Shown: piece after piece, positions 1-64,000 of the stretch | Position numbering within the stretch: position 1 is the stretch's first letter | Layout: the number at the start of each line of letters is the position of its first letter | NCBI GenBank assembly: GCA_900696515.1 | Contig: CAADGK010000015.1 | Span: 186,001 to 250,000 of the forward strand | DNA length: 64,000 bases | Source: an uncultured Nitrosospira sp. | GTDB lineage: Bacteria; Nitrospirota; Nitrospiria; Nitrospirales; Nitrospiraceae | Direction: 5' to 3' | Notes under the pieces: generated by a model | Told to the model about the DNA's origin: nothing | The model's database searches: none | The model's input: only the letters and a program-made list of their open reading frames with translations | Position numbers and translations under genes: made by a program

Positions 1-104
1 GAGTGGATCTTTCTTGCCTGACTTGATACACCAAGCCAAGAGGTTGTGCGCCGTCATCGGCGTCCGAGCGTGCTTGGACGGTGCTGCCGATCGAGGAGGG
101 ACTG

Positions 105-431
105 ATGAAGGGCATACTCATCGCGGCCGGCTGGATGATCGTACTGGTCAACAGCATGGCCTTTGCTCAGCCTGAGACGCCGGCGACCGATCATGGGCAG
201 ATCAGTCAAGAGGATTGGATCGAGCGCAGCTTTGATCGGGGATCACTCGGTCGTCCGGAAGCAGGTCAGCCCGATCGTACACCAGCGGGTATCGATCGCG
301 TGGAGGGCCTGGCCAAAGTCGATAGGGTGCTGAAACGAAAAGAAGCGGCGCGGACCGGCGCGGCAAAACAGCACGCGCCTCGGCCCATCGTGCGGGAACA
401 GCCTGCTCGCCAGGGCGCCGAGCGTCGCTGA
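105..431 (+). CDS. Small secreted hypothetical protein
   Basis: A 108-residue protein of no family I recognise. The start is taken at the ATG preceded by GAGGAGGG four bases upstream; an earlier in-frame GTG at 81 has no ribosome binding site. Residues 1-22 form a signal peptide (short basic start, hydrophobic core, AFAQ cleavage region). The mature part is hydrophilic, rich in Arg, Ala, Pro and Gln, and probably disordered, with no cysteines. It converges on the AlgE-like gene and looks like an independent unit. A periplasmic location is inferred; the function is unknown. Confidence 0.55.
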   Translation: MKGILIAAGWMIVLVNSMAFAQPETPATDHGQISQEDWIERSFDRGSLGRPEAGQPDRTPAGIDRVEGLAKVDRVLKRKEAARTGAAKQHAPRPIVREQPARQGAERR

Positions 432-505
432 GTCACCATCCACGGTTGTCTGCTGTTCCGTCGATTTCCACGTGCGTCTGCCAGATGAAAAGTCGAATGC
501 GTTGA

Positions 506-1954
506 TCAATAGAAGTTGTACCGCAAGAGGACGCTGGCCAAAAACGCTCCGTCGTGCCACGATTCGGTAAAGGCTTTCCCGGGGAAGAAATACCCAAGGA
601 TAAACTTGGTTTGCAAGTGAGGGATGCCTTGATAGCCCACGACAAGGTCAACCTCGCTGCCGATGTGTTTGCTGAGTCCTGTCGGATCCGTGTCAAGGTC
701 GGATCCGCCGATGCGTTTCGAGACATGGTCTTGCAGGTAATAGTGATAGACCAGGTCAAAGGAGGTCTTAGACAATGGTTTGATCCCTACGCCACCGGTA
801 AAGACCATGAGATTGGTCAGTCTGGGATCCAAGACCTCGCCGTAGTATTTGAAGCGTGCGACACCGTTTAATTTGTCGGAATTGCCTTGAAAGCCGGTTT
901 GTCGAAATTGCGAATCAACGTTGTCGTTGGGGTTACTGTCTCCTGTCCCATAGGCGTAGCCGATGGTGAGGGAGGGTTCCCACTTCCGGTCGAAAACCTG
1001 CGTGAGCCCGACGTCGATCGCCTCGCCTCGAATGCGCTGTCCTCCGTCTGAGCCACGGACCGCGGCAGTTTGCAGCCAGTATTTGAGGTTGTCGAAGAGC
1101 CGTCCGCCCGATTGGAGACCGAACGTGATGGGTTGGGCCGTCCCGAGCCGTTGCTGATCCTGATAGAGCGCAAACAGGCCGATATGGTTTTTCTTGCCGA
1201 ACTTGTAGTCGGCATAGGCGTAATAATTGACGAACCCTTCCTCATCTTCTTCGCCTTCCCGTCTCAAGAGGTTTCTCTGGACCAGATTCAGCTGGCTGAC
1301 CGACAGTTCCAGCGAAAATCGTTCATACTGGTAGCCAAGCCTGATCGCATCCATGTTTTCATTGAACAGCCACCGCCTCGAGTCGATGAAACGCTGCCGG
1401 CCGAGTTGGAGCTTGGCTCCCGGTACGACGTTTTTGACCGTGAGAAAGGCGAGGTTCATGTTGAGTTCCGTCGTCTGTGACTGGTCATCGATTTCTTCCA
1501 CCCTGACGGGGATTTCAAGCTTAGGGTTCACGTAGAGCTGGAGATATTGATTCGGTTCGTATGAAAACGCCGGCGCAAAGACAGGTGTCAACTTGCTGTC
1601 GGCTTCGCCGAGCGTGGAGCCGAGGCGATAGTTCCGATTCGTATCTCCTTCGAGGGAGACGTAGCCGCCGACGAATAGATTTCGGCCGATGGGGATCGTC
1701 GCTCTCGGCGGCGCGTTTTGATCGAAGGGCTCCGCGACCTGAGGCGGCGGCTGTCCGTTCGTGGCGCTGTAGGTCGGCAGTACCGGACCATTTCCCGCCG
1801 GCATGTCTGTCGATGACGGCGATGCCGGGGCGGCAGTCCCGTTGGTGGTTTCTGGGTCGGCCCACGCGGAAGTTGCAAGCCAGATGAGGCAGGCAACCGT
1901 GAAAAGTGCAAGAGCGCATATTGTGCCGATTCGTTTGTGCCGCAGGGACTTCAT
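506..1954 (-). CDS. AlgE-like outer-membrane beta-barrel (alginate export family)
   Basis: 482 residues. A signal peptide covers about residues 1-32 (hydrophobic core, then SAWA). A Pro/Ser/Thr-rich linker to about residue 85 precedes a barrel made of alternating aromatic/polar strands, ending in the terminal Phe-Tyr typical of outer-membrane proteins. The segment with LQLGRQRFIDSRRW around residue 180-195 matches the alginate-export (AlgE) family, whose members let anionic polysaccharide cross the outer membrane. It is the last gene of the glycan cluster, 44 bases after the ABC exporter, which suggests it is the exit pore for the polymer made upstream. The substrate is inferred; alginate itself is not shown, since no alg8/alg44 gene is present. 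Confidence 0.75.
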   Translation of the reverse strand: MKSLRHKRIGTICALALFTVACLIWLATSAWADPETTNGTAAPASPSSTDMPAGNGPVLPTYSATNGQPPPQVAEPFDQNAPPRATIPIGRNLFVGGYVSLEGDTNRNYRLGSTLGEADSKLTPVFAPAFSYEPNQYLQLYVNPKLEIPVRVEEIDDQSQTTELNMNLAFLTVKNVVPGAKLQLGRQRFIDSRRWLFNENMDAIRLGYQYERFSLELSVSQLNLVQRNLLRREGEEDEEGFVNYYAYADYKFGKKNHIGLFALYQDQQRLGTAQPITFGLQSGGRLFDNLKYWLQTAAVRGSDGGQRIRGEAIDVGLTQVFDRKWEPSLTIGYAYGTGDSNPNDNVDSQFRQTGFQGNSDKLNGVARFKYYGEVLDPRLTNLMVFTGGVGIKPLSKTSFDLVYHYYLQDHVSKRIGGSDLDTDPTGLSKHIGSEVDLVVGYQGIPHLQTKFILGYFFPGKAFTESWHDGAFLASVLLRYNFY

Positions 1955-1998
1955 GGTGTTGTGTGATGGTCTAAGGTATTCGGAGGTTACGTCGGGTT

Positions 1999-3819
1999 TC
2001 AGGATTGAGGACTGGCGAATACATCCGATTGCTGCCTGAAGAGGCCGGCATAGAGCCCGCGCCGGTCCAACAGTTGCCGGTGCGTGCCCTGTTCGACTAA
2101 AGCGCCTCGGTCCAGCACGATGATGCGGTCGAACAGGTCCATTCCCACCAAGTGATGGGTAATGACGATCGTGGTCCGATCGGCTTGTATGCGCGCGATG
2201 GTTTCTCGAACGTAGGTTGCGGATCCTTGATCCAGCGAGGCAGTTGGTTCGTCCAGGATCAGAATGGGCGGTTGTTTGACGAGTGCCCGCGCCAGACAGA
2301 TCCGCTGTCGCTGTCCGCCGGACAGACTGCTGCCGCGTTCTCCGATGATGGTATCGTAACCGTCGGGCAGGGTCAGGATGAACTCATGGGCGTTCGCCTC
2401 TCGGGCGGCTTCGACGATTTGCTCACGAGTCGCCTGCTCAATGCCGTACGCGATGTTGTCCGCGATGCTGGCTCTGAACAGCAAGGTGTCTTGGAGCACG
2501 ACGCCGATGTTGTGGCGCAGGGATTCTCGCTCGTAGTCGGCAAGGTCCCTTCCATCGAGCACGATCCTCCCCTGAGAAGGTTGATAGAGACGCAGGAGCA
2601 GGTTGAACAGCGTGGACTTGCCGGCTCCCGACGGGCCGACCAAGGCAAGGCGTTGGCCGGGCCTGACGTGAAAGGAAAGGTCATGCAGAACATGGGATCC
2701 CTCATGATACCCGAAGGACACCTGCTCAAATCGAATGTCGCCTTGCAGATGTGTCGCCTTCACGGCATCCGGACGGTCTTGGATTTCCGGCTCAATGCCG
2801 AGCAAATCGGCAATGCGCTGGGCGCCGACCATGGCTTTTGAATAGTTTGCGGACAACTTTGAAAGGTCCTTGATGGGGCCGTACAGCTGCTTGACATAGC
2901 CGACGAAAATCAACAGATCGCCGGGTGTCATGCGCGCCTTGAGCACCTGCCAGGCGCCGAAGAAGACCGTGGCGGCCGTGCTTGCCGCGCTGATTGTTGA
3001 GACCACTCGTGTCAACGCAGCTGCGGTCCGCGTTGCCCGGATCCCTGTACGCAGATGCTCCGCACCTTCTTGCTCGAAACGGTCCTGCTCGAACCGTTCC
3101 CGTCCAAAGGCCTGGACTACCGAGATGGAGGAGACGATCTCGTTGAATCGCGAGGCCATGGTGCCTTCCTGTTTTCGTTGATCTCTCGTGGTCGCGCGAA
3201 TTTTGCGATTCAACATGAACAGCGCGCTGGCGAGCACCGGCAGGGTCGCAAGGATGATGAGGCTCAGCTCCCAATTGATGGAGAACATGACGGCGAACAT
3301 GCCGAGACAGGTCAGCGTGTGGCCTGAGACGGCCAACGGAATTTCAGTGAAGGCGGTTTTCAACGACTGGGTGTCGCCGGAGAATTTCGTCAGGAGTTCT
3401 CCGGAATTGGTCCGGGAGTGAAAGGCCAGCGACATCTGCTGAACGTGTGAAAACAGATTCCGCCGGATCGCAAACACAAGGTGATGCCCGATCTTGCTGG
3501 TCACGAATGTTTGCGCATAGGACAAGGCCCCGCTGATGACGGCGATCACGGCGATCACGGCGGAAAGGCCCAGCAAGACCGTCAGCGGCCAGGTTTGAGA
3601 CGGCCCATCAAGGAAAGACAGCGCCGGCGGCATTGGCTTCTGAAGGAGAATGCAATCAAAAATGATCTTGAGCGGCCAGGGCACCAAGAGCTGCAGGACG
3701 GTCACACCCAGCAGGCAGCCGACCGCGAGAAGGAGGTGTTTCTTGGCGGACCGCAAGTGGGCGACAATGATCGATCGAAAGCGAAGCTGCCCTCGATGGG
3801 ACGCATCCATCTGGCTCAT
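1999..3819 (-). CDS. ABC transporter, fused permease and ATPase (exporter type)
   Basis: 606 residues from the ATG that overlaps the upstream stop codon as ATGA; an ATG 87 bases further up lies inside the upstream gene and is less likely. The N-terminal half is a six-helix ABC exporter membrane domain (about residues 25-330). The C-terminal half is a complete ATPase: Walker A GPSGAGKST near residue 397, signature LSGGQRQR near 500, Walker B ILILDEPTASLD near 520 and an H-loop ITHH. The layout matches the MsbA/lipid and peptide exporter class, which works as a homodimer in the inner membrane. Translational coupling to the glycosyltransferase-deacetylase gene and the AlgE-like pore downstream suggest export of a lipid-linked glycan or its precursor; the cargo is not visible from sequence. 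Confidence 0.85.
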   Translation of the reverse strand: MSQMDASHRGQLRFRSIIVAHLRSAKKHLLLAVGCLLGVTVLQLLVPWPLKIIFDCILLQKPMPPALSFLDGPSQTWPLTVLLGLSAVIAVIAVISGALSYAQTFVTSKIGHHLVFAIRRNLFSHVQQMSLAFHSRTNSGELLTKFSGDTQSLKTAFTEIPLAVSGHTLTCLGMFAVMFSINWELSLIILATLPVLASALFMLNRKIRATTRDQRKQEGTMASRFNEIVSSISVVQAFGRERFEQDRFEQEGAEHLRTGIRATRTAAALTRVVSTISAASTAATVFFGAWQVLKARMTPGDLLIFVGYVKQLYGPIKDLSKLSANYSKAMVGAQRIADLLGIEPEIQDRPDAVKATHLQGDIRFEQVSFGYHEGSHVLHDLSFHVRPGQRLALVGPSGAGKSTLFNLLLRLYQPSQGRIVLDGRDLADYERESLRHNIGVVLQDTLLFRASIADNIAYGIEQATREQIVEAAREANAHEFILTLPDGYDTIIGERGSSLSGGQRQRICLARALVKQPPILILDEPTASLDQGSATYVRETIARIQADRTTIVITHHLVGMDLFDRIIVLDRGALVEQGTHRQLLDRRGLYAGLFRQQSDVFASPQS

Positions 3820-5861
3820 TGCGGCACCATCGCCGATTCTGTCCTGAGTGACAGCAAGGTCTGAAATGTATGGAGCCGGACCACCGGGAACCGTGTGAGT
3901 TCGCACAGAAGCCGGTCAAGAAACGTAAAGGCTTCCGGATCCATGACTTTATGATGAAGCAGCAGGCCGACGACCGGGAGGTCGTTCATTTGCGCGATCA
4001 GCTCTCCAACGATTTCAGTTGGGGTTTTCATCCGTGCCCCTCCCTTCCAGCGGTAGAGATCGAGGGTGGTGGAGATGTCTTTGAACTGGTAATCGTCGAT
4101 CGGTGCTTTCCCGCGATCTTTGGATAGAACCAGAAACCCAAGGTCGTTGAGTACCCGGTAGGTTTCTGCGGTACACCGGTTCCACGGAGGGGTAAACGCC
4201 GGGAAGAATCGGTCCTCGAGTAAGGATTGCAGTAAGATTTTCCCTCGCGTGATATCGTCGAGTTGTTGTGCCAAGGAACGGGCGGGGCCGAACTCGCATT
4301 TCCGCCCTTCCGGTTCATGGTTGGCATGGATCCAACCGTGCTGATTCAGGCTGAAGAGAGAGGGATCGGCCCGAAGCGCGTTTTTTAAGACCGCAATCCC
4401 GCCTGGGGTGAGTCGGCCAGGAATAATTTCAAGATTCATGGGCACGCCGCGCGCCAGCGCGATATCCAGCAGCTGTTGGAGTGACTCCTCATCTTCGTCC
4501 ACGTCGTCGTCTCTCAAGAACAGATGGATGTCTTGGCCTTGGACCTGCTTCGACGACAGAAATTGCGTCAAGTCGGAGCGCCAACCATCCGCCGACTGGG
4601 TCTCGGCCGACATCGGCTTTCTCTTGAGCGCGGGAATTCGGACGCTCGACGTCGCAGCGAGTCGCTCGATGACCGTCGCCGTATTCCCGCCGCCATCGGT
4701 ATTGATGGCATGGTCATGGTTCTTGCGGGGAGCGGCCAGGGACGCATCGATCCTTTCAGCCAGCCGACCGGGAGCAAGGTCTTCCGTGGTCAACAGGGAG
4801 AGGAGCCCACGGCGCGCCAGTTTGGTTGCGCGGATTGTTTGCTCGTCGTTCTTGTGGCCGGTGAACGGCAAGACAAGCGCCGGTGTGCCGGTGCTGAGAA
4901 GATTCATGCAGGTGTTGTATCCGGCCATGGAGATGGAGAGCGCCGCCTGGGCCATGAGTATTTGAAACGAATGGCTGAAGCGCCGGACTTCAATATGCGG
5001 GGCATGGGCCGTGAGACTCCGGAGCCGGTCGTATTCCGAGTCGGGCATGTACGGGCCGGTAAACACCAGCATTCGATGGGGCCGTCTCGGTGCCAGCAGA
5101 GACGAGGCTTGAACGGCACCGTTGAGCAGTTCATAGCCCACACGTCCGCCGCCAACGCTGGCGAGAATCAACGGGACCCCGTATCCGGTCGGAGCGGTCT
5201 CCGGCACCGGAGTATGGCCCGGGCCGTCGGATGATTGAGCGACAAAGCCGGTGTACTGAACGTCACATCGGAGATCACCGGAGCGTGAAAAGGTTTCGTC
5301 CAAGGTCTGAAAGGTCGGGTCCGAGTGGACCAGCAGTAAATCGAAATAACGATTCATGAGGCGCACGACCCAGTCTTCGTGACGGGTGTGATCCGACTTC
5401 GTGACGAGAATATCCCGGAGACTGCACACCACCTTTGTCGAGCAGGCTGACAGGCGAATGTGCGCCAGCAACGGTAACAATTCAAAGGCAAAGCGCTTTC
5501 GGCCGAATGGAAACAATTCAATGATCACGACGTCCGGCTGAACGCGATGAAACACCTCGAACAATATCTTCTTCCTGGTCTGCTGGACCTGCTCAAGCGA
5601 CATGCTTTGGCTGTGGATCTTGAGCTCCTGGAATTCGCTGTCGGAACTGATGGACGGCAGATTCACGATCGTGACCCACGGTGGAACCTCCACGCCGGAG
5701 AGAGACTCGCCTCCATTGATAAACGTGACATCGCAATTCTTGAGCGCTCGTGCAATGGCCATGCTTCTGATGAGATGGCCCATTCCAAGGACATGTTGAC
5801 AGTAGAGGAGAACGCGCGGTTTCACCGCGGCATCTGTTCCATGAGTCTGGTCCGTTACCAT
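3816..5861 (-). CDS. Glycosyltransferase fused to polysaccharide deacetylase-like domain
   Basis: 681 residues with two modules. Residues about 15-400 form a GT-B glycosyltransferase resembling the MurG/GT28-type family: an N-terminal LGMGHLIRS loop and a donor-site region with GYNTCMNLLSTGTPALVLPF. Residues about 430-675 resemble a NodB-type carbohydrate deacetylase: RDDDVDED (metal Asp motif), QHGWIHANH (His motif), AFTPPWNR and LLLHHK. The fusion suggests that sugar transfer and N- or O-deacetylation act on the same glycan. No signal peptide or membrane segment is visible, so the product is probably cytoplasmic, unusual for a deacetylase. It overlaps both neighbours by a few bases. The N-terminal module is related to the glycosyltransferase at 15490-16767. 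Confidence 0.8.
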   Translation of the reverse strand: MVTDQTHGTDAAVKPRVLLYCQHVLGMGHLIRSMAIARALKNCDVTFINGGESLSGVEVPPWVTIVNLPSISSDSEFQELKIHSQSMSLEQVQQTRKKILFEVFHRVQPDVVIIELFPFGRKRFAFELLPLLAHIRLSACSTKVVCSLRDILVTKSDHTRHEDWVVRLMNRYFDLLLVHSDPTFQTLDETFSRSGDLRCDVQYTGFVAQSSDGPGHTPVPETAPTGYGVPLILASVGGGRVGYELLNGAVQASSLLAPRRPHRMLVFTGPYMPDSEYDRLRSLTAHAPHIEVRRFSHSFQILMAQAALSISMAGYNTCMNLLSTGTPALVLPFTGHKNDEQTIRATKLARRGLLSLLTTEDLAPGRLAERIDASLAAPRKNHDHAINTDGGGNTATVIERLAATSSVRIPALKRKPMSAETQSADGWRSDLTQFLSSKQVQGQDIHLFLRDDDVDEDEESLQQLLDIALARGVPMNLEIIPGRLTPGGIAVLKNALRADPSLFSLNQHGWIHANHEPEGRKCEFGPARSLAQQLDDITRGKILLQSLLEDRFFPAFTPPWNRCTAETYRVLNDLGFLVLSKDRGKAPIDDYQFKDISTTLDLYRWKGGARMKTPTEIVGELIAQMNDLPVVGLLLHHKVMDPEAFTFLDRLLCELTRFPVVRLHTFQTLLSLRTESAMVPQ

Positions 5862-7261
5862 CGTGCGAGTTCTCCCTCTGCTAAACGGATGATCTGTTCG
5901 ACGGTCTGTTCAAATCCAGGTGCAAACCGGAGATAGTGGCGATAGGCTTTGTTGACGAACTGGATGCAGGCATGCCAGGCCAGGCGTTCGGCAGGCACAT
6001 CCCATGGCACATGCCGCCGGTAGGCGTGACAGAGTTCCGCCGATACGAGCTGTACGAATTGCGGGTCAAAATTTCGGAAATGCAGATCGACGATGAAATT
6101 GGCCATGTCCTGAAGGGGGTCCCCGATCACCAGCTCATCGAGATCGCAGAAGACCAGTTTTCCTTTGAATGCCAGTAGCTGATGAACGTGGAAATCCCAA
6201 TGGATTGGTCGGAAGGGGATATCGGATCGGCGTGGTGCCGTCTGCTCCAGGTGGCGAGCTATGTTTCCGAGGGTTCCGGCCAGATGCGGTATCGCAGCGG
6301 AGAGCTTTTGTAACTTCTTGCGGACTTCCGTGAGATGGTCTTCGGGTGAGTGAGCGACCAGGCCGGGGATGCCACTATTATGCAGGGTCGCCAAACCTTT
6401 TGCAGTTGCCGCGAGATAGTGTGAGAAGTTTGACTCATCCAGCACCTGTTGAAGCGGCGTACCCTCAACTCCGAGTTGCCACAGCGTGTTGACTGCAGGC
6501 GTGTAACCAAGCGGACGGGCCACGGCCATACTATCCGGTTCCCTGAGTGATCGGTCCCAGAAATACTCCCATCTCCCGATCAGATGGCGACCTTCCCCCT
6601 CGCGGTATGTCTTTCCGAAAATGGTAAAGGGGTGGTCGTGGCGTCGAGAGACCACCTGATACCTGTTCGTGCATCGTATCTCGGGGCGGTAGTTCACGAT
6701 CTCGATATCGAGCACGCGGAACGGTTGGCTTCCCATGATGGAGGAAAGGCTCTGCGCGGGGAGATGGTGTCTGACGGTCTCGGGATCCATGAGTTCAGTT
6801 AAACTGCGCAGCTCCGGATCATCGGGGAATCTCCAGAGAATCACGTCCAGTTCGGGAATGTGTCTGACCCTTCGGCCACGTTGGGAACAAGTCTCGACTC
6901 CTCCGGAGAGACGTTCATAGGCTTCACGGCTGCGGCCACCGAGGAATGCCTTGATGTAAAACAGCGTGCTGGATGAGATCCCCGTGGCGCCTTCATTGAA
7001 ACGCACGCTATAACAGGCCGACAGTGTCGAACGGACAAGGTTGTGTGGATTCAGGTATGTCTTGAATCGAGAATCCAGTACGGCACAGTCGGCAACGACA
7101 GCGGTCCCGTTGACGCACTCCGGGACGTGAGAGCGAAGTATTTCGGACAGGCAGCCAGGGATCGTGAAGCGCTGCAACGCTCGCCTGACTGTCGCCCGAT
7201 CTGTAGCCGCCTGGGGTTCACTGATCCGGTTTATGCTCGACAATTGGTCCGTAGCGTTCAT
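5855..7261 (-). CDS. APH-fold phosphotransferase paralogue 3
   Basis: 468 residues. The start is the ATG at 7261, which has AAGGG six bases upstream; the frame is open further up but would overlap the preceding gene deeply. Family: aminoglycoside phosphotransferase/choline kinase fold. The catalytic loop reads HWDFHVHQLL (His354, Asp356), keeping the catalytic Asp but with Gln where the metal-binding Asn usually sits; the metal loop CDLDELVIGDP keeps its Asp pair. It is closest to the neighbour at 7279-8700 (shared IGDP and DLHF around the same loops). In this setting the likely substrate is a sugar or nucleotide sugar of the glycan, not an antibiotic; that is inference. Confidence 0.7.
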   Translation of the reverse strand: MNATDQLSSINRISEPQAATDRATVRRALQRFTIPGCLSEILRSHVPECVNGTAVVADCAVLDSRFKTYLNPHNLVRSTLSACYSVRFNEGATGISSSTLFYIKAFLGGRSREAYERLSGGVETCSQRGRRVRHIPELDVILWRFPDDPELRSLTELMDPETVRHHLPAQSLSSIMGSQPFRVLDIEIVNYRPEIRCTNRYQVVSRRHDHPFTIFGKTYREGEGRHLIGRWEYFWDRSLREPDSMAVARPLGYTPAVNTLWQLGVEGTPLQQVLDESNFSHYLAATAKGLATLHNSGIPGLVAHSPEDHLTEVRKKLQKLSAAIPHLAGTLGNIARHLEQTAPRRSDIPFRPIHWDFHVHQLLAFKGKLVFCDLDELVIGDPLQDMANFIVDLHFRNFDPQFVQLVSAELCHAYRRHVPWDVPAERLAWHACIQFVNKAYRHYLRFAPGFEQTVEQIIRLAEGELARW

Positions 7262-7278
7262 CTCCATCCCTTCAACTG

Positions 7279-8700
7279 TCAGCAGCCTCTGTCGAGGCGG
7301 CTTGGTTCGGCATTCCGCAGAGCGGCGATGAATGCAGAGGCCTGTTTCGCAAGGCCTATGACTTTGAGCATGCGTCGTTCGGTGCCCGGCTTTACTGATT
7401 GTTTTTGGTAAATCCAACGGATTTTCTGAAGTAGCCGAAATTGGTAATGCCAGGTGAGATGATCCGCAATCACGGCATTGTCTAATTGGCTCTGGTACGT
7501 GTGATAGAAAGTGGCGGCCACCTGCTTCAGCAGAACGGGATCAAGACTACAGAAGTGTAAGTCCGTTAGAAAATAAGCGCAGTCTTCAAACGGGTCGCCG
7601 ATGCAACAGTTGTCGAAGTCCGAGAGTCCGAGCCTGTCGTCGCAGGACAATATTTCATCAAGCCGGAAACTGCCATGCACCGGCGTACGGGGGCTTTGAG
7701 CCAATCCGACGGGCGGCGGATCGAGATCCTCGGTGAGGGAGATCAAGGCCTCCTTCACGGTGGGGAGAGTGTGTGCGATGCGAAGCGCCTGCTCCTTAAG
7801 CCTATCGAGGCGCAGATTCAGTTCCGGGCTTGGAGGGAGTGGGAGGGAACTTCGATGCAAGTGCGCCAGACTTTTTGCCGCGTTGCGCACGTAGTCCTGG
7901 TAGTTGTCAGGATTGATGATCGCGAGTAACGGCTTTCCCGTGAGCCCCTGTTGCCAAATCGTTTTTACCGTTTCGTCATAGGCATAGGGATAGGGGATCA
8001 AAAAAGCCTCAGGCGCTTCCTGTGACCACCGCCAGAGTGTCTTGAGTAGACCGTAGACATCACGCCCCCGGTCATCGCTGAACGTTTTTCCATATATGAT
8101 CCGATCAGATTGGCGGTCCCTCCGGACTGTATACCGAATCGTGCAGCGGTTTTCCGGGTGATAACTGATGGGATCAAACGTGATCCTGGACGCGCATCTC
8201 TCACCTCCAACGTCCTGTCCGATAGCTTGGTCTGGAATAAGGCCTGGCACCCGATTCGCATCACAGAGGTGGGCAAGCTGAGAGAGAGCCGGGTCTGAAG
8301 GAAAAATCCAGATCAACATATCGAGCTCGGGCAGGTACGCAGGTCTGTCGCTTTCGGCGGGAGGGACCGCACAGAGGGAAACCAACGGACGCGCGTCGAG
8401 TTGATTGTTGGATCCTTTGCGGAAGATCTTGCCGTATAAATAATGTGGAAGGCGGACAGCATTCGATGGAGCTTCTCTGTGAAGGTGGTAGCGGAAACAA
8501 AGTGTGGCCCCTTGGCTTCGTATCAGCTTGATGTCTCGTTCCAGAATCCTGACGTTCTCGGCGAGGGACGCAGGAAGATACTTTCTGATAACCTCGGTGA
8601 CCGTCATGGGATCGAGAGCCTTTATCGCGTGGTCCGTTTCGATCTCGCCACTGTTCGTCATCATCGCAAATGCCTGTCCGCCGTCCTCAAACACCGGCAC
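7279..8700 (-). CDS. APH-fold phosphotransferase paralogue 2, probable pseudokinase
   Basis: 473 residues, same fold as both neighbouring kinases. The catalytic loop reads HGSFRLDEIL: His342 is present but the catalytic Asp of HGDxxxxN is Ser344, and the usual Asn is Glu. The metal loop SDFDNCCIGDP (Asp361, Asp363) is intact. Loss of the catalytic base suggests a protein that binds but does not phosphorylate, or a partner subunit for one of the active paralogues. It lies 16 bases after the histidine phosphatase and 17 bases before the third paralogue. The reading frame is clean, so it is under selection rather than decaying. Confidence 0.65.
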   Translation of the reverse strand: MPVFEDGGQAFAMMTNSGEIETDHAIKALDPMTVTEVIRKYLPASLAENVRILERDIKLIRSQGATLCFRYHLHREAPSNAVRLPHYLYGKIFRKGSNNQLDARPLVSLCAVPPAESDRPAYLPELDMLIWIFPSDPALSQLAHLCDANRVPGLIPDQAIGQDVGGERCASRITFDPISYHPENRCTIRYTVRRDRQSDRIIYGKTFSDDRGRDVYGLLKTLWRWSQEAPEAFLIPYPYAYDETVKTIWQQGLTGKPLLAIINPDNYQDYVRNAAKSLAHLHRSSLPLPPSPELNLRLDRLKEQALRIAHTLPTVKEALISLTEDLDPPPVGLAQSPRTPVHGSFRLDEILSCDDRLGLSDFDNCCIGDPFEDCAYFLTDLHFCSLDPVLLKQVAATFYHTYQSQLDNAVIADHLTWHYQFRLLQKIRWIYQKQSVKPGTERRMLKVIGLAKQASAFIAALRNAEPSRLDRGC

Positions 8701-8716
8701 ATAACCGATCGCGTTG

Positions 8717-9370
8717 TTAGGTCCTGGTTTCTAGGATGATTCTTTCTTCTGCCTGAGCCATGAAATGGAAGATGTCCATTCGTGGCTGTTCCCCTGTCCT
8801 AATTCGATATACAGACCGACTCTTCAGGCTCAGGTCGGGCCAATCAGCTTCGGGTTGATCCATCAGGAGCCCAAACAGGGCTCTGTTTACGTTTCGATGC
8901 CCGACGATCAGAATAGTGCCGCCTTCTTCCTGAACAAGAATAGCGCGAAGTGCGATCTTGACGCGTTCGGCGAGGTCGACGAAGCGTTCGCCTCCTGGAA
9001 TGCGATAGAAACGGCGGTCTTGTTTGCGCGCTTTCCACAAAGCCTCGGCTTCAGGATCGCGGGCATCTCGGAACCGGCCTTGGAGTACCCCCATATGCAG
9101 CTCGTTGAATTCGGCTTTGCTTTGAATCGGTAGGCCATGGTGCTCCGCCGTCGGACGGGCGGTTTCGATCGTACGTTTCAGGGCGCTCGTGTAGATTCCT
9201 GTGAACGAGACATCCCACAGCTGTTCGGCAAGCCGCAGACTGTGTTGGACACCAGTCGCGGACAAGGACGTGTCGAGCTGGCCGGAAACGCGTTGCTCAA
9301 GATTCAGCTGGCTTTCACCGTGGCGAACGAGGTAGACCGTGGTTGGGCGGCGGTCGCTTTTGGCAGTCAC
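8717..9370 (-). CDS. Histidine phosphatase family protein (phosphoglycerate mutase-like)
   Basis: 217 residues. RHGE at residues 16-19 holds the phosphohistidine; the second catalytic His is in IVGHRNVNR, and an internal Glu lies in ELHMGVLQGR. This is the histidine-phosphatase fold, which covers sugar-phosphate phosphatases, CobC-type phosphatases and mutases; the sequence does not decide among them. No signal peptide, so cytoplasmic. It starts inside the stop of the first kinase (ATGA overlap) and is followed by the second. Sitting between kinase paralogues, a role in dephosphorylating the sugar or nucleotide they act on is plausible. Confidence 0.8.
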   Translation of the reverse strand: MTAKSDRRPTTVYLVRHGESQLNLEQRVSGQLDTSLSATGVQHSLRLAEQLWDVSFTGIYTSALKRTIETARPTAEHHGLPIQSKAEFNELHMGVLQGRFRDARDPEAEALWKARKQDRRFYRIPGGERFVDLAERVKIALRAILVQEEGGTILIVGHRNVNRALFGLLMDQPEADWPDLSLKSRSVYRIRTGEQPRMDIFHFMAQAEERIILETRT

Positions 9371-10854
9371 TGTCCGGGATTCCTTCCATCGATCGCGGTC
9401 GATTCATGAACAGGCCAAGGCAATGCACAAGCCTTGGAGATGTCGTCGGCGAGGTTGAGTAGTAGTTCTATCATTCCTCGTTGGCCGTCTTTTAAGCGGC
9501 TCACACAGCGATACGAACGCTCTGTCACCAATGACACAGCGGTAAACCAGGCGACGGTTGGCTGGTCAAGTTTCCACGGTGTCGAGTGGTTATAGTGGGT
9601 AAGAAATGCCTGCACCGGAACTGCCATCCGGAGAATCGGTATCTGCTTCGCTAATGCCCCGGTTAGCAGTCCGGCAACAAAGCTGCCGATGTCCTGGCCG
9701 GGATGTCCATGGCGAACGTTGTCGAGATCGATCAGGGCGATCCTGTCGTCTGTCAGGAACAGATTCTTCATATGGAGGTCGCCGTGAAGCGTCGCGCTCG
9801 GCCCAAGAGAAATCGTTTTGGCCTGTGCGACTAATCGATCCCGCAGCGGAAGTAGCAGGGGGCGGCAGGACGGTCGGCACTGCATCAAGACGGACGCCAC
9901 CGCATCAAGTTTTCCGAGCAACTCCACCATGGTGATCGATGGAATATTCGACACGGGGGTCGTGTGGAACGCGGCGACACTGTGGGCGGCTTTCTGCAGA
10001 AGGGGAATGCCGGCTGGGAGTTCGATCAAGTGGTTCTCAAGCGTGGCGCCCTGAATACCCATTTGCCAGAGGGTTTTGAGGCGCGCGTCGTACCACAGAG
10101 GTTGTGCCATGTTCAGCCGTCCCTCTTGTCTGGCGTCGCTATTCCAGAGTTGCCGCATCACCAGATCCGTCTGAGCCCCTTCTTCGTTGTAATAGGTCTT
10201 GCCGAAGAGAGTCAGCGGTTGTCGGGTATTCTGGGATGGGTGAACCAGCACGAGTGATGTTTGCACCGTACAGGTATGTTCCCCGACATAGTGCATCACG
10301 CGGGATCGTGTGTCGGCAACCTGCCATCCCGTACCCACATGCCCGCTGAGCCAGCTTGGTGGCGTATCAGACGCGCTGCGGGTTGCATCGACGGCGGCCG
10401 GTAACGTGCGCATTTTGCGGTCGTTGGGGAAGCTCCAGAGGACCATCTCGACTTCAGGGAGATGGATCAGGGGTATTCCAAATCGCGGTTGCACGAGGGC
10501 TTGCGTTGAGGCCTTTTCCCATTGTGGCTGGGAGCGCCCTTCAGGGAACGCGCGACCGCAGAGGATTTGTCGTCCCTTCTCTCCCGTGATGACGTTCTCG
10601 ACTTCCAGGCGATAACTGACCATGCAGGACGATGCCGGTTTGTATCGGATCTGGATAATTTCGCAGTGCCGGATCAGGAAACTGTCTCGATCCCTGGCTG
10701 ATTCGAACATGCCATCCCACAAGGTGTCCCTCATGGCTTCCGAATCCAGAATCATCGAAAGCTGTGGAAGATGAACATCCATGGGGACGTGGTCAGCAAC
10801 CTCGCGCTTGGAGATTCGAGATGCTCTTGCTGTATCGAGTACGGTGTCATCCAT
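9367..10854 (-). CDS. APH-fold phosphotransferase paralogue 1 (intact active site)
   Basis: 495 residues. It carries a full catalytic loop HGDLHMKNLFL (His357, Asp359, Asn364) and metal loop LIDLDNVRHGHP (Asp376, Asp378), so it should be an active kinase of the aminoglycoside phosphotransferase/choline kinase superfamily. The N-terminal lobe, about residues 30-250, is large and shared in layout with the other two paralogues, with a conserved stretch LPEVEMVLWSFPND. It begins five bases after the heparinase-type gene and overlaps the phosphatase by four. A sugar or lipid-linked intermediate of the cluster glycan is the probable substrate; this is inferred from context only. Confidence 0.72.
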   Translation of the reverse strand: MDDTVLDTARASRISKREVADHVPMDVHLPQLSMILDSEAMRDTLWDGMFESARDRDSFLIRHCEIIQIRYKPASSCMVSYRLEVENVITGEKGRQILCGRAFPEGRSQPQWEKASTQALVQPRFGIPLIHLPEVEMVLWSFPNDRKMRTLPAAVDATRSASDTPPSWLSGHVGTGWQVADTRSRVMHYVGEHTCTVQTSLVLVHPSQNTRQPLTLFGKTYYNEEGAQTDLVMRQLWNSDARQEGRLNMAQPLWYDARLKTLWQMGIQGATLENHLIELPAGIPLLQKAAHSVAAFHTTPVSNIPSITMVELLGKLDAVASVLMQCRPSCRPLLLPLRDRLVAQAKTISLGPSATLHGDLHMKNLFLTDDRIALIDLDNVRHGHPGQDIGSFVAGLLTGALAKQIPILRMAVPVQAFLTHYNHSTPWKLDQPTVAWFTAVSLVTERSYRCVSRLKDGQRGMIELLLNLADDISKACALPWPVHESTAIDGRNPGQ

Positions 10855-10859
10855 CGTAT

Positions 10860-12860
10860 TTAAGCCTGGTATTGGAACAGCGCTCGACCGGCATGATCTG
10901 ACCGAGATACGCGCACCTTTTGCGTATGAGAGCGTGCGGGGACAGTATTGTCCTGCACGCCCTGGCCGATGAACGCCAGTTCATCACGGTATTGTTTCCC
11001 ATCCTTGTGGGTCATGGTGACTGATGCGTGTGCCCGATGACCGTTCCCAAATAGCTCAACCATCGTGTTGCCCCGTGGTACATCGATTGAAATATTCGGG
11101 GTGTCGTATTTATATGGGTATGCGACGGTCAGAAACAAAGTAGCGGACGCATGTTGTGTCAATTGAACGATGGGAGCCCGATCTTTCTTGCCGTATGACG
11201 CGGAGACGAACCCTTCCTCAATGGACGGGAGCACGGTCGGCACCAACGGGTGTGCAAGGACCAGCTGAGGTGAATGGATCATCAGCGTGTTGTTCGAGAC
11301 GGAGAGCGAGACGGCATCCTGTGCGGATGGCGCAAGATGAAATAAGAGATCGTATCGGTGTGATTCCTCGGCCCTCAGGAGATCCAGGATGACCCAGTAT
11401 TCCCCGTTGATGAACAGCACCGTTCGCTCGTGAATCACCGGATATTCATGGCTACGGGCAATGCCATGCAGATAGTCGAGCCCCGGCCTGCTGACAAACG
11501 CGATGACCTCCCGATCCGGTTCAGGCCCCGAAATCTTGAAGCGAGTTTTCCGCCACTCGTACCGCGTTTGATTCCGTTTATCCACCAACACCGTATTATG
11601 GTAGGCGGTCCCGCGAAAGATCGCGCGCCAATTGACGGGGCCCGATTCATCATAGGTATAGCGGCCCGGGTCCACGATCAGTGGTCTGCCATAGGCATAG
11701 GCCTCGAAGTTGAGGAGATCCAAGTGTCCATGATTCCCTGCGCCCAGCGGGCCACCGTCAAAGATCAAATAGCGCTCGTCCTCATAGGGCTCATCGGGCT
11801 TACCCCAACCGCTCCGCAACACATAATAGCCGCTGTCCGGAAACCCCTTTGATTGGACAGTGGGGGGCTGTCCCTGTGCTCCTCGGGATGCGCCGTACAA
11901 GAGATCGTCTCCTCCGTAGAGTTCGTAGCCTTGGTGCAAGAGGTTCAGGAAACAGCGACTATCGCCGTCGCTCAGCGCGGGGATCAGGCCGTCCGGTCTG
12001 TGAGCGTGGAGGGAAAAATCCAACGCCTTCTTGACCGGCGCATCGAACTCTTCAGGCATTGCAATGTGATTCAGGAGGGCCAGCTTCCTGATCCAGAGGT
12101 AATTCTTGAGGACAAGATGGTGGTAGTCGGTCGACTGCTCACAGTGCACCCCGTCCGGCCGCAGATCGGACTGAATGTTCGTGACGAGTTCATTTCGCGA
12201 CCAATCCAGCCACTCCCGTGACTCGGAAAATTCAGGAAAGACAACGGCGGCCAAAAAGATCGCGCAGAGTTCCAAGGTCCGGTGATTTCGAGCCGGGGTC
12301 ACATGATCGCGAAGGTACGCGACTTGGCTGTGCAAGGACTCCAGGAACGACAGGTAGAAATCAGGCGTAACGCAGCTCGGGTGCTTGGTGCTCACGAAGT
12401 AGTAGTGGGCGAAGATCCAATTCTGGATGCGTCGTCCCGCGACGTCACTGGGGAGGAAATCGAGCGGTACCGTACGAATCCAGGAGGTGGTGAGGTCGAC
12501 CCATTTTTGTGCGTACCGAGGATCCGCCGTGTCATGGTAGGCGAGGCCGAGCCCGACGGCGTAATAGAATTTGTGAAGCAGGATCAGCCATTCCCGGTCG
12601 CTGCTGAGATTGGTCAGCCAGAGGGGTGAGGCGGGAAACGTGTGGCGTTCTCCATTGAATTCAAATTGATTGCACAGAATATCGTTGATTTTCTGACGGG
12701 CCGTTTCCACGGCATCCGGAACGGTGAAATAGCGGACCGTCGCTCTGGTCTGGAAATATTCCAGCATGGCGTTCGCGGATAACCTTTGAAAGGGTTCCGA
12801 AAAGATCGAGGGGTGGGGGCGTTGTGCACCCGCAGGGCGGCGGCTAGTGGCAAGCAGCAT
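10860..12860 (-). CDS. Heparinase II/III family protein
   Basis: 666 residues. The N-terminal half is an alpha-helical toroid with the YHDTADPRYAQKWVDLTTSWI and QSTDYHHLVLKNY segments. The C-terminal half is the beta-sandwich heparinase II/III domain, including DGGPLGAGNHGHLDLLNFEAYAYGRPLIVDPGRYTYD with the His-rich catalytic region near residue 380. Such enzymes cleave uronate-containing polysaccharides by beta-elimination; in bacterial exopolysaccharide clusters they trim the product or clear the periplasm. No clear signal peptide is visible with this start, so the place of action is uncertain; an alternative start at 12767 also lacks one. The start overlaps the tandem glycosyltransferase gene by 17 bases. 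Confidence 0.78.
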   Translation of the reverse strand: MLLATSRRPAGAQRPHPSIFSEPFQRLSANAMLEYFQTRATVRYFTVPDAVETARQKINDILCNQFEFNGERHTFPASPLWLTNLSSDREWLILLHKFYYAVGLGLAYHDTADPRYAQKWVDLTTSWIRTVPLDFLPSDVAGRRIQNWIFAHYYFVSTKHPSCVTPDFYLSFLESLHSQVAYLRDHVTPARNHRTLELCAIFLAAVVFPEFSESREWLDWSRNELVTNIQSDLRPDGVHCEQSTDYHHLVLKNYLWIRKLALLNHIAMPEEFDAPVKKALDFSLHAHRPDGLIPALSDGDSRCFLNLLHQGYELYGGDDLLYGASRGAQGQPPTVQSKGFPDSGYYVLRSGWGKPDEPYEDERYLIFDGGPLGAGNHGHLDLLNFEAYAYGRPLIVDPGRYTYDESGPVNWRAIFRGTAYHNTVLVDKRNQTRYEWRKTRFKISGPEPDREVIAFVSRPGLDYLHGIARSHEYPVIHERTVLFINGEYWVILDLLRAEESHRYDLLFHLAPSAQDAVSLSVSNNTLMIHSPQLVLAHPLVPTVLPSIEEGFVSASYGKKDRAPIVQLTQHASATLFLTVAYPYKYDTPNISIDVPRGNTMVELFGNGHRAHASVTMTHKDGKQYRDELAFIGQGVQDNTVPARSHTQKVRVSRSDHAGRALFQYQA

Positions 12861-15486
12861 GGGTTTCCCGGTGGTGGGCGATCGTCCCGACCCTGTTCAC
12901 GTGAAAAAGGTCGAACAGCCGTTTCGTCGTCTGACTCGAGTCGAAGATTCGACAGATCGTCTCACGTCCTGCTTGCGCAAGAGTATTCCGGAAGTCAGAA
13001 TCGACCAAGAGCTCTTCGATGGCTTTTGCAAGGGCGACCGGATTGCGTGGTTCAACCAGCAGGCCGTTGCACCGATCTGCAATGATCTCCGGAATGCCCG
13101 AGACGTTTGTGGAAATCACCGGCACGCCTGAGGCCATGGCTTCCGCGAGAACATTCGGAATGCCGTCTCGATCACCGTTGTCCACGACATGACAGGGGAG
13201 GACAAACACCGTCGCCTCCTGATAGATCGTGCGGAGTTCTTCTTGTGTCACGCCAGAGCCAATGGAAATCCGTTGTTCGAGCTGATATCGGTGAATCAAG
13301 TCCTGAACGAGCTGGGATTGTTCATCCGGCTCGCCGACGATTCGGCAGTGAAAGGGGATTCCATGCTCACGCAGGATCCGACAGGCCTCGATCAAGAAGG
13401 GAAATCCTTTTTTCTCCACGAATCGTCCGACCGACAGGATCGTCGGAATCGGCGGTGTCTCTCGGCCGATGGACGGAGTGAAACGAGTCGTATCGACTCC
13501 ATGATAAATGGTATGGATCGGTGCGCTCCGCGACGTGATCTCTTGCAGGTGATGGTGGTTGGCGCCTGTGCAGGTCACGACGAATTTCGCTCGACGTAGC
13601 TTCAGCGACAACAGATCACCGGGGTTCAGTTTAGGCAGATAAATGTCTTTGGCATGAGCCGTGAAGCTGAAGGGATAGCCTGTCAACTGACTGGCAAACA
13701 TGGCCATGGTCGTCGCGCCATGGCAAAAGTGCGCGTGGAGATGGCGGATATTTCCTGCTTCGAGAACGGAATCAGCGATTGCTCCGGCGCGAAGAAAGTC
13801 TTTGTAGAACACTTTCTTGGGCCACGAGAAGAACCTGCTCCGACAGCTCAGGCTCAATGTCCAGGCTTCCCACGCGCTGTGCAGATAGCGGCGCGGGACG
13901 GTGCGGATGAGTCGAAGATGACTGGACAGATACCGGGGAAGGTTGGCGATCAGCCACGACAGAAAGCCACTGTCTGTATGGTCGCTGTCTTCGGGAAGAT
14001 AGGTTAACGGCGATTGGAGCGGCTTTGCCTGAGCCTCTGCTACGCCGGACTCTCCTTGAAAGGCAGAGAAGATATGGAGCCGAAGCCCCATTTGCTCCAA
14101 GAGCCTCATTTCGTTGGTGATAAACGCTTCTGATCGGCGGGGGAATCCCTTCAGGATATATCCGATCGTGCCAGTGAGTGATTGAGCGTCCGTTTTGTCC
14201 CGGTCCGGATGCGAGACTGGTTCAGGTATTTTCGATGGCACTGCATTCGTCGCCACCGTTTCCTTGAGAAGAAGCGCTTTGAGTTGATGGCTTGCATGAC
14301 TGGAGGAAAAGTGCTGTTCAATGGTTTCGCGTCCGGCCCGTCCTAAGCGGTGCCGGATCGCCGGATTATCGAGGAGGTGGGCGAGGGCTAAGGCTAAGGC
14401 TTCAGGGTCTTGCTGGGGAACCAGGAGGCCATTGTGATCGTGTTGAACGAGTTCCGGAATACCGGAGATCCCTGTCGTGACGACAGGGACTTGGCATGCC
14501 ATGGCCTCCATGAGCACGTTCGGAATCCCGTCGCGATCGCCGTCTTGGGCGACCTGGCAGGGGAGGGCAAAAATGTCGGCGCGTTGATACAGGCCCACCA
14601 CATCTTCGAGTGATTGTTGCCCCATCAACATGATGAGGTGTTCGAGCTTCAACTCTCGGATCAGGGCTTCCATGTCCGATTGCAAGGGGCCGAATCCAAC
14701 GATGCGACAGCAAAATCGGTAGCCTCGGACATTCAGCAGATGGCAGGCACGGATCAGCGTGAGTAGCCCTTTTTTTTCACGGAAGCGCGCCACGCTCAGG
14801 ATCGCGGGGATTACCGGCCGTACAGCGCTGTGATCTTTCTGGAGTTTGTCGAATCGAGCCAGATTCAGACCGTGATAGAGACGGTGCAGCGGGGTGCCGC
14901 TGTCCGACAGGCGCTGGAGGTACTGTCGATTATCTTCGGTACAGGTGACGACGAATTCCGCATGGTGCATTTTGCGCTGGAGCGTGGCAGATGGCGTCAA
15001 ATAGATGTCTTTCGCGTGGCAGGTCATGCTGTACGGAATGCCGGTCATCCGATGTGCCAGCTCCGCGACGCTGGTCGGGGCATTGGCAAAGTGGACGTGG
15101 AGATGACCGATGCGTTGGTCAAGGAGCTTCGCGGCAAGGGAACCGGCCTGGATAAACTTCCACCACGAGGGGTGCTCAGTGGACCGCAGCCAAAATTGAA
15201 CGGTCGAGGCATAACGTCGAGGGGATGTGGCGAGCAGACGCAGATGCGCCCACAGCGGATTGTGACGGACGGTGCCGAACGAGTACGGCAGGTAGGTGAC
15301 CGAGGCACGGACTTGGCCAACCAAGTCATGGGTAACGGGATCAGAAGGCCGTTCAAGGGCGAAGACCGATAAATCCAGTCCCAGCGCTTCCAGGTCCAAC
15401 ACCTCTTGCAGGATGAACGTCTCCGATATCTTTGGGAAGACTTTGAGGAGGTACCCTATTTTCTTGGTTGATGGTGCAGTCGTCAT
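12844..15486 (-). CDS. Tandem fusion of two GT4 glycosyltransferases
   Basis: 880 residues made of two full-length, homologous GT-B glycosyltransferases (about 1-420 and 440-875). Each begins with a matching loop (IGYLLKVFPKISETF and IGYILKGFPRRSEAF), has an AKDIYL segment followed by FVVTCT, and ends with the GT4 donor motif (EAMACQVPVVTTGISGIPE and EAMASGVPVISTNVSGIPE). Both keep the E-x7-E glutamates, so both should be active. GT4 enzymes are usually about 400 residues; two in one chain suggests that two successive sugars are added to the same acceptor, or two identical ones. It lies three bases after the GT-B gene upstream. The linker at about 420-440 is hydrophilic. Confidence 0.85.
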   Translation of the reverse strand: MTTAPSTKKIGYLLKVFPKISETFILQEVLDLEALGLDLSVFALERPSDPVTHDLVGQVRASVTYLPYSFGTVRHNPLWAHLRLLATSPRRYASTVQFWLRSTEHPSWWKFIQAGSLAAKLLDQRIGHLHVHFANAPTSVAELAHRMTGIPYSMTCHAKDIYLTPSATLQRKMHHAEFVVTCTEDNRQYLQRLSDSGTPLHRLYHGLNLARFDKLQKDHSAVRPVIPAILSVARFREKKGLLTLIRACHLLNVRGYRFCCRIVGFGPLQSDMEALIRELKLEHLIMLMGQQSLEDVVGLYQRADIFALPCQVAQDGDRDGIPNVLMEAMACQVPVVTTGISGIPELVQHDHNGLLVPQQDPEALALALAHLLDNPAIRHRLGRAGRETIEQHFSSSHASHQLKALLLKETVATNAVPSKIPEPVSHPDRDKTDAQSLTGTIGYILKGFPRRSEAFITNEMRLLEQMGLRLHIFSAFQGESGVAEAQAKPLQSPLTYLPEDSDHTDSGFLSWLIANLPRYLSSHLRLIRTVPRRYLHSAWEAWTLSLSCRSRFFSWPKKVFYKDFLRAGAIADSVLEAGNIRHLHAHFCHGATTMAMFASQLTGYPFSFTAHAKDIYLPKLNPGDLLSLKLRRAKFVVTCTGANHHHLQEITSRSAPIHTIYHGVDTTRFTPSIGRETPPIPTILSVGRFVEKKGFPFLIEACRILREHGIPFHCRIVGEPDEQSQLVQDLIHRYQLEQRISIGSGVTQEELRTIYQEATVFVLPCHVVDNGDRDGIPNVLAEAMASGVPVISTNVSGIPEIIADRCNGLLVEPRNPVALAKAIEELLVDSDFRNTLAQAGRETICRIFDSSQTTKRLFDLFHVNRVGTIAHHRETHAACH

Positions 15487-15489
15487 GGC

Positions 15490-16767
15490 TTACATCGTCA
15501 CATGTGACGCTTTAAGTAGTGGTGGAGCTACATGAACATCCAAAGAGCGCTGGAGCCGAGCCGTGCTCACTTTGTTGCGTTGGCCTTCTTCGTACAGTTG
15601 CTTCACCGCTTTGGAGGCATTGAGAGCTCCATCAAGTGCAATCCCGATATCCTGTGGACGAGGTGGGCGGGGTTGCTGTAACGATTCGGTGATGGTCGTG
15701 AATAGCCTCTTGGGAGTGAGGTCGTCGGGGTGAATCATGTTGATAAGGCCTTGAGCTGCGAGACGTTCTCCTCTGATGTATTGCTCAAGGCGTGGGTGGA
15801 CGCGCGGCACGATGATTCCCCGTTGGTTGGCCGTGAGAATTTCCACAATAGTGTTATAGCCGCCCATGGATACCACGAGATCGGCAGACACGAGATAGTC
15901 GTATAGCCGAGGGGTGAACTCCAATACCGTTAACGCCAGTTCCGGAGAGGCTGCTTGCTGCAGGCGCCGACGATGCTGAGGATTCATCAATGGACCGGTC
16001 ACGAGTAAGGTGTCAAATGTGGGTTGGCCGGAGCAGGCATGTTTCCGAAGCATGTCGACATAGGTTTTCAAGAGAGGGTACCCGTCGTCTCCACCCCCAG
16101 GCGTGACCAATACCAATCGGTTGGTCTGTGGCAGTAATTCAGTTCGGATATGCTCCGGAGAAACGGCTCGTTGGGTTCTCCCGACATAGCCACAGGAAAT
16201 AAACTTCTTCTCGATGATGGGAGGAAGCCCATATTCCTTGACCGGATCGTAGAGCGTGCGTGAACCGTAGAGGAAAATGGCATGGTAGGTACTTTTTAAT
16301 AACGGAATGATGCCTGATTTTTCCCATTCCGCCTGGACATGGGTGGGGTGATCTTCAATGTCACGCATGCCCAAGATGATTTTAGTCGTTGGCAAATTCG
16401 CTTTGATGAAATTCAGAGCGGGCACGAGCTCTCCTCGTATGCCTGCCGGAGCCTTGTCGACGAGGAGGATGTCCGGTTTGAGGTTACGAATGCTTTCGAG
16501 GATGATTTTTTGACGAAGCTTCATGGTGATATCGATAGTGTGAGGAAGTAGACGCGAGCAGTACCGTCCTTCGGCGTCTTTCGTGAGCGCCGGTAATTTA
16601 ATGTATTCCATGCGCTCAGGCAGGCTGTAGGCATGGGCCTGCATGGAGCCGGTCAGCATGATCAGCGAAGCCTGGGGAATATGATCCGATAGGTGCTGCG
16701 CAATCTCGAGGCTCCGGCGAATATGGCCGAGTCCGTAGCTGTCGTGGGAGTAGAGCATGATTAACAT
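15490..16767 (-). CDS. GT-B glycosyltransferase (MurG/GT28-like)
   Basis: 425 residues. It opens with YSHDSYGLGHIRRSLEIAQ, the Gly-His loop typical of MurG-like enzymes, and has a nucleotide-sugar site in LVVSMGGYNTIVEILTANQRGIIVPR. The layout matches the N-terminal module of the 3816-5861 fusion, and the two look like paralogues. It is probably peripheral on the cytoplasmic face of the inner membrane. It is the first biosynthetic gene after the signalling genes, 63 bases below the receiver-only protein and three bases above the tandem glycosyltransferase. The donor and acceptor sugars are unknown. Confidence 0.8.
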   Translation of the reverse strand: MLIMLYSHDSYGLGHIRRSLEIAQHLSDHIPQASLIMLTGSMQAHAYSLPERMEYIKLPALTKDAEGRYCSRLLPHTIDITMKLRQKIILESIRNLKPDILLVDKAPAGIRGELVPALNFIKANLPTTKIILGMRDIEDHPTHVQAEWEKSGIIPLLKSTYHAIFLYGSRTLYDPVKEYGLPPIIEKKFISCGYVGRTQRAVSPEHIRTELLPQTNRLVLVTPGGGDDGYPLLKTYVDMLRKHACSGQPTFDTLLVTGPLMNPQHRRRLQQAASPELALTVLEFTPRLYDYLVSADLVVSMGGYNTIVEILTANQRGIIVPRVHPRLEQYIRGERLAAQGLINMIHPDDLTPKRLFTTITESLQQPRPPRPQDIGIALDGALNASKAVKQLYEEGQRNKVSTARLQRSLDVHVAPPLLKASHVTM

Positions 16768-16830
16768 AGGTTTAACTCCGTTCCTCTGCCCTGCTTGAAG
16801 CCGTGATGAAGGTGGGGAAGAGGGTGTGAT

Positions 16831-17361
16831 TCATGGTTGCTTCTGTATGCTGCATGGGTCCGTTGAGAAAGGATTCCCTGAATTGATGTCGGATATCGGT
16901 CTGCTCGTTGGACGAACTTTGTCTGATTTGGTAAACGCATCGGCCTGATGTTCAGGAACGTCGGGCGAGAGCGGATGGTCGGTTCGCACCCTTGCGGCCG
17001 GCGTTGTGGCCTTGTGAAGACGCGTGATGGTGTCGACGAGATGATCGAATGAGAACGGCTTGGCCAGATAGGCATTCGCGCCGGCGTTCTTGCTCGAGGC
17101 CTCGATTTCCTCGGTGCCTTTTGCCGTCATGACCAGGATGATCGACTGGACCTGATGCGATCGAAGCGTGCGGCAGATGTCGAGTCCGTCATCAGGCCCA
17201 AGAAAGATATCCAGGATGATGACGTCATAGGTGGCGGCCTTGGTCAGGGCCAAGGTCTGCGACTTTCCTGAGGAGAGGTCTACGCGATATTCTTCCGCTT
17301 CAAGCCCCCGCTTCATGAAGCTGGCAATCCGCTCATCATCTTCCACGATCAAAATGCGCAC
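16831..17361 (-). CDS. Receiver-only response regulator, output domain missing
   Basis: 176 residues. Residues 1-120 are a receiver domain: acidic pair VEDDER near residues 6-10, phospho-acceptor in VIILDIFLGPDDG (about residue 51), Thr in VMTAKG and Lys in YLAKPF. The N-terminus VEDDERIASFMKRGLEAE nearly repeats that of the adjacent regulator at 17507-18202, so the gene probably arose by local duplication. The remaining 55 residues are low-complexity, rich in Pro, Thr, Ser and Asp, with no winged-helix domain. It may act as a phosphate sink or a protein-interaction regulator. It is separated from its paralogue by 145 bases. Confidence 0.75.
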   Translation of the reverse strand: MRILIVEDDERIASFMKRGLEAEEYRVDLSSGKSQTLALTKAATYDVIILDIFLGPDDGLDICRTLRSHQVQSIILVMTAKGTEEIEASSKNAGANAYLAKPFSFDHLVDTITRLHKATTPAARVRTDHPLSPDVPEHQADAFTKSDKVRPTSRPISDINSGNPFSTDPCSIQKQP

Positions 17362-17506
17362 AGCCGTTCCCTGGGTGAGTACCGTGACACCTCATTGTGT
17401 CAGGCGGTTACCGTACCGGAACGAGATGAGAGGCGGCTGAGAGCGGGATGAGAAATTGATAAGAAGTGGGATCCATGCCCTGAGGGGAGGGATCTCCGTG
17501 GGGAAG

Positions 17507-18202
17507 TCAGGGGAGGTGGCTGTCGGAGATTTTGTATCCGAAATCTCGTACGGTCTGGATCAGTTTGTTGGGAGACTCAACATCCACTTTTTTCCGAAGG
17601 TAGCCGATGTAGACATCGACGGTATTGGTCAGGGTGTCATGATGATAACCCCAGACATGCTCGAGAATGGAGGTGCGGCTGAGCGCTTTATTGGGGTGCG
17701 ACATCAGGAAGGCTAACAGGTCGAATTCCTTCCGAGTCAAGGAGATGACTCTGTCTCCCCGGCGCACTTCCCGTGAATGTTGGTTGAGTGTCAGATCGGC
17801 TAAGCACAAGACGCGGGCAGTTTCCTCGTTGTACGACGGCCTTCGTCTGAGCAACGCCTTGATCCGCGCGAGTAGCTCCTCGAAGGCAAATGGTTTTGTG
17901 AGGTAGTCGTCCGCTCCGTGATCGAACCCGCTCAGTTTGTCCTCCAAGGCATCTTTGGCCGTCAGGATCAGAATCGGAGTCTCGATCTGTTCGCGGCGCA
18001 GGGCTCGACAGATTTCGTGGCCGGTGGTGTCGGGTAGCAGCAAGTCGAGGATAATCAGGTCGTAAGGAGTGAGCCCTTTGTGCATTCCTTCTTGACCGTC
18101 TTGAGCGATGTCCACCAAGTAGCCTTCCGCTTCCAGCCCGCGCTTGATGAACGTGGAGATCCGCTCGTCGTCTTCCACTACAAGGATGTGCATGGCTGCC
18201 AT
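17507..18202 (-). CDS. OmpR/PhoB-family response regulator
   Basis: 231 residues. Receiver domain at about 4-120 (VEDDER, phospho-acceptor in LIILDLLLPDTTG, ILTAKDA, YLTKPFAFEELLAR), then a winged-helix DNA-binding domain at about 130-225 (LTRKEFDLLAFLMSHPNKALSR, LEHVWGY, TNTVDVYIGYLRKKV, IQTVRDFGYKI). It starts three bases after the stop of the sensor kinase, with AAAGGG eight bases upstream, so the two form a cognate pair. The likely targets are promoters of this porin/glycan cluster; no operator can be assigned by eye. Confidence 0.9.
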   Translation of the reverse strand: MAAMHILVVEDDERISTFIKRGLEAEGYLVDIAQDGQEGMHKGLTPYDLIILDLLLPDTTGHEICRALRREQIETPILILTAKDALEDKLSGFDHGADDYLTKPFAFEELLARIKALLRRRPSYNEETARVLCLADLTLNQHSREVRRGDRVISLTRKEFDLLAFLMSHPNKALSRTSILEHVWGYHHDTLTNTVDVYIGYLRKKVDVESPNKLIQTVRDFGYKISDSHLP

Positions 18203-18205
18203 GGG

Positions 18206-20479
18206 CTAAACCCTTTCCGAGGCGTGTGACGCATGATCAGGCTTGTTCGAAAATTGCGAGGAGGGAGACGGATGAAGGGGGAGCCGAACGGTCACCGTCG
18301 TACCCTGGTGAAGAGTGCTGGTGACCGAGATGACTCCGTGGTGCGCTTCGGCAATCCACTTGGCGATCGGCAGACCAAGTCCGGCTCCTCCCACTGCCGA
18401 CGGACGGCCTCGCCACACTCGATAGGCCCGCTTGACGACATGCGGAAGATCTGCCTCCGGGATCCCAAGCCCGTTGTCGGTCACCATGACCTGCGCTTCA
18501 TGCTCCGTGGTGTTCAGGCGAATGACGATCCAGCCGTCTTTCCGTCCGTATTTGACGGCATTGTCCGTGAGGATCATGAAGAGTTGCGTGAGGCGTTCCG
18601 GATCCCCCTGAACCGTCACATCGTCCGATACCCCCTCCAGCGTCACGGTTATGCCCCGTGATTGCGCAAGAATGGTTGTTTCTCGGCGTATCTCATCAAG
18701 CAGCGGCATCAACGAGGTCGGTTTGAGGTCCATCTGCAACATGCCCGATTCCGACCGGGCCAAAAACAGAATATCGCCGACCAGTTTGTTCATTTGACTC
18801 GACAGTTGAACGATCCGTTCCAACGTGGACCGGTATTCGGAAATCGGTTTCTCCTTCCCTCTGAGGGTCACCTCAGCCTCGCCCCTGATGACGGTCAAGG
18901 GGGTCCTGAGTTCATGGCTGATGTCGGCAAAAAATTGCGACCGCAATTGATCAAGCGCTTTCAGCTTCTGATGGGCGTCTTGAATGGTCTCCACCGCCTG
19001 TTTGCGTTTCGTGACATCCTGTTTGATGCTGATGAAGTGACTGACCTCGCCTTTCCGGTCACGGACGGGAGTGATCGTTTCCTCTTCCGTGTAGAGACTG
19101 CCGTCCTTCTTGCGATTGGTGCTTTCGCCATGCCAGACCTTGCCGCGCATGATCGTCATCCACTGGTTCTGATAGAAAGGCTGGGCCTGCTGTTCAGCGG
19201 TCAGGCTGCGGACGTTCCGGCCGACCACGTCTTCAGCCGTATAGCCGGTCAATGACGTGAAGGAGGGATTGACCCACGTAATCCGACCGATTCGGTCCAT
19301 AATCATCACGGCATTTGCGGCGGACTCGAGTGCCGTGCCTTGCAGTCGTATTTGCTCTTCCTCCCGCTCCTGCTCCGTCCTGTCCTTAGCGATACAGGCG
19401 ATCCCCTCAATCAGACCATCCTCTCCCCGCATGACGGCCGCCGACCAGAACAGGGGGAAGATCCGCCCGTCCTTCGAGAGACAGGTGATCGCCATTTGAT
19501 GAACCGAGCCTTGTCGAAGCATGTTCTCATAGATCTCTCCATCCAGCGGGCTGTTGTGGGGAGGGAACAGCATGGTTCCGTCTTGGCCCAGCAGCTCCTG
19601 TTCCTCATACCCGAGCAGATTGAGCGCCGCATGGTTGACGCTTCGTATGGTGCCGTCGGGATTAAACACAATCAAGAGGTCGGTCATGGAGCGAATGACG
19701 TTATCGACATAGTTCTTCGACACGGTCGTATGCAGGAGTTGTTCGATCATGCGGTTGAAGCATTGAGCCAGTTCGCCTAACTCATCGGCGCTGGACACGG
19801 GCACGGTGGCGTGGAGGTCGCCTTCGGCCACTTTCTTTGTGGCTTCGGTGAGGGGAGCGATGACCTGCAAGGATCGCTTGAGCAGGATGATAAAGAGGCC
19901 GCTTCCGAGGAGGAGCGTGACCATACTGGTTGCCACGGTTTGGCTCACCAATGTACTGAGTCGTTGTTCGAGCGCATCCCGATCCAAAAAGATCCTGACC
20001 GATCCAACGGATGAAGGGGCGAGGAGGTTGTTCCGTTGTCCCTGGTTCTGAAGATCGACGACGCGTCGTCCAAACTCGGAGACACGGTAGCCCTTCCGGA
20101 GAATCACATCTTGCTGCCAGACGTTCCCCAGGTCCGGCAAGGCGAGGTCTTCCGTGGTGAGTTGAATTCCGGAAAACTCGAGCCACACGTCCGTCGAAGG
20201 GCGATAAGCAAGAATCGCGACGACGTCCTCCCCTTCACCAAGGGAGTGGAGCAGCGTGGTCAGTCCCTCGATGTCCTGTTCCCTGTAGTACGTGCGCGCT
20301 TGTGAGGCTATGGTCTTGGCGAGCGTCTCCCCGCGTATCTTGAATTCTTGATACATGGCATTGCGGCTGGAGGTATAGGCGAAAAAGGTCAAGCCGAAGA
20401 CCGCGCCGAAGAAGACGGCCAAAAACAAGGCCATCAGTTTGTGAGTCAGGGAACGTGTCAACCACTGTCTGATCAGCAT
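18206..20479 (-). CDS. Membrane sensor histidine kinase with HAMP and two PAS domains
   Basis: 757 residues. Membrane helix at about 12-36, a periplasmic sensory segment of about 140 residues, a second helix at about 180-200, HAMP at about 205-255, PAS at about 255-375 and 380-500, then the dimerisation/phosphoacceptor helix with ISHELRTPLT (His near residue 530) and a HATPase with N box, DNGLGIPE and GGAGLGLPIAKW. All kinase motifs are intact. It directly precedes its response regulator and follows the periplasmic binding protein by about ten bases, so the periplasmic segment may read a signal relayed by that protein or the porin substrate. Confidence 0.88.
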   Translation of the reverse strand: MLIRQWLTRSLTHKLMALFLAVFFGAVFGLTFFAYTSSRNAMYQEFKIRGETLAKTIASQARTYYREQDIEGLTTLLHSLGEGEDVVAILAYRPSTDVWLEFSGIQLTTEDLALPDLGNVWQQDVILRKGYRVSEFGRRVVDLQNQGQRNNLLAPSSVGSVRIFLDRDALEQRLSTLVSQTVATSMVTLLLGSGLFIILLKRSLQVIAPLTEATKKVAEGDLHATVPVSSADELGELAQCFNRMIEQLLHTTVSKNYVDNVIRSMTDLLIVFNPDGTIRSVNHAALNLLGYEEQELLGQDGTMLFPPHNSPLDGEIYENMLRQGSVHQMAITCLSKDGRIFPLFWSAAVMRGEDGLIEGIACIAKDRTEQEREEEQIRLQGTALESAANAVMIMDRIGRITWVNPSFTSLTGYTAEDVVGRNVRSLTAEQQAQPFYQNQWMTIMRGKVWHGESTNRKKDGSLYTEEETITPVRDRKGEVSHFISIKQDVTKRKQAVETIQDAHQKLKALDQLRSQFFADISHELRTPLTVIRGEAEVTLRGKEKPISEYRSTLERIVQLSSQMNKLVGDILFLARSESGMLQMDLKPTSLMPLLDEIRRETTILAQSRGITVTLEGVSDDVTVQGDPERLTQLFMILTDNAVKYGRKDGWIVIRLNTTEHEAQVMVTDNGLGIPEADLPHVVKRAYRVWRGRPSAVGGAGLGLPIAKWIAEAHHGVISVTSTLHQGTTVTVRLPLHPSPSSQFSNKPDHASHASERV

Positions 20480-20489
20480 GGCGGCGTCT

Positions 20490-20948
20490 CTATCGGTTCT
20501 CGATGATGAGGAGGATCTTGATCTGGCTGTCTTTCATTGTTTTGACCGTGGACAGGTTGACGTACCCGACGGCCCCCTCAATGACGCCGACGAAACGCAC
20601 CACGGCTTCGTCCGAGCGTTCGATGACGCTCTGCACGGGAACGGGGGTGCCCTGGCGATAGAACACTTGGTCAGGATTTGCATTCAATACCCGCAGATAG
20701 AACGTCTTCCTCTCCTCGGCCGAGATTTCACGGTTCACCAGCTTGATTCGGTCTCCCCCGGGCCAATGGAGGATCTCTCCCCGGTACATGCCGGCGACCG
20801 TGGTCGTACTCAATGAGGCGTTGGGATTATTCTTGTTGGCGATCACAGCGAGGGGATCGGCATGGGCAAGGGCGGTGCATAACCACAGCGCCAGCGTCAT
20901 AGCCAGCGCTGTTTGCCGGCGCGGTCCTGTACGGGATGGGCCGTTCAT
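20490..20948 (-). CDS. Short PstS-like periplasmic substrate-binding protein
   Basis: 152 residues. Signal peptide at about 1-30 (hydrophobic core, then AHA). The mature part carries the PBP-like fold fragments seen in small phosphate-binding-type proteins: VIANKNNPNASLS, TTVAGMYRGEILHWPGG and VGYVNLSTVK. It is about half the length of full PstS, and no permease or ATPase genes accompany it, so it is more likely a sensor accessory or periplasmic scavenger than part of a transporter. It lies between a porin and a sensor kinase, an arrangement that suggests anion sensing. Confidence 0.7.
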   Translation of the reverse strand: MNGPSRTGPRRQTALAMTLALWLCTALAHADPLAVIANKNNPNASLSTTTVAGMYRGEILHWPGGDRIKLVNREISAEERKTFYLRVLNANPDQVFYRQGTPVPVQSVIERSDEAVVRFVGVIEGAVGYVNLSTVKTMKDSQIKILLIIENR

Positions 20949-20958
20949 GGGATAACCG

Positions 20959-22260
20959 TCAGAAGATCCACGCGATGGATGTCAGAAATCCGTCGGATGG
21001 GAACTGATTGAACTGGCCGTTGTTGAACTGATACTCCATCTTGAACACATAATCTTCCACCGGACGGTAGTTGAATCCGACGATCATTTGCTCACCGTTC
21101 AGGCTCCCGGTCGGGCTGGCCGCCGTATTCATCTTGGTTCGGCCGTAGAGTCCCACGAGCGCGAAAGTCGGATTGTTGAAGTGGCGTCCCAGGATGGTGG
21201 AGTTCAATGCGGAAGGCCAGAACCGATAGGTGAGTTGGATGTAATATCCCCAGAGGCTTGATGGTGTCGTGGAGCCCTGAAGATCGAACCGCGCGAATTC
21301 GCTTCTGAGCTGGAAATGGTCCCATATCTTGATGTTGCGAGGCTTGAACTCGGCATCGAAGGCCATGCCGGTTATCATATCGGCGGAACCCGGCTTGTAG
21401 GCGCCACGATATCCGGAAAACCCGATTTCATACTGGTCGTAAAACTTCATGGTTCCACGTCCGACGACCGCCTTATCGCCGTTGTTGTCCGTATGTAATC
21501 CAGACCGCGCGCTTTGCAGGCCCGGATCCGGCAAATGGCCGGGCGTCGCCAGGAATTTATCCGTCAGGCCGTTGATGACCTGAACCTCGTACGTGGCCTT
21601 GATATTGTCCGAGATCGGAATCAACCCGAAGGCGCCAAAACCCAAGTCAGACCAGGTCGTAGGGGTCACGAGCCGCGCGACGGAAGGAGGGCGTATGAGA
21701 TCTCGGCGTGGATCGAAGTGATCAAGATTGAATTTGCCGAACGGGATCAGCAATACCCCCGCCCGGACGTTGAACGGCTGGGTAAGGAGCAGGTCGACAT
21801 AGGCCTGTTCGGCTTCCGCGGTTCCATGGGGAAGGCCCAGATCAATTTCGGTGTAGACGCGAATCCGGTCGTGAAACTGTCCGGAAATCAGGACTTCGAA
21901 ATTGCCGTCATGGGTTGACCGTCGGTCTTGTAAACTTTCAAATATCACGGCCCCGTAGGCTCCGACTCGAATATTCTGTGCCAGTTCATCCGACAGGCTG
22001 CTCTGTCGTTGTTCCACCACGCCGAGACGTTCTTTCAGATCGGCGAGTTCCTTGCGGTGTTGCTCTTCTATCTGGTGGAGCTGATGTTTCAGCTGCTCGA
22101 CCGTATTGTCCTTGTCGCTCCTGGACGGCATGTGGGAGGTTTGGGCCAGGAGCAGGCTCGGGATAAGCATACAGAGAAGGAGTGTGAGGACTGCCACGAC
22201 ATCCCCTACGGGTCTGTGATGATCAGGCGATGGATGAAGCCTAGGCCGGTGCTGTTTCAT
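20959..22260 (-). CDS. Outer-membrane porin with N-terminal coiled coil
   Basis: 433 residues. Signal region with a hydrophobic core at about 20-38 ending LLLAQ; a heptad-rich coiled coil at about 50-92 (VEQLKHQLHQIEEQHRKELADL); then a beta-barrel of about 330 residues with aromatic strand ends and a C-terminal Phe. The barrel resembles the phosphate-selective porin O/P family (FNVRAGVLLIPFGKFN, DLGFGAFGLIP). The coiled coil may trimerise it or hold it to peptidoglycan. It is followed after ten bases by the phosphate-type binding protein, which fits anion uptake; the substrate is inferred. Confidence 0.78.
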   Translation of the reverse strand: MKQHRPRLHPSPDHHRPVGDVVAVLTLLLCMLIPSLLLAQTSHMPSRSDKDNTVEQLKHQLHQIEEQHRKELADLKERLGVVEQRQSSLSDELAQNIRVGAYGAVIFESLQDRRSTHDGNFEVLISGQFHDRIRVYTEIDLGLPHGTAEAEQAYVDLLLTQPFNVRAGVLLIPFGKFNLDHFDPRRDLIRPPSVARLVTPTTWSDLGFGAFGLIPISDNIKATYEVQVINGLTDKFLATPGHLPDPGLQSARSGLHTDNNGDKAVVGRGTMKFYDQYEIGFSGYRGAYKPGSADMITGMAFDAEFKPRNIKIWDHFQLRSEFARFDLQGSTTPSSLWGYYIQLTYRFWPSALNSTILGRHFNNPTFALVGLYGRTKMNTAASPTGSLNGEQMIVGFNYRPVEDYVFKMEYQFNNGQFNQFPSDGFLTSIAWIF

Positions 22261-22277
22261 GGTCTCTGGTGATCCTT

Positions 22278-22883
22278 TTACCGTAAGGGTGAGATGATCC
22301 AGTTCGGCATCTCGCCTTTCCCATCTCCGTGGCGCGCATACAGCCGTTGTCTGCCGCTTGGCTGAAGCTTCCAGGTGGATAGCGGTTGTTGGTACGAGGT
22401 CTGCTCTCCCTCATATCGCGGTCGTCGCAAGTCCTTGATAATCAGATGCAACTCATCGTTGACCACAAATACGAAACCCATCGTCCGCCGATCTGGCTTC
22501 TCCACATCGGCAATAGTAAAGGACGTGACTTGTTCTGGAGGGGCCAGACTCAAGGCTTTGGACAGTGGCGACGCCAATTGCTCTGCTTGAGTCTTCGTGA
22601 ACACTTTCCGGGGTTGGGCCTTGGAAAACGGCAACAACGCACCCGCATCGTAGGTCAGCGAATCCAGGATATCGAATGCCGTTTCGGGTGATATCGTGTA
22701 GGGGTGTTGAACGGGCATGATCGAAGGGTAGCCTCCCGGGAGTTCCCGGAGAATGACCGAGAGGGTATCTGACTCATGAATGACGACGGTCGGAGAAGTC
22801 GTGCAGGCGGCCATGCTCCACAGCAACAAGCTAATGGTTGCCATGATGATGCTCCCTGGTACGGTCCTATTCTGCATGGCCAT
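22278..22883 (-). CDS. Lipoprotein of unknown function
   Basis: 201 residues from the ATG at 22883, which has AAAGGG seven bases upstream; an earlier in-frame ATG at 22910 lacks one. The N-terminus is a lipoprotein signal with SMAAC as the probable lipobox, so the mature protein is anchored in a membrane. The rest is globular with a YTISPETAFDILDSLTYDAGALLPF segment and a conserved-looking DELHLIIKDLRRPRY. I do not recognise a named family. It is the first gene of the 16-gene minus-strand run, 17 bases before the porin, so it may assemble with the porin. Confidence 0.6.
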   Translation of the reverse strand: MAMQNRTVPGSIIMATISLLLWSMAACTTSPTVVIHESDTLSVILRELPGGYPSIMPVQHPYTISPETAFDILDSLTYDAGALLPFSKAQPRKVFTKTQAEQLASPLSKALSLAPPEQVTSFTIADVEKPDRRTMGFVFVVNDELHLIIKDLRRPRYEGEQTSYQQPLSTWKLQPSGRQRLYARHGDGKGEMPNWIISPLR

Positions 22884-22976
22884 CTCATGTCCCTTTCGAG
22901 CCGACAGCAATTGCGGGGCGTTCCCTACACCGATTCCCTTTTGACGAAGCAGGGCGGGCTTTGTAAACGCCAGGAT

Positions 22977-22994
22977 ATTCCTTTTAATTGGAAT
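22977..22994. promoter_or_regulatory. Inverted repeat upstream of the lipoprotein/porin operon
   Basis: ATTCC, an 8-base AT-rich centre and GGAAT form a dyad 94 bases upstream of the first gene of the minus-strand run. It could be an operator or part of a promoter region. No convincing -35/-10 pair was found by eye. Confidence 0.25.
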
Positions 22995-23244
22995 GAACTA
23001 CAATAAACAAGCCCAAGTAAAAGACCTTGGAGCTATGACGGATCATCGATGCCTGTCACTGGAATGAAAATATTAGGGATACAATGTAAATTGCGGTCCG
23101 AGAAAGCACAGGCTGGGGCTCTTCATGTTGTGTGCCGGAGATTCAGTTCGTTGAACGATCAGGCCTGTGGTATGGGGCTTCTCCGTGATGAATCTGTCAA
23201 CCGATATGGTTTGTGTACGTTTCTGCCGGGACCGCGTTGGTCGC

Positions 23245-23375
23245 TTGTCGTTTGTGAAGTGTGAAATGGTTATGGGTGGAAGCCTGAAGTGGTGAGGTTG
23301 GCAGTGGGAGGTATACAGCTCATGCTTCAACCCTCGGATCTCCAACCTCCAACTCCCCACCGTCTGGCTTCATAC
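23245..23375. repeat. Heptad-periodic imperfect inverted repeat
   Basis: The left arm (to about 23312) is purine/G-rich with units close to GGTGAGG spaced about 7 bp; the right arm (about 23325-23375) is its C/T-rich complement (units like CCTCCAA). Reverse-complementing the right arm aligns it over more than 30 bases with the left. It would form a long imperfect hairpin. The 7-bp period recalls short tandemly repeated sequences of cyanobacteria, but here in inverted pairs. Confidence 0.65.
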
Positions 23376-23502
23376 CCTGCCGGTTTGAAGGCAACGATGG
23401 TAAGAGCCGTTTCACGATTGACCGGAGGCTGCTAGTGTGGAACACTTATGAGTCGTATTTCTAATTAGTGACGGAATCGATCTCGATCGCTGGATTTCTC
23501 GC

Positions 23503-26154
23503 ATGGACGTCGTCGCCACACATAGCAACGCGGATTTCGATGGCCTCGCCTCCATGGTTGCCGTGCGCAAACTCTTTCCCGAGGCTCGGCTGATTCTGCC
23601 GGCCGGAGCGCAGGAGGCCGTCCGGAAGTTTCTTGCCGTTCATGATCTCAATATCACGAAACTCAAAGACGTCGATCTTTCACAGGTCACCAGGCTGATC
23701 CTGGTCGATACTCAAGACCCGGGCCGGATCGGAACGCTTACAGCCTGCCTCGGGAATCCCGCGGTCGAGATCGTGGTCTTCGATCACCATCTCGAATCGG
23801 ATTCCGTCTGTGCCGGACGTTCGAAACAGTCCGTGGTGGATTCGGTCGGAGCCACGACGACGCTGCTCGTCGAGCAGCTCCAGCGGCGGCATGTCCCCGT
23901 GACGCCGTTTGAGGCGACCGTGATGGCCCTCGGTCTTTATGAGGAAACCGGATCGTTTACCTTCGCCTCGACGACCAGCCGGGATTTTGAAGCCGGGGCA
24001 TTCCTCGTCCAAGCCGGCGCGGATCTCACTATGGTCTCGGACACTCTCTACACGCCGCTTGATCCGGATGCCGTTGCGCTGCTGAATGATTTCTTGGAGC
24101 ACAGTGACGTGCTGTACCTGGAAGGTCGCAAAGTCCTCGTGTCCACAAGCACGATCGATCGCTGCCGCGGCGAAGCGGCCGGCGTGGTGCATCGCCTCGC
24201 CGAATTGCAGGGGGTTGATGCCGTCGTCGTGGCCGTCATGATGGCGGATCGTGTGGAAGTGATCGGAAGAAGTCGTCGACCTGAGATAGACGTCGGTTGG
24301 ATTGCTCGAGAATTCAAAGGAGGAGGCCATGCCGTCGCGGCATCCGCCACAGTCAAAGGGCAGACGCTCTCAGAAGTCAAGGAGAAGGTCGTTCAGCTGC
24401 TGACCACACACTATCGCCCGACCCTGCTGGCCCAGGATGTCATGACCCGCCCGGTGAAGGCGATCGAGACGGGCACGACCGTTGCTGAAGCCGGACAACG
24501 GATGACGGCCTACGGTCTGAATGTCTTTCCCATCTTGGATGAGGAGGACCGTTACACGGGGATCATCAGCCGGGAGTCGATTCAGAAGGCGTTGTTTCAT
24601 CGGCTAGGTAAGATGGCCGTGCGTGACATCATGCAGACCGATGCGTATACCGCGCGGCCGGAGACATCCTTTCATGAAATCGAAACTGCCATGATCGAGC
24701 GTAACCAGCGATGTGTTCCGATCGTCAAAGAGGCGAAAGTCGTCGGTGTCATTACCCGAACCGACTTACTGCGAACGCTTCATGACGATGTGCTGAAGAC
24801 CGCCAGAACACGCACCATTCAACCAAGCGACGCTGGGACTGAGGCCGGAAGGCCACATCGCAATGTGAAGGGATTGTTACGGAGCCGCTTGCCGCATCGC
24901 CTGGGGACATTGCTGGAAGAGGCCGGACACATAGCGGACCGCTGCGAGGTCTCACTGTTTGTCGTAGGCGGCTGTGTCAGGGATCTGCTGCTGGGCATTC
25001 ACAATCTCGACTTGGACCTCGTCGTCGAAGGCGACGGGATCGCGTTCGCACGAAAGCTCGGTGACGTCTATGAGGCTCGGGTCAAGGTGCATGAGCGATT
25101 CGGCACCGCGATGGTGCTGCTGCCGGACGGCCTCAAGCTCGATGTAGCCACCGCACGAACAGAGTACTATGAGTATCCCACAGCCTTGCCGACGGTGGAA
25201 CAGAGTTCCATCAAGAAAGATCTCTATCGTCGTGATTTCACGATCAATGCCTTGGCGATTCGACTGAACGGGAAGGGGTTCGGCGATGTACAGGACTTCT
25301 ACGGTGGACAACGAGACCTGAATGAGAAAGTGATCCGTGTCTTACACGGCCTCAGTTTTGTCGAAGACCCGACGCGCGTGTTCCGAGCGATCCGCTTTGA
25401 AACGCGGTTCGGTTTTCGTTTGGGGAAGGACACAACCGCATTGATTGCTGGCGCGGTCAAGATGAACCTCTTTCACCGACTGTCCGGCCATCGTCTGCTG
25501 GAAGAATTGAAGTTGCTCTTCTCTGAGCGGGAGCCCAGGCAGTCCATCAAGCGCTTAGCGGATATGGGATTGCTGCGATTCATTCATCCCAAGCTGAGTT
25601 GGTCCGATCGCTTGGAGAAGCTCTTGAATGCAATCGATGAAGCCGTCGATTGGTACCGGCTGCTGTATCTGGACAGAAAGATGGACGTCTGGTTGGTCTA
25701 TATGATGGGCCTGATCGAGCTGGTGCCGGAGCATCACGTGAAGGAGATTCTTAAACGATTTCCTTTTTCTGAACAGGAATCCACGCGACTGAAAATGGCG
25801 CGTGTGGGCTGCCATCACGCCATGCGCCGATTGACATCGAAACGGCCACTTAAGCCGGCGGAGGTGTATCACCTCCTATCGGGATTGTCCGACGAGACGC
25901 TTCTGATCCTTATGGCCAAGAGCAAAGGGGACACCGTCAGGCGCCACATCTCAGCCTTCGTCACAACCTATCAGCATGTGAAGCCGACGCTGTCAGGCGC
26001 CGATCTCAAGGAAATGGGATTGAAGCCAGGCCCGCAGTTTAAGGAGATCCTTGCCCGATTACTTGATGCACGCCTGAATGGAGATCTGCGGACTGATAGT
26101 GACGAACGGCAGTTCGTTCGGCAGATGCTTCCTGCCTCCACGCGAACGGCTTGA
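23503..26154 (+). CDS. DHH-CBS-CCA tRNA nucleotidyltransferase fusion
   Basis: 883 residues in three modules. Residues 1-300: a DHH phosphoesterase with NADFDG, VDTQD, VVFDHH and the DHHA1 motif GGGHAVAASA. Residues about 305-430: a pair of CBS domains (DVMTRPVKAIETGTTVAEA, DIMQTDAYTARP). Residues about 450-880: a class II poly(A)/CCA polymerase head with VVGGCVRDLLLG and the catalytic LDLDLVVEGD, then RRDFTINALAI and the RNA-binding tail. It adds CCA, or only A, to tRNA ends; the DHH part may remove nucleotides, and the CBS pair may sense adenylates. The same domain order is known in Aquifex-type A-adding enzymes. The start is the first in-frame ATG; no strong ribosome site precedes it. Confidence 0.88.
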   Translation: MDVVATHSNADFDGLASMVAVRKLFPEARLILPAGAQEAVRKFLAVHDLNITKLKDVDLSQVTRLILVDTQDPGRIGTLTACLGNPAVEIVVFDHHLESDSVCAGRSKQSVVDSVGATTTLLVEQLQRRHVPVTPFEATVMALGLYEETGSFTFASTTSRDFEAGAFLVQAGADLTMVSDTLYTPLDPDAVALLNDFLEHSDVLYLEGRKVLVSTSTIDRCRGEAAGVVHRLAELQGVDAVVVAVMMADRVEVIGRSRRPEIDVGWIAREFKGGGHAVAASATVKGQTLSEVKEKVVQLLTTHYRPTLLAQDVMTRPVKAIETGTTVAEAGQRMTAYGLNVFPILDEEDRYTGIISRESIQKALFHRLGKMAVRDIMQTDAYTARPETSFHEIETAMIERNQRCVPIVKEAKVVGVITRTDLLRTLHDDVLKTARTRTIQPSDAGTEAGRPHRNVKGLLRSRLPHRLGTLLEEAGHIADRCEVSLFVVGGCVRDLLLGIHNLDLDLVVEGDGIAFARKLGDVYEARVKVHERFGTAMVLLPDGLKLDVATARTEYYEYPTALPTVEQSSIKKDLYRRDFTINALAIRLNGKGFGDVQDFYGGQRDLNEKVIRVLHGLSFVEDPTRVFRAIRFETRFGFRLGKDTTALIAGAVKMNLFHRLSGHRLLEELKLLFSEREPRQSIKRLADMGLLRFIHPKLSWSDRLEKLLNAIDEAVDWYRLLYLDRKMDVWLVYMMGLIELVPEHHVKEILKRFPFSEQESTRLKMARVGCHHAMRRLTSKRPLKPAEVYHLLSGLSDETLLILMAKSKGDTVRRHISAFVTTYQHVKPTLSGADLKEMGLKPGPQFKEILARLLDARLNGDLRTDSDERQFVRQMLPASTRTA

Positions 26155-26348
26155 CCTATTGCAATACCAATTGAAACGGCTCGCGCGAGGCTGGCACCAA
26201 GCTGGAAGCGCCGTGACGTAACCCGTCGAACTACCCGCTGGTATCGAACCGGATCCACAGCCGTCGTCGCCACCTCCGTTTCCCGCCCGGATGCTCAAAG
26301 GCAGTCGCTGCAACCAGAACAGCAATAATTTCATTTTTTAGAGCCAAA

Positions 26349-26378
26349 CCTCAGCCCGCGTGATATTCAAGGCTGAGG
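26349..26378. promoter_or_regulatory. Perfect 8-bp stem-loop between CCA gene and nuoA
   Basis: CCTCAGCC at 26349-26356 pairs with GGCTGAGG at 26371-26378 across a 14-base loop. No run of T follows on the plus strand, so it is not a classic terminator for the CCA gene; a run of six T lies just before it, which would fit the minus strand. It may be an operator or leader hairpin of the nuo operon, whose first ATG is 40 bases further on. Confidence 0.35.
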
Positions 26379-26417
26379 AAAAGCACGTGTGTCAAAATTA
26401 CATACATACTTATTGCC

Positions 26418-26882
26418 ATGGTAGATGATTCTATTTGGCAGATTTGCGTATACGGGGTCTGTGTCGGCGTGGTGATCGCTGTTATGCTGGGACTCCCGCC
26501 CTTGCTCGGCGAGCGGTACTGGCGGAAACCGGAACGTCGATCTGAGAGTGCAACGGCGATTCCCTATGAGTGCGGGATTCGGCCGACCGGGAGCGCTCAG
26601 GTGCGTCCACCGGTTCAATATTATTTGATCGCCATGTTCTTCGTCATTTTTGACGTGGAGGCCGCGTATCTCTACGCCTGGGCGGTCGCGGTGCCTGAGA
26701 CCGGCTGGCTGGGCTTTATCGAAGTGACGATCTTTGTTTCCATTCTGCTGGCCTCCCTTGCGTATCTCTGGCTGACCGGAGCGCTTGATTGGCATGCCTA
26801 CTCCCGGCGTCCGAAAGTCAGTCGCCGGCAGGAACCATCTGTGAACCAGTCAACGGAGCTCTACAATGACCGAGTGGCGTAA
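26418..26882 (+). CDS. nuoA: NADH-quinone oxidoreductase subunit A
   Basis: 154 residues with three membrane helices, at about 10-30, 70-92 and 98-120. The family hallmarks are the loop [21 protein letters not shown] and [16 protein letters not shown]. It belongs to the membrane arm of complex I, near the quinone-site junction. It is the first gene of a 13-gene operon and overlaps nuoB by 17 bases. The C-terminal 25 residues are polar and longer than in the E. coli subunit. No clear ribosome site precedes the ATG. Confidence 0.93.
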
Positions 26883-27573
26883 CGGGCGTCTGGAAGGTGT
26901 GCGGGTAACCGAAGGCGGCGATGGTCCGCTCACCTCCGTCGTCGGGCAGTCGGTCCTCTTCGCGAAGCTCCAAGATCTCTTGGCCTGGGGACGGAAGAAT
27001 TCCCTCTGGCCGTTGAATTTCGGCTTGTCCTGCTGCTTTGTCGAGATGGCGACGAGTTTCACGAGTGTCTACGACGTGGCGCGGTTCGGGGCGGAAGTCG
27101 CCCGTGGGTCACCCAGACAGGCCGATGTGTTGGTCGTCTCGGGCACGGTCTTTCTAAAGGTGGCACCCGTCATCAAACAGCTCTATGAACAGATGCTGGA
27201 GCCGCGGTGGGTGATTTCGATGGGATCTTGCTCGAACTCCGGCGGCATGTTTGACGCCTATTCCGTCGTGCAGGGGGTCGACAAGTTTATTCCCGTGGAT
27301 GTGTATATGCCGGGATGTCCACCGTCTCCCCATGCCTTTATGGAATGCCTGCTTCTCCTCCAAAGCATGGTCGGGTCTGAACGGCGTCCCCTGAGCGTGC
27401 ACTTCGGCCCACAGGACGTGCAGAGACCGATCATGCCATCGATGCGGGATGCGAAGCGTGCGGAGCGGATGAGCCAGCGGGAATACCCCAGCATTGATGT
27501 GCTCCCTCGGACCGATCTTCTCTCGCCTCATTTTGCCGGTCAGCCGGGCGGGCGCTCGAAAGGCCAGTCATGA
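26866..27573 (+). CDS. nuoB: NADH-quinone oxidoreductase subunit B
   Basis: 235 residues. It carries the four cysteines of the terminal cluster N2: the vicinal pair in [10 protein letters not shown], one in [11 protein letters not shown] and one in PGCPPSPHA. It passes electrons to quinone in the hydrophilic arm. It overlaps nuoA by 17 bases and nuoCD by four. A tail of about 50 residues after the conserved core (rich in Arg, Met and Ser) is longer than in many homologues. Confidence 0.95.
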
Positions 27574-29372
27574 CGTTGCACGCCTCGGCCCTGAGCGACA
27601 CATCAACCGGGGAACAATCCCGATTGCTGTCGGAGCTCATGGCTCACTGTGGCTCTGACGGATCGCTGGTTGCAGTCCAGTTCACCAAGGACGGGATCCT
27701 GACGGTCTGGATCAAGAGACAATACCTTCGAGATGTGCTCCGCCACGTCAAATCCGAGCTTTCCCGTCCCTTTCCCATGTTGTTCGACCTGAGTGCGACC
27801 GATGAGCGGCTCCGCCGGAATCATGAGGGATTACCGATCGGGGCCTTTACGGTGTTTTATCACCTCTTCTCCTTTGATCGGAACCAGTCGCTCCGGATCA
27901 AGGTGGCGCTGGATGATGAGTCGCTCGCGTTACCCTCGAGCATCGATCTATGGCCCAACGCCGATTGGTATGAACGGGAAATCTTCGACATGTTCGGGAT
28001 TCGGTTCGAGGGGCACCCGTTTCTTCGTCGTCTCCTCATGCCCTCATGGTGGGAGGGGTTTCCGCTTCGCAAGGATCATCCGTCGCGTGCGACGGAAGTC
28101 GGGCTGTTCCAATTGCCTCCGGAAAAGTTGGTCATGACGCAGGATGCGCTGCAATTCAAGCCTGAGGAGTGGGGGTTGCCGCGGACCTACCATGATCGCG
28201 ACTCTGATTTCGACTACATGTTCATCAACCTTGGTCCGGCCCATACCGGCACACATGGCGTGCTTCGGTTGGTCGCGCAGCTTGCGGGCGAAGAAATCGT
28301 CAATATCGTGCCGGATATCGGCTTCCACCATCGTTCACAGGAAAAGATCGCCGAGCGTCAGACCTGGCACACCTTTATTCCCTACACCGACCGTATCGAC
28401 TATCTCCAGGGCGTGCTGAATGAAATGCCGTACTGTCTTGCGGTCGAGCGATTGGCCGGTATTACCGTTCCACCGCGCGCCCAAGCCATCCGCGTCATGA
28501 TGTCCGAGTTCTACCGAATCGCCAGTCACCTCGTCTGGTACGGGACCTTTGCCGGGGATGTGGGCGCCTTGTCGCCCGTGTTTTATATGTTCAATGACCG
28601 GGAGCGCATTCTCTCGATCGTGGAAGCCGTCTGCGGCGGCCGGATGCATCCTAACTGGCTCAGGATCGGCGGGGTTGCACGAGAGCTTCCTATTGGATGG
28701 GACCAGCTGGTTCGTCAGTTCATTGATTGGTTTCCCGGCCGGCTCGACGACTATGAGCGTTTGGTCATGGACAATCCAATCCTGAAACAACGGACTGTCG
28801 GGATCGGAGTCTTATCGCGGGAGGACGCGATTGCCTGGGGCGCCACAGGTCCGATGCTGCGGGCCTGTGGTTTACCCTGGGATTTGCGCAAAGTCCGTCC
28901 CTATTCCGGCTATGAGCAGTTCGATTTTGAGGTTCCGACCGCGTCGAATGGTGATTGTTATGATCGGGCGGTGGTGCACATGTTGGAGTTGCGCCAGTCG
29001 CTGAGGATCATTCGTCAGTGTCTCGAGGCCATGCCGTCCGGTCCCTATACGTCGCTCGATCCGCTCGCCACTCCGCCGTTGAAGCAACACACGCTGCAGG
29101 ATATTGAAACGCTCATCAATCACTTTGTCGGGGTGAGTTGGGGACCGGTGCTGCCACCCGGCGAAGCGGAAGTTGCGACAGAATCGTCCAAGGGCCAGAC
29201 CAGTTATTACCTGACGAGCGACGGATCGCAGTTCTCATACCGCACGAGAATCCGCACCCCCTCGTTCGCCCACATTCAGATGGTGCCGCTCATGGCGAAG
29301 GGTGAATTGCTCTCGGATCTCCTGGCCGTCCTTGGAAGCGTGGATTATGTGTTGTCGGATGTGGATCGGTAA
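27570..29372 (+). CDS. nuoCD: Fused NADH-quinone oxidoreductase subunits C and D
   Basis: 600 residues. NuoC part at about 20-195 ([34 protein letters not shown]); NuoD part at about 215-600 ([27 protein letters not shown] and the C-terminal DPVLSDVDR-type end, here [11 protein letters not shown]). NuoD supplies the quinone pocket with its conserved His and Tyr residues. Fusion of C and D is also known in enterobacteria. The start overlaps the nuoB stop by four bases. A hairpin-forming heptad repeat follows the stop. Confidence 0.95.
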
Positions 29373-29380
29373 ATGATTCT

Positions 29381-29456
29381 GTTTCAAGTTTCAGGTTTCG
29401 AATTTGGAGCTGTGCAAGAACCTGAAACCTCAAACTCGAAACGTGAAACTCGAAGC
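29381..29456. repeat. Heptad-periodic inverted repeat at the nuoD/nuoE junction
   Basis: The left arm (29381-29407) has units GTTTCAA, GTTTCAG, GTTTCGA; the right arm (about 29418-29455) has AACCTGA, AACCTCA, AACTCGA, AACGTGA, AACTCGA. The arms are reverse-complementary with the same 7-bp phase, giving a hairpin of about 25 bp with a short loop. It fills the gap between two cotranscribed genes. Confidence 0.75.
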
Positions 29457-29470
29457 CAGAAGCGAGTGAC

Positions 29471-29938
29471 GTGATGCTGAGCGAGATCGAACGCCGAGAA
29501 CTAGAAGATGCCGTGAAACATTACCCCGATAAACGGGGAGCGGCCATCGATGCTCTGCTGACGGTCCAGCGGCATCGCGGATGGATTTCCGACGAGTCGC
29601 TTCTCGATATCGCGCGGTTTCTTGAGATCACGGCTGAGGATTTAGACGGCGTCGCCACGTTCTACAACCTGGTGTTTCGGAAACCCGTCGGCCGGCATGT
29701 GGCGTTCGTGTGCGACAGCATCAGTTGTTGGATCAAGGGGTGCGAGCAAGTGCAAGAGCGGATCAAGAATCTCTATGAGGTGGATCTCGGACAAACGACC
29801 GCTGATGGACGGTTGACGGTCCTGCCGATCGCATGTTTGGGACATTGCGAACGGGCACCGGCCATGATGATCGATCAGGATGTGTACGGCGAGGTAGTGC
29901 CCGAGAAATTGGAATCCATTATGGATAAATACAAATAG
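29471..29938 (+). CDS. nuoE: NADH-quinone oxidoreductase subunit E
   Basis: 155 residues, thioredoxin-like fold. The four ligands of the [2Fe-2S] cluster N1a are visible as CDSISC and CLGHC; the N-terminal helical part (LTVQRHRGWISDESLLDIARFL) is typical. It belongs to the NADH-oxidising module with NuoF and NuoG. It is flanked on both sides by inverted repeats in gaps of 98 and 68 bases, while most other nuo genes overlap or nearly touch. Confidence 0.95.
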   Translation: MMLSEIERRELEDAVKHYPDKRGAAIDALLTVQRHRGWISDESLLDIARFLEITAEDLDGVATFYNLVFRKPVGRHVAFVCDSISCWIKGCEQVQERIKNLYEVDLGQTTADGRLTVLPIACLGHCERAPAMMIDQDVYGEVVPEKLESIMDKYK

Positions 29939-29946
29939 TGTAAATT

Positions 29947-30010
29947 GCGAGTTGTTAGTTATTATTATTTATAAAGTAAATATATATAAACAAGTATTAA
30001 TAACTAATGA
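29947..30010. repeat. AT-rich inverted repeat covering the nuoF start codon
   Basis: The left arm (about 29947-29973, GTTAGTTATTATTA core) pairs with the right arm (about 29986-30009, TATTAATAACTAA core). The right arm runs into the ATG of nuoF at 30007. It is almost pure A/T inside a roughly 57% GC operon. Heptad spacing is looser than in the other repeats of this window. Confidence 0.7.
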
Positions 30011-31317
30011 ATATAGAACGACCGCTTACCCAACATCTCCATCCTGATGGGAGCCCGAGGTTTCTGCGAGAGTACGTCGCAGCCGGGGGGTATCGAAGCC
30101 TCCGTCGACTTGGTACCGAACTGACTCACAAGGATGTGCAACGGTTGGTCGGTGAATCAGGCCTGCGCGGGAGGGGGGGCGGTGGGTTCCCCACAGCCAC
30201 CAAGTGGAGTTTCGTACCCATGGGGCCCGATGTATCGAAACCAAAATATATCGTCGCCAACGGGGACGAAATGGAGCCGGGGACCTTCAAGGACCGGATT
30301 CTGATGGAAGGGGACCCCCACGGCCTCGTCGAGGGCATGATCATGGCCGGCTATGCCCTGGATGCCGAAGTCGGTTACATTTTTCTGCGTGGTGAATACC
30401 ACCTGTCCGCTCAGCGACTGAATCAGGCCATCGAGGAAGCCTATGCAGCGGGATATCTTGGGAAACCTCTCCCTGGGACGGCCTTTCGGTTCGACCTCCA
30501 TCTCCATTCGAGTGCAGGGCGGTACATCTGTGGCGAAGAAACAGCACTCATCAATGCATTGGAAGGCAAGCGAGCGGTTCCACGGGCGAAACCTCCCTTC
30601 CCGCAGACGGTTGGTTTATGGGGGCAGCCGACCATCGTGCAGAACGTTGAGACTCTCTACAACATTCCCCACATCATCAATCACGGTGCCGAGTGGTATC
30701 ACCGGTTGAGTCGCACGAAAGATGGTGGCACCAAGATCTATGGCATCAGCGGTCGCGTCACCAATCCTGGCTGGTGGGAATTACCGTTCGGCACCACCGC
30801 GCGTGAACTCTTGGAGCAGTACGCCGGGGGAATGGCCGATGGCGTTCGCTTTCGAGGCTTGTTACCCGGCGGAATCTCGACCTCCTTTATGGTCGAGGAA
30901 CACCTGGATCTCCCTCTGGATTTTTCATCATTCCCGCCGGAGGTGGGTCGTCTTGGCACCGGGACCATGATTATCCTGGATGACCAGACCTGTCCGGTGG
31001 GATTCGTGCTGAACCTCGAAAGGTTCTTTGCCCGTGAGTCCTGTGGCTGGTGCACCCCATGTCGTGAGGGATTGCCGTGGGTGGCCAAACTCTTGATGGC
31101 GTTCGAGGAAGGCCGCGCCACTCACGATGATTTATCGCTGCTTGAGATGCACACCAAATGGCTGGCGCCTGGGCACACCTTCTGCGGTCTCGCGCCGGGA
31201 GCAATGGCTCCGCTGCAGTCGGCCCTGAGATATTTTCGAGAAGACTTCGAGCGACACATCACGACCGGTGGATGTCCGTGGAGTAAGCAATCAGCGCAGC
31301 AGAGGGTGTTGGTCTAG
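30007..31317 (+). CDS. nuoF: NADH-quinone oxidoreductase subunit F
   Basis: 436 residues. FMN/NADH-binding glycine-rich region GLRGRGGGGFPTATKW near residue 50-65, the NGDEMEPGTFKDR loop and the ligands of [4Fe-4S] cluster N3 in ESCGWCTPCREG with a further Cys in HTFCGL. It oxidises NADH and passes electrons to NuoE and NuoG. No Shine-Dalgarno-like motif precedes the ATG, which lies in the right arm of an AT-rich inverted repeat; this could affect translation. The gene ends four bases before nuoG. Confidence 0.94.
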   Translation: MNIERPLTQHLHPDGSPRFLREYVAAGGYRSLRRLGTELTHKDVQRLVGESGLRGRGGGGFPTATKWSFVPMGPDVSKPKYIVANGDEMEPGTFKDRILMEGDPHGLVEGMIMAGYALDAEVGYIFLRGEYHLSAQRLNQAIEEAYAAGYLGKPLPGTAFRFDLHLHSSAGRYICGEETALINALEGKRAVPRAKPPFPQTVGLWGQPTIVQNVETLYNIPHIINHGAEWYHRLSRTKDGGTKIYGISGRVTNPGWWELPFGTTARELLEQYAGGMADGVRFRGLLPGGISTSFMVEEHLDLPLDFSSFPPEVGRLGTGTMIILDDQTCPVGFVLNLERFFARESCGWCTPCREGLPWVAKLLMAFEEGRATHDDLSLLEMHTKWLAPGHTFCGLAPGAMAPLQSALRYFREDFERHITTGGCPWSKQSAQQRVLV

Positions 31318-31321
31318 GCCT

Positions 31322-34081
31322 ATGGCGATCATCATCGTCGACAATAAGTCCTATACCGTTGATGAGAAGCAGAATCTCCTTGCCGCCTGCCTTGGCCATG
31401 GGCTGAACGTGCCCTACTTCTGTTGGCATCCGGCGATGGGATCGGTCGGGGCATGCCGGCAGTGCGCGGTGAAACAGTTCAAAGATGATCGTGACCAGAC
31501 CGGCCGACTGGTGATGTCTTGCATGACGCCGGCGACCAATGGCGCGCGCATTTCGATCGATGATCCGGAATCCAAAGCCTTTCGCGCATCCGTCATCGAG
31601 TGGTTGATGGTGAACCATCCGCACGACTGTCCGGTGTGTGATGAGGGAGGGGAGTGTCATTTGCAAGACATGACCGTCATGACCGGCCATGTCTACCGGC
31701 GCTCTCGCTTCCCGAAGCGAACCCATCGTAACCAGGATCTTGGCCCGTTCATTCGTCATGAGATGAACCGGTGCATTCAATGCTACCGCTGCGTACGGTA
31801 TTACCGGGACTATGCGGGCGGACGAGACCTCAACGTCTTTGGATCGCACGACGCCCTGTACTTCGGCCGGGAACAGGACGGCACCCTAGAGAACGAATTC
31901 AGCGGGAACCTGGTGGAGATCTGCCCGACCGGCGTGTTCACCGACAAAACCTTCTTCCATCACTATACGAGGAAGTGGGATTTGCAATCGGCCCAATCGA
32001 TTTGTCCCCATTGCAGTCTCGGGTGCAATACCACCGCCAGTGAACGGTACGGGACGCTGCGTCGCGTGACCAATCGGTTTAACAGCCAGGTGAACGGGTA
32101 TTTCCTCTGCGATCGAGGCCGGTTCGGCTACGAGTATGTCAACAGCGACAAACGGATCAAACAGGTCTTGATTCGGCCGGAGGGGGATCGTGCCAAGCCG
32201 GCGCAGCCGGAAGTTGTGCCGCAGGCGCTCGCGCTTGCTGGAGACCGCTTACGACAGGCCCGTGGGATCGTAGGGATCGGCTCGCCTCGCGCGTCACTCG
32301 AGGCCAATGTCGCGCTTCGGTCATTGGTCGGACCGCAGCAATTTTATCAAGGGATCGATGAGCGGGAACGTCAGCTTCTCTCCACGATCCTGAACATCTT
32401 GCGGACCGGACCGGTGCCTTCAGCGTCCATTCACGATGCCGAACAGGCCGACGCGGTGCTTGTGCTGGGGCCTGATCTGTTGAACGAGGCGCCACGTCTG
32501 GCGTTGGCCCTCTTGCAGTCCATCCGCCAACAGCCGATGGAACGGGTGGACGAACTGAAGATTCCGCAATGGGATGAGGCGGCCGTGCGCAATGCCTTGC
32601 AGAACCGGCGAGGTCCCCTCTTCCTCGCGGGGTATCAGCGTACCTGGTTTCATGCCTATGCCACGGATTCCTATTTTGCCGCGCCGGATGATGTCGCCCG
32701 GCTGGGATTTGCGGTGGCTGGAACCATCGGGCAGGTGGCACCGTCCGTTCCTGATCTCAGTCGGGAGGCCAAGGAACTTACCCAACGCATCGCCGAGGCC
32801 CTGACCCATGCCCAACGCCCGTTGATCATTGCGGGAACAAGCGGTGGCTCTCAGGCGACGATTGAAGCCGCCGCCAATGTGGCCTGGGCGCTGCACCGGC
32901 AGGGTAAACAACCACGGCTCAGCTTTGTGCTTCCGGAGGCGAATAGTGCGGGTCTCGCCTTGCTTGGCGGCGGAACTTTACATGATGCGTTTGACTCGAT
33001 CAGCCAAGGGAAGGCCGATACGGTGATCGTGCTGGAGAACGACCTCTATCGGCGTGCCGACCAGGCGACCGTCGATGCCTTTTTTGACAAAGCTCGCACC
33101 GTGATTGTCATCGACTCGCTTGAACATCCCACGGCGGCCCGTGCCGACGTACTTCTCCCGGCTGCTACTGGCCCGGAATCCGATGGGACCTTTGTGAATC
33201 AGGAGGGGCGGGCGCAGCGGTTTTATCAAGTCTATATTCCGCAGGGAGCGATCGCCGAGAGTTGGCGATGGCTCAAGGACCTTGCCCATGCGCAATCAGC
33301 TCAGACGGAGAGCGGCGCCGGAGTCGCAGCCTGGAATACATTCGACGATGCCGTTTCTGCCACGGCGACGGCTGCTCCGGAGCTGGCTCGCGTCGGAGAG
33401 ATCGCCCCTCCGGCGAGTTTTCGTCTGGTTGGTCAAAAACTCCCCAGACAGTCCGAACGATATAGCGGCCGTACGTCGCTGCTTTCTCATCTGACCATGC
33501 ACGAGCCGCCTCCTCCGGTTGATCACGATTCCCCCTTGGGATTCACGATGGAGGGATACCGAGGATCGCTGCCCTCGCCGCTGATCTCCCAGTTCTGGGC
33601 TCCCGGTTGGAATTCCATCCAGGCGGTGAATACCTATCAGGATGAAGTCGGCGGACCATTACGTGATGAAATGCCGGGGGTTCGACTTCTCAAACCAGCG
33701 GTATCAAACGCACCTGCCTGGTTCACCGCCATTCCGCGTGCGTTTCAGCCGGCCTCTCAGCAATGGTTGCTGCTTCCCCTCTCAGCCGTGTTTGGGAGCG
33801 ACGAACTCAGCGGTCGAGCTCCGGCGATTGCCGAACGGATAGTCCAGCCCTTCTTGTCCTTGCATCCATCGGATGGAGCACGGTTGGGCCTTGAAGAGTG
33901 CAGTGCGATTGATCTGGCGTGGCAGGGGGCGACGTACTCTCTTGCGGTTCGCTTTGAGCCGTCCACTCCAGTGGGGACGGCCGGTCTTTCGCTGGTGCCT
34001 GAGGTATCCGGCGTCCGTGTCCCGGCGTGGATCAATTTGTTTGAAGCGATCAAGAGCGAAGGAAAGCGCAGGGCGGCATGA
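31322..34081 (+). CDS. nuoG: NADH-quinone oxidoreductase subunit G
   Basis: 919 residues from the ATG at 31322, four bases after nuoF. Order of cofactor motifs: a plant-type [2Fe-2S] set (YFCWHP, GACRQCAV, SCMTP) in residues 30-80; the His/Cys N5 motif HPHDCPVCDEGGECH near 100; a [4Fe-4S] set RCIQCYRCVRYYRD with EICPTG; and CPHCSLGCN followed by a distant Cys (FLCDRG), the ligands of the optional cluster N7. The rest is a molybdopterin-oxidoreductase-like domain without a visible cofactor role. The C-terminus of about 200 residues is more divergent. The stop overlaps the nuoH start. Confidence 0.93.
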   Translation: MAIIIVDNKSYTVDEKQNLLAACLGHGLNVPYFCWHPAMGSVGACRQCAVKQFKDDRDQTGRLVMSCMTPATNGARISIDDPESKAFRASVIEWLMVNHPHDCPVCDEGGECHLQDMTVMTGHVYRRSRFPKRTHRNQDLGPFIRHEMNRCIQCYRCVRYYRDYAGGRDLNVFGSHDALYFGREQDGTLENEFSGNLVEICPTGVFTDKTFFHHYTRKWDLQSAQSICPHCSLGCNTTASERYGTLRRVTNRFNSQVNGYFLCDRGRFGYEYVNSDKRIKQVLIRPEGDRAKPAQPEVVPQALALAGDRLRQARGIVGIGSPRASLEANVALRSLVGPQQFYQGIDERERQLLSTILNILRTGPVPSASIHDAEQADAVLVLGPDLLNEAPRLALALLQSIRQQPMERVDELKIPQWDEAAVRNALQNRRGPLFLAGYQRTWFHAYATDSYFAAPDDVARLGFAVAGTIGQVAPSVPDLSREAKELTQRIAEALTHAQRPLIIAGTSGGSQATIEAAANVAWALHRQGKQPRLSFVLPEANSAGLALLGGGTLHDAFDSISQGKADTVIVLENDLYRRADQATVDAFFDKARTVIVIDSLEHPTAARADVLLPAATGPESDGTFVNQEGRAQRFYQVYIPQGAIAESWRWLKDLAHAQSAQTESGAGVAAWNTFDDAVSATATAAPELARVGEIAPPASFRLVGQKLPRQSERYSGRTSLLSHLTMHEPPPPVDHDSPLGFTMEGYRGSLPSPLISQFWAPGWNSIQAVNTYQDEVGGPLRDEMPGVRLLKPAVSNAPAWFTAIPRAFQPASQQWLLLPLSAVFGSDELSGRAPAIAERIVQPFLSLHPSDGARLGLEECSAIDLAWQGATYSLAVRFEPSTPVGTAGLSLVPEVSGVRVPAWINLFEAIKSEGKRRAA

Positions 34082-35034
34082 TCGATTGGAGCCACACCGC
34101 ATTGACCATCGCCGTCATTCTCGGCAGCTGTCTGACCTTGGCGGGGATGATGATCTGGCTCGAACGGCGACTGCTCGGAGTCTGGCAAGAGCGATACGGC
34201 CCGAATCGTCTGGGACCAGGCGGATGCCTGCAATCCTTGGCGGACATGATCAAGATCTTCACGAAAGAAGACTGGATCCCGCCCTTCGCTGACAAAGCGG
34301 TGTTTGTGATCACTCCGGCCATCGTCGTGATCACCGCACTCATGTCGTTTGCCGTGGTGCCGGTTGCGCCTGATTTCGTGGTCGCTGATCTCAATGTGGG
34401 CGTTTTGTTCTTCTTGGCCATGTCGAGCCTCGCGGCTTACAGCGTCATCATCGGGGGCTGGGCCTCCAATAACAAGTTCGCGTTTCTCGGCAGCCTTCGG
34501 GCGATCGCGCAGTTGTTGAGCTATGAAGTCTTCATGGGGATATCCCTCATGGGCGCGGTGCTCTTGGCGGGATCATTCAACCTGAGCGACATTGTCGAGG
34601 CTCAACGGCATCAATGGTTTGTGATTCCTCAATTTTTCGGGTTTCTCTGTTTCTTCATGGCGGGACTGGCTGAAGCCCATCGCACCCCGTTCGACATGCC
34701 GGAAGCGGAAGCCGAGCTCGTCGCAGGCTACCATTCGGAGTACAGCGGGATGAAGTTCGGAATGTTTTTTGTGGGCGAATATCTCAGCATCCTTCTGCTC
34801 TCGGCCATGACCGTCATTCTCTTCTTCGGTGGGTGGCATGGACCCTGGCTGCCGCCGGCTGTGTGGTTTGCCTTGAAGATGTTCGGGTTCATCGTCCTGA
34901 TCATCCTCATTCGAGCGACGTGGCCACGATTCCGCTTTGATCAGTTGCTGACGTTCGGCTGGAAGATTGTGATGCCGCTGGCGTTGATCAATCTCTTGCT
35001 GACCGGTGGGATCGTGCTGTGGAAAGCCACATGA
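34078..35034 (+). CDS. nuoH: NADH-quinone oxidoreductase subunit H
   Basis: 318 residues with eight predicted membrane helices. Signature segments are ERRLLGVWQERYGPNRLGPGG near residue 28-48, the acidic loop GLAEAHRTPFDMPEAEAELVAGYHSEYSGM near 200-225 and WPRFRFDQLLTFGWKIVMPLALIN at the end. NuoH forms the quinone channel floor and the first proton path. It starts within the nuoG stop (ATGA). A 60-base gap with repeat-like sequence separates it from nuoI. Confidence 0.95.
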   Translation: MIDWSHTALTIAVILGSCLTLAGMMIWLERRLLGVWQERYGPNRLGPGGCLQSLADMIKIFTKEDWIPPFADKAVFVITPAIVVITALMSFAVVPVAPDFVVADLNVGVLFFLAMSSLAAYSVIIGGWASNNKFAFLGSLRAIAQLLSYEVFMGISLMGAVLLAGSFNLSDIVEAQRHQWFVIPQFFGFLCFFMAGLAEAHRTPFDMPEAEAELVAGYHSEYSGMKFGMFFVGEYLSILLLSAMTVILFFGGWHGPWLPPAVWFALKMFGFIVLIILIRATWPRFRFDQLLTFGWKIVMPLALINLLLTGGIVLWKAT

Positions 35035-35094
35035 TGTCTGCTCGTCTGTCGGGAGACGAAATAGACCAGAAAGACCAGAGAGCCAAGACGAACC
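35035..35094. repeat. Repeat-rich hairpin region at the nuoH/nuoI junction
   Basis: CGTCT at 35043-35047 pairs with AGACG at 35054-35058, followed by AGACCAGAAAGACCAGAGAG-type repeats. The right side, when reverse-complemented, resembles the left in short units, as in the other nuo junction repeats, but the match is weaker. A related AGATAGACC run lies at 44522-44556. Confidence 0.45.
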
Positions 35095-35634
35095 ATGACA
35101 GTCATTCGCTATATTCGTGATCTGTTGCTCGGTCTCTGGGTCGTCTTCAAACGGACCTTTACGACACCGGTCACGGTGCAGTATCCGGAAGAACGCCCTT
35201 ATTTACCTCCACGCTGGCGTGGAAGAATCGTCCTGACCAGAGATCCGGATGGAGCAGAACGCTGTGTCGCGTGCCACCTGTGCTCTGCGGCTTGTCCTGT
35301 CGACTGCATCGCACTCCAGGCCGCAGACAATCCGGAGGCGCATGAGCGCCGCTATCCGGAGTTCTTCCGAATCAACTTTTCTCGCTGCATCTATTGCGGG
35401 ATGTGCGAAGAGGCCTGTCCGACCAATGCGATTCAGCTCATTCCGGATTTTGAACAGGGCGAATATGCACGCCGGAACCTGGTCTACGAGAAGGAAGATC
35501 TCCTTATCAGCGGAACCGGAAAGTATCACGACTATAACTTCTATCGGGTGGCCGGTGTGAGAACTCTCGACAAGGATAAAGGGCAAGGTGCAAACGAACT
35601 TCCGCCGGTCGATGTGAGGAGTTTGATGCCGTGA
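35095..35634 (+). CDS. nuoI: NADH-quinone oxidoreductase subunit I
   Basis: 179 residues. Two ferredoxin-type [4Fe-4S] motifs are complete: [15 protein letters not shown] near residues 59-73 and [15 protein letters not shown] near 98-112, clusters N6a and N6b. They carry electrons from NuoG towards N2 in NuoB. An amphipathic N-terminal helix (residues 1-25) fits membrane contact. It is followed by a 119-base gap filled mainly by an inverted repeat. Confidence 0.95.
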
Positions 35635-35636
35635 TT

Positions 35637-35747
35637 AAGGCGAGCCGACGAGAAGAGCGAGACGGGCGGGACAGGGGCGACGGGGACACACATCGAGGAC
35701 AATAGCGAGTCTTGCGTCTCTCGCTCGTCGCGCCTGTCGCGCGGGAT
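35637..35747. repeat. Heptad-like inverted repeat at the nuoI/nuoJ junction
   Basis: The left arm has G-rich units (GACGAGA, AGAGCGA, GACGGGC, GGGACAG, GGGCGAC) and the right arm the complementary units (GTCTCTC, GCTCGTC, GCGCCTG, TCGCGCG). The reverse complement of the right arm contains GACGAGCGAGAGACG, matching GACGAGAAGAGCGAGACG of the left. The arms are separated by about 30 bases. Confidence 0.65.
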
Positions 35748-35753
35748 TGGACT

Positions 35754-36251
35754 ATGGAAGTACTCTTCTACATTGCTGCCGCTGTGACGTTCCTGGCCAC
35801 GCTGCGCGTCATTACGCATCTGCATCCAGTCCACGCGCTGCTCTACCTGGTTGTGGCGCTGATTGCGCTGGCCCTGATTTTCTACTTGCTGGGCGCTCAA
35901 TTTGCCGCCGCGCTGGAAATCATTATTTACGGCGGTGCCATCATGGTGCTCTTCATCTTCGTCGTGATGCTTCTCGGGCCGCTCGCGGTGGAACGGGAGA
36001 AGGCCTGGCTGACGCCCACCGCATGGGTGGGGCCCAGTATCCTGGCCCTGGTGCTCCTTGGAGAGGTGGGATATCTCATTGCCACCGGAGACCATACCTC
36101 GATGGCTGTTGCTGAACCCAGACAGAAAGGGATCTCGATTGCCCTCTATGGACCCTACATCATTGGAGTGGAGCTCGCGTCCATGCTCTTGCTGCCTGGT
36201 CTGATCGGTGCCTATCACTTGGGGCGACGTCTATCCAGAGAGGGGCGTTGA
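35754..36251 (+). CDS. nuoJ: NADH-quinone oxidoreductase subunit J
   Basis: 165 residues from the ATG at 35754; the frame is open upstream into the repeat, but that part has no NuoJ character. Five membrane helices are predicted. Family segments include [51 protein letters not shown], the helix with the conserved pi-bulge, and a terminal [25 protein letters not shown]. It is part of the proton-pumping arm. The stop overlaps the nuoK start by one base. Confidence 0.92.
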
Positions 36252-36550
36252 TGTTGAGCACACCCGCATTGGTGTTGGCCATCATGCTGTTTGGCCTCGG
36301 ATTGATCGGCCTCTTGAGTCGGCGGAATATTCTCTACATGCTGCTGTCGCTCGAAATCATGCTGAATGCCGCTGCACTTGCCTTCATTGCCGGAGGGGCC
36401 CGTTGGGGACAAGTCGATGGGGAAATCATGTTCTTGTTCATCCTCACTCTGGCGGCGGCTGAGGTTTCCGTGGCACTGGGGATTGTGTTGCAGTTGTCAC
36501 ATCGGTTTCGAACATTGGACGCCGATGCATTCTGCGAATTGAAAGGATAA
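36251..36550 (+). CDS. nuoK: NADH-quinone oxidoreductase subunit K
   Basis: 99 residues from the ATG at 36251, with AGGGG five bases upstream; a TTG one codon earlier is less likely. Three membrane helices. The two conserved glutamates of the proton path are seen in [17 protein letters not shown] and in [14 protein letters not shown]. It overlaps nuoJ by one base and is separated from nuoL by 94 bases holding an inverted repeat. Confidence 0.95.
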
Positions 36551-36638
36551 GAGGAGGTAAGGGGTAAGGAGTAAGGGGTGAGTCGAGGATCCCTGATACT
36601 CGTTATTTCCTCACACCTGACGCCTCACCCCTCACCAT
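36551..36638. repeat. Heptad-periodic inverted repeat at the nuoK/nuoL junction
   Basis: The left arm repeats AGGGGTA, AGGAGTA, AGGGGTG; the right arm carries CTCACAC, CTGACGC, CTCACCC, CTCACCA. They are reverse-complementary over about four heptads in the same phase. The loop of about 20 bases ends with TATTT. The right arm stops just before the nuoL ATG at 36645. Confidence 0.75.
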
Positions 36639-36644
36639 ACACAT

Positions 36645-38530
<1,886 letters not shown>

Positions 38531-38534
<4 letters not shown>

Positions 38535-40084
38535 GTCTCTGGCTGCTGATACTCATCCCTATTCTTGCCGCGCCTGTCGCATGGATGGGACAGCAATGGT
38601 CTCGCTCGGCCCCTCGTTGGATCACACTCGGGGCCTTGTCCGTTGACGGTCTCCTTGCGCTGTCACTCGGGACCGGAGATCACGCAACTCAGGCCTCAGG
38701 CCATGTGGCATGGCTCGTCGAAAGCCGCTTCAGCTGGATTCCCCATTGGGGCATCAGTCTGCATCTGGGGCTTGATGGGCTCAGCCTGATCCTGATCGTA
38801 TTAACGGTCTTCGTCGGCGTCGTCGCGACGGTGGCTTCCTGGACAGAAATTCAAAACCGCGTCGGACTGTTTCATTGCAACGTCCTGCTCGCCCTCGGCG
38901 GTGTAATCGGGGTGTTCTTGGCGATCGATTTGTTTCTGTTTTTCTTTTTTTGGGAACTCATGCTGGTCCCCATGTATCTGTTGATCGTGATTTGGGGCCA
39001 TGCACAGCGCCGGCACGCCTCCTTTAAATTCTTTTTATTTACCCAGGCCGGGAGCCTCGTGTTGCTGGTGGCGATTGTGGCCCTTGCGCTCCTGCATCAA
39101 CAGGCGACAGGCCATCCGAGTTTCGACTATGCCGATTTGATGGAACTGACCCTGAGCCCCGAGATGGCCCGATGGTTGATGCTGGCCTTTCTCATCGGGT
39201 TTCTCGTAAAGCTGCCGGCTCCACCTTTTCATACCTGGCTGCCGGATACCTACACAGAAGCGCCAACCGGCGCCACGATCATCCTCGCCGGAATTCTAGC
39301 GAAAACCGGCGCCTATGGTCTGTTACGGTTCACGATTCCGATGTTTCCCGAAGCGATGCACGAATTCACGCCCATGGCGATGGGGCTTGGGGTTGTCGGG
39401 ATTCTCTATGCCGCGTTATTGGCCTGTGCGCAAACAGATATCAAGCGACTGGTGGCCTACAGCAGCATCAGCCACATGGGCTTTATTCTGCTCGGTGCCT
39501 TCGCCGGGACGGAGTTGGCCCTCCAAGGGGTTGTGATGCAGATGGTGGCGCATGGGTTGAGTACCGCCGGACTCTTCCTGGTGGCTGGGGCTCTGGAAGA
39601 ACGCTATCAGACCAGGGAGATGGGCCAGATGGGAGGACTGTGGGCGGTGACGCCACGTCTGGCCACGATGACACTCGTTTTTGCCTGTGCAACATTGGGA
39701 TTGCCGGGGATGGCCAATTTCATCGGCGAGTTTCTCATCCTGTTCGGATCCTATGCGACTCAACCGCTCATGATCATCCTGGCATCGCTGGGGATGGTCA
39801 TGGCAGCCATTTACTCATTGGGTATGATGCAACGCACCTTCTTTGGGCGGCAGCAAGACACCCGTTCGGTTCATGACCTGTCGAACGTTGCATTTGTAAC
39901 CGTTCTGTTGATCGCAGCCCTCCAGATCTATTTGGGGTTATATCCGAGGGCCGTATTGAGCACGGCGCAACCGGTCATGAACCAACTGGTACAAGCCGCA
40001 GCGTCGTCACCCACGATGCCGCATCCACCGTCAGAGTCCTTGTTGTCATCCCATCTCACGACTTCACAGGGGAGCACCCCATGA
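38531..40084 (+). CDS. nuoM: NADH-quinone oxidoreductase subunit M
   Basis: 517 residues from the ATG overlapping the nuoL stop; an earlier in-frame ATG at 38408 lies deep in nuoL and is rejected. About 14 membrane helices. The family core is seen in LFLFFFFWELMLVPMYLLIVIWG (conserved Glu), FLVKLPAPPFHTWLPDTYTEAPTGATIILAGILAKTGAYGLLRF and QTDIKRLVAYSSISHMGFILLG. Second antiporter-like pump. The C-terminus is extended by a Ser/Pro-rich tail. The stop overlaps the nuoN start. Confidence 0.95.
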
Positions 40085-41568
40085 GTCTCCATGATTTCAT
40101 CGCCCTGTCCCCCATCCTTACCATCGGGGCATTTTCCCTTGTGACGATGCTGGCCATTGCTTTTCAGCGACACCATGCCCGCATCGCGAGCTTCGCATTG
40201 CTCTCATGCCTCTTCACGCTGGCGACCGTACCCTGGGCGGCCACGGCAGCCCCACGAACCGTGACGACCTTGCTGGTCGTGGATCGACATGCGTTGTTGT
40301 ACATGGGACTGATCTTGACGGCCACGATGGTCATCATCGCCTTGTCGTACCGATATTTGATGGTCCAGTTTCGTGAAGAGGAAGGGGTAGAGGAGTACTA
40401 TCTGCTCCTTCTGCTGGCTACCTTCGGGGGATTGGTCCTCACCACGGCGGCACACTTTGTGTCGTTTTTCCTGGGGTTCGAACTCCTCGGTCTGTCACTC
40501 TGTAGTCTGATCGGGTACCTACGCACGAGACGCCATCCGCTCGAAGCCGCGGTGAAATATCTGCTCTTGTCCATCACGGCGTCAGCGCTCCTCTTGTTCG
40601 GTCTTGCGCTGTTGTATTTTGAAAGCGGCGCCATGACGTTTCAGGGAGTGGGAGCTATCCTGAAACAGACGCATTCTGTTTCTGCTCTGTGGTTGGGGGG
40701 ATTAGTCCTGGTGCTGGTTGGGATTGCCTTAAAGCTCGGGCTCGCCCCGTTTCACATGTGGATTCCTGATGTGTATCAGGGAGCGCCGACGCCCATCACG
40801 ACCTATATCGCGACCGTCTCCAAGGCGGCGTTGGTGGCTCTGCTGCTACGATTTGCTACTGAGGTGGGTGTGTTAGAACTCCCGGCCGTGGCCCATCTAT
40901 TCAGCCTTCTGGCCGTGGTATCCATGGTCACAGGGAATGTCTTGGCGCTCCTGCAACAGAATGTGAAACGGCTCCTGGCCTATTCCTCGATCGCCCACTT
41001 TGGCTATGTGTTGGTCGCGCTGCTGGCCGGTGGCCCCCCCGCTGCTGAAGCCGTCACCTTTTATGTGATCGTCTACTGTGCCATGTCGTTAGGGGCCTTT
41101 GGCGTGGTGACGGTGTATTCGAGCGAGGGAGGGGACAAGAATCGGGTTGAGGACTATCAAGGGTTGTTCTGGACGCGTCCCTGGCTCGCCGCCATGCTGG
41201 CACTGAGCCTGCTGTCGCTGGCCGGGATTCCAGTGACGGCAGGATTCATTGGGAAGTTTTATGCGATCATGGCAGGTATTGATGCCGGTCTCTTGTGGCT
41301 TGTCCTGGCACTGATTGGAAACAGCGTCGTGAGTCTCTACTATTATCTTCGACTGTTCGTGACCCTGTTCAGTGAAGTGGCAGAACAGGATACAGCCCCT
41401 CAAGCGGCAGCAATACAGAGACCGGAGTTCGTCAATTGGACGACCATCTGCTCACTCGGTTTTGTCGCATCGATCATCCTCCTTTTGGGCGTCTATCCAG
41501 AACCACTGATTCACCTCATCCGTGATTCTGTCAGCAACCTGCTCATGGTTGCTATGCAGAGACCATGA
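40081..41568 (+). CDS. nuoN: NADH-quinone oxidoreductase subunit N
   Basis: 495 residues, about 14 membrane helices. Core segments are FFLGFELLGLSLCSLIGY (conserved Glu), KLGLAPFHMWIPDVYQGAPTPITTYIATVSKAALVALLLRF and QQNVKRLLAYSSIAHFGYVLVAL. Third antiporter-like subunit and the last gene of the operon. It starts inside the nuoM stop. After it the sequence loses coding character, and a foreign block begins about 240 bases on. Confidence 0.95.
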   Translation: MSLHDFIALSPILTIGAFSLVTMLAIAFQRHHARIASFALLSCLFTLATVPWAATAAPRTVTTLLVVDRHALLYMGLILTATMVIIALSYRYLMVQFREEEGVEEYYLLLLLATFGGLVLTTAAHFVSFFLGFELLGLSLCSLIGYLRTRRHPLEAAVKYLLLSITASALLLFGLALLYFESGAMTFQGVGAILKQTHSVSALWLGGLVLVLVGIALKLGLAPFHMWIPDVYQGAPTPITTYIATVSKAALVALLLRFATEVGVLELPAVAHLFSLLAVVSMVTGNVLALLQQNVKRLLAYSSIAHFGYVLVALLAGGPPAAEAVTFYVIVYCAMSLGAFGVVTVYSSEGGDKNRVEDYQGLFWTRPWLAAMLALSLLSLAGIPVTAGFIGKFYAIMAGIDAGLLWLVLALIGNSVVSLYYYLRLFVTLFSEVAEQDTAPQAAAIQRPEFVNWTTICSLGFVASIILLLGVYPEPLIHLIRDSVSNLLMVAMQRP

Positions 41569-41809
41569 TCCAGTACTCGCGCCATTGGCGGGGGTTGCAT
41601 GAGTCGAGCAACAGGGTAGAGACTCACGCATAGCCATTCTCTCCTACAGCCCCATTGTGTCTATCAGCGTATGACTCTAGAACATGACCCTAGTCATGTG
41701 CACAAGAGTCAAGTTGTCAAAGCCTGAACCTATTTCCCCCAATTTCCCCTGTGGGGTGAGCGTTAGTGGCAAGTGGGTGGGATCAGACTTGTCGTCAAAA
41801 CGGGACAAA
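41569..41809. other. Non-coding stretch after nuoN
   Basis: Together with the attC-like site that follows, this makes a 361-base gene-free stretch. It holds a perfect palindrome, ACATGAC-CCTA-GTCATGT at 41682-41699, which may end transcription of nuo or be a binding site, though no T run follows. No open frame worth reporting is seen. Confidence 0.45.
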
Positions 41810-41877
41810 CTCTAAGCCACGAAAACGCTCAGAAAACGGGCCGCGTATCCACTTCTCCACGGCACGCACTGTTAGGC
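41810..41877 (-). repeat. Degenerate attC-like site after the DUF2971 gene
   Basis: Reading the minus strand, GCCTAAC (41877-41871) fits the R'' core of an integron attC site, and 68 bases on CTTAGAG replaces the expected GTTRRRY. The arms pair only weakly. It is placed 53 bases after the stop of the DUF2971 gene, where an attC belongs. Taken alone it would not be called. Confidence 0.3.
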
Positions 41878-41929
41878 GACCTGAACGTAGAGAAGCTTGT
41901 TGTCGCGACATTTTCAATCTCCTATGTAC

Positions 41930-42844
41930 TCATAGCTGCCTGACATTTATACAATACAATCTTTCATCCACTTGTGCTTGGAAAAACTTCACATGTCTCA
42001 ACTCACGATTGTTTCCTGCGATCTCTATGAGCCGATCTCTATCGTCGCGCGACATCCGCACACCCAAAATGATGCGATTGAACGCTGATGGAGGAATGTC
42101 GAACAAAATGATTGGAAGACCAAACGCATCCCGTGGGGCATCCTCGGAACTCTTGACGGGTAAGGGCGTCAGCAGTCTCCACTCTTTTTCATGCTTCCAG
42201 TGAAGACTTTTCGTTAGATGAAATCGCATATTCCAATCGTCTCCCGCCACGATTGTCGGGCGTTCGTCGCTGTAATGGACCTTTCGAACGCCAAACCCAG
42301 TCTGCATGAAAAACTCGTGATGGATGTTAAAACCGATGACAAAGCCTGCGTGACTGCGCGAGTATATTCCCCACATCAATATATCATCATTAACTTCGGT
42401 GAGTGACAAAATACCAAGCAGTCTATCAAAGACCCACTGCACTGAAAATCGAGCACTGGGATGCTCATTGGCGTGCACCTCAGCGAGCCCTTGGCTAATC
42501 ACGTCACGAGCAGTTCTATACGCGGCAATGAAATTACTATTCACATCCTCGAGCGTCCATTCTCGACTTTCGTACCCTTTTACGTACAAAGCTTCATGGA
42601 TCGCATGAATAACTCCTGGCAGGTGCTCATTTCGTCTGAGCTTTTCCAATATTTCTTCGTCGGAGCCGTAAGGGGCTTCATGCGGATAACCCTCAAACGG
42701 ATCATTGAACGAACCAGGAGGACTCATGCGAATCCGATGGTGTTGGAGAATATCCACTCTCTCAGGTACCACGTACTTATAAAGGATTTCTGGTGGGGTA
42801 GGGTCATTCCCGTCAACATTCGAAAGGCGCCTTATAAGGCTCAT
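41930..42844 (-). CDS. DUF2971 domain-containing protein
   Basis: 304 residues. It matches the DUF2971 pattern: LYKYVVPERVDILQHHRIRMSPPGSFNDPFEGYP at the N-terminus, DDILMWGIYSRSHAGFVIGFN in the centre and a closing KHEKEWRLLTPL. The function of this family is not established; members are common in genomic islands and near defence genes. The codon choice is more A/T-rich than that of the flanking nuo genes, which suggests transfer. No signal peptide, so cytoplasmic. It lies in a probable integron cassette between attC-like sites at 42947-43034 and 41810-41877. Confidence 0.75.
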   Translation of the reverse strand: MSLIRRLSNVDGNDPTPPEILYKYVVPERVDILQHHRIRMSPPGSFNDPFEGYPHEAPYGSDEEILEKLRRNEHLPGVIHAIHEALYVKGYESREWTLEDVNSNFIAAYRTARDVISQGLAEVHANEHPSARFSVQWVFDRLLGILSLTEVNDDILMWGIYSRSHAGFVIGFNIHHEFFMQTGFGVRKVHYSDERPTIVAGDDWNMRFHLTKSLHWKHEKEWRLLTPLPVKSSEDAPRDAFGLPIILFDIPPSAFNRIILGVRMSRDDRDRLIEIAGNNRELRHVKFFQAQVDERLYCINVRQL

Positions 42845-42892
42845 AACAGAATGATTGTGTGAGCTACAGAATTTACATCAACACGGTGGTGC

Positions 42893-42909
42893 GCCTAAGT
42901 ATGTTAGGC
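42893..42909. repeat. Short perfect hairpin GCCTAA/TTAGGC
   Basis: GCCTAA, a five-base loop and TTAGGC lie just upstream of the DUF2971 gene. The arms are the same sequence as the attC core ends nearby, so this could be a remnant of a collapsed site or simply a small hairpin. Confidence 0.3.
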
Positions 42910-42946
42910 CCATCCGCATACGAGCCAGATCTACCGGATACTGTCC

Positions 42947-43034
42947 GCATAACAAGCCACATCTGTTCGCAAAAATTGGGCTTCAGGCAATGACCCCATA
43001 TAATGAGCGGTCGGTCTGTAGCTTCAAGTTAGGC
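42947..43034 (-). repeat. attC-like recombination site overlapping the DUF2283 stop
   Basis: On the minus strand GCCTAAC (43034-43028) contains the TAA stop of the DUF2283 gene, a frequent feature of integron cassettes. The site ends 88 bases on with GTTATGC (42953-42947), the end sequence seen in Vibrio cassette sites. The inner arms pair as TAAC...AAGCTACA against TGTGGCTTGTTA with extra unpaired bases, as expected for a folded attC. Not canonical at every base. Confidence 0.45.
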
Positions 43035-43247
43035 GGAAACGGTCTGCACAACCAGTGGCAGCTTGCTGAGCGTGAGCTGTTTCAGCTCGACCCTTCGGCT
43101 CGCGTTGTCGATGTCGATCCCCACAAGATGTCCCGCGGCATCGTAATCGAGAACGACACCTTCAGTGATCTCTCGACTTTCGACACTCGGCTGCTCTGCA
43201 AGATCGATATACAGCGAATCGGTATCGGGATAATAATTGAGCTTCAT
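43029..43247 (-). CDS. DUF2283 domain-containing small protein
   Basis: 72 residues: YYPDTDSLYIDLAEQPS, then EITEGVVLDYDAAGHLVGIDIDNAS match DUF2283 clearly. Such proteins are usually encoded next to DUF4258 proteins and have been considered antitoxin-like; no activity is proven. Here the start codon overlaps (ATGA) the end of a broken DUF4258 gene, and the stop codon lies in an attC-like site. The unit therefore looks like an integron cassette in which one partner has been lost. Confidence 0.8.
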   Translation of the reverse strand: MKLNYYPDTDSLYIDLAEQPSVESREITEGVVLDYDAAGHLVGIDIDNASRRVELKQLTLSKLPLVVQTVSA

Positions 43248-43389
43248 GGTTTGAACCCTCGGTCTGGAAAAGCGTCGTGTATTGTGGTCTTATCTTCGAG
43301 CGTAATCACCACCACCATTCCTTCTTCAGGTGCGGACGCTTTCGCAGCACTTCCTTTTCGACATATTCGGTGAAGGTGTACTGCACCAT
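43244..43389 (-). pseudogene. Broken DUF4258 gene with internal deletion
   Basis: The minus strand begins with ATG and reads YTFTEYVEKEVLRKRP-HLKKEW, then hits a stop; another frame then reads VVITLEDKTTIHDAFPDRGF and ends in the ATGA that starts DUF2283. The two pieces match the beginning and the end of DUF4258 proteins, whose middle (about 30-35 residues between the KEW and the VVTLED motif) is missing. This shows a deletion with a frame change. The family call rests on my recollection of these two motifs. Confidence 0.6.
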
Positions 43390-43432
43390 CGACCATACAA
43401 TAGCGCATTCCCACAGGACTCGCCAGTCTTCG

Positions 43433-43562
43433 GCCTAACGTTGCAGCTCACCCGCGCCTGCTACAGAAAAGGGGATAGGTCGGTTTCCCAGATGGACGAA
43501 GACCTATGCCGCATCCATTGGCATCGGCCGTGAACGTACGAGGATGAGCTGTACGGTTTGAT
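43433..43562 (-). repeat. attC-like site after the hypothetical gene at 43.6 kb
   Basis: The minus strand ends in GAGCTGCAACGTTAGGC (GTTAGGC at 43439-43433 fits the R' core). About 110 bases upstream lies AAACCGTACAGCTC, which matches the reverse complement of that end in 10 of 13 bases, including CAGCTC. The site is 50 bases after the stop of the gene at 43612-44298. Length is within the attC range. The R'' core ATCAAAC is imperfect. Confidence 0.45.
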
Positions 43563-43611
43563 AACAGTGGTTCTTGCTTAGGTGAGTGAACTGAAAGGAG
43601 CCTAAGGCGGA

Positions 43612-44298
43612 TCAGTTCATCGGAATGATTGTTGCCGAGACTTCGTTCGGCAGTAGCAGGGTGGCCACCGCGCGGTTCTGTTCGTCTGGTTGAATCAACG
43701 CGAACAGCGGCACTGGCTGAGGGACTTCTCCTGGCGGCATCGATAGCATCGCCGGGAAGTCGATCAACGGCGAGAGTGTCGTCTGGCTCGCGATACGCAA
43801 CCGAAAGGCCATCAAAACATCACGCAACCGTTGAGCTTTCTCTTCATCCGAGATCGACTCACTGGGTGCAATTCCAACCTCCCAGAGCGGCTTCGTCACT
43901 GTGACGGGAAACGTCAGGCCGAGTTTTTGTGCGACCGTCGACACATCAATCAATAGTCCTGCTTGGATAGCCTGTTGGCGATTCGCGGTCAGCTGTTTGG
44001 CTGACATATCGGTGACTGGTTCCAGTTGATTCTCGAAGGTTGCCGATTGTTCAGGCTTCGGATCTTCTACCGTCGGAGCCGTCACTGGAGACTCCGCTTG
44101 AACGTGATTGCTTGGGCTGTTTTCATCCCGTCCGACAAGAGGTTCATTCGGAAGAGAAGGAAGCGCGTGGATGAGTCCTTCGTAGACTCGCTTGGCCGCT
44201 TCGGACCACGTGGGATTCAATGGACGGCCGGCAAACGCCGCGTCTGCAGCCTTTCGCTCATCATGGGTCAGGATTCGTGGGGTGCGTGTTGTATCCAT
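43612..44298 (-). CDS. Hypothetical protein, possible cassette-borne
   Basis: 228 residues from the ATG at 44298; the frame is open to 44460 but the upstream part has no protein-like character. Residues 1-45 (ILTHDERKAADAAFAGRPLNPTWSEAAKRVYEGL) look like a compact helical domain; about 46-105 are Pro/Glu/Ser-rich and probably disordered; about 110-228 are globular (QAIQAGLLIDVSTVAQKLGLTFPVTVTKPLWEVG, then RDVLMAFRLRIA). No family is recognised. No signal peptide or membrane segment. It is the furthest upstream of the three minus-strand units with attC-like sites behind them. Confidence 0.6.
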   Translation of the reverse strand: MDTTRTPRILTHDERKAADAAFAGRPLNPTWSEAAKRVYEGLIHALPSLPNEPLVGRDENSPSNHVQAESPVTAPTVEDPKPEQSATFENQLEPVTDMSAKQLTANRQQAIQAGLLIDVSTVAQKLGLTFPVTVTKPLWEVGIAPSESISDEEKAQRLRDVLMAFRLRIASQTTLSPLIDFPAMLSMPPGEVPQPVPLFALIQPDEQNRAVATLLLPNEVSATIIPMN

Positions 44299-44610
44299 GG
44301 TAGGGGAGATAATCCTGGACACCCGCAAGTCAAGGGGCGACTCGGATGGGCGGTGGACTTTCATGGAAAAAACATAATGACTCCAAGCAGATAGGTCAGG
44401 GCGACAGCGCGGGTGTCCTCGCGGATCGATCAGCCCTGATTCCCCAACAAATACCGCCAATGGCCTACCAATGAGAACAATCGAGAGGTTGCTGGTCCCA
44501 TTTCCCTGAATGAACGTAACAAGATAGACCAGATAGACCCAATAACCAGACAGACCGTTTCGTTCTTTGTGAAGGTGAAGGGTTCAAAACCCGCGTGCTA
44601 TAGTCCCGCC
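44299..44610. other. Divergent intergenic region with AGATAGACC repeats
   Basis: A region of 312 bases between the hypothetical gene (minus) and the J-domain gene (plus). At 44522-44556 it holds three near-copies of a 9-base unit (AGATAGACC twice, AGACAGACC once), related to the run before nuoI. Promoters for both genes should lie here; no strong -35/-10 pair was found by eye. Confidence 0.4.
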
Positions 44611-45249
44611 ATGGCGAGAATTGATTACTATCGGATCCTGGGCGTTTCCCGAGAAGCTTCGGACGAGGACATCAAGAAGGCCTATCGGAAGCTGGTGTTT
44701 GAGCACCATCCCGATCGGAACCCTGAGAAGGCCGATGCTGAGGAGCGCATCAGAGAGATCAATGTTGCCTATGAAATGGTCGGCGATCCGGAGAAACGCC
44801 GAACCTATGATCGGTTGGCTTGGGGGAACGAGCCACGCGCCGAAGCCGTTGATCCGGGCATTATTCTTCAGGACCTTGAACTTAAACTATTTGATGAAGG
44901 GCGAAAGGAGTTCTTCTCAATCTTCATGAAAGATGTCACACGCGTGAAGGCGGAGCTTGCGATTGTCCGTGAGCGCACGGTGGCTGAGCAGGGCTACGAT
45001 TCGTTTCTGGAACCGATCGTGCAGTCGCGGGCATCTGAAATCATGAACGAGGTTGTGACGGAAGAGATGAAGCAGCGGAGCCAACGGCTCATCGTGGTGG
45101 CCGCTGACATGCTGCTGTCTCAAGGTGTTGCCAAGCGCAGCGATGACCGAGGGATTCGCTCACTTCGCGCTCGACTCACCGAGAGTTTTCACAAAGGCCG
45201 GATCCACGGCTATGCGTCGGCACTGGAACTATTCTACGAGAGACGGTAA
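44611..45249 (+). CDS. J-domain protein with uncharacterised C-terminal domain
   Basis: 212 residues from the ATG at 44611. Residues 3-68 are a canonical J-domain (DYYRILGVSREASDEDIKKAYRKL, HHPDRN with the His-Pro-Asp tripeptide, and the closing DPEKRRTYDRL), which stimulates an Hsp70 ATPase. The usual Gly/Phe region, zinc fingers and DnaJ client-binding domain are absent. The C-terminal 130 residues are predicted all-helical and match no family I know. It may target a DnaK to a special client. The gene converges on the amidohydrolase gene across a heptad inverted repeat. Confidence 0.85.
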   Translation: MARIDYYRILGVSREASDEDIKKAYRKLVFEHHPDRNPEKADAEERIREINVAYEMVGDPEKRRTYDRLAWGNEPRAEAVDPGIILQDLELKLFDEGRKEFFSIFMKDVTRVKAELAIVRERTVAEQGYDSFLEPIVQSRASEIMNEVVTEEMKQRSQRLIVVAADMLLSQGVAKRSDDRGIRSLRARLTESFHKGRIHGYASALELFYERR

Positions 45250-45260
45250 CTAAAAAATGG

Positions 45261-45345
45261 TGAGTTGTTAATTTTAAATGTTGAGTTGAGAGATTGCTGC
45301 CTGTGATCGTAGAACTCGTCACTCAATACTCACAATTCAACACTT
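45261..45345. repeat. Heptad-periodic inverted repeat between convergent genes
   Basis: The left arm (45261-45291) has units close to GTGAGTT, GTTAATT, GTTGAGT; the right arm (45314-45345) has ACTCGTC, ACTCAAT, ACTCACA, ATTCAAC. They are reverse-complementary in the same 7-bp phase. The right arm runs slightly into the end of the amidohydrolase gene. It could act as a two-way terminator. Confidence 0.7.
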
Positions 45346-46545
45346 CGAGAGTGGCCCCGCCACAAACTTCCCGGCTTTCATGACCCCCACAATCTTGTCC
45401 CGGTCTCGAAGGATCTCGATCCGTCGAAGGGGATTTCCGTTCAGAATCACCAGATCGGCTTCCATTCCCCGTTTCAGGGTCCCGACTGAGTCTTGGATTC
45501 CAATTAAGCGTGCTGCTATGGCAGTCGAGGCGATGATTGTGTCCATAGGAGACATACCCAGGGCGACCATCCGCTCCAATTCCTGTGCATTCTCCCCATG
45601 GTAATTGAATGGCGTTCCTGCGTCAGTGCCCATCGCAATGAACATACCGCTTTCATAGGCCTGTTTGAAGGACGCTTTGTGTCGTTTCGTCATCGCTTTG
45701 GCTTTTGCCAACGCGCTTTCCGGAATGCCGCAGCCAGGCCGGCAGGCTGCCGTTGTCGCTAAGGCTGACAGGGTCGGGACCATGTAGACGCCGTGGCGCT
45801 TCATCAACGCTCCTGATTCCTCATCCAATAGCGTGGCGTGCTCAATTGAGCGCGCACCGGCCTGAATCGCACGCTTCATTCCTGAGGCCCCGTGGGCATG
45901 GGCGGCTACTGGTTTCCCGGCCTGGCGCGCAGCATCCACGGCGGCAGCGAGTTCTTCTGCTGTCATTTGTGCATCGTCCGGCGAAGTGCCGGGGGTGAGC
46001 ACGCCTCCTGAGGCAATTACTTTGATCACCCCTGCACCGGCGGATATCTGTTGATCGACAACCTTTCTGACCTGGTCAACTCCCTCGACCTCCTGCCCGA
46101 TGAACCGTGCATGGCCACCGATCATGCAGATGGCCAGTCCGGCACCGATGATGCGAGGTCCTGGCGTCACGCCGGATTCGATAGCCTGTTTGAGGGAAAA
46201 GATTGAATGGTCACGAGAACCCACGTCCCGGACGGTCGTAAATCCCGCTTCAATCGTCGCCTGGGCGTGTCTGGCCGATTTGAGCAGGGTGTAGGAGGGG
46301 TGTTCGGACTCCAACGCGCTGACCACATCGGCTTCTCCTCCTAAACAAAGATGGACATGACAATCAATGAGTCCCGGGATCACGGTCAGGCCACGGCCGT
46401 TGAGACGGGTCGCGCCTTTCGGGATGCTCACATCGTTGCGTGGGCCGACCGCGACAATCTTCGTGCCACGCACGACGAGTCTCATGTGGTCGCGTACGGA
46501 TCCGGTCCCGTCAATAAGGCGAATCTGATCCATGGCAATCGTCAC
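45337..46545 (-). CDS. Metal-dependent amidohydrolase (imidazolonepropionase/prolidase-like)
   Basis: 402 residues, TIM-barrel amidohydrolase superfamily. Metal ligands are visible: DCHVHL after VIPGL, the carboxylated-Lys region GVIKVIASGG, AHAHG and SIEHAT for the two later His, and GTDAGTPF for the Asp. This pattern is the subgroup of Xaa-Pro dipeptidase and imidazolonepropionase-like hydrolases; the substrate is not decided. No signal peptide, so cytoplasmic. It starts three bases after the aminotransferase gene stop and is probably cotranscribed with it. Confidence 0.82.
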   Translation of the reverse strand: MTIAMDQIRLIDGTGSVRDHMRLVVRGTKIVAVGPRNDVSIPKGATRLNGRGLTVIPGLIDCHVHLCLGGEADVVSALESEHPSYTLLKSARHAQATIEAGFTTVRDVGSRDHSIFSLKQAIESGVTPGPRIIGAGLAICMIGGHARFIGQEVEGVDQVRKVVDQQISAGAGVIKVIASGGVLTPGTSPDDAQMTAEELAAAVDAARQAGKPVAAHAHGASGMKRAIQAGARSIEHATLLDEESGALMKRHGVYMVPTLSALATTAACRPGCGIPESALAKAKAMTKRHKASFKQAYESGMFIAMGTDAGTPFNYHGENAQELERMVALGMSPMDTIIASTAIAARLIGIQDSVGTLKRGMEADLVILNGNPLRRIEILRDRDKIVGVMKAGKFVAGPLSKC

Positions 46546-46548
46546 GAT

Positions 46549-47727
46549 CTACCGTCCTCCGCTATAGGTGTGCGCCGCTGCTTGCAGCCCGGCTCCGGGA
46601 GTCGACACCCACCCACTTCGAATACCGATTTCTTCAATGGCGTTCAGTAGAGTCAACACATTTGCCTCCGTCGATGATTCCCCCATGAGTCCGATTCTCC
46701 ACACTTTCCCCTTTAGCGGTCCCAATCCGCCGCCGATCTCTATGCCGAAGCGCCGCAGTAACTCGGCCCGGACCGCTGCCTCATCGATGTGAGCCGGCAC
46801 GGTGACGCAGACCAATGTTGGAAGTCGTCGATCTGCAGGCGGCAATGGACTGAAGCCGAGTGCCGTCAGTCCTGCGATCAATGCACGGCTGTTCAACTGA
46901 TGGCGGGAAAATCTCGCCGGAAGTCCCTCCTCTTCCACGAGGCGTAAGGCCTCTCGTAACGCATAGGTCATCGAAATCGGTGCCGTGTGGTGATAGGCTC
47001 GACTCTGCTCCGCCCAGTAGTCGGCAATGAGGGACAGGTCAAGGTACCAGCTGCGGCAGGGAGAACGCCGAGTCTTCACAACAGACAGGGCACGATCGCT
47101 GAGTGTCAAGGGAGCCAGGCCCGGCGGGCAACTGAGACACTTCTGTGTCGCGCTGTAGCAGACATCGATCCCCCATCGATCAACCTCGACCGGCATGCCT
47201 CCGAGGGAGGTGACGGCATCGACGATCAAGAGGGTGTTGTACTGACGACAGACAGTCCCGATATGTTCGATCGGCTGCCAGGCTCCCGTGGAGGTTTCAG
47301 CCTGGACGAGCACCACCGCTTTCACCGGCCCGGATTGTTCGAGTGCCGACGCAATGAAGTCCGGTTCAAACACCTGTCCCCAGGGCACTTCTATCCGAAT
47401 GACGTTTCCTCCGCAGCGCTCGATGATGGTGGCGAGCCGAGTGCCGAAGACGCCATTGATCCCCACCACGACGCTGTCACCAGGTTCGATGACGTTGACG
47501 ATCGCAGCCTCCATACCGGCGGACCCAGTTCCGGAGACGGCGATGGTGAAGGGGTTTGTGGTTGCAAATACTCGACGGAGGAGCGTCTGAATGTCATTCA
47601 TGACGCCTAAAAATATCGGGTCGAGATGCCCGATCAGCGGAGTCGACATCGCACGCAGCACCCGAGGGTGCACGGCGCTGGGACCAGGCCCCAACAACAG
47701 TCTGCGTGGGGCAAGAAAGTCCTGCAT
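46549..47727 (-). CDS. Class V aminotransferase (alanine/serine-glyoxylate type)
   Basis: 392 residues from the ATG at 47727, which has a strong AGGAGG eight bases upstream; an earlier ATG at 47781 lacks one. PLP lysine in CYSATQKCLSCPPG; substrate and cofactor region LLLGPGPSAVHPRVLRA at the N-terminus and VSGTGSAGMEAAIVN. This subgroup transfers amino groups between alanine or serine and glyoxylate, in photorespiration-like or C1/serine metabolism. It forms a two-gene unit with the amidohydrolase. Confidence 0.87.
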   Translation of the reverse strand: MQDFLAPRRLLLGPGPSAVHPRVLRAMSTPLIGHLDPIFLGVMNDIQTLLRRVFATTNPFTIAVSGTGSAGMEAAIVNVIEPGDSVVVGINGVFGTRLATIIERCGGNVIRIEVPWGQVFEPDFIASALEQSGPVKAVVLVQAETSTGAWQPIEHIGTVCRQYNTLLIVDAVTSLGGMPVEVDRWGIDVCYSATQKCLSCPPGLAPLTLSDRALSVVKTRRSPCRSWYLDLSLIADYWAEQSRAYHHTAPISMTYALREALRLVEEEGLPARFSRHQLNSRALIAGLTALGFSPLPPADRRLPTLVCVTVPAHIDEAAVRAELLRRFGIEIGGGLGPLKGKVWRIGLMGESSTEANVLTLLNAIEEIGIRSGWVSTPGAGLQAAAHTYSGGR

Positions 47728-47868
47728 AGCCAAAGCCTCCTGAAATGTCGCGCGGTTAGTATAGCCAACCCGATGAGACATAGCTACGCGAGAAATTCAC
47801 ACAGGCAAGGCGCCTAGCTAGTTTGAGGGGATTTGGGCGGTGGTGCGGCCGTGATATAGTCGGGCGCC

Positions 47869-49365
47869 ATGAATGAACAGGTACTCGCAATCGGGCAGTT
47901 ACCGAAGCTCCCTGACGCTGGTGATCCTATTGATTCACTGGCTTCTCCGCTCCCATATAGTAGCCGGTGGTCGCGTTGCGTGAGTGTGCTCTGCGCCGGT
48001 GTTCTACTTGCCTCCCTTGCGGGGATTCTCTGGCTGTCTCTGACCGTTCCGAAACTTCAACGCTTTGAGGAGCCGGATCGCGCGCTTGACCTGATGGTCA
48101 GCCGGATGATGGAAGCGCAGGATGGTCTGCGCCGCGCACCGGTATGGCAGCAATGGGTCGCGGAATGGACGATGGACAGTCCGGATGAGGCCTCTCGTCA
48201 GGCCATCAGGTGGTATCGGGAACTGATTGCAATCACGAATGATCCGTCGGCAAAACTTCGATTGGCGATTCTTCTCGGTGAATCAAACCAGGAAGTCGAG
48301 GCGATTGCGGAAGCCCAGGGATGGCATGATCGCGGGACCTCTGCCGATCTCTTTCGAGAACTGATCGTCGTGGCATACGGCACGGCCCCCCTCTCACTGG
48401 CGCAAGAGACGACCTTACAGGCAACGCTGGCGGAAACATTGCCCAACGAATGGTTCTACAGCCATCTTGCTGAGAGATTGGCGCAGCGGGCCGGTGACCG
48501 TGCGCGCGTCACGGCGGTCGCGGCCCAGAGACAGTTGAAGGAAGAGCGGTCTCAGCGATGGATTCGTCCATTGATCATCGGTGAGCTTGCCTGTCTTGTT
48601 CTTGGGTCGGTGATGTTGTTGGGGATGCTCAGACTCACAGGCCGGCAATTGGACGTCTTCCGGCTCCATTCCCCGGGAGTGCCTCCTCCGTGGTCCGGGG
48701 GGACGGCTGCCGCGGTGATTCTCCGGGGAGGCGCTTTAGGCGCCTTCATGACCATCGCCTTCTTATCGATACCCGCACTCAATCATGGATCGTTACGCGC
48801 ACTGGCAATTCCCCTGGCCAATCTTCCGCTGTTGGTCATCGCCTATGTGCATTTGCTCAAACCGGCCGGCCTGGATTTCCGGCAGGGGTTCGGTCTGCGT
48901 ATCAATCGCAAGGACCTCGGGCGACTGGTGTGCGTCATCTTTGCCGTGGTTGCAGCTGCACTCTGGGGCGAGTGGGTCTTGGGACAAGCCGCAGACTTTC
49001 TGAAGCTTGAGAATCATTGGACTGAATGGTTTGATCAGGACCTGGTGTGGGCCGCGCCACCCATGCTTGCCACCAGCCTGCTCGAATATGTGATCCTCGC
49101 GCCGATTTTTGAGGAGCTTGCGTTTCGCGGATTGCTCTTTGCCATGTTCCGTCGGCGATTCACCTTTCTTCCAGCCGCTGTGCTCAGTGCGACGATCTTT
49201 GCGCTGGCCCACGGGTATAGTCTCCTCGGGTTCATCAGCGTCTTGTGGAGCGGGTTCCTCTGGGCTTGGATTTATGATCGAACGGGGAGTCTTATACCCG
49301 GCATGGTGGCTCACGCCGTGAACAACTTGCTGGTCTGCCTCACCGTGATGGCCCTGCTTCGTTGA
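47869..49365 (+). CDS. CPBP-family intramembrane metalloprotease
   Basis: 498 residues. One membrane helix near residues 40-62, a soluble helical segment of about 160 residues outside the membrane, then about eight helices that hold the CPBP (CAAX prenyl protease 2/bacteriocin-processing) domain: FEELAFRGLLFAMFRRRF near 413-430, FALAHGYS near 443 and AHAVNNLL near 481, the three catalytic motifs. Substrates of bacterial members are mostly unknown. The extra N-terminal part is unusual. The 3' end overlaps the convergent SDR gene by 26 bases. Confidence 0.85.
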   Translation: MNEQVLAIGQLPKLPDAGDPIDSLASPLPYSSRWSRCVSVLCAGVLLASLAGILWLSLTVPKLQRFEEPDRALDLMVSRMMEAQDGLRRAPVWQQWVAEWTMDSPDEASRQAIRWYRELIAITNDPSAKLRLAILLGESNQEVEAIAEAQGWHDRGTSADLFRELIVVAYGTAPLSLAQETTLQATLAETLPNEWFYSHLAERLAQRAGDRARVTAVAAQRQLKEERSQRWIRPLIIGELACLVLGSVMLLGMLRLTGRQLDVFRLHSPGVPPPWSGGTAAAVILRGGALGAFMTIAFLSIPALNHGSLRALAIPLANLPLLVIAYVHLLKPAGLDFRQGFGLRINRKDLGRLVCVIFAVVAAALWGEWVLGQAADFLKLENHWTEWFDQDLVWAAPPMLATSLLEYVILAPIFEELAFRGLLFAMFRRRFTFLPAAVLSATIFALAHGYSLLGFISVLWSGFLWAWIYDRTGSLIPGMVAHAVNNLLVCLTVMALLR

Positions 49366-50164
49366 GAGAAGCTTCCTGGATGTGTTCAAGCGCTTGGTAG
49401 AGATCCTTGTAGTGGAGAGTCATCCCATCCGCTTTCAGCAGCTCACACATTCTCTGATTCGCGATCCGTTTTCCCGTCGACTGTGGTTCAGGAGAAACGG
49501 ATGATCGAATCCCCCATCGTCGTTCAAGGGTCCGGCAGATGTCGTCCCAGGTCCTGGGAGTGCCATCGCTGACGTTGTAGACCGTACCCGCCTCACCACG
49601 CCTGAGGGCTGCCAAGCAGATTGCCGCAAGATCCTCGGCATGAATCAGGTTGACGTATTTTCGTGAGCGGGCGACCCGTCCTGTTCGGATCCACTCCATG
49701 GGATTACGGTGTGGCCCGTAGATCCCAGAAACTCTAAGCGTGATTGCTCCATAATGACTTCTCAGCAATTCTTCACCTTGTACACGAGGTATCCTGGAAT
49801 CAAATGCGGCTGTTTCATCAATCCAGGGCGGAGGGTATTCGGTTGAGAGGTCGTTATCGTAGGCGGAGGTGCTGCCAAGTACCACCAGCTGGCGGGCTCG
49901 CAATGCTGCCGTCTCAGCGAACTGCCGAACCGATTCGATCGGCACGGCGGGAAAGCACCACAGGAGGTCGGTTGCCGGAGGAATCAGTCGCCAGGTCTCG
50001 GGCTGTGTGAGATCGAACCTGATTCGTTGTTCCCTTCTCAGGCCGGAGAGGCGTTGATCGGGATCACGACTGGTCGCAAAGACCTCCGTATAGAGTTGCT
50101 CCGCCAGCGGCAGGAGAAAATTGGCGGTATAGCCCGATCCAAGAATGGTGAGTGAATGGTGCAA
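49340..50164 (-). CDS. NAD-dependent epimerase/dehydratase-like SDR protein
   Basis: 274 residues with a Rossmann fold: nucleotide loop ILGSGYTANFLLPLAE at the N-terminus (close to YeeZ-type), LVVLGSTSAYD, LRVSGIYGPHRNPME and GTVYNVSDGTPRTWDDI. The classical YxxxK is not obvious: no clear YxxxK pair follows the serine region, so catalysis is uncertain and the protein may belong to the atypical extended SDR group. Converges on the CPBP gene with overlap. The gene is monocistronic by context. Confidence 0.72.
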   Translation of the reverse strand: MHHSLTILGSGYTANFLLPLAEQLYTEVFATSRDPDQRLSGLRREQRIRFDLTQPETWRLIPPATDLLWCFPAVPIESVRQFAETAALRARQLVVLGSTSAYDNDLSTEYPPPWIDETAAFDSRIPRVQGEELLRSHYGAITLRVSGIYGPHRNPMEWIRTGRVARSRKYVNLIHAEDLAAICLAALRRGEAGTVYNVSDGTPRTWDDICRTLERRWGIRSSVSPEPQSTGKRIANQRMCELLKADGMTLHYKDLYQALEHIQEASLNEAGPSR

Positions 50165-50326
50165 GCTGAGAAGCCTTCCTGTGGTGAGCAGTCAGTGTGC
50201 CAGTGAGCAGTCATCGGAGTCCAACGAAAAAGTCATGAAACAGGATGTGTGCCGTCATGTGCTCCGGTCTCGGTGTTGTGAGGGACTTGGGGGAGTGGTA
50301 TAACCAAAACTATGTGGCAGGAAAGA

Positions 50327-51568
50327 ATGCTGAGGATATCCCGTATCAGACGCTCACGTTTCGCCTGGCTCCTTCCATGTTTGCTGCTCGTGCCTGGCTG
50401 TGGCGATGGTGGAGGGGAAGGCGGGCTGGGCGGGCTCGGTGCGATCGGCGGAGAACGAACTGCGGGAACGATCGTCTACGTCACCAACAGCGGATCCAAT
50501 AGTGTGTCCGGATATACCGCGAACGCACTGACCGGTGGGCTGACGGCAATTGCCGGTTCTCCGTTTCCGGATGTTCCGACTCCGTCGGCGATCGCCGCGT
50601 CCGCGAACGGGTTGTTCGCCTATATTGCCAATAGTCAGACGAACAGGGTGACCGCTTTCCGGATCGGCACCAATGGTGCTTTGTTGCGTGGAGAGTCGAC
50701 AGCCGGGAACCCCAACCCGGTTCAAGTGGGCACGACCCCGAGAGCGCTTGCGATCTCTAAGGATTCTCAATTTCTGTATGTTGCCAATAGTGGGTCGGAT
50801 GATGTGACCGTCTTGAAGATCGGCACCGTCGGCGTGCTGACGCCTGTTCCACAGGCGGAAGGCCGGTCCAAACCTGTCGGTGCGGGGGCCTCCTCACCGG
50901 TTGCATTGGCGATTACTCCGAATGGACGGTTTCTCTATGTCGCTACCAGTACCTCCAGTCTGATCACGGCGTTTCAAGTTGATTCATCGGGAGTACTCAC
51001 GCTCGTACCGCAGTCAGGACCAGGCACGAATCCCATTTCATCAGGCGGGACCGGCTTGACGGCCCTTGCCCTGTCCCCGAATGGACAGTTTCTCTATGTG
51101 ACCAACGGGGCGTCCAACACCGTCTCGACATTTCGGGTCGAACCATCAGGACTGTTGACCCTGATTCCACCGGCCAGTTCTAATCCTGTTTCCACGGGGG
51201 GAACCACTCCAAACAGCCTTACTGTGGGGGCGGATGGAGGCCATTTATATGTCGCCAATGGAGGCGGCACGGTGTCGGTGTTTGGTATAGGAAGCGACGG
51301 CCTGCCGACTCTCGTGCCGGTCTCAGGAGGATCCCCCAACCCTGTGCCCACGCCGACCGGATCCACTCCGGTGGCACTCAGTATCTCTCCGGATGGCCAG
51401 CTCTTGTATGTGGCGAATCGTGCCACCAGTGTGTCGGGAGGCACGATCTCGGCCTATACGATCGTCTCCGGGACTGGCGTTCTGATTCCGGTCACGCAGC
51501 TGCTCGGGAATCCCTTTCGTGCGGAGAACGCTCCTTCCGCCATTGTCACGCTCGGACCAACTTCCTGA
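50327..51568 (+). CDS. Beta-propeller lipoprotein (YVTN/lactonase-like)
   Basis: 413 residues from the ATG at 50327, with AGGA close upstream; an ATG 15 bases earlier is possible. Lipoprotein signal with LLLVPGC, then a Gly-rich linker (GDGGGEGG) to about residue 45. The rest is at least six repeats of FLYVANSGSDDVTV-like strands alternating with GVLTPVP, the pattern of the lactonase/YVTN seven-bladed propeller. No catalytic residues of lactonases can be confirmed. Probably anchored in the outer membrane as a binding or surface scaffold. Confidence 0.75.
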   Translation: MLRISRIRRSRFAWLLPCLLLVPGCGDGGGEGGLGGLGAIGGERTAGTIVYVTNSGSNSVSGYTANALTGGLTAIAGSPFPDVPTPSAIAASANGLFAYIANSQTNRVTAFRIGTNGALLRGESTAGNPNPVQVGTTPRALAISKDSQFLYVANSGSDDVTVLKIGTVGVLTPVPQAEGRSKPVGAGASSPVALAITPNGRFLYVATSTSSLITAFQVDSSGVLTLVPQSGPGTNPISSGGTGLTALALSPNGQFLYVTNGASNTVSTFRVEPSGLLTLIPPASSNPVSTGGTTPNSLTVGADGGHLYVANGGGTVSVFGIGSDGLPTLVPVSGGSPNPVPTPTGSTPVALSISPDGQLLYVANRATSVSGGTISAYTIVSGTGVLIPVTQLLGNPFRAENAPSAIVTLGPTS

Positions 51569-51597
51569 TCGCGGGCCTGCAACGAGAAGCTCTTGAC

Positions 51598-53760
51598 TCA
51601 GTTCGCGAGCCGAGTTCGCAATCGATCTCTGGTTCGGGATGTTTCATTGGAAAGACGGTCCTGCAGCAGATACTGGAGTTGATGGGCGGGAAGTGGTTTG
51701 CCGAAGAGATAGCCTTGATAGGTATCGCAGCCTTGCAGACGGAGAAAGGCGAGTTGATCGAGGGTTTCCACTCCCTCGGCGACGAGATGCAGCTGGAGTG
51801 CGCGTCCCATTCCGACAATCGCCCGCATGATCGGAGAATCCTCCTTCCCAAGCTTGAGGTCTTTGATGAAAGCCCGGTCGATCTTGAGCGTGTCGATCGG
51901 AAAACGCTGAAGATAGGCCAGGGAGGAGTAGCCTGTTCCAAAATCGTCGATGGCGAGTCGAAAGCCGGATTCCTTGAGTTCACGCAGGATGGTCGTGGTC
52001 GATTCCGCGTCCGTCATCAAGACACTTTCGGTCAGCTCAAGCTCGATGTCCTGCGGGTGTCCTCCTTCTGCGAAAACCAGTTCCTTCAGATGGGCGGCAA
52101 GATGCGCCTGTCTGAAATACAGACCGGAGACGTTGATTGAGACCGCAATGGGGGCCAGCCCGGACTTATGCCAGATGCGTTGTTGTCGAGCCACGTTTCT
52201 GATGACCCAGTCGGTCATCGGCATGATCAGCGCTTCTTCTTCAGCAACCTGGATGAATTCCGCCGGAGCAATCAAGCCGCGAGCCGGGTGTTGCCAGCGA
52301 ATCAGGGCTTCAAATCCGATGACCTGCTCCGAGAGGATGTCGACTTTCGGTTGATAGTGCAGGAGGAATTGGTTGCCGGCGATGGCGCTTCGTAGGTCTT
52401 GTTCGAGCCCGATCCGTGCGGCGAGCGATGCGTTCATGGCATCGGAGTAGAACTGATAGCGATTGGGACCTGTGCGCGTCGCCGACTGAGCTGCCGTGCC
52501 GGCATTGCGCAGGACCTGCTCCGCCTCGGTTCCATCGGTGCCTGGAATCGCGATCCCGATATAAGCGGAGAGCGTCACACTGGTGGATTCAATTTGAAAC
52601 GGATTGTGCAGCGCATCCAGACAATTCCGGGCGACCCGGGCGGAATCTTCAGGAGCCGCGAGATCGGTCAGGAACAGTGCAAACTGGCCATCGCTGAGGC
52701 GAGCCAGCGTCGGCGAGGCGGCGCCGGAGGATCGAGCAACCGTCAGGTCCGAGGAGAGAGACTGCCGCAGTCGTTCGGCCGCCTCTCTGATGAGATGCTC
52801 ACCGCATCGTGGGCCATGCATCTCACAGATGCGCTGATACCGGTCCAGATGTATCACCAATAGGGCATCAGGGACGCCTGCGCCGGACGCCAGCACTTGA
52901 CCGACGCGATGGAGAAAGAGGGTTCGGTTGGGGAGATGTGTCACGCTGTCGTAGTTTGCCAGGAAGTAGATCTTTGTTTCGGCAGCACGTTCATCCGTGA
53001 CGTCTTGCACGGTTCCGACCAGACGACGCGCGTGGGTGTGGTTGTCCGTCTGGGTTTCACCACGAAGACGGACGATGCGTTCCGCACCGTCACGGGGAAT
53101 GAGCCGGTGGTCCATGTCCACCCCCGTTCCCTCGGCTCTCGCCCGCTGTAAGGCTTTGATCACCGGTTCCCGGTCTCCCTCGTGGACACAGGCCAGATAG
53201 GAGAATTGTGCGGGGTCAATCGAGCCCGGCAGGATGCCAAGCGTTCGACAGGCGGCTTCCGAGAGGTCCATCCGATCGCCGGACGGGTCCCATTCCCATC
53301 CGCCGAGTCGGGCGATCCGCTGGGCCTGCGCTAATTGAGCTTCACGGGCGCGAAGGGCGTTCATGGTTCGGCCGGCGCGCAACATGTAGCGTACCCGCTG
53401 GCTGAGAATGAGTCCGTGGCACGGCTTGACGATAAAGTCGGTCGCACCTTTTTCATAGGCCTGCGCGATTGAGTCGACATCGTCCAAGCCCGTCATGATG
53501 AGAATCGGCACGAAGCGCCCGTGCGGCAGCTGTCGGATGTGTTCGCAGACGGCAAATCCACCCATGCCGGGCATTTGCAAATCCAGGATAATGATGTCGG
53601 GCATCGTGGACGACGCGAATTCGACCGCGGCCTCTCCGCTCAGAGCCTCTTCGACCAACAGCTCGTCCTGTTCCAGGCTCATGCGGGAGAGCATGCGAAA
53701 CGTGGCATCATCATCGACGATCAGCGCCAGCGGGAGCGGTCGTCGGGTCGAGGCAGTCAT
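51598..53760 (-). CDS. Response regulator with PAS, degenerate GGDEF and EAL domains
   Basis: 720 residues: receiver at about 10-130 (phospho-acceptor in [13 protein letters not shown]), PAS/PAC at about 145-260, GGDEF at about 270-440 and EAL at about 455-705. In the GGDEF part the signature loop reads LSDGQF, so cyclase activity is unlikely. The EAL part keeps [26 protein letters not shown], the Lys in [10 protein letters not shown] and AEGVET, so c-di-GMP phosphodiesterase activity is expected. It overlaps the hybrid kinase by four bases, so the pair forms one phosphorelay controlling c-di-GMP. Confidence 0.9.
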
Positions 53761-56700
53761 GTTGGTCTCCTCTCAAGCTCCGCCTGAAAGATCCGGCAGG
53801 CGTGTTCGAATGCCGCAGTCAGCGGGGTCAACAATGGTTCGGCGTCTTCGAGGTGTCCCTGCCGACTGAGTTCTTCGAATTGACGGCAGAGTTTCGACAG
53901 CGAGACCGCTCCCAGTGTCGCGCTTCTCGATCGCAGGCTGTGGGCCGCATGCTGTACGACCAGGGAGTTTCCGTTGGCCATGCCGTGGCGAAGCGTTGTC
54001 ACCAGGTTGTGGGAGTCGGTCACATACAGCGACAGGATCGTGGCCAATGCATCCGGTTGTCCAGGTCGTTGGAGGTGCGTGATTGATTTCCAGGCGTTCT
54101 GATCAACAACGAGCGAGGCATCGGAATCCTGGATAGCGGGTGCGGCGGTTTGTATGGACGTCAGGAGTTCCGCGTGGCCCGACGTTCCGGATTCCTGGTC
54201 CTCGGTCAGGGGGGTGAGGGAACACCAAAAGGTCAAGGCCGCGTGCAGTTGCGCCAGGGTGAACGGTTTTGAGATGTAATCGCTCATCCCCGCGGCCAGG
54301 CACCGTTCGCGATCCTCCTGCGTCGCATGCGCGGTAAGGGCGATGATGGGGATCGGCGGTCGTGACGCTTGCCGCTCCCATTCACGGATCTGCCTGGTGG
54401 CCTCGAGCCCGTCCAGTTCCGGCATTTGACAGTCCATCAAAATCACATCGGAGGAGGACTGTTTGGCATAGTCGACGACCTCTCGACCGGTGTGCGCGAC
54501 GGTCACGCCGTATCCCATGCTGTGGAGCATCAGCAGCGCGATTTCCCGGTTGACGCCGTTGTCTTCCCCGAGGAGAATCCGCCGCGAGAGGGCCTGCTTG
54601 TCCGTCGCGGATCCCGTTTCTTTTCCGATGGAAGGTTGATCGGTGAGTACGGTGCGCAGCGCATGGTACAGGGCCTGGAAGCGGATCGGCTTCGTGACAT
54701 CCCGCATGTGAGCCGATGGCATATCGCTTGCGGCATCGGCTTTTCTCATGAGCGAGACGAGTCGAATAATCTTGACGGTCCGCAGGGTCGGTTCGGAAAA
54801 CAAGGTCCGGACGATCTCCGTATCCGTCATATGATCGAAGGTTTCGTCGATCACCGCGACGACCGGTCCACGTTCTGTCGCGAGACCCGTCATGACGCAT
54901 TCAAGAAATTCACCTTCGGTATCAGCGAGGTGTGGAGCAATACCCCAAGCAGAGAGGTACTGTGCGAGCAGATGACGGGCCGTGGCTGAACTGACTGCCG
55001 CACACAGGCAAAGATTCGCGAAAGCGGGCTCCGTGTGAACGGGAGGGGGAGGGTCGGATTGAAGCGAAAACGGAACAATCACCGAAAAGGTACTGCCCGT
55101 TCCGATCGCACTTTCAAGACTGATGACACCGCCCATGCACTCGGTGAGCTGTTTGCAGAGGGGCAAGCCCAGCCCCGCGCGACCCGTCACCCCTATTGAG
55201 GAGTTGTCTGTGCGGGAACAGGATCGGAAAACGTCGGCCTGTCTCTCGATGCTGATACCGGATCCGGTGTCCGCCACGTCCAGCTTGATTCTGGGAATGT
55301 CCTTCCGGCCTGCTCCCTCGGATTCTTGAGTGACGGAGACCGTCACTTCTCCGGTTTGAGTGAAGGTGATGGCATTGCTGAGAAGGTTGGTCAGAATGTG
55401 TCCGATTCGAAGGGGGTCGCCCATGACGGCGGTTGGGACCGACGGATCGTAAAAGGTGTGGATCTGGAGCCCTTTTCGCTGGGCAGGTTCAGCCAACCGT
55501 TCCACGGTGGTCTCAACAAGATCGCGCAAATCAATGGGAACGGGGTGCACTACCAATGTGCCGCTTTCGACTTCCGAGCACGTGAGGTGGTTGCTGATCA
55601 GTGTGAGTAGGGTCGCTGCCGAGTTGTGAATCGTGTCGACATACCGCCGTTGGATGTCGGTAAGGGGGGTGTGGGCCAGGACTTCGGTCATCCCGATCAC
55701 GCCGCTCAGCGGTGTCCTGATATCGTGACTCACAGCCGTCAGGAATTTGACCTTGGCCTGTATCGTGTCCTGGGCCGCAGGGTGAGAGTTGACTGGTCCT
55801 TCCGCAGGTCCCCGTCGTCCGTCGGCATCAAGGACGAGGGTCAGGATGTTTGCGATCGCGCGGGCGAACCGGTGCTCATCCGTCGTCCATTCACGTGAGG
55901 ATCCGACATACTCGATCGAGAGGACACCCGCCAGCTTGTCCTGTGTCTGAAGCGGGATATCGAGCCGTGCGCCGCCCTGCATCGGAGGCTGAAGTTCGGA
56001 AAGCAAGTCCCGAAAGGCCGGTTCCTGGAGTGTCTCTGTTGCCGCAAGAATCGATTTCTGATCGAGAGCCGCCATGTAGTTCGGATAGTCCTCGCGAAGC
56101 AATCTCTGACCGCCGGCATGGTGATCCGTTGTCGTCTCATACCGGTCCAGGCAACCGAGCGATTGAGTCCGTTCCTCGTACACCCATATGCTTACGAAGT
56201 GGACCGCCAAGGTCTGGGCAACCAGTTCCGTCACCTGTTTGGCCAGGGCCGGCAGCGGATCGGCACACACCCGCTGATCCTGAGCGAGTGACAGGAGCGC
56301 ATTCAGTTGCAGGTGAAGACGCTCATCGTGTGCGTTTGAGGATGGACTCGGATGTTGGAGAAGCGTTGTCCGTTCTTCTGACGCCTGTGCGGCATCAATC
56401 CTGACGTGCACATGCGTTTGCGTGGCACGGCTGTTCAGAAGGGTCATGGCGATCAGATCGGCCGCTCGCCGTGCATAAACCAGACTGTCGGCGGGCGGTC
56501 TCCTTTTCTGTCGATATCCGAGCACGAGTACCCCGCCGATCGTATCGGCGACGATGATGGGAACAAGAGCGAAGAGAGGGAGGTCTGGTCGTCGCATGGC
56601 CGACAGAAAGGATGGGAGTGAGGCCGATGTCACAAGGGTATGGTCCGGGTGTGCTTGCAGCATCACGCGATGCTCATCCGTGACCTGACAGGGAGAGGCG

Positions 56701-57929
56701 GTGAGTTCCTCTGATGGTCCACCAAGGAATTGCATGGACAGGACGGAAGGTTCCGAATGAGCGGGATCAAGGAACAGGAGACCCGTCGCATCACAACTGA
56801 TTGCAGCGGAGATACGAGAGAGCACGACATCGTCCAGAGCCGCCGGTTCACGGATGGACAGGAGGGCCTGTCCGATTGATAAGAGGCTCTCCTCCATGCG
56901 GAACTGCCGGCTCAAGCTTTCGGTCATCCCGTTAAAAGAGTCCGCGAGTTCCTCAAATTCATCGTGAGTGTGAACGGTCACCGGCGTCGAGAAGTTTCCG
57001 GAAGCCAGACGAACGATTCCTTCTTGTAATCGGAGCAGCGGATGGAGGCTCCGTCGAATCAGTACGACACTCAACAGCACCGCGGTGCAGGATGTGAGGG
57101 CCGTGACGAGCAGGAGTATGCGACGGAACTGTGTGACTGGGAATAGGACCGACTCCCGTGTTTGACTCACGACAATTACCCAGGGGTCCATCAGAAAGAG
57201 CTGTTGCAGGGGCACTGACCAGGCCCCAGCGACATGGTCTTGTCCTCCGATCGTCCACAGAGGACCTGTTTTCACCGGAGCGCCGTCTTCCTGCCCTCGA
57301 AAATCAGGGAGCGCGAATGCTGGTTCAAACGTCGAGTACATCGGCCGGCCGGCCCCGTCTTCAACGACCAGATCCGTATCGGAGGAGAGTGTCTCTCTTG
57401 CCTGGTCACCCCAGAGCGCGGTTCCGTCCAGCTGTGCAGCCAGCAGGCCGGCCTCCACTTGATGCGGGTTGATCAGCCTGGTCAGTGTAAGTTGCGACTG
57501 ATGTTCCGAAACATGGTGAATCTCCAGTAGGGAGTTGCCTGTTTGCAGGTGCGCGATTTGGGGTGGGGTGAGTTGTCGTTGGCCAGGTTCGAGCATGAGG
57601 ACCTGAACCTCCCGGAACAGCCGATGAGGTTCGGTGCCAGGCGCGAGGGGGATGATGGTTTCGACGACGGGACCATCTTGTGGCAGCTCAACGGCCATCC
57701 TGTCCAGAGCAGCCCTCATGGTCAATAGATGGTTGTAGAGCATCATCCCTCGCGACCTGCTTTCCTGTCGGAGGTGGGAAGAGGTTTGAAGCAGAAGTTG
57801 CTCGCCGGTTTGGTAGTACAAAACCCAGGAGAGAACGGATATCGGCGCCAACGCGCCGAATACAAACAGCCCAAACGTACGGCGGCCGAGGGGGCTCCGA
57901 AACAGTGATTGGAAGAACGAGATCGGCAT
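53757..57929 (-). CDS. Hybrid sensor histidine kinase with GAF, receiver and HPt domains
   Basis: 1390 residues. Membrane helix at about 18-40, a periplasmic sensory part to about 270, second helix, HAMP at about 290-345, two GAF-like segments (about 360-500 and 540-700), phosphoacceptor helix [15 protein letters not shown], HATPase ([25 protein letters not shown]), a degenerate receiver, an intact receiver ([32 protein letters not shown]) and a C-terminal HPt ([15 protein letters not shown]). A full internal phosphorelay is possible. The first receiver lacks the acidic pair. The partner is the coupled EAL regulator. Confidence 0.88.
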
Positions 57930-58414
57930 GATGGTAATAGCTCAACGAGTGTGAGTCTTGGATGTGCCCGCCGTCTTCATGAATGCGTCTCTATGATGAA
58001 GATGGACGGGAGTATTTCGTTATGTCCGCAAACGACGTCTGTGCCGCTGCATCGGATCGAGTGGTTCACGGCGCATGATCGGGGTGCTTAGACCCCGCGT
58101 GTGCTTGTCGGTCCATCGTCGGTCTTGAACGAATCCAAGGAGGACCTGAGCCCGGCCGGATTCTGTTCCATGTGCCCTGTCAGAACGGTCAACGCATACA
58201 CAATCACGTGCCTCACGATTCGCATGTGTAGGGGGTGAACGACCGACCGCCATTGTCGCCGGTGGCGACGAGCGGCGGGTGGCTGCGGCGGTGGCACCAC
58301 GGTCAATCTTGGATTCATACGACCGGCTTCTCTCGACGAACCGGTCGGGGATGACGAATCCGCCCACGAAGCTACTGTTCTACGTACAGGGGAAGCTGGT
58401 CCCATAGCATGCCT
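57930..58414. other. Poorly defined upstream region, no clear gene
   Basis: Together with the next feature this makes 915 bases without a confident gene. A small basic open frame on the minus strand (58088-58318, 76 codons) has no recognisable character. A hairpin GTCGCC-GGT-GGCGAC lies at 58255-58269. The promoter of the hybrid kinase should be here. Confidence 0.35.
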
Positions 58415-58837
58415 TTATTGCCGAGGGTCTGTCCGGAGAAAGTATGGCATTGAATAGGAAGGATGATAATCGACACGAGTCCCGGCCGGTACTCCGCACA
58501 TGAGTCCATTGGGCTGGAAGTCCAGCGTCCCTTTGCCGAGTTGCCGATACGTCGTATCATCCAACCGAACAGCGGTCTTTATGCCGGTAGCAGTATGTCT
58601 GTACGCGTAACCGGTTGCGACCTCCGCTCATAAAGCGCCAGACGGGATCACAATGCGTGGGATGCCTTGCTTCATGATGCATCCTAGCCTGTTTACGCCA
58701 TTGTTCAATAACTTGATTATTTCCAGCAGGGCTTCGCTGGAGAAGCGGATACCTGGGGAGCGTGCTCGGTATCCATGGAAGGAACAGAAGTCTGTTTCCC
58801 GTACGATCGCAATGCGATTGCCGGCGATATGGAGCAC
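58415..58837 (-). pseudogene. Possible small gene interrupted by one in-frame TGA
   Basis: The minus strand codes 69 residues from ATG at 58837 (with IVRETDFCSFHGYRARS, then ALLEIIKLLNN) and stops at TGA (58630-58628). The same frame then stays open for 70 more codons, including RLDDTTYRQLGKGTLDFQPN, to a TAA at 58415. Read together they would give about 140 residues. No family is recognised. It follows the hydrolase gene by seven bases. It may be chance; 70-codon open runs are not rare at this GC level. Confidence 0.25.
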
Positions 58838-58844
58838 TCGAGTC

Positions 58845-59762
58845 TCAGTCGCGCAGTATGCGTTGGAGCCAGGTCACCAGCTGAGTGGTCACCTGCTCGG
58901 GGCGATCTTCGTGAACGAAATGTCCGGCATCCGCTATGGTGACGGTGGTCAGGTTGCGGACAAAACAGGGCAATTCATCCAGGTTGTGGGGGCCGAGGGC
59001 ATGGTCCTGTAGCCCCCATACAACCAAGGTGGGAATTTCGATAGTGGGATAACCCAACGCGCGTTGCCGTAACGCTCCTCCGCCACGCAGCGCGGCTCGA
59101 TAATAGTTCAACATCGCGGTGAGAGCGCCTGGCACACAGGCCTGCTGCCGGTAGTGCCGCACAACGTTGTCTGGCATACGTTCACGATGAATTGCCATGC
59201 GCTCAAAGATCTTTCCGACCATGTAGCCCTCGCCCATGGACAAGACGGCTTCAGGGAGCCGGGGAATCTGAAACATCGCCATGTACCAGGAGCGGCGCAG
59301 TTGTCGCCAGTGCCGGAGTTCTCGCTCAAAACAGGCCGGGTGGGGAGCATTCAGGATGACAAGGGCATTGAGGCGTTCAGGATACCGCATCGCATAGTGC
59401 CACGCGATGATGCCACCCCAGTCATGTCCAACCAGAATGGTCTGTGATGATCCCGCGGCAGTCAGCAGTCCGCTGACATCGTGCAGCAACGATTCGATCG
59501 AGTAGGGTGCGAGGCCAAGAGGACGAGTGGTTTCTCCATAGCCACGGAGATCAGGAGCCCACACGCGATAGCCGGCTTGCGCCAAGGGCTCTATCTGGTA
59601 TCTCCATGAAATCGCGTTCTCGGGGAATCCATGCAGGCAGAGCACCAGCCGGTCTCCGCTTCCGGCCATGGCGACACGAAAAGACAATTGATTGGCCGAA
59701 ACCTGGCGATAGGAGAGCGTCACAGTGTGGGGAAGAGGAGGGACGTTCCGGTTCATATGCAA
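58845..59762 (-). CDS. Alpha/beta hydrolase, epoxide hydrolase-like
   Basis: 305 residues. Oxyanion motif HGFPENAISW, nucleophile elbow VGHDWGG (Asp nucleophile as in epoxide hydrolases and haloalkane dehalogenases), the acid in VVWGLQDHALG and the His in AGHFVHEDRPEQV. The cap domain lies at about 140-225. No signal peptide. The HGFPE loop and Asp nucleophile favour epoxide hydrolase over esterase. It is divergent from the HicB-like gene with only 39 bases between the starts. Confidence 0.85.
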   Translation of the reverse strand: MHMNRNVPPLPHTVTLSYRQVSANQLSFRVAMAGSGDRLVLCLHGFPENAISWRYQIEPLAQAGYRVWAPDLRGYGETTRPLGLAPYSIESLLHDVSGLLTAAGSSQTILVGHDWGGIIAWHYAMRYPERLNALVILNAPHPACFERELRHWRQLRRSWYMAMFQIPRLPEAVLSMGEGYMVGKIFERMAIHRERMPDNVVRHYRQQACVPGALTAMLNYYRAALRGGGALRQRALGYPTIEIPTLVVWGLQDHALGPHNLDELPCFVRNLTTVTIADAGHFVHEDRPEQVTTQLVTWLQRILRD

Positions 59763-59801
59763 AACTTTTGAAAATGCTGGTCAGATCGTGACGGCTTGGC
59801 T

Positions 59802-60185
59802 ATGCTCACCGGAATGGAACAACCAAATTGGGTATTTCGACAAGAGCAGGGCAAATGGCTTGCGCATCCCGAAGGCAATCCGCAACGAGAAGTTCAAGCG
59901 GCCTCCTTCGATGAGCTGCAGGTGAAGGTACAACAGCTGAGCCAAGAGGTCACGAAAAGTCCGCGCGAACTGCCTCGCGTTGAGCGACCTGTCGTGGATC
60001 GGGTTTCTCTGGATACACCACGTTACATCATCTCGCTGGATCAAGAGAAGTGGCGTGGCTATTTGCAGGGATACCCTGATCAGTCGGCACAAGGGGACTC
60101 TTTCGATGAAGTGGAGTTCAAACTGAGTCTCCTCTGGCGTGATTTCATCAGCGGGAAGTCCTCCATCATGCGGAAAGCGGCCTGA
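59802..60185 (+). CDS. Tandem HicB-like small protein
   Basis: 127 residues. Two internal repeats: about residues 9-48 (WVFRQEQGKWLAHPEGNPQR...ASFDELQVKVQQL) and about 72-112 (YIISLDQEKWRGYLQGYPDQSAQGDSFDEVEFKLSLL). Each resembles the HicB/UPF0150 core, a strand-strand pattern followed by the GDSxxE-type helix. No HicA toxin gene is adjacent and no DNA-binding tail is visible, so it is probably not a standard antitoxin. ATGs at 59802 and 59814 are both possible starts; neither has a strong ribosome site. Confidence 0.55.
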   Translation: MLTGMEQPNWVFRQEQGKWLAHPEGNPQREVQAASFDELQVKVQQLSQEVTKSPRELPRVERPVVDRVSLDTPRYIISLDQEKWRGYLQGYPDQSAQGDSFDEVEFKLSLLWRDFISGKSSIMRKAA

Positions 60186-60449
60186 GCGGTAGGCTGTTCA
60201 GGCTCCGCCACCTGGCCCCGGCGCACACGCATCTCTGCTTGCCGTGAGCGGTCGGGTTTCCGCCCGTAGTCCATCCTTACTCTTTCGCCGCAATCGCTGA
60301 TAGGCCGCTGCGACGACAGTCGTTGCTCGTTGCGTGTCCATCGACTCTGAGTTTCAGATTTCATGTGTAATGTGGTATTGAAACCTCACCCTATTCACGA
60401 GAGCCCCGATCAAACCTGCGTTGCCGCGAAGCGTCCTCAATCAGGCCGG

Positions 60450-61409
60450 CTAAACCCCGTTTTGGCTTGAATCGTTCACACTCCAGGATCCGGAGAAGGT
60501 TTCTCCGGGGACCAGGCGCGTGAGGCCCCATTCCGGATGGTTGAACGCATCGCTTGCGCAGGTCATCGGCTCGATGGCAAGCGCAGCGCGCGGCGCGTCC
60601 GTGATGGCATCTCCGGTATAGACGACCACGGCGGAAAAGGCTGAGTCCATCGTAATGGTGATCGTTCGCTTGCTTGGAATATGGCGAAGAGCGGCACTGG
60701 CGACTCCTTGGGCAGTACGCTCCAAATCGACATAGCAATGGTTGAAGCGTTGTTGGGCGATCGGGCGAAATCGGCGATAGTCCCACAGTGTCTCGGTGAC
60801 TCCGAGGATCTTCCCAGTCGGCACAAGTCGGTCATTGAATTCCAAGTAGCCGGTTCCTGGAATCTGTACTTCCGCATCATCAATCTTGGCGGTTCCCACG
60901 GTGAAATAAGGGTGAAACCCGATACCCACCGGTGCGGCACGATCACCCACGTTTTTGATCGTGAAGGCACAGGATAGCCCGGCGGTGTTCAGCTCGTAGG
61001 TCACGGTGATGTGCAGGGAAAAGGGATAGCCGCGATTGGAGTACGTCTCGGTATCGAGCGTCACCGTCATGGTCACTCGATGTGCATCACGGTCCTGGAT
61101 GTCCCAGGGAATATTCCGAACGAATCCATGAATGGCGTTCGGACCTTCCTTGTCGTTACATTCCAATTGGAATGTCTGTCCGTCGAATGAATACCGTCCG
61201 TTTCCGATCCGTCCAGGGAACGGGATCAGCACATCTCCTTGCCCGCCACGTTTTCCGCCGCCACCGGAATAGCCCCAGACAATATCGATTTCACGTCCGC
61301 TTATATCAAGGAAGAGATACCGGCGTAACGACGCGCCCCATGGGGAGATGACGGCCCGCTGATTTTGGTGCGAGAGAGTGAGTTCTGTGTCTGGTGTCAC
61401 GGGCGTCAT
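60450..61409 (-). CDS. Aldose 1-epimerase (galactose mutarotase) family protein
   Basis: 319 residues, beta-sandwich of the mutarotase superfamily. The N-terminal SPWGASLRRYLF, the PFPGRIGNGRYSFDGQTFQL motif with Arg for the sugar, the His in NAIHGFVR, and GIGFHPYF with the second His identify the family; the catalytic Glu should be near ALAIEPM. The enzyme interconverts alpha and beta anomers of hexoses. No signal peptide. The gene stands alone, followed by 264 bases without genes. Confidence 0.85.
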   Translation of the reverse strand: MTPVTPDTELTLSHQNQRAVISPWGASLRRYLFLDISGREIDIVWGYSGGGGKRGGQGDVLIPFPGRIGNGRYSFDGQTFQLECNDKEGPNAIHGFVRNIPWDIQDRDAHRVTMTVTLDTETYSNRGYPFSLHITVTYELNTAGLSCAFTIKNVGDRAAPVGIGFHPYFTVGTAKIDDAEVQIPGTGYLEFNDRLVPTGKILGVTETLWDYRRFRPIAQQRFNHCYVDLERTAQGVASAALRHIPSKRTITITMDSAFSAVVVYTGDAITDAPRAALAIEPMTCASDAFNHPEWGLTRLVPGETFSGSWSVNDSSQNGV

Positions 61410-61523
61410 AGGTTAGGTGCTCCCTTGGTGTACGGTTTTCCAAAAAGTCGACCGAGAGAGGGAAATCTCCTGATGTCCCATCCAGGGGGTCACCCCGGCA
61501 GAGATTGAGGCCTATAGAGCCGG

Positions 61524-61826
61524 CTATCGCACGACGCCGTACCGACAGATCTGGGGTTCAGAGGCCAGAAGGCCGCTCAACTGTTGCAGCGTGGCCAACA
61601 GGTGGGGACTCATGAAGTGCGCCTGTTCAGCCGCCTGGCTGGCCCATCGTTCGACAAACGCAAAGTCGGTTGGATCGTCGTGGTTCTGCAAGAGCTCATA
61701 GCTGAGACAGCCAGGTTCCCGGCGAGTCGCTTCCACGAGGGCGATCAGGATCGCCCGCACTTGAGCGACCCGATCAGGCTTGGCTTTGGCCCGGGCGATG
61801 ACGCGGAGAGAGCTGTCGACAGTCAT
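61524..61826 (-). CDS. Antibiotic biosynthesis monooxygenase (ABM) domain protein
   Basis: 100 residues from the ATG at 61826, with GGAG six bases upstream. ABM ferredoxin-like fold: VIARAKAKPDRVAQVRAILIALVEATRREPGCLSYELLQN, then FAFVERWASQAAEQAHFMSPHL. Typical quinol or small-molecule monooxygenase family (YgiN-like) of about 100 residues, often dimeric and cofactor-free. It follows the rhodanese gene by 35 bases and may be cotranscribed with it. Confidence 0.8.
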   Translation of the reverse strand: MTVDSSLRVIARAKAKPDRVAQVRAILIALVEATRREPGCLSYELLQNHDDPTDFAFVERWASQAAEQAHFMSPHLLATLQQLSGLLASEPQICRYGVVR

Positions 61827-61861
61827 AGGTGCTCCACAGTGAAATCCGGATGGGCGGACGA

Positions 61862-62329
61862 CTACTTGACGAAAGGATTGCCGGATTGTTTCCAGTCGTC
61901 GAGATTCATGATGACCGCAGAGGTCTGCGTGAATCCAAGTTCGCCAAGAGTTTGCGCGGCGAGAGTCGCACGCCTCCCGGCTTGGCACTGGAGCACAATC
62001 GGGCGCTCGAGGTTGGCCTTCTCCGCAGATCCGACGTGGTTCCAGATTTGGGCATTGATGACGCCGCGTGGAATATTGATCGCGCCCGGGACGTGACCGG
62101 CTGCATATTCCTCCGGTTCACGGACATCGATGATCAAGGCGTCACCAGGATGCTCGACGATTTTTCGATAGTCCTCCATGCCGATAGTTCTGACGGGCTT
62201 TTGTGTCACCGCACCGTTCTGTTTGAGCGCCGGGGGAACGCTCTGAGCGAATGCCGGAAGAGATAGGAACAGGGAGGTGCTGATGAGAGGCGAGACGAAA
62301 AGAACGGCTAATGTATTCATGGTCTTCAT
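61862..62329 (-). CDS. Periplasmic rhodanese-like sulfurtransferase
   Basis: 155 residues from the ATG at 62329, preceded by AAGGAG eight bases upstream. Signal peptide at about 1-29 (hydrophobic core, then AFAQS). A single rhodanese domain follows: DALIIDVREPEEYAAGHVPGAINIPRG and the active loop VLQCQAGRRATLAA with the catalytic Cys. It may move sulfane sulfur or bind another anion in the periplasm; the six-residue loop fits a sulfurtransferase. First gene of a short unit with the ABM protein. Confidence 0.85.
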   Translation of the reverse strand: MKTMNTLAVLFVSPLISTSLFLSLPAFAQSVPPALKQNGAVTQKPVRTIGMEDYRKIVEHPGDALIIDVREPEEYAAGHVPGAINIPRGVINAQIWNHVGSAEKANLERPIVLQCQAGRRATLAAQTLGELGFTQTSAVIMNLDDWKQSGNPFVK

Positions 62330-62644
62330 GCAAGAAGCTCCTTCACGATGATGATGCTGTATGTTGGTTTGGGAAGAACGCAGGTAAGTCAGTGTACCCT
62401 GACTCACACGGTTCCTCAAGAGCGACATAGTCCAATTTCTTCTCACCGTTGCCGCAGCGGGGAGGGGAACGATTCGCCTGCACGCTTTGCTAAAGAACCG
62501 AGAGTATTTCAGGAATGCCACGGGTGGTGTTGTGCTGGACGGGTCTACTCAGCAGGCAGCTCCTGGGGTGTGCCAGGCTCGTCGGATGGAAGAGGAGTCT
62601 GGCCTTGCAGGTCACGCACAGAGTAAAAGTATGGGATGAAGGTT

Positions 62645-63211
62645 CTATTCATCGAGTCCGGCACAACTGTCTCCCAGCCACTTTCCTTTGATATCAAGAC
62701 GGGACTTGCCTGATCCTGCCTCACGTCGCTCGCCAGTTGCCACGATTCGTTCCGTGGTTTTCGCCTCAATGGTGAACCGGGTGGTGAGGCTGGGTGGGCC
62801 GGGGCACAGTTGGTCGAGGACAAGTTTGGACGAGGATTTGGAGAGGATCTTGACCTTGCACTGGACTGCAATATCCTCATCTTCATCCTCCATCTCCTTG
62901 ATGATTCGATCTTGACTCACATCCTCCTTGGTAATGCAGGAATGGACGGTCATCGTGTGAGGTCTGCCTTCCCGATCCTTGATCATCTGTTCCATCCGCG
63001 CTCGTTGCGCGGCGGTCATCTTCGCTGACAGTTCTGAGGATAACTTCAGGCCCGAGGCAACAGTGGTCACAGTCATTTCCCATGCGCCGGGTTTAACGTT
63101 GAACGATTCAGCTTGTGCATCAGGTATCGAGTGGGGAAGAACGGTGTTGAGGGTGAACGTGATTCCAGCGAGTGCAATCGCGTGAGCAAGTTCCCAATTA
63201 TTTTTGTTCAT
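62645..63211 (-). CDS. DUF3617-like secreted protein
   Basis: 188 residues. Signal peptide about 1-34 ending in AQA. The mature part matches the DUF3617 pattern: FNVKPGAWEMTVTT near the start, HSCITKEDV in the centre and a C-terminal KGKWLGDSCAGLD, with paired cysteines likely to form a disulfide. The family is common in periplasm but its role is not known. Monocistronic by context, 315 bases upstream of the rhodanese gene. Confidence 0.75.
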   Translation of the reverse strand: MNKNNWELAHAIALAGITFTLNTVLPHSIPDAQAESFNVKPGAWEMTVTTVASGLKLSSELSAKMTAAQRARMEQMIKDREGRPHTMTVHSCITKEDVSQDRIIKEMEDEDEDIAVQCKVKILSKSSSKLVLDQLCPGPPSLTTRFTIEAKTTERIVATGERREAGSGKSRLDIKGKWLGDSCAGLDE

Positions 63212-63709
63212 GGCGCACCCTCCGGACGAGCCACGCTGCAGCGAGATGGCTGGTGTATGAACCTGTCGACATTCTATCGATGTCGGTTGGCCCAGTCCAT
63301 GACGAGACGTTCGCGGGAGGATCGTGCGGGAGGAATACGAGAGAGAGCCGGATCAGTGACTGTCTTGGAGCAGAGTGAATATGATGAGATGGATAAATTA
63401 TAAAGATGAAGAATCAATTGCTTATGGAGGAAATGTCATGTTGAACAGTGGATATATAGTTAGGGAAGCCGAGCTGAATGAAGTGGCGATCATGATGGAT
63501 CTTGGAGTGGTGTGCTTGAGAGGTTGAAGTCTTGGATGTGACTGGGTTTTCACGAGAAATGCTCCCACCTGAACGGAACTGAGTTCAACCCGTTGTGTGC
63601 GATGGGTAAGAGCGGCTCCGTGCTCTTGCTTGTAGACCACCTTCAGCGGTACCGGAATTCAACCGATACGTGATGTGGGTTTGTATTCTGAATCGACCAG
63701 GGGACGCCC
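63212..63709. other. Divergent region upstream of DUF3617 and LEPR-XLL genes
   Basis: 498 bases without a confident gene; promoters for the DUF3617 gene (minus) and the adhesin gene (plus) should be here. The central part, about 63360-63470, is AT-rich. It holds the small open frame listed separately at 63438-63527. Confidence 0.4.
63438..63527 (+). CDS. Possible 29-residue small protein
   Basis: A short open frame with GGAGG at about seven bases before the ATG, coding 29 residues with the middle YIVREAELNEV and a C-terminal CLRG. No family is recognised. The ribosome site is better than that of several real genes nearby, which is the only positive evidence. It may be a leader peptide of the gene at 63710 or chance. 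Confidence 0.25.
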   Translation: MLNSGYIVREAELNEVAIMMDLGVVCLRG

Positions 63710-64000
63710 ATGTTCGGATTCGGCAGGAAAAAGAAACCATCTGCATCGGACGAGCAGAAGGATCGACAGATTCCGGCACCATCGGCCGGTATCAAAGGGT
63801 CGCTCATTTCGCTCGAGCAGCGGCTCATGTTCGATGCGGCGGCTTCCGCGACGGCTTCCGAGGTCGCGTCCGAGCAAGTTGCGCAAGAGCAGGCGGAGGC
63901 GGCTGTCTCGTCCGAGCACCATGCTGATGGTCCGTCCGCGGAGCAAGCTGAATCGGAGGGCCTGCTTGACGCGATCGCGACCTATAATCCGGGGGAATCG
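63710..64000 (+). CDS. N-terminus of probable LEPR-XLL giant surface protein (runs off window)
   Basis: 97 residues are visible, from an ATG with AGGGGA five bases upstream; there is no stop before the window end. A basic start (MFGFGRKKKP) is followed at about residues 30-45 by SLISLEQRLMFDAAA, the LEPR-XLL motif (LEPRxLFDA) that opens very large, repetitive, type-I-secreted adhesins and Ca-binding proteins. Then comes a Glu/Ala-rich segment (ASEVASEQVAQEQAEA) typical of the linker. The absence of a normal signal peptide fits export by a type I system. Partial gene. Confidence 0.7.
   Translation, partial: MFGFGRKKKPSASDEQKDRQIPAPSAGIKGSLISLEQRLMFDAAASATASEVASEQVAQEQAEAAVSSEHHADGPSAEQAESEGLLDAIATYNPGES

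Follow-up and report, generated by a model that had tools for sequence, protein, structure and literature searches.

The window, the whole 64,000-nucleotide stretch of DNA that was analyzed, spans C15:186001-250000 of a 4.59-Mb genome in 144 contigs. A giant, repeat-rich protein begins at the window end (Table 1). The initial annotation had placed the start of a LEPR-XLL protein here and expected the gene to continue past the window edge. The frame is real, and it does continue. The contig contains 1,387 more bases, and the frame runs through 559 codons without a stop before the contig ends (C15:251386) within repeats. An early stop without repeats therefore did not occur.

Table 1. Features at the start of the giant gene, numbered from the first nucleotide of the window
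Feature	Position	Strand	Basis
Ribosome-binding-like AGGGGA	63699..63704	+	Sequence; 5 bases ahead of ATG
Giant gene, 5' end, 97 codons	63710..64000	+	Open frame from ATG at 63710, no stop to 64000
Pre-motif region, residues 1-30, basic, without signal peptide	63710..63799	+	Hydropathy, charge
LExR-leader-type motif SLISLEQRLMFDAA, residues 31-44, proposed export leader	63800..63841	+	Motif expression, alignment, profile score

The giant protein and its N-terminal motif

The core motif of the window protein is LEQRLMFDAA, not the literal LEPR-x-LL. It lies near the start of a giant repeat protein. The protein contains DUF4347 (PF14252; 193.9 bits against a gathering cut-off of 24.6; 2e-57 in Pfam). 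This domain is followed by repeats with a Pfam match to cadherin (1.7e-16) and a period of 100 residues. These cadherin repeats were found beyond the window end, as predicted for a giant repeat-rich protein. The maximal 15-residue hydropathy in the first 60 residues is 0.96. Orthologues from other Nitrospirota genomes (L071-L074) have the same N-terminus and flanking genes, and L071 encodes 2,226 amino acids.

The LEPR-XLL model is NCBIfam NF012209 ("LEPR-8K"), with a curated cut-off of 17 bits. The window N-terminus scored 13.8 bits, its paralogue on contig C52 12.6, and L067 15.7, all below the cut-off. The Escherichia coli plasmid homologue described below had no NF012209 match. The model accepts giants found beside the class-2 cassettes described below (27.2 to 30.4 bits, 4 of 4 tested). 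The window protein resembles LEPR-XLL proteins in that its LExR motif is N-terminal, is preceded by a basic stretch, and heads a giant repeat protein. It differs in having FD[AG]A where LEPR-XLL has LLAAD. Judged by these scores and residues, the window motif is a cousin of LEPR-XLL and not a member. The motif picked out by the initial annotation stood, and the family name did not.

The motif expressions varied slightly in allowed residues between counts, and each count holds for its own expression. In loci enriched for motif genes by design, the motif-type expression matched in the first 160 residues of 136 of 1,648 ORFs (at least 300 amino acids, fetched loci) and in 0 of 1,648 reversed sequences. 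Therefore, the motif is not a chance match. The L, E, R, D, and A at motif positions 0, 1, 3, 7, and 9 did not vary in any of the 64 distinct motifs that were aligned, with L, E, and R demanded by the search expression. The net charge ahead of the motif had a median of +6 and was positive in 94 of 99 distinct N-termini of motif-type giants. Hydropathy gave no classical signal peptide or strong hydrophobic core in 102 N-termini of such giants. Their maximal 15-residue value had a median of 1.18, and 10 reached 1.6.

The 3' end of the window gene is probably on contig C23. C23 begins within the same repeat in which C15 ends (92% identity, 90 residues), and its frame (C23:3-1082) stops at base 1082. 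No exact suffix-prefix overlap of 10 to 399 bases was found between the C15 end and C23, C120, C88, or other contig ends. In L071-L073, one gene is flanked by matches to the last 6 kb of the window and to the first bases of C23. C23 can also be aligned at its C-terminus with L071, L073, and L074. Because of this synteny and C-terminal alignment, we assign C23 across the contig gap as the probable 3' end. The C23 fragment, whose link to C15 we infer, contains no RTX match. The expected repeats were present as cadherin repeats; on this fragment, probably the 3' end, RTX was absent. By eye, the C-termini of the giants are of two sorts. A hydrophobic one, "W.LRxGxLLA...DPLPV," is found in the C88 fragment, L076, L080, L090, L108, and others. 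A milder one, "GLAGxxLQG," is found in giants that include C23, L071, L073, and L074.

The suggested connection to a glycan locus was not supported. The genes just upstream are for DUF3617, rhodanese, and aldose epimerase proteins, and they are syntenic in the orthologous loci. The sole glycosyltransferase among ten window proteins scanned is 48 kb away from the giant gene. A hybrid histidine kinase (HAMP, GAF, HisKA, receiver, Hpt; 1,390 amino acids) adjoins a receiver-PAS-GGDEF-EAL protein at window positions 51598-57929. This pair is likely a c-di-GMP switch; the giant gene begins about 6 kb downstream of it.

The class-1 cassette and its distribution

The genome encodes three DUF4347 proteins: the window gene product, a paralogue on C52 that has the leader motif, and a protein on contig C39 that lacks it. 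The C39 protein (L012:11960-12874) continues into RTX repeats and is cut at the contig end. C52 encodes, on one strand, TolC, HlyD, a longer second HlyD, an M50-HlyD fusion, and then directly the giant paralogue. Pfam matches in this cassette include the HlyD adaptor (PF13437) and the TolC-family channel (PF02321). Its M50-HlyD is the sole such fusion found in the genome. No cassette was found beside the window gene, whose downstream side is visible only if C23 is its continuation. The C52 cassette is the only one found in the genome. The nearby TolC and HlyD genes expected by the initial annotation are present beside the paralogue; none was found beside the window gene. The C52 cassette has no C39-type HlyB. 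The genome (G000) has one SecA_DEAD match.

We sampled 245 genomes of the phylum, and 41 had an M50-HlyD match at 1e-20. Class 1 was present in 35 genomes (E below 1e-200, 45 to 100% identity). Class 2 was present in 14 genomes at 15 places (23 to 29% identity). Eight genomes had both classes. One more match was a fragment (G123:C32, 51%). Of the 245 genomes, 37 had DUF4347, among them 34 of the 35 with class 1. Twenty class-1 neighbourhoods, chosen on long contigs, were fetched. All 20 encode TolC-HlyD-HlyD2-M50HlyD in order, and in 18 the next gene downstream, in the same orientation, encodes a DUF4347 giant. Of the remaining two, one has a motif-bearing giant without DUF4347, and the other has its giant about 7 kb upstream of the cassette. 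None of the 20 has a C39-HlyB.

A scan of genome contigs retrieved at least 577 class-1 relatives, and the best 80 were taken as loci. They span Nitrospirota, alpha-, beta-, and gammaproteobacteria, SAR11, a Campylobacteraceae, and a Desulfonema MAG. These best 80 of at least 577 encode M50-HlyD (80), the second HlyD (76), HlyD (67), TolC (59), and DUF4347 (33). HlyB was found in none of the best 80, where the top HMM match was 82 bits against 521 for a true HlyB. The SecA2 HMM also had 0 matches in them. Across 58 proteobacterial loci, only the five families just listed recurred (52, 47, 37, 33, and 30 loci), and the next cluster had 7. No conserved neighbouring ATPase for class 1 was present among these recurrent families. 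The linked HlyB of the initial annotation is thus missing from the C52 cassette, from the 20 Nitrospirota neighbourhoods, and from the best 80 loci.

We also considered DUF4347, in place of the motif, as the part that travels with the cassette. This was rejected because class-1 motif giants without DUF4347 exist (L058/L124, L179) and because the spans fetched around some motif-free DUF4347 proteins (L012, L081, L086, L087) contain no cassette.

An E. coli plasmid (L236; NZ_CP081687.1:38000-69240) contains a complete class-1 cassette and giant between IS elements (locus positions 6830-26581). The cassette has all five genes, and the giant has 4,459 residues with LESRQLFDGAA and DUF4347. The M50-HlyD gene of this plasmid was found in 24 of 5,426 complete E. 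coli genomes, 22 at 80% or more of its length, and 21 of its 25 places are on plasmids. DUF4347 relatives were found on Citrobacter, Hafnia, and Kosakonia plasmids as well. Class-1 cassettes also stand beside giants in streamlined SAR11/Pelagibacteraceae genomes of about 1.2 Mb (L188, L176, L178, and L190). The L188 giant has 2,340 amino acids and the leader LEPRMMLDGAA. L200, L201, and L203 have the leader LEQRIMLDGA.

Classical type I secretion (HlyB-HlyD-TolC) exports giant RTX adhesins of the LapA/BapA/SiiE type. The class-1 system resembles it in having a TolC-family duct, HlyD-type adaptors, and a giant repeat substrate. It differs in having no ABC ATPase, a likely C-terminus without RTX, and a candidate signal that is N-terminal and not C-terminal. 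The genome itself has a canonical C39-HlyB on C120 (L019:3-2141), 2.4 kb from a 3,842-residue RTX giant (L019:4549-16077). The N-terminal part of this giant that was read has no leader-type motif; by eye, a lipase-like GFSLGGH is present near the N-terminus. This HlyB and its RTX giant are a separate type I system of the same genome.

The window protein might be exported by such a canonical system, for example that on C120, through a C-terminal signal, with the M50-HlyD cassette incidental. The C120 pair speaks for this. So does one Azospirillum genome, where a DUF4347 protein without the motif precedes a C39-HlyB (L244:6391-15002), and so does the Vibrio LEPR-XLL giant with C-terminal RTX reported in the available text of PMC10868602. 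We regard ordinary type I export as improbable. The cassettes contain no HlyB, the likely C-terminus on C23 has no RTX, the RTX-linked or HlyB-linked proteins found here are motif-free, and the motif tracks the class of the M50 cassette (see below). The motif-free L244 protein is the contrast expected to the leader-bearing type. LapA and BapA are treated in PMC12153261. According to the available text of that paper, BapP of Pseudoalteromonas uses an ABC system, and it was ruled out as an example of the same route.

Two cassette classes and two motif types

Kamneva, Poudel, and Ward (2015; PMC4452313) described a locus of secondary SecA_DEAD, M50-HlyD, GAF-HlyD, and HlyD genes, Nitrospirae included. 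As described in the available text of that paper, this locus is our class 2. Its broader biological role was called "completely unknown" there. The terms LEPR, giant, cadherin, and PqqD appear nowhere in the main text of PMC4452313. Class 1 shares with this locus, as the available text describes it, the M50-HlyD fusion family, the HlyD partners, and the lack of an ABC transporter. It differs in having no secondary SecA, in having TolC and an FD-type giant, and in a second HlyD without a Pfam GAF domain. No Pfam GAF was found in the second HlyD L004:4990-6357 or in the E. coli plasmid homologue. The class-2 L102 has GAF (PF01590) at 8e-12.

The full-length profiles of the two classes match over 665 columns with a probability of 100. 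HMMs split them cleanly into 144 and 24 ORFs (duplicates kept), and the smallest class-1 gap is 368 bits. At least two SecA_DEAD matches were found in each of the 14 class-2 genomes. Exactly one was found in 24 of 27 class-1-only genomes, and the other three (G121, G214, and G137) have two. The SecA2 HMM matched in 15 of 15 class-2 Nitrospirota loci, 6 of them being seeds of the model. On the SecA counts and the HMM separation, we rejected the reading that merely equates class 1 with the SecA locus of 2015. SecA2 had no match in the 20-kb Amphritea locus, and an annotated Thalassospira class-2 cassette has no SecA between M50 and HlyD; therefore, not every class-2 cassette comes with SecA. In 5 of 8 class-2 plasmid regions (L222, L225, L226, L227, and L228), HlyD is preceded in the annotation by a small DUF3467 protein, which may be an export chaperone.

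The SecA counts bear on a two-step route in which housekeeping Sec moves the giant across the inner membrane and the M50-HlyD cassette performs the outer-membrane step and the leader processing. A dedicated SecA_DEAD protein in 15 of 15 class-2 loci, with two or more in all 14 genomes, would suit such a route, and the single SecA of the 24 class-1-only genomes could serve class 1. The 102 N-termini with no classical signal peptide argue against it, and we consider it rather unlikely.

The giants beside the two classes differ in their motifs. An FD-type motif heads an ORF of at least 250 residues in 35 of the 80 class-1 loci (best 80 of at least 577), and the AD type was found in 0 of these 80. 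Neither motif was found elsewhere in the 1,519 ORFs of the best 80 loci. The other 45 class-1 loci have no motif in the fetched span; in many of them, a repeat-rich ORF runs off upstream of the cassette. Genomes of 25 of these 45 loci were searched, and DUF4347 was found genome-wide in 22. The FD motif was present in 26 of 30 DUF4347 loci from those genomes. L214 has the AD type, and L218-L220 have none.

The AD type (LEPRxLLAAD) was found in 8 of 15 class-2 Nitrospirota loci, the eighth after one locus was extended, and the FD type was found in 0 of 15. The other 7 gave no motif, the extended L237 among them. Eight class-2 plasmid regions were fetched, and six giant N-termini were read. Five of the six have the [LMI]EPRxLL[SN]AD type. 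The Alisedimentitalea giant has no motif at its annotated start. Three of the class-2 plasmid giants have the NCBI name "LEPR-XLL protein." Two giants beside class-1-type plasmid cassettes (Azospirillum TSA2s and Phyllobacterium) have no motif at their annotated starts and so speak against the pairing.

The pairing is kept in three genomes that hold both systems (G055, G043, and G097). G117, G171, and G224 have the FD type at class 1 and no motif read at class 2. In Amphritea, an M50 protein is followed by a reading frame and, 0.2 kb on, by a DUF4347 giant with an LLLSAD motif. This M50 protein scored 367 bits with class 2 against 222 with class 1. The locus is a natural swap, with an AD-type DUF4347 giant beside a class-2-like cassette. 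Judged from these counts, the motif type follows the cassette class across phyla, FD with class 1 and AD with class 2. Fisher values, which take no account of kinship, were set aside as proof.

Structure models and the proposed export route

The model of the class-1 M50-HlyD protein had a mean pLDDT of 73.4 and a pTM of 0.46. Its C-terminal half matched MacA (Z 14.7, 237 aligned, rmsd 8.1). Its membrane part matched RseP (7w6x; Z 10.4, 160 aligned, rmsd 3.7), MjS2P (3b4r; Z 10.1), and SpoIVFB (Z 10.1). HExxH is present in 113 of 113 class-1 and 24 of 24 class-2 distinct full-length M50-HlyD proteins. The strict second M50 motif, NPxxxFDGY, is present in 78 of 113 and 23 of 24. The M50 part of the C52-type fusion is thus predicted to have a site-2 protease fold and carries HExxH.

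The first 95 residues were modelled as three strands and then three helices. This N-terminal domain is possibly PqqD-like in class 1. PqqD (PF05402) was matched in 10 of 11 class-2 proteins (best 3.6e-5) and weakly in 2 of 11 class-1 proteins (best E 0.016). The best match of the M50-HlyD N-terminus in a PDB profile search was PqqD (3g2b), weak at E 0.18. The class-1 and class-2 N-terminal domains had no match when compared alone. The fold matches listed for the full M50-HlyD model did not include PqqD, in a search that barely probed the N-terminus. A firm PqqD assignment in class 1 was not reached, the matches being too weak.

The DUF4347 part of the window protein was modelled well (block pLDDT 89 to 98, residues 101 to 266). 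It matched Tce1 (9qpe_G; Z 13.3, 146 aligned, rmsd 3.0) and SAVED-CHAT (8tl0_A; Z 9.4, 130 aligned, rmsd 2.8). Matches to Craspase CHAT, C11 protease, caspases, and legumain had Z of 7 to 8, which may reflect a common arrangement only. H155 lies in an SHG motif and C199 in a YGC motif. The C199 column is kept in 80 of 81 sequences and the H155 column in 70 of 81; the His at the catalytic position is absent in part of the family. DUF4347 is therefore a predicted caspase-like (clan CD) cysteine-protease domain. In the model it resembles clan CD peptidases (CHAT, caspase, clostripain, and the T6SS effector Tce1) in fold and His/Cys motifs. It differs from them in being fused between the export motif and the cadherin repeats, and its peptidase role is a prediction.

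The reading that we favor, and hold to be fairly probable, is that the window protein is a giant surface or secreted protein. It would be exported by a route that is free of ABC transporters and ends in TolC, with the motif as leader and M50-HlyD as the inner-membrane receptor or processor. The LExR..FDAA motif would act as the export leader, and the M50-HlyD N-terminal domain, possibly PqqD-like, may read it. The M50 core may then pass the leader across the membrane or clip it there. The duct would consist of the HlyD parts and TolC. The window protein would be exported in trans by the one class-1 cassette, that on C52. DUF4347 may process the giant outside the cell after export. Candidate energy sources are housekeeping SecA and the proton-motive force. 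Gene linkage does not prove transport by the cassette.

Site-2 proteases usually cleave membrane proteins. This would also fit a reading in which the motif holds the giant in the membrane or anchors it at the surface and M50-HlyD, in place of a transporter, is a protease for release or quality control. The hydrophobic C-terminal stretch of one group of giants could serve as such an anchor. The cassette supplies a full set of periplasmic adaptors together with TolC, and no other recurrent inner-membrane pump is found nearby, which makes retention very unlikely. The favored reading is that of export.

In the open-access literature, without subscription papers and preprints, we found no published export route for LEPR-XLL-type giants. 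The available text of the LEPR-XLL papers PMC10868602 and PMC9611531 makes no link to the M50-HlyD cassette. Neither does the available text of PMC8262886, a paper with DUF4347.

More tentatively, and with somewhat less confidence than would favor it outright, we propose a distinct pathway. The PqqD-like domains of site-2-protease-HlyD fusions would read LExR leaders and replace the ABC transporter. It would exist in two sister versions. One would usually be SecA-assisted, with LEPRxLLAAD cargo. The other would be SecA-free, with LExR..FDAA cargo and a built-in caspase-like processing domain. Carriers of the pathway would range from Nitrospirota and SAR11 to E. coli plasmids.

Giants of the LEPR-XLL type rank with the largest of all bacterial proteins. 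An N-terminal tag that travels with an ABC-free export kit in many bacteria suggests a little-known secretion route. Its carriers include nitrifiers, SAR11, and some E. coli and Citrobacter plasmids. The pairing of leader and exporter assigns a likely cargo to the locus that the 2015 paper left without a known role. It also provides an export signal that can be tested and a way to move giant adhesins without an ABC transporter.
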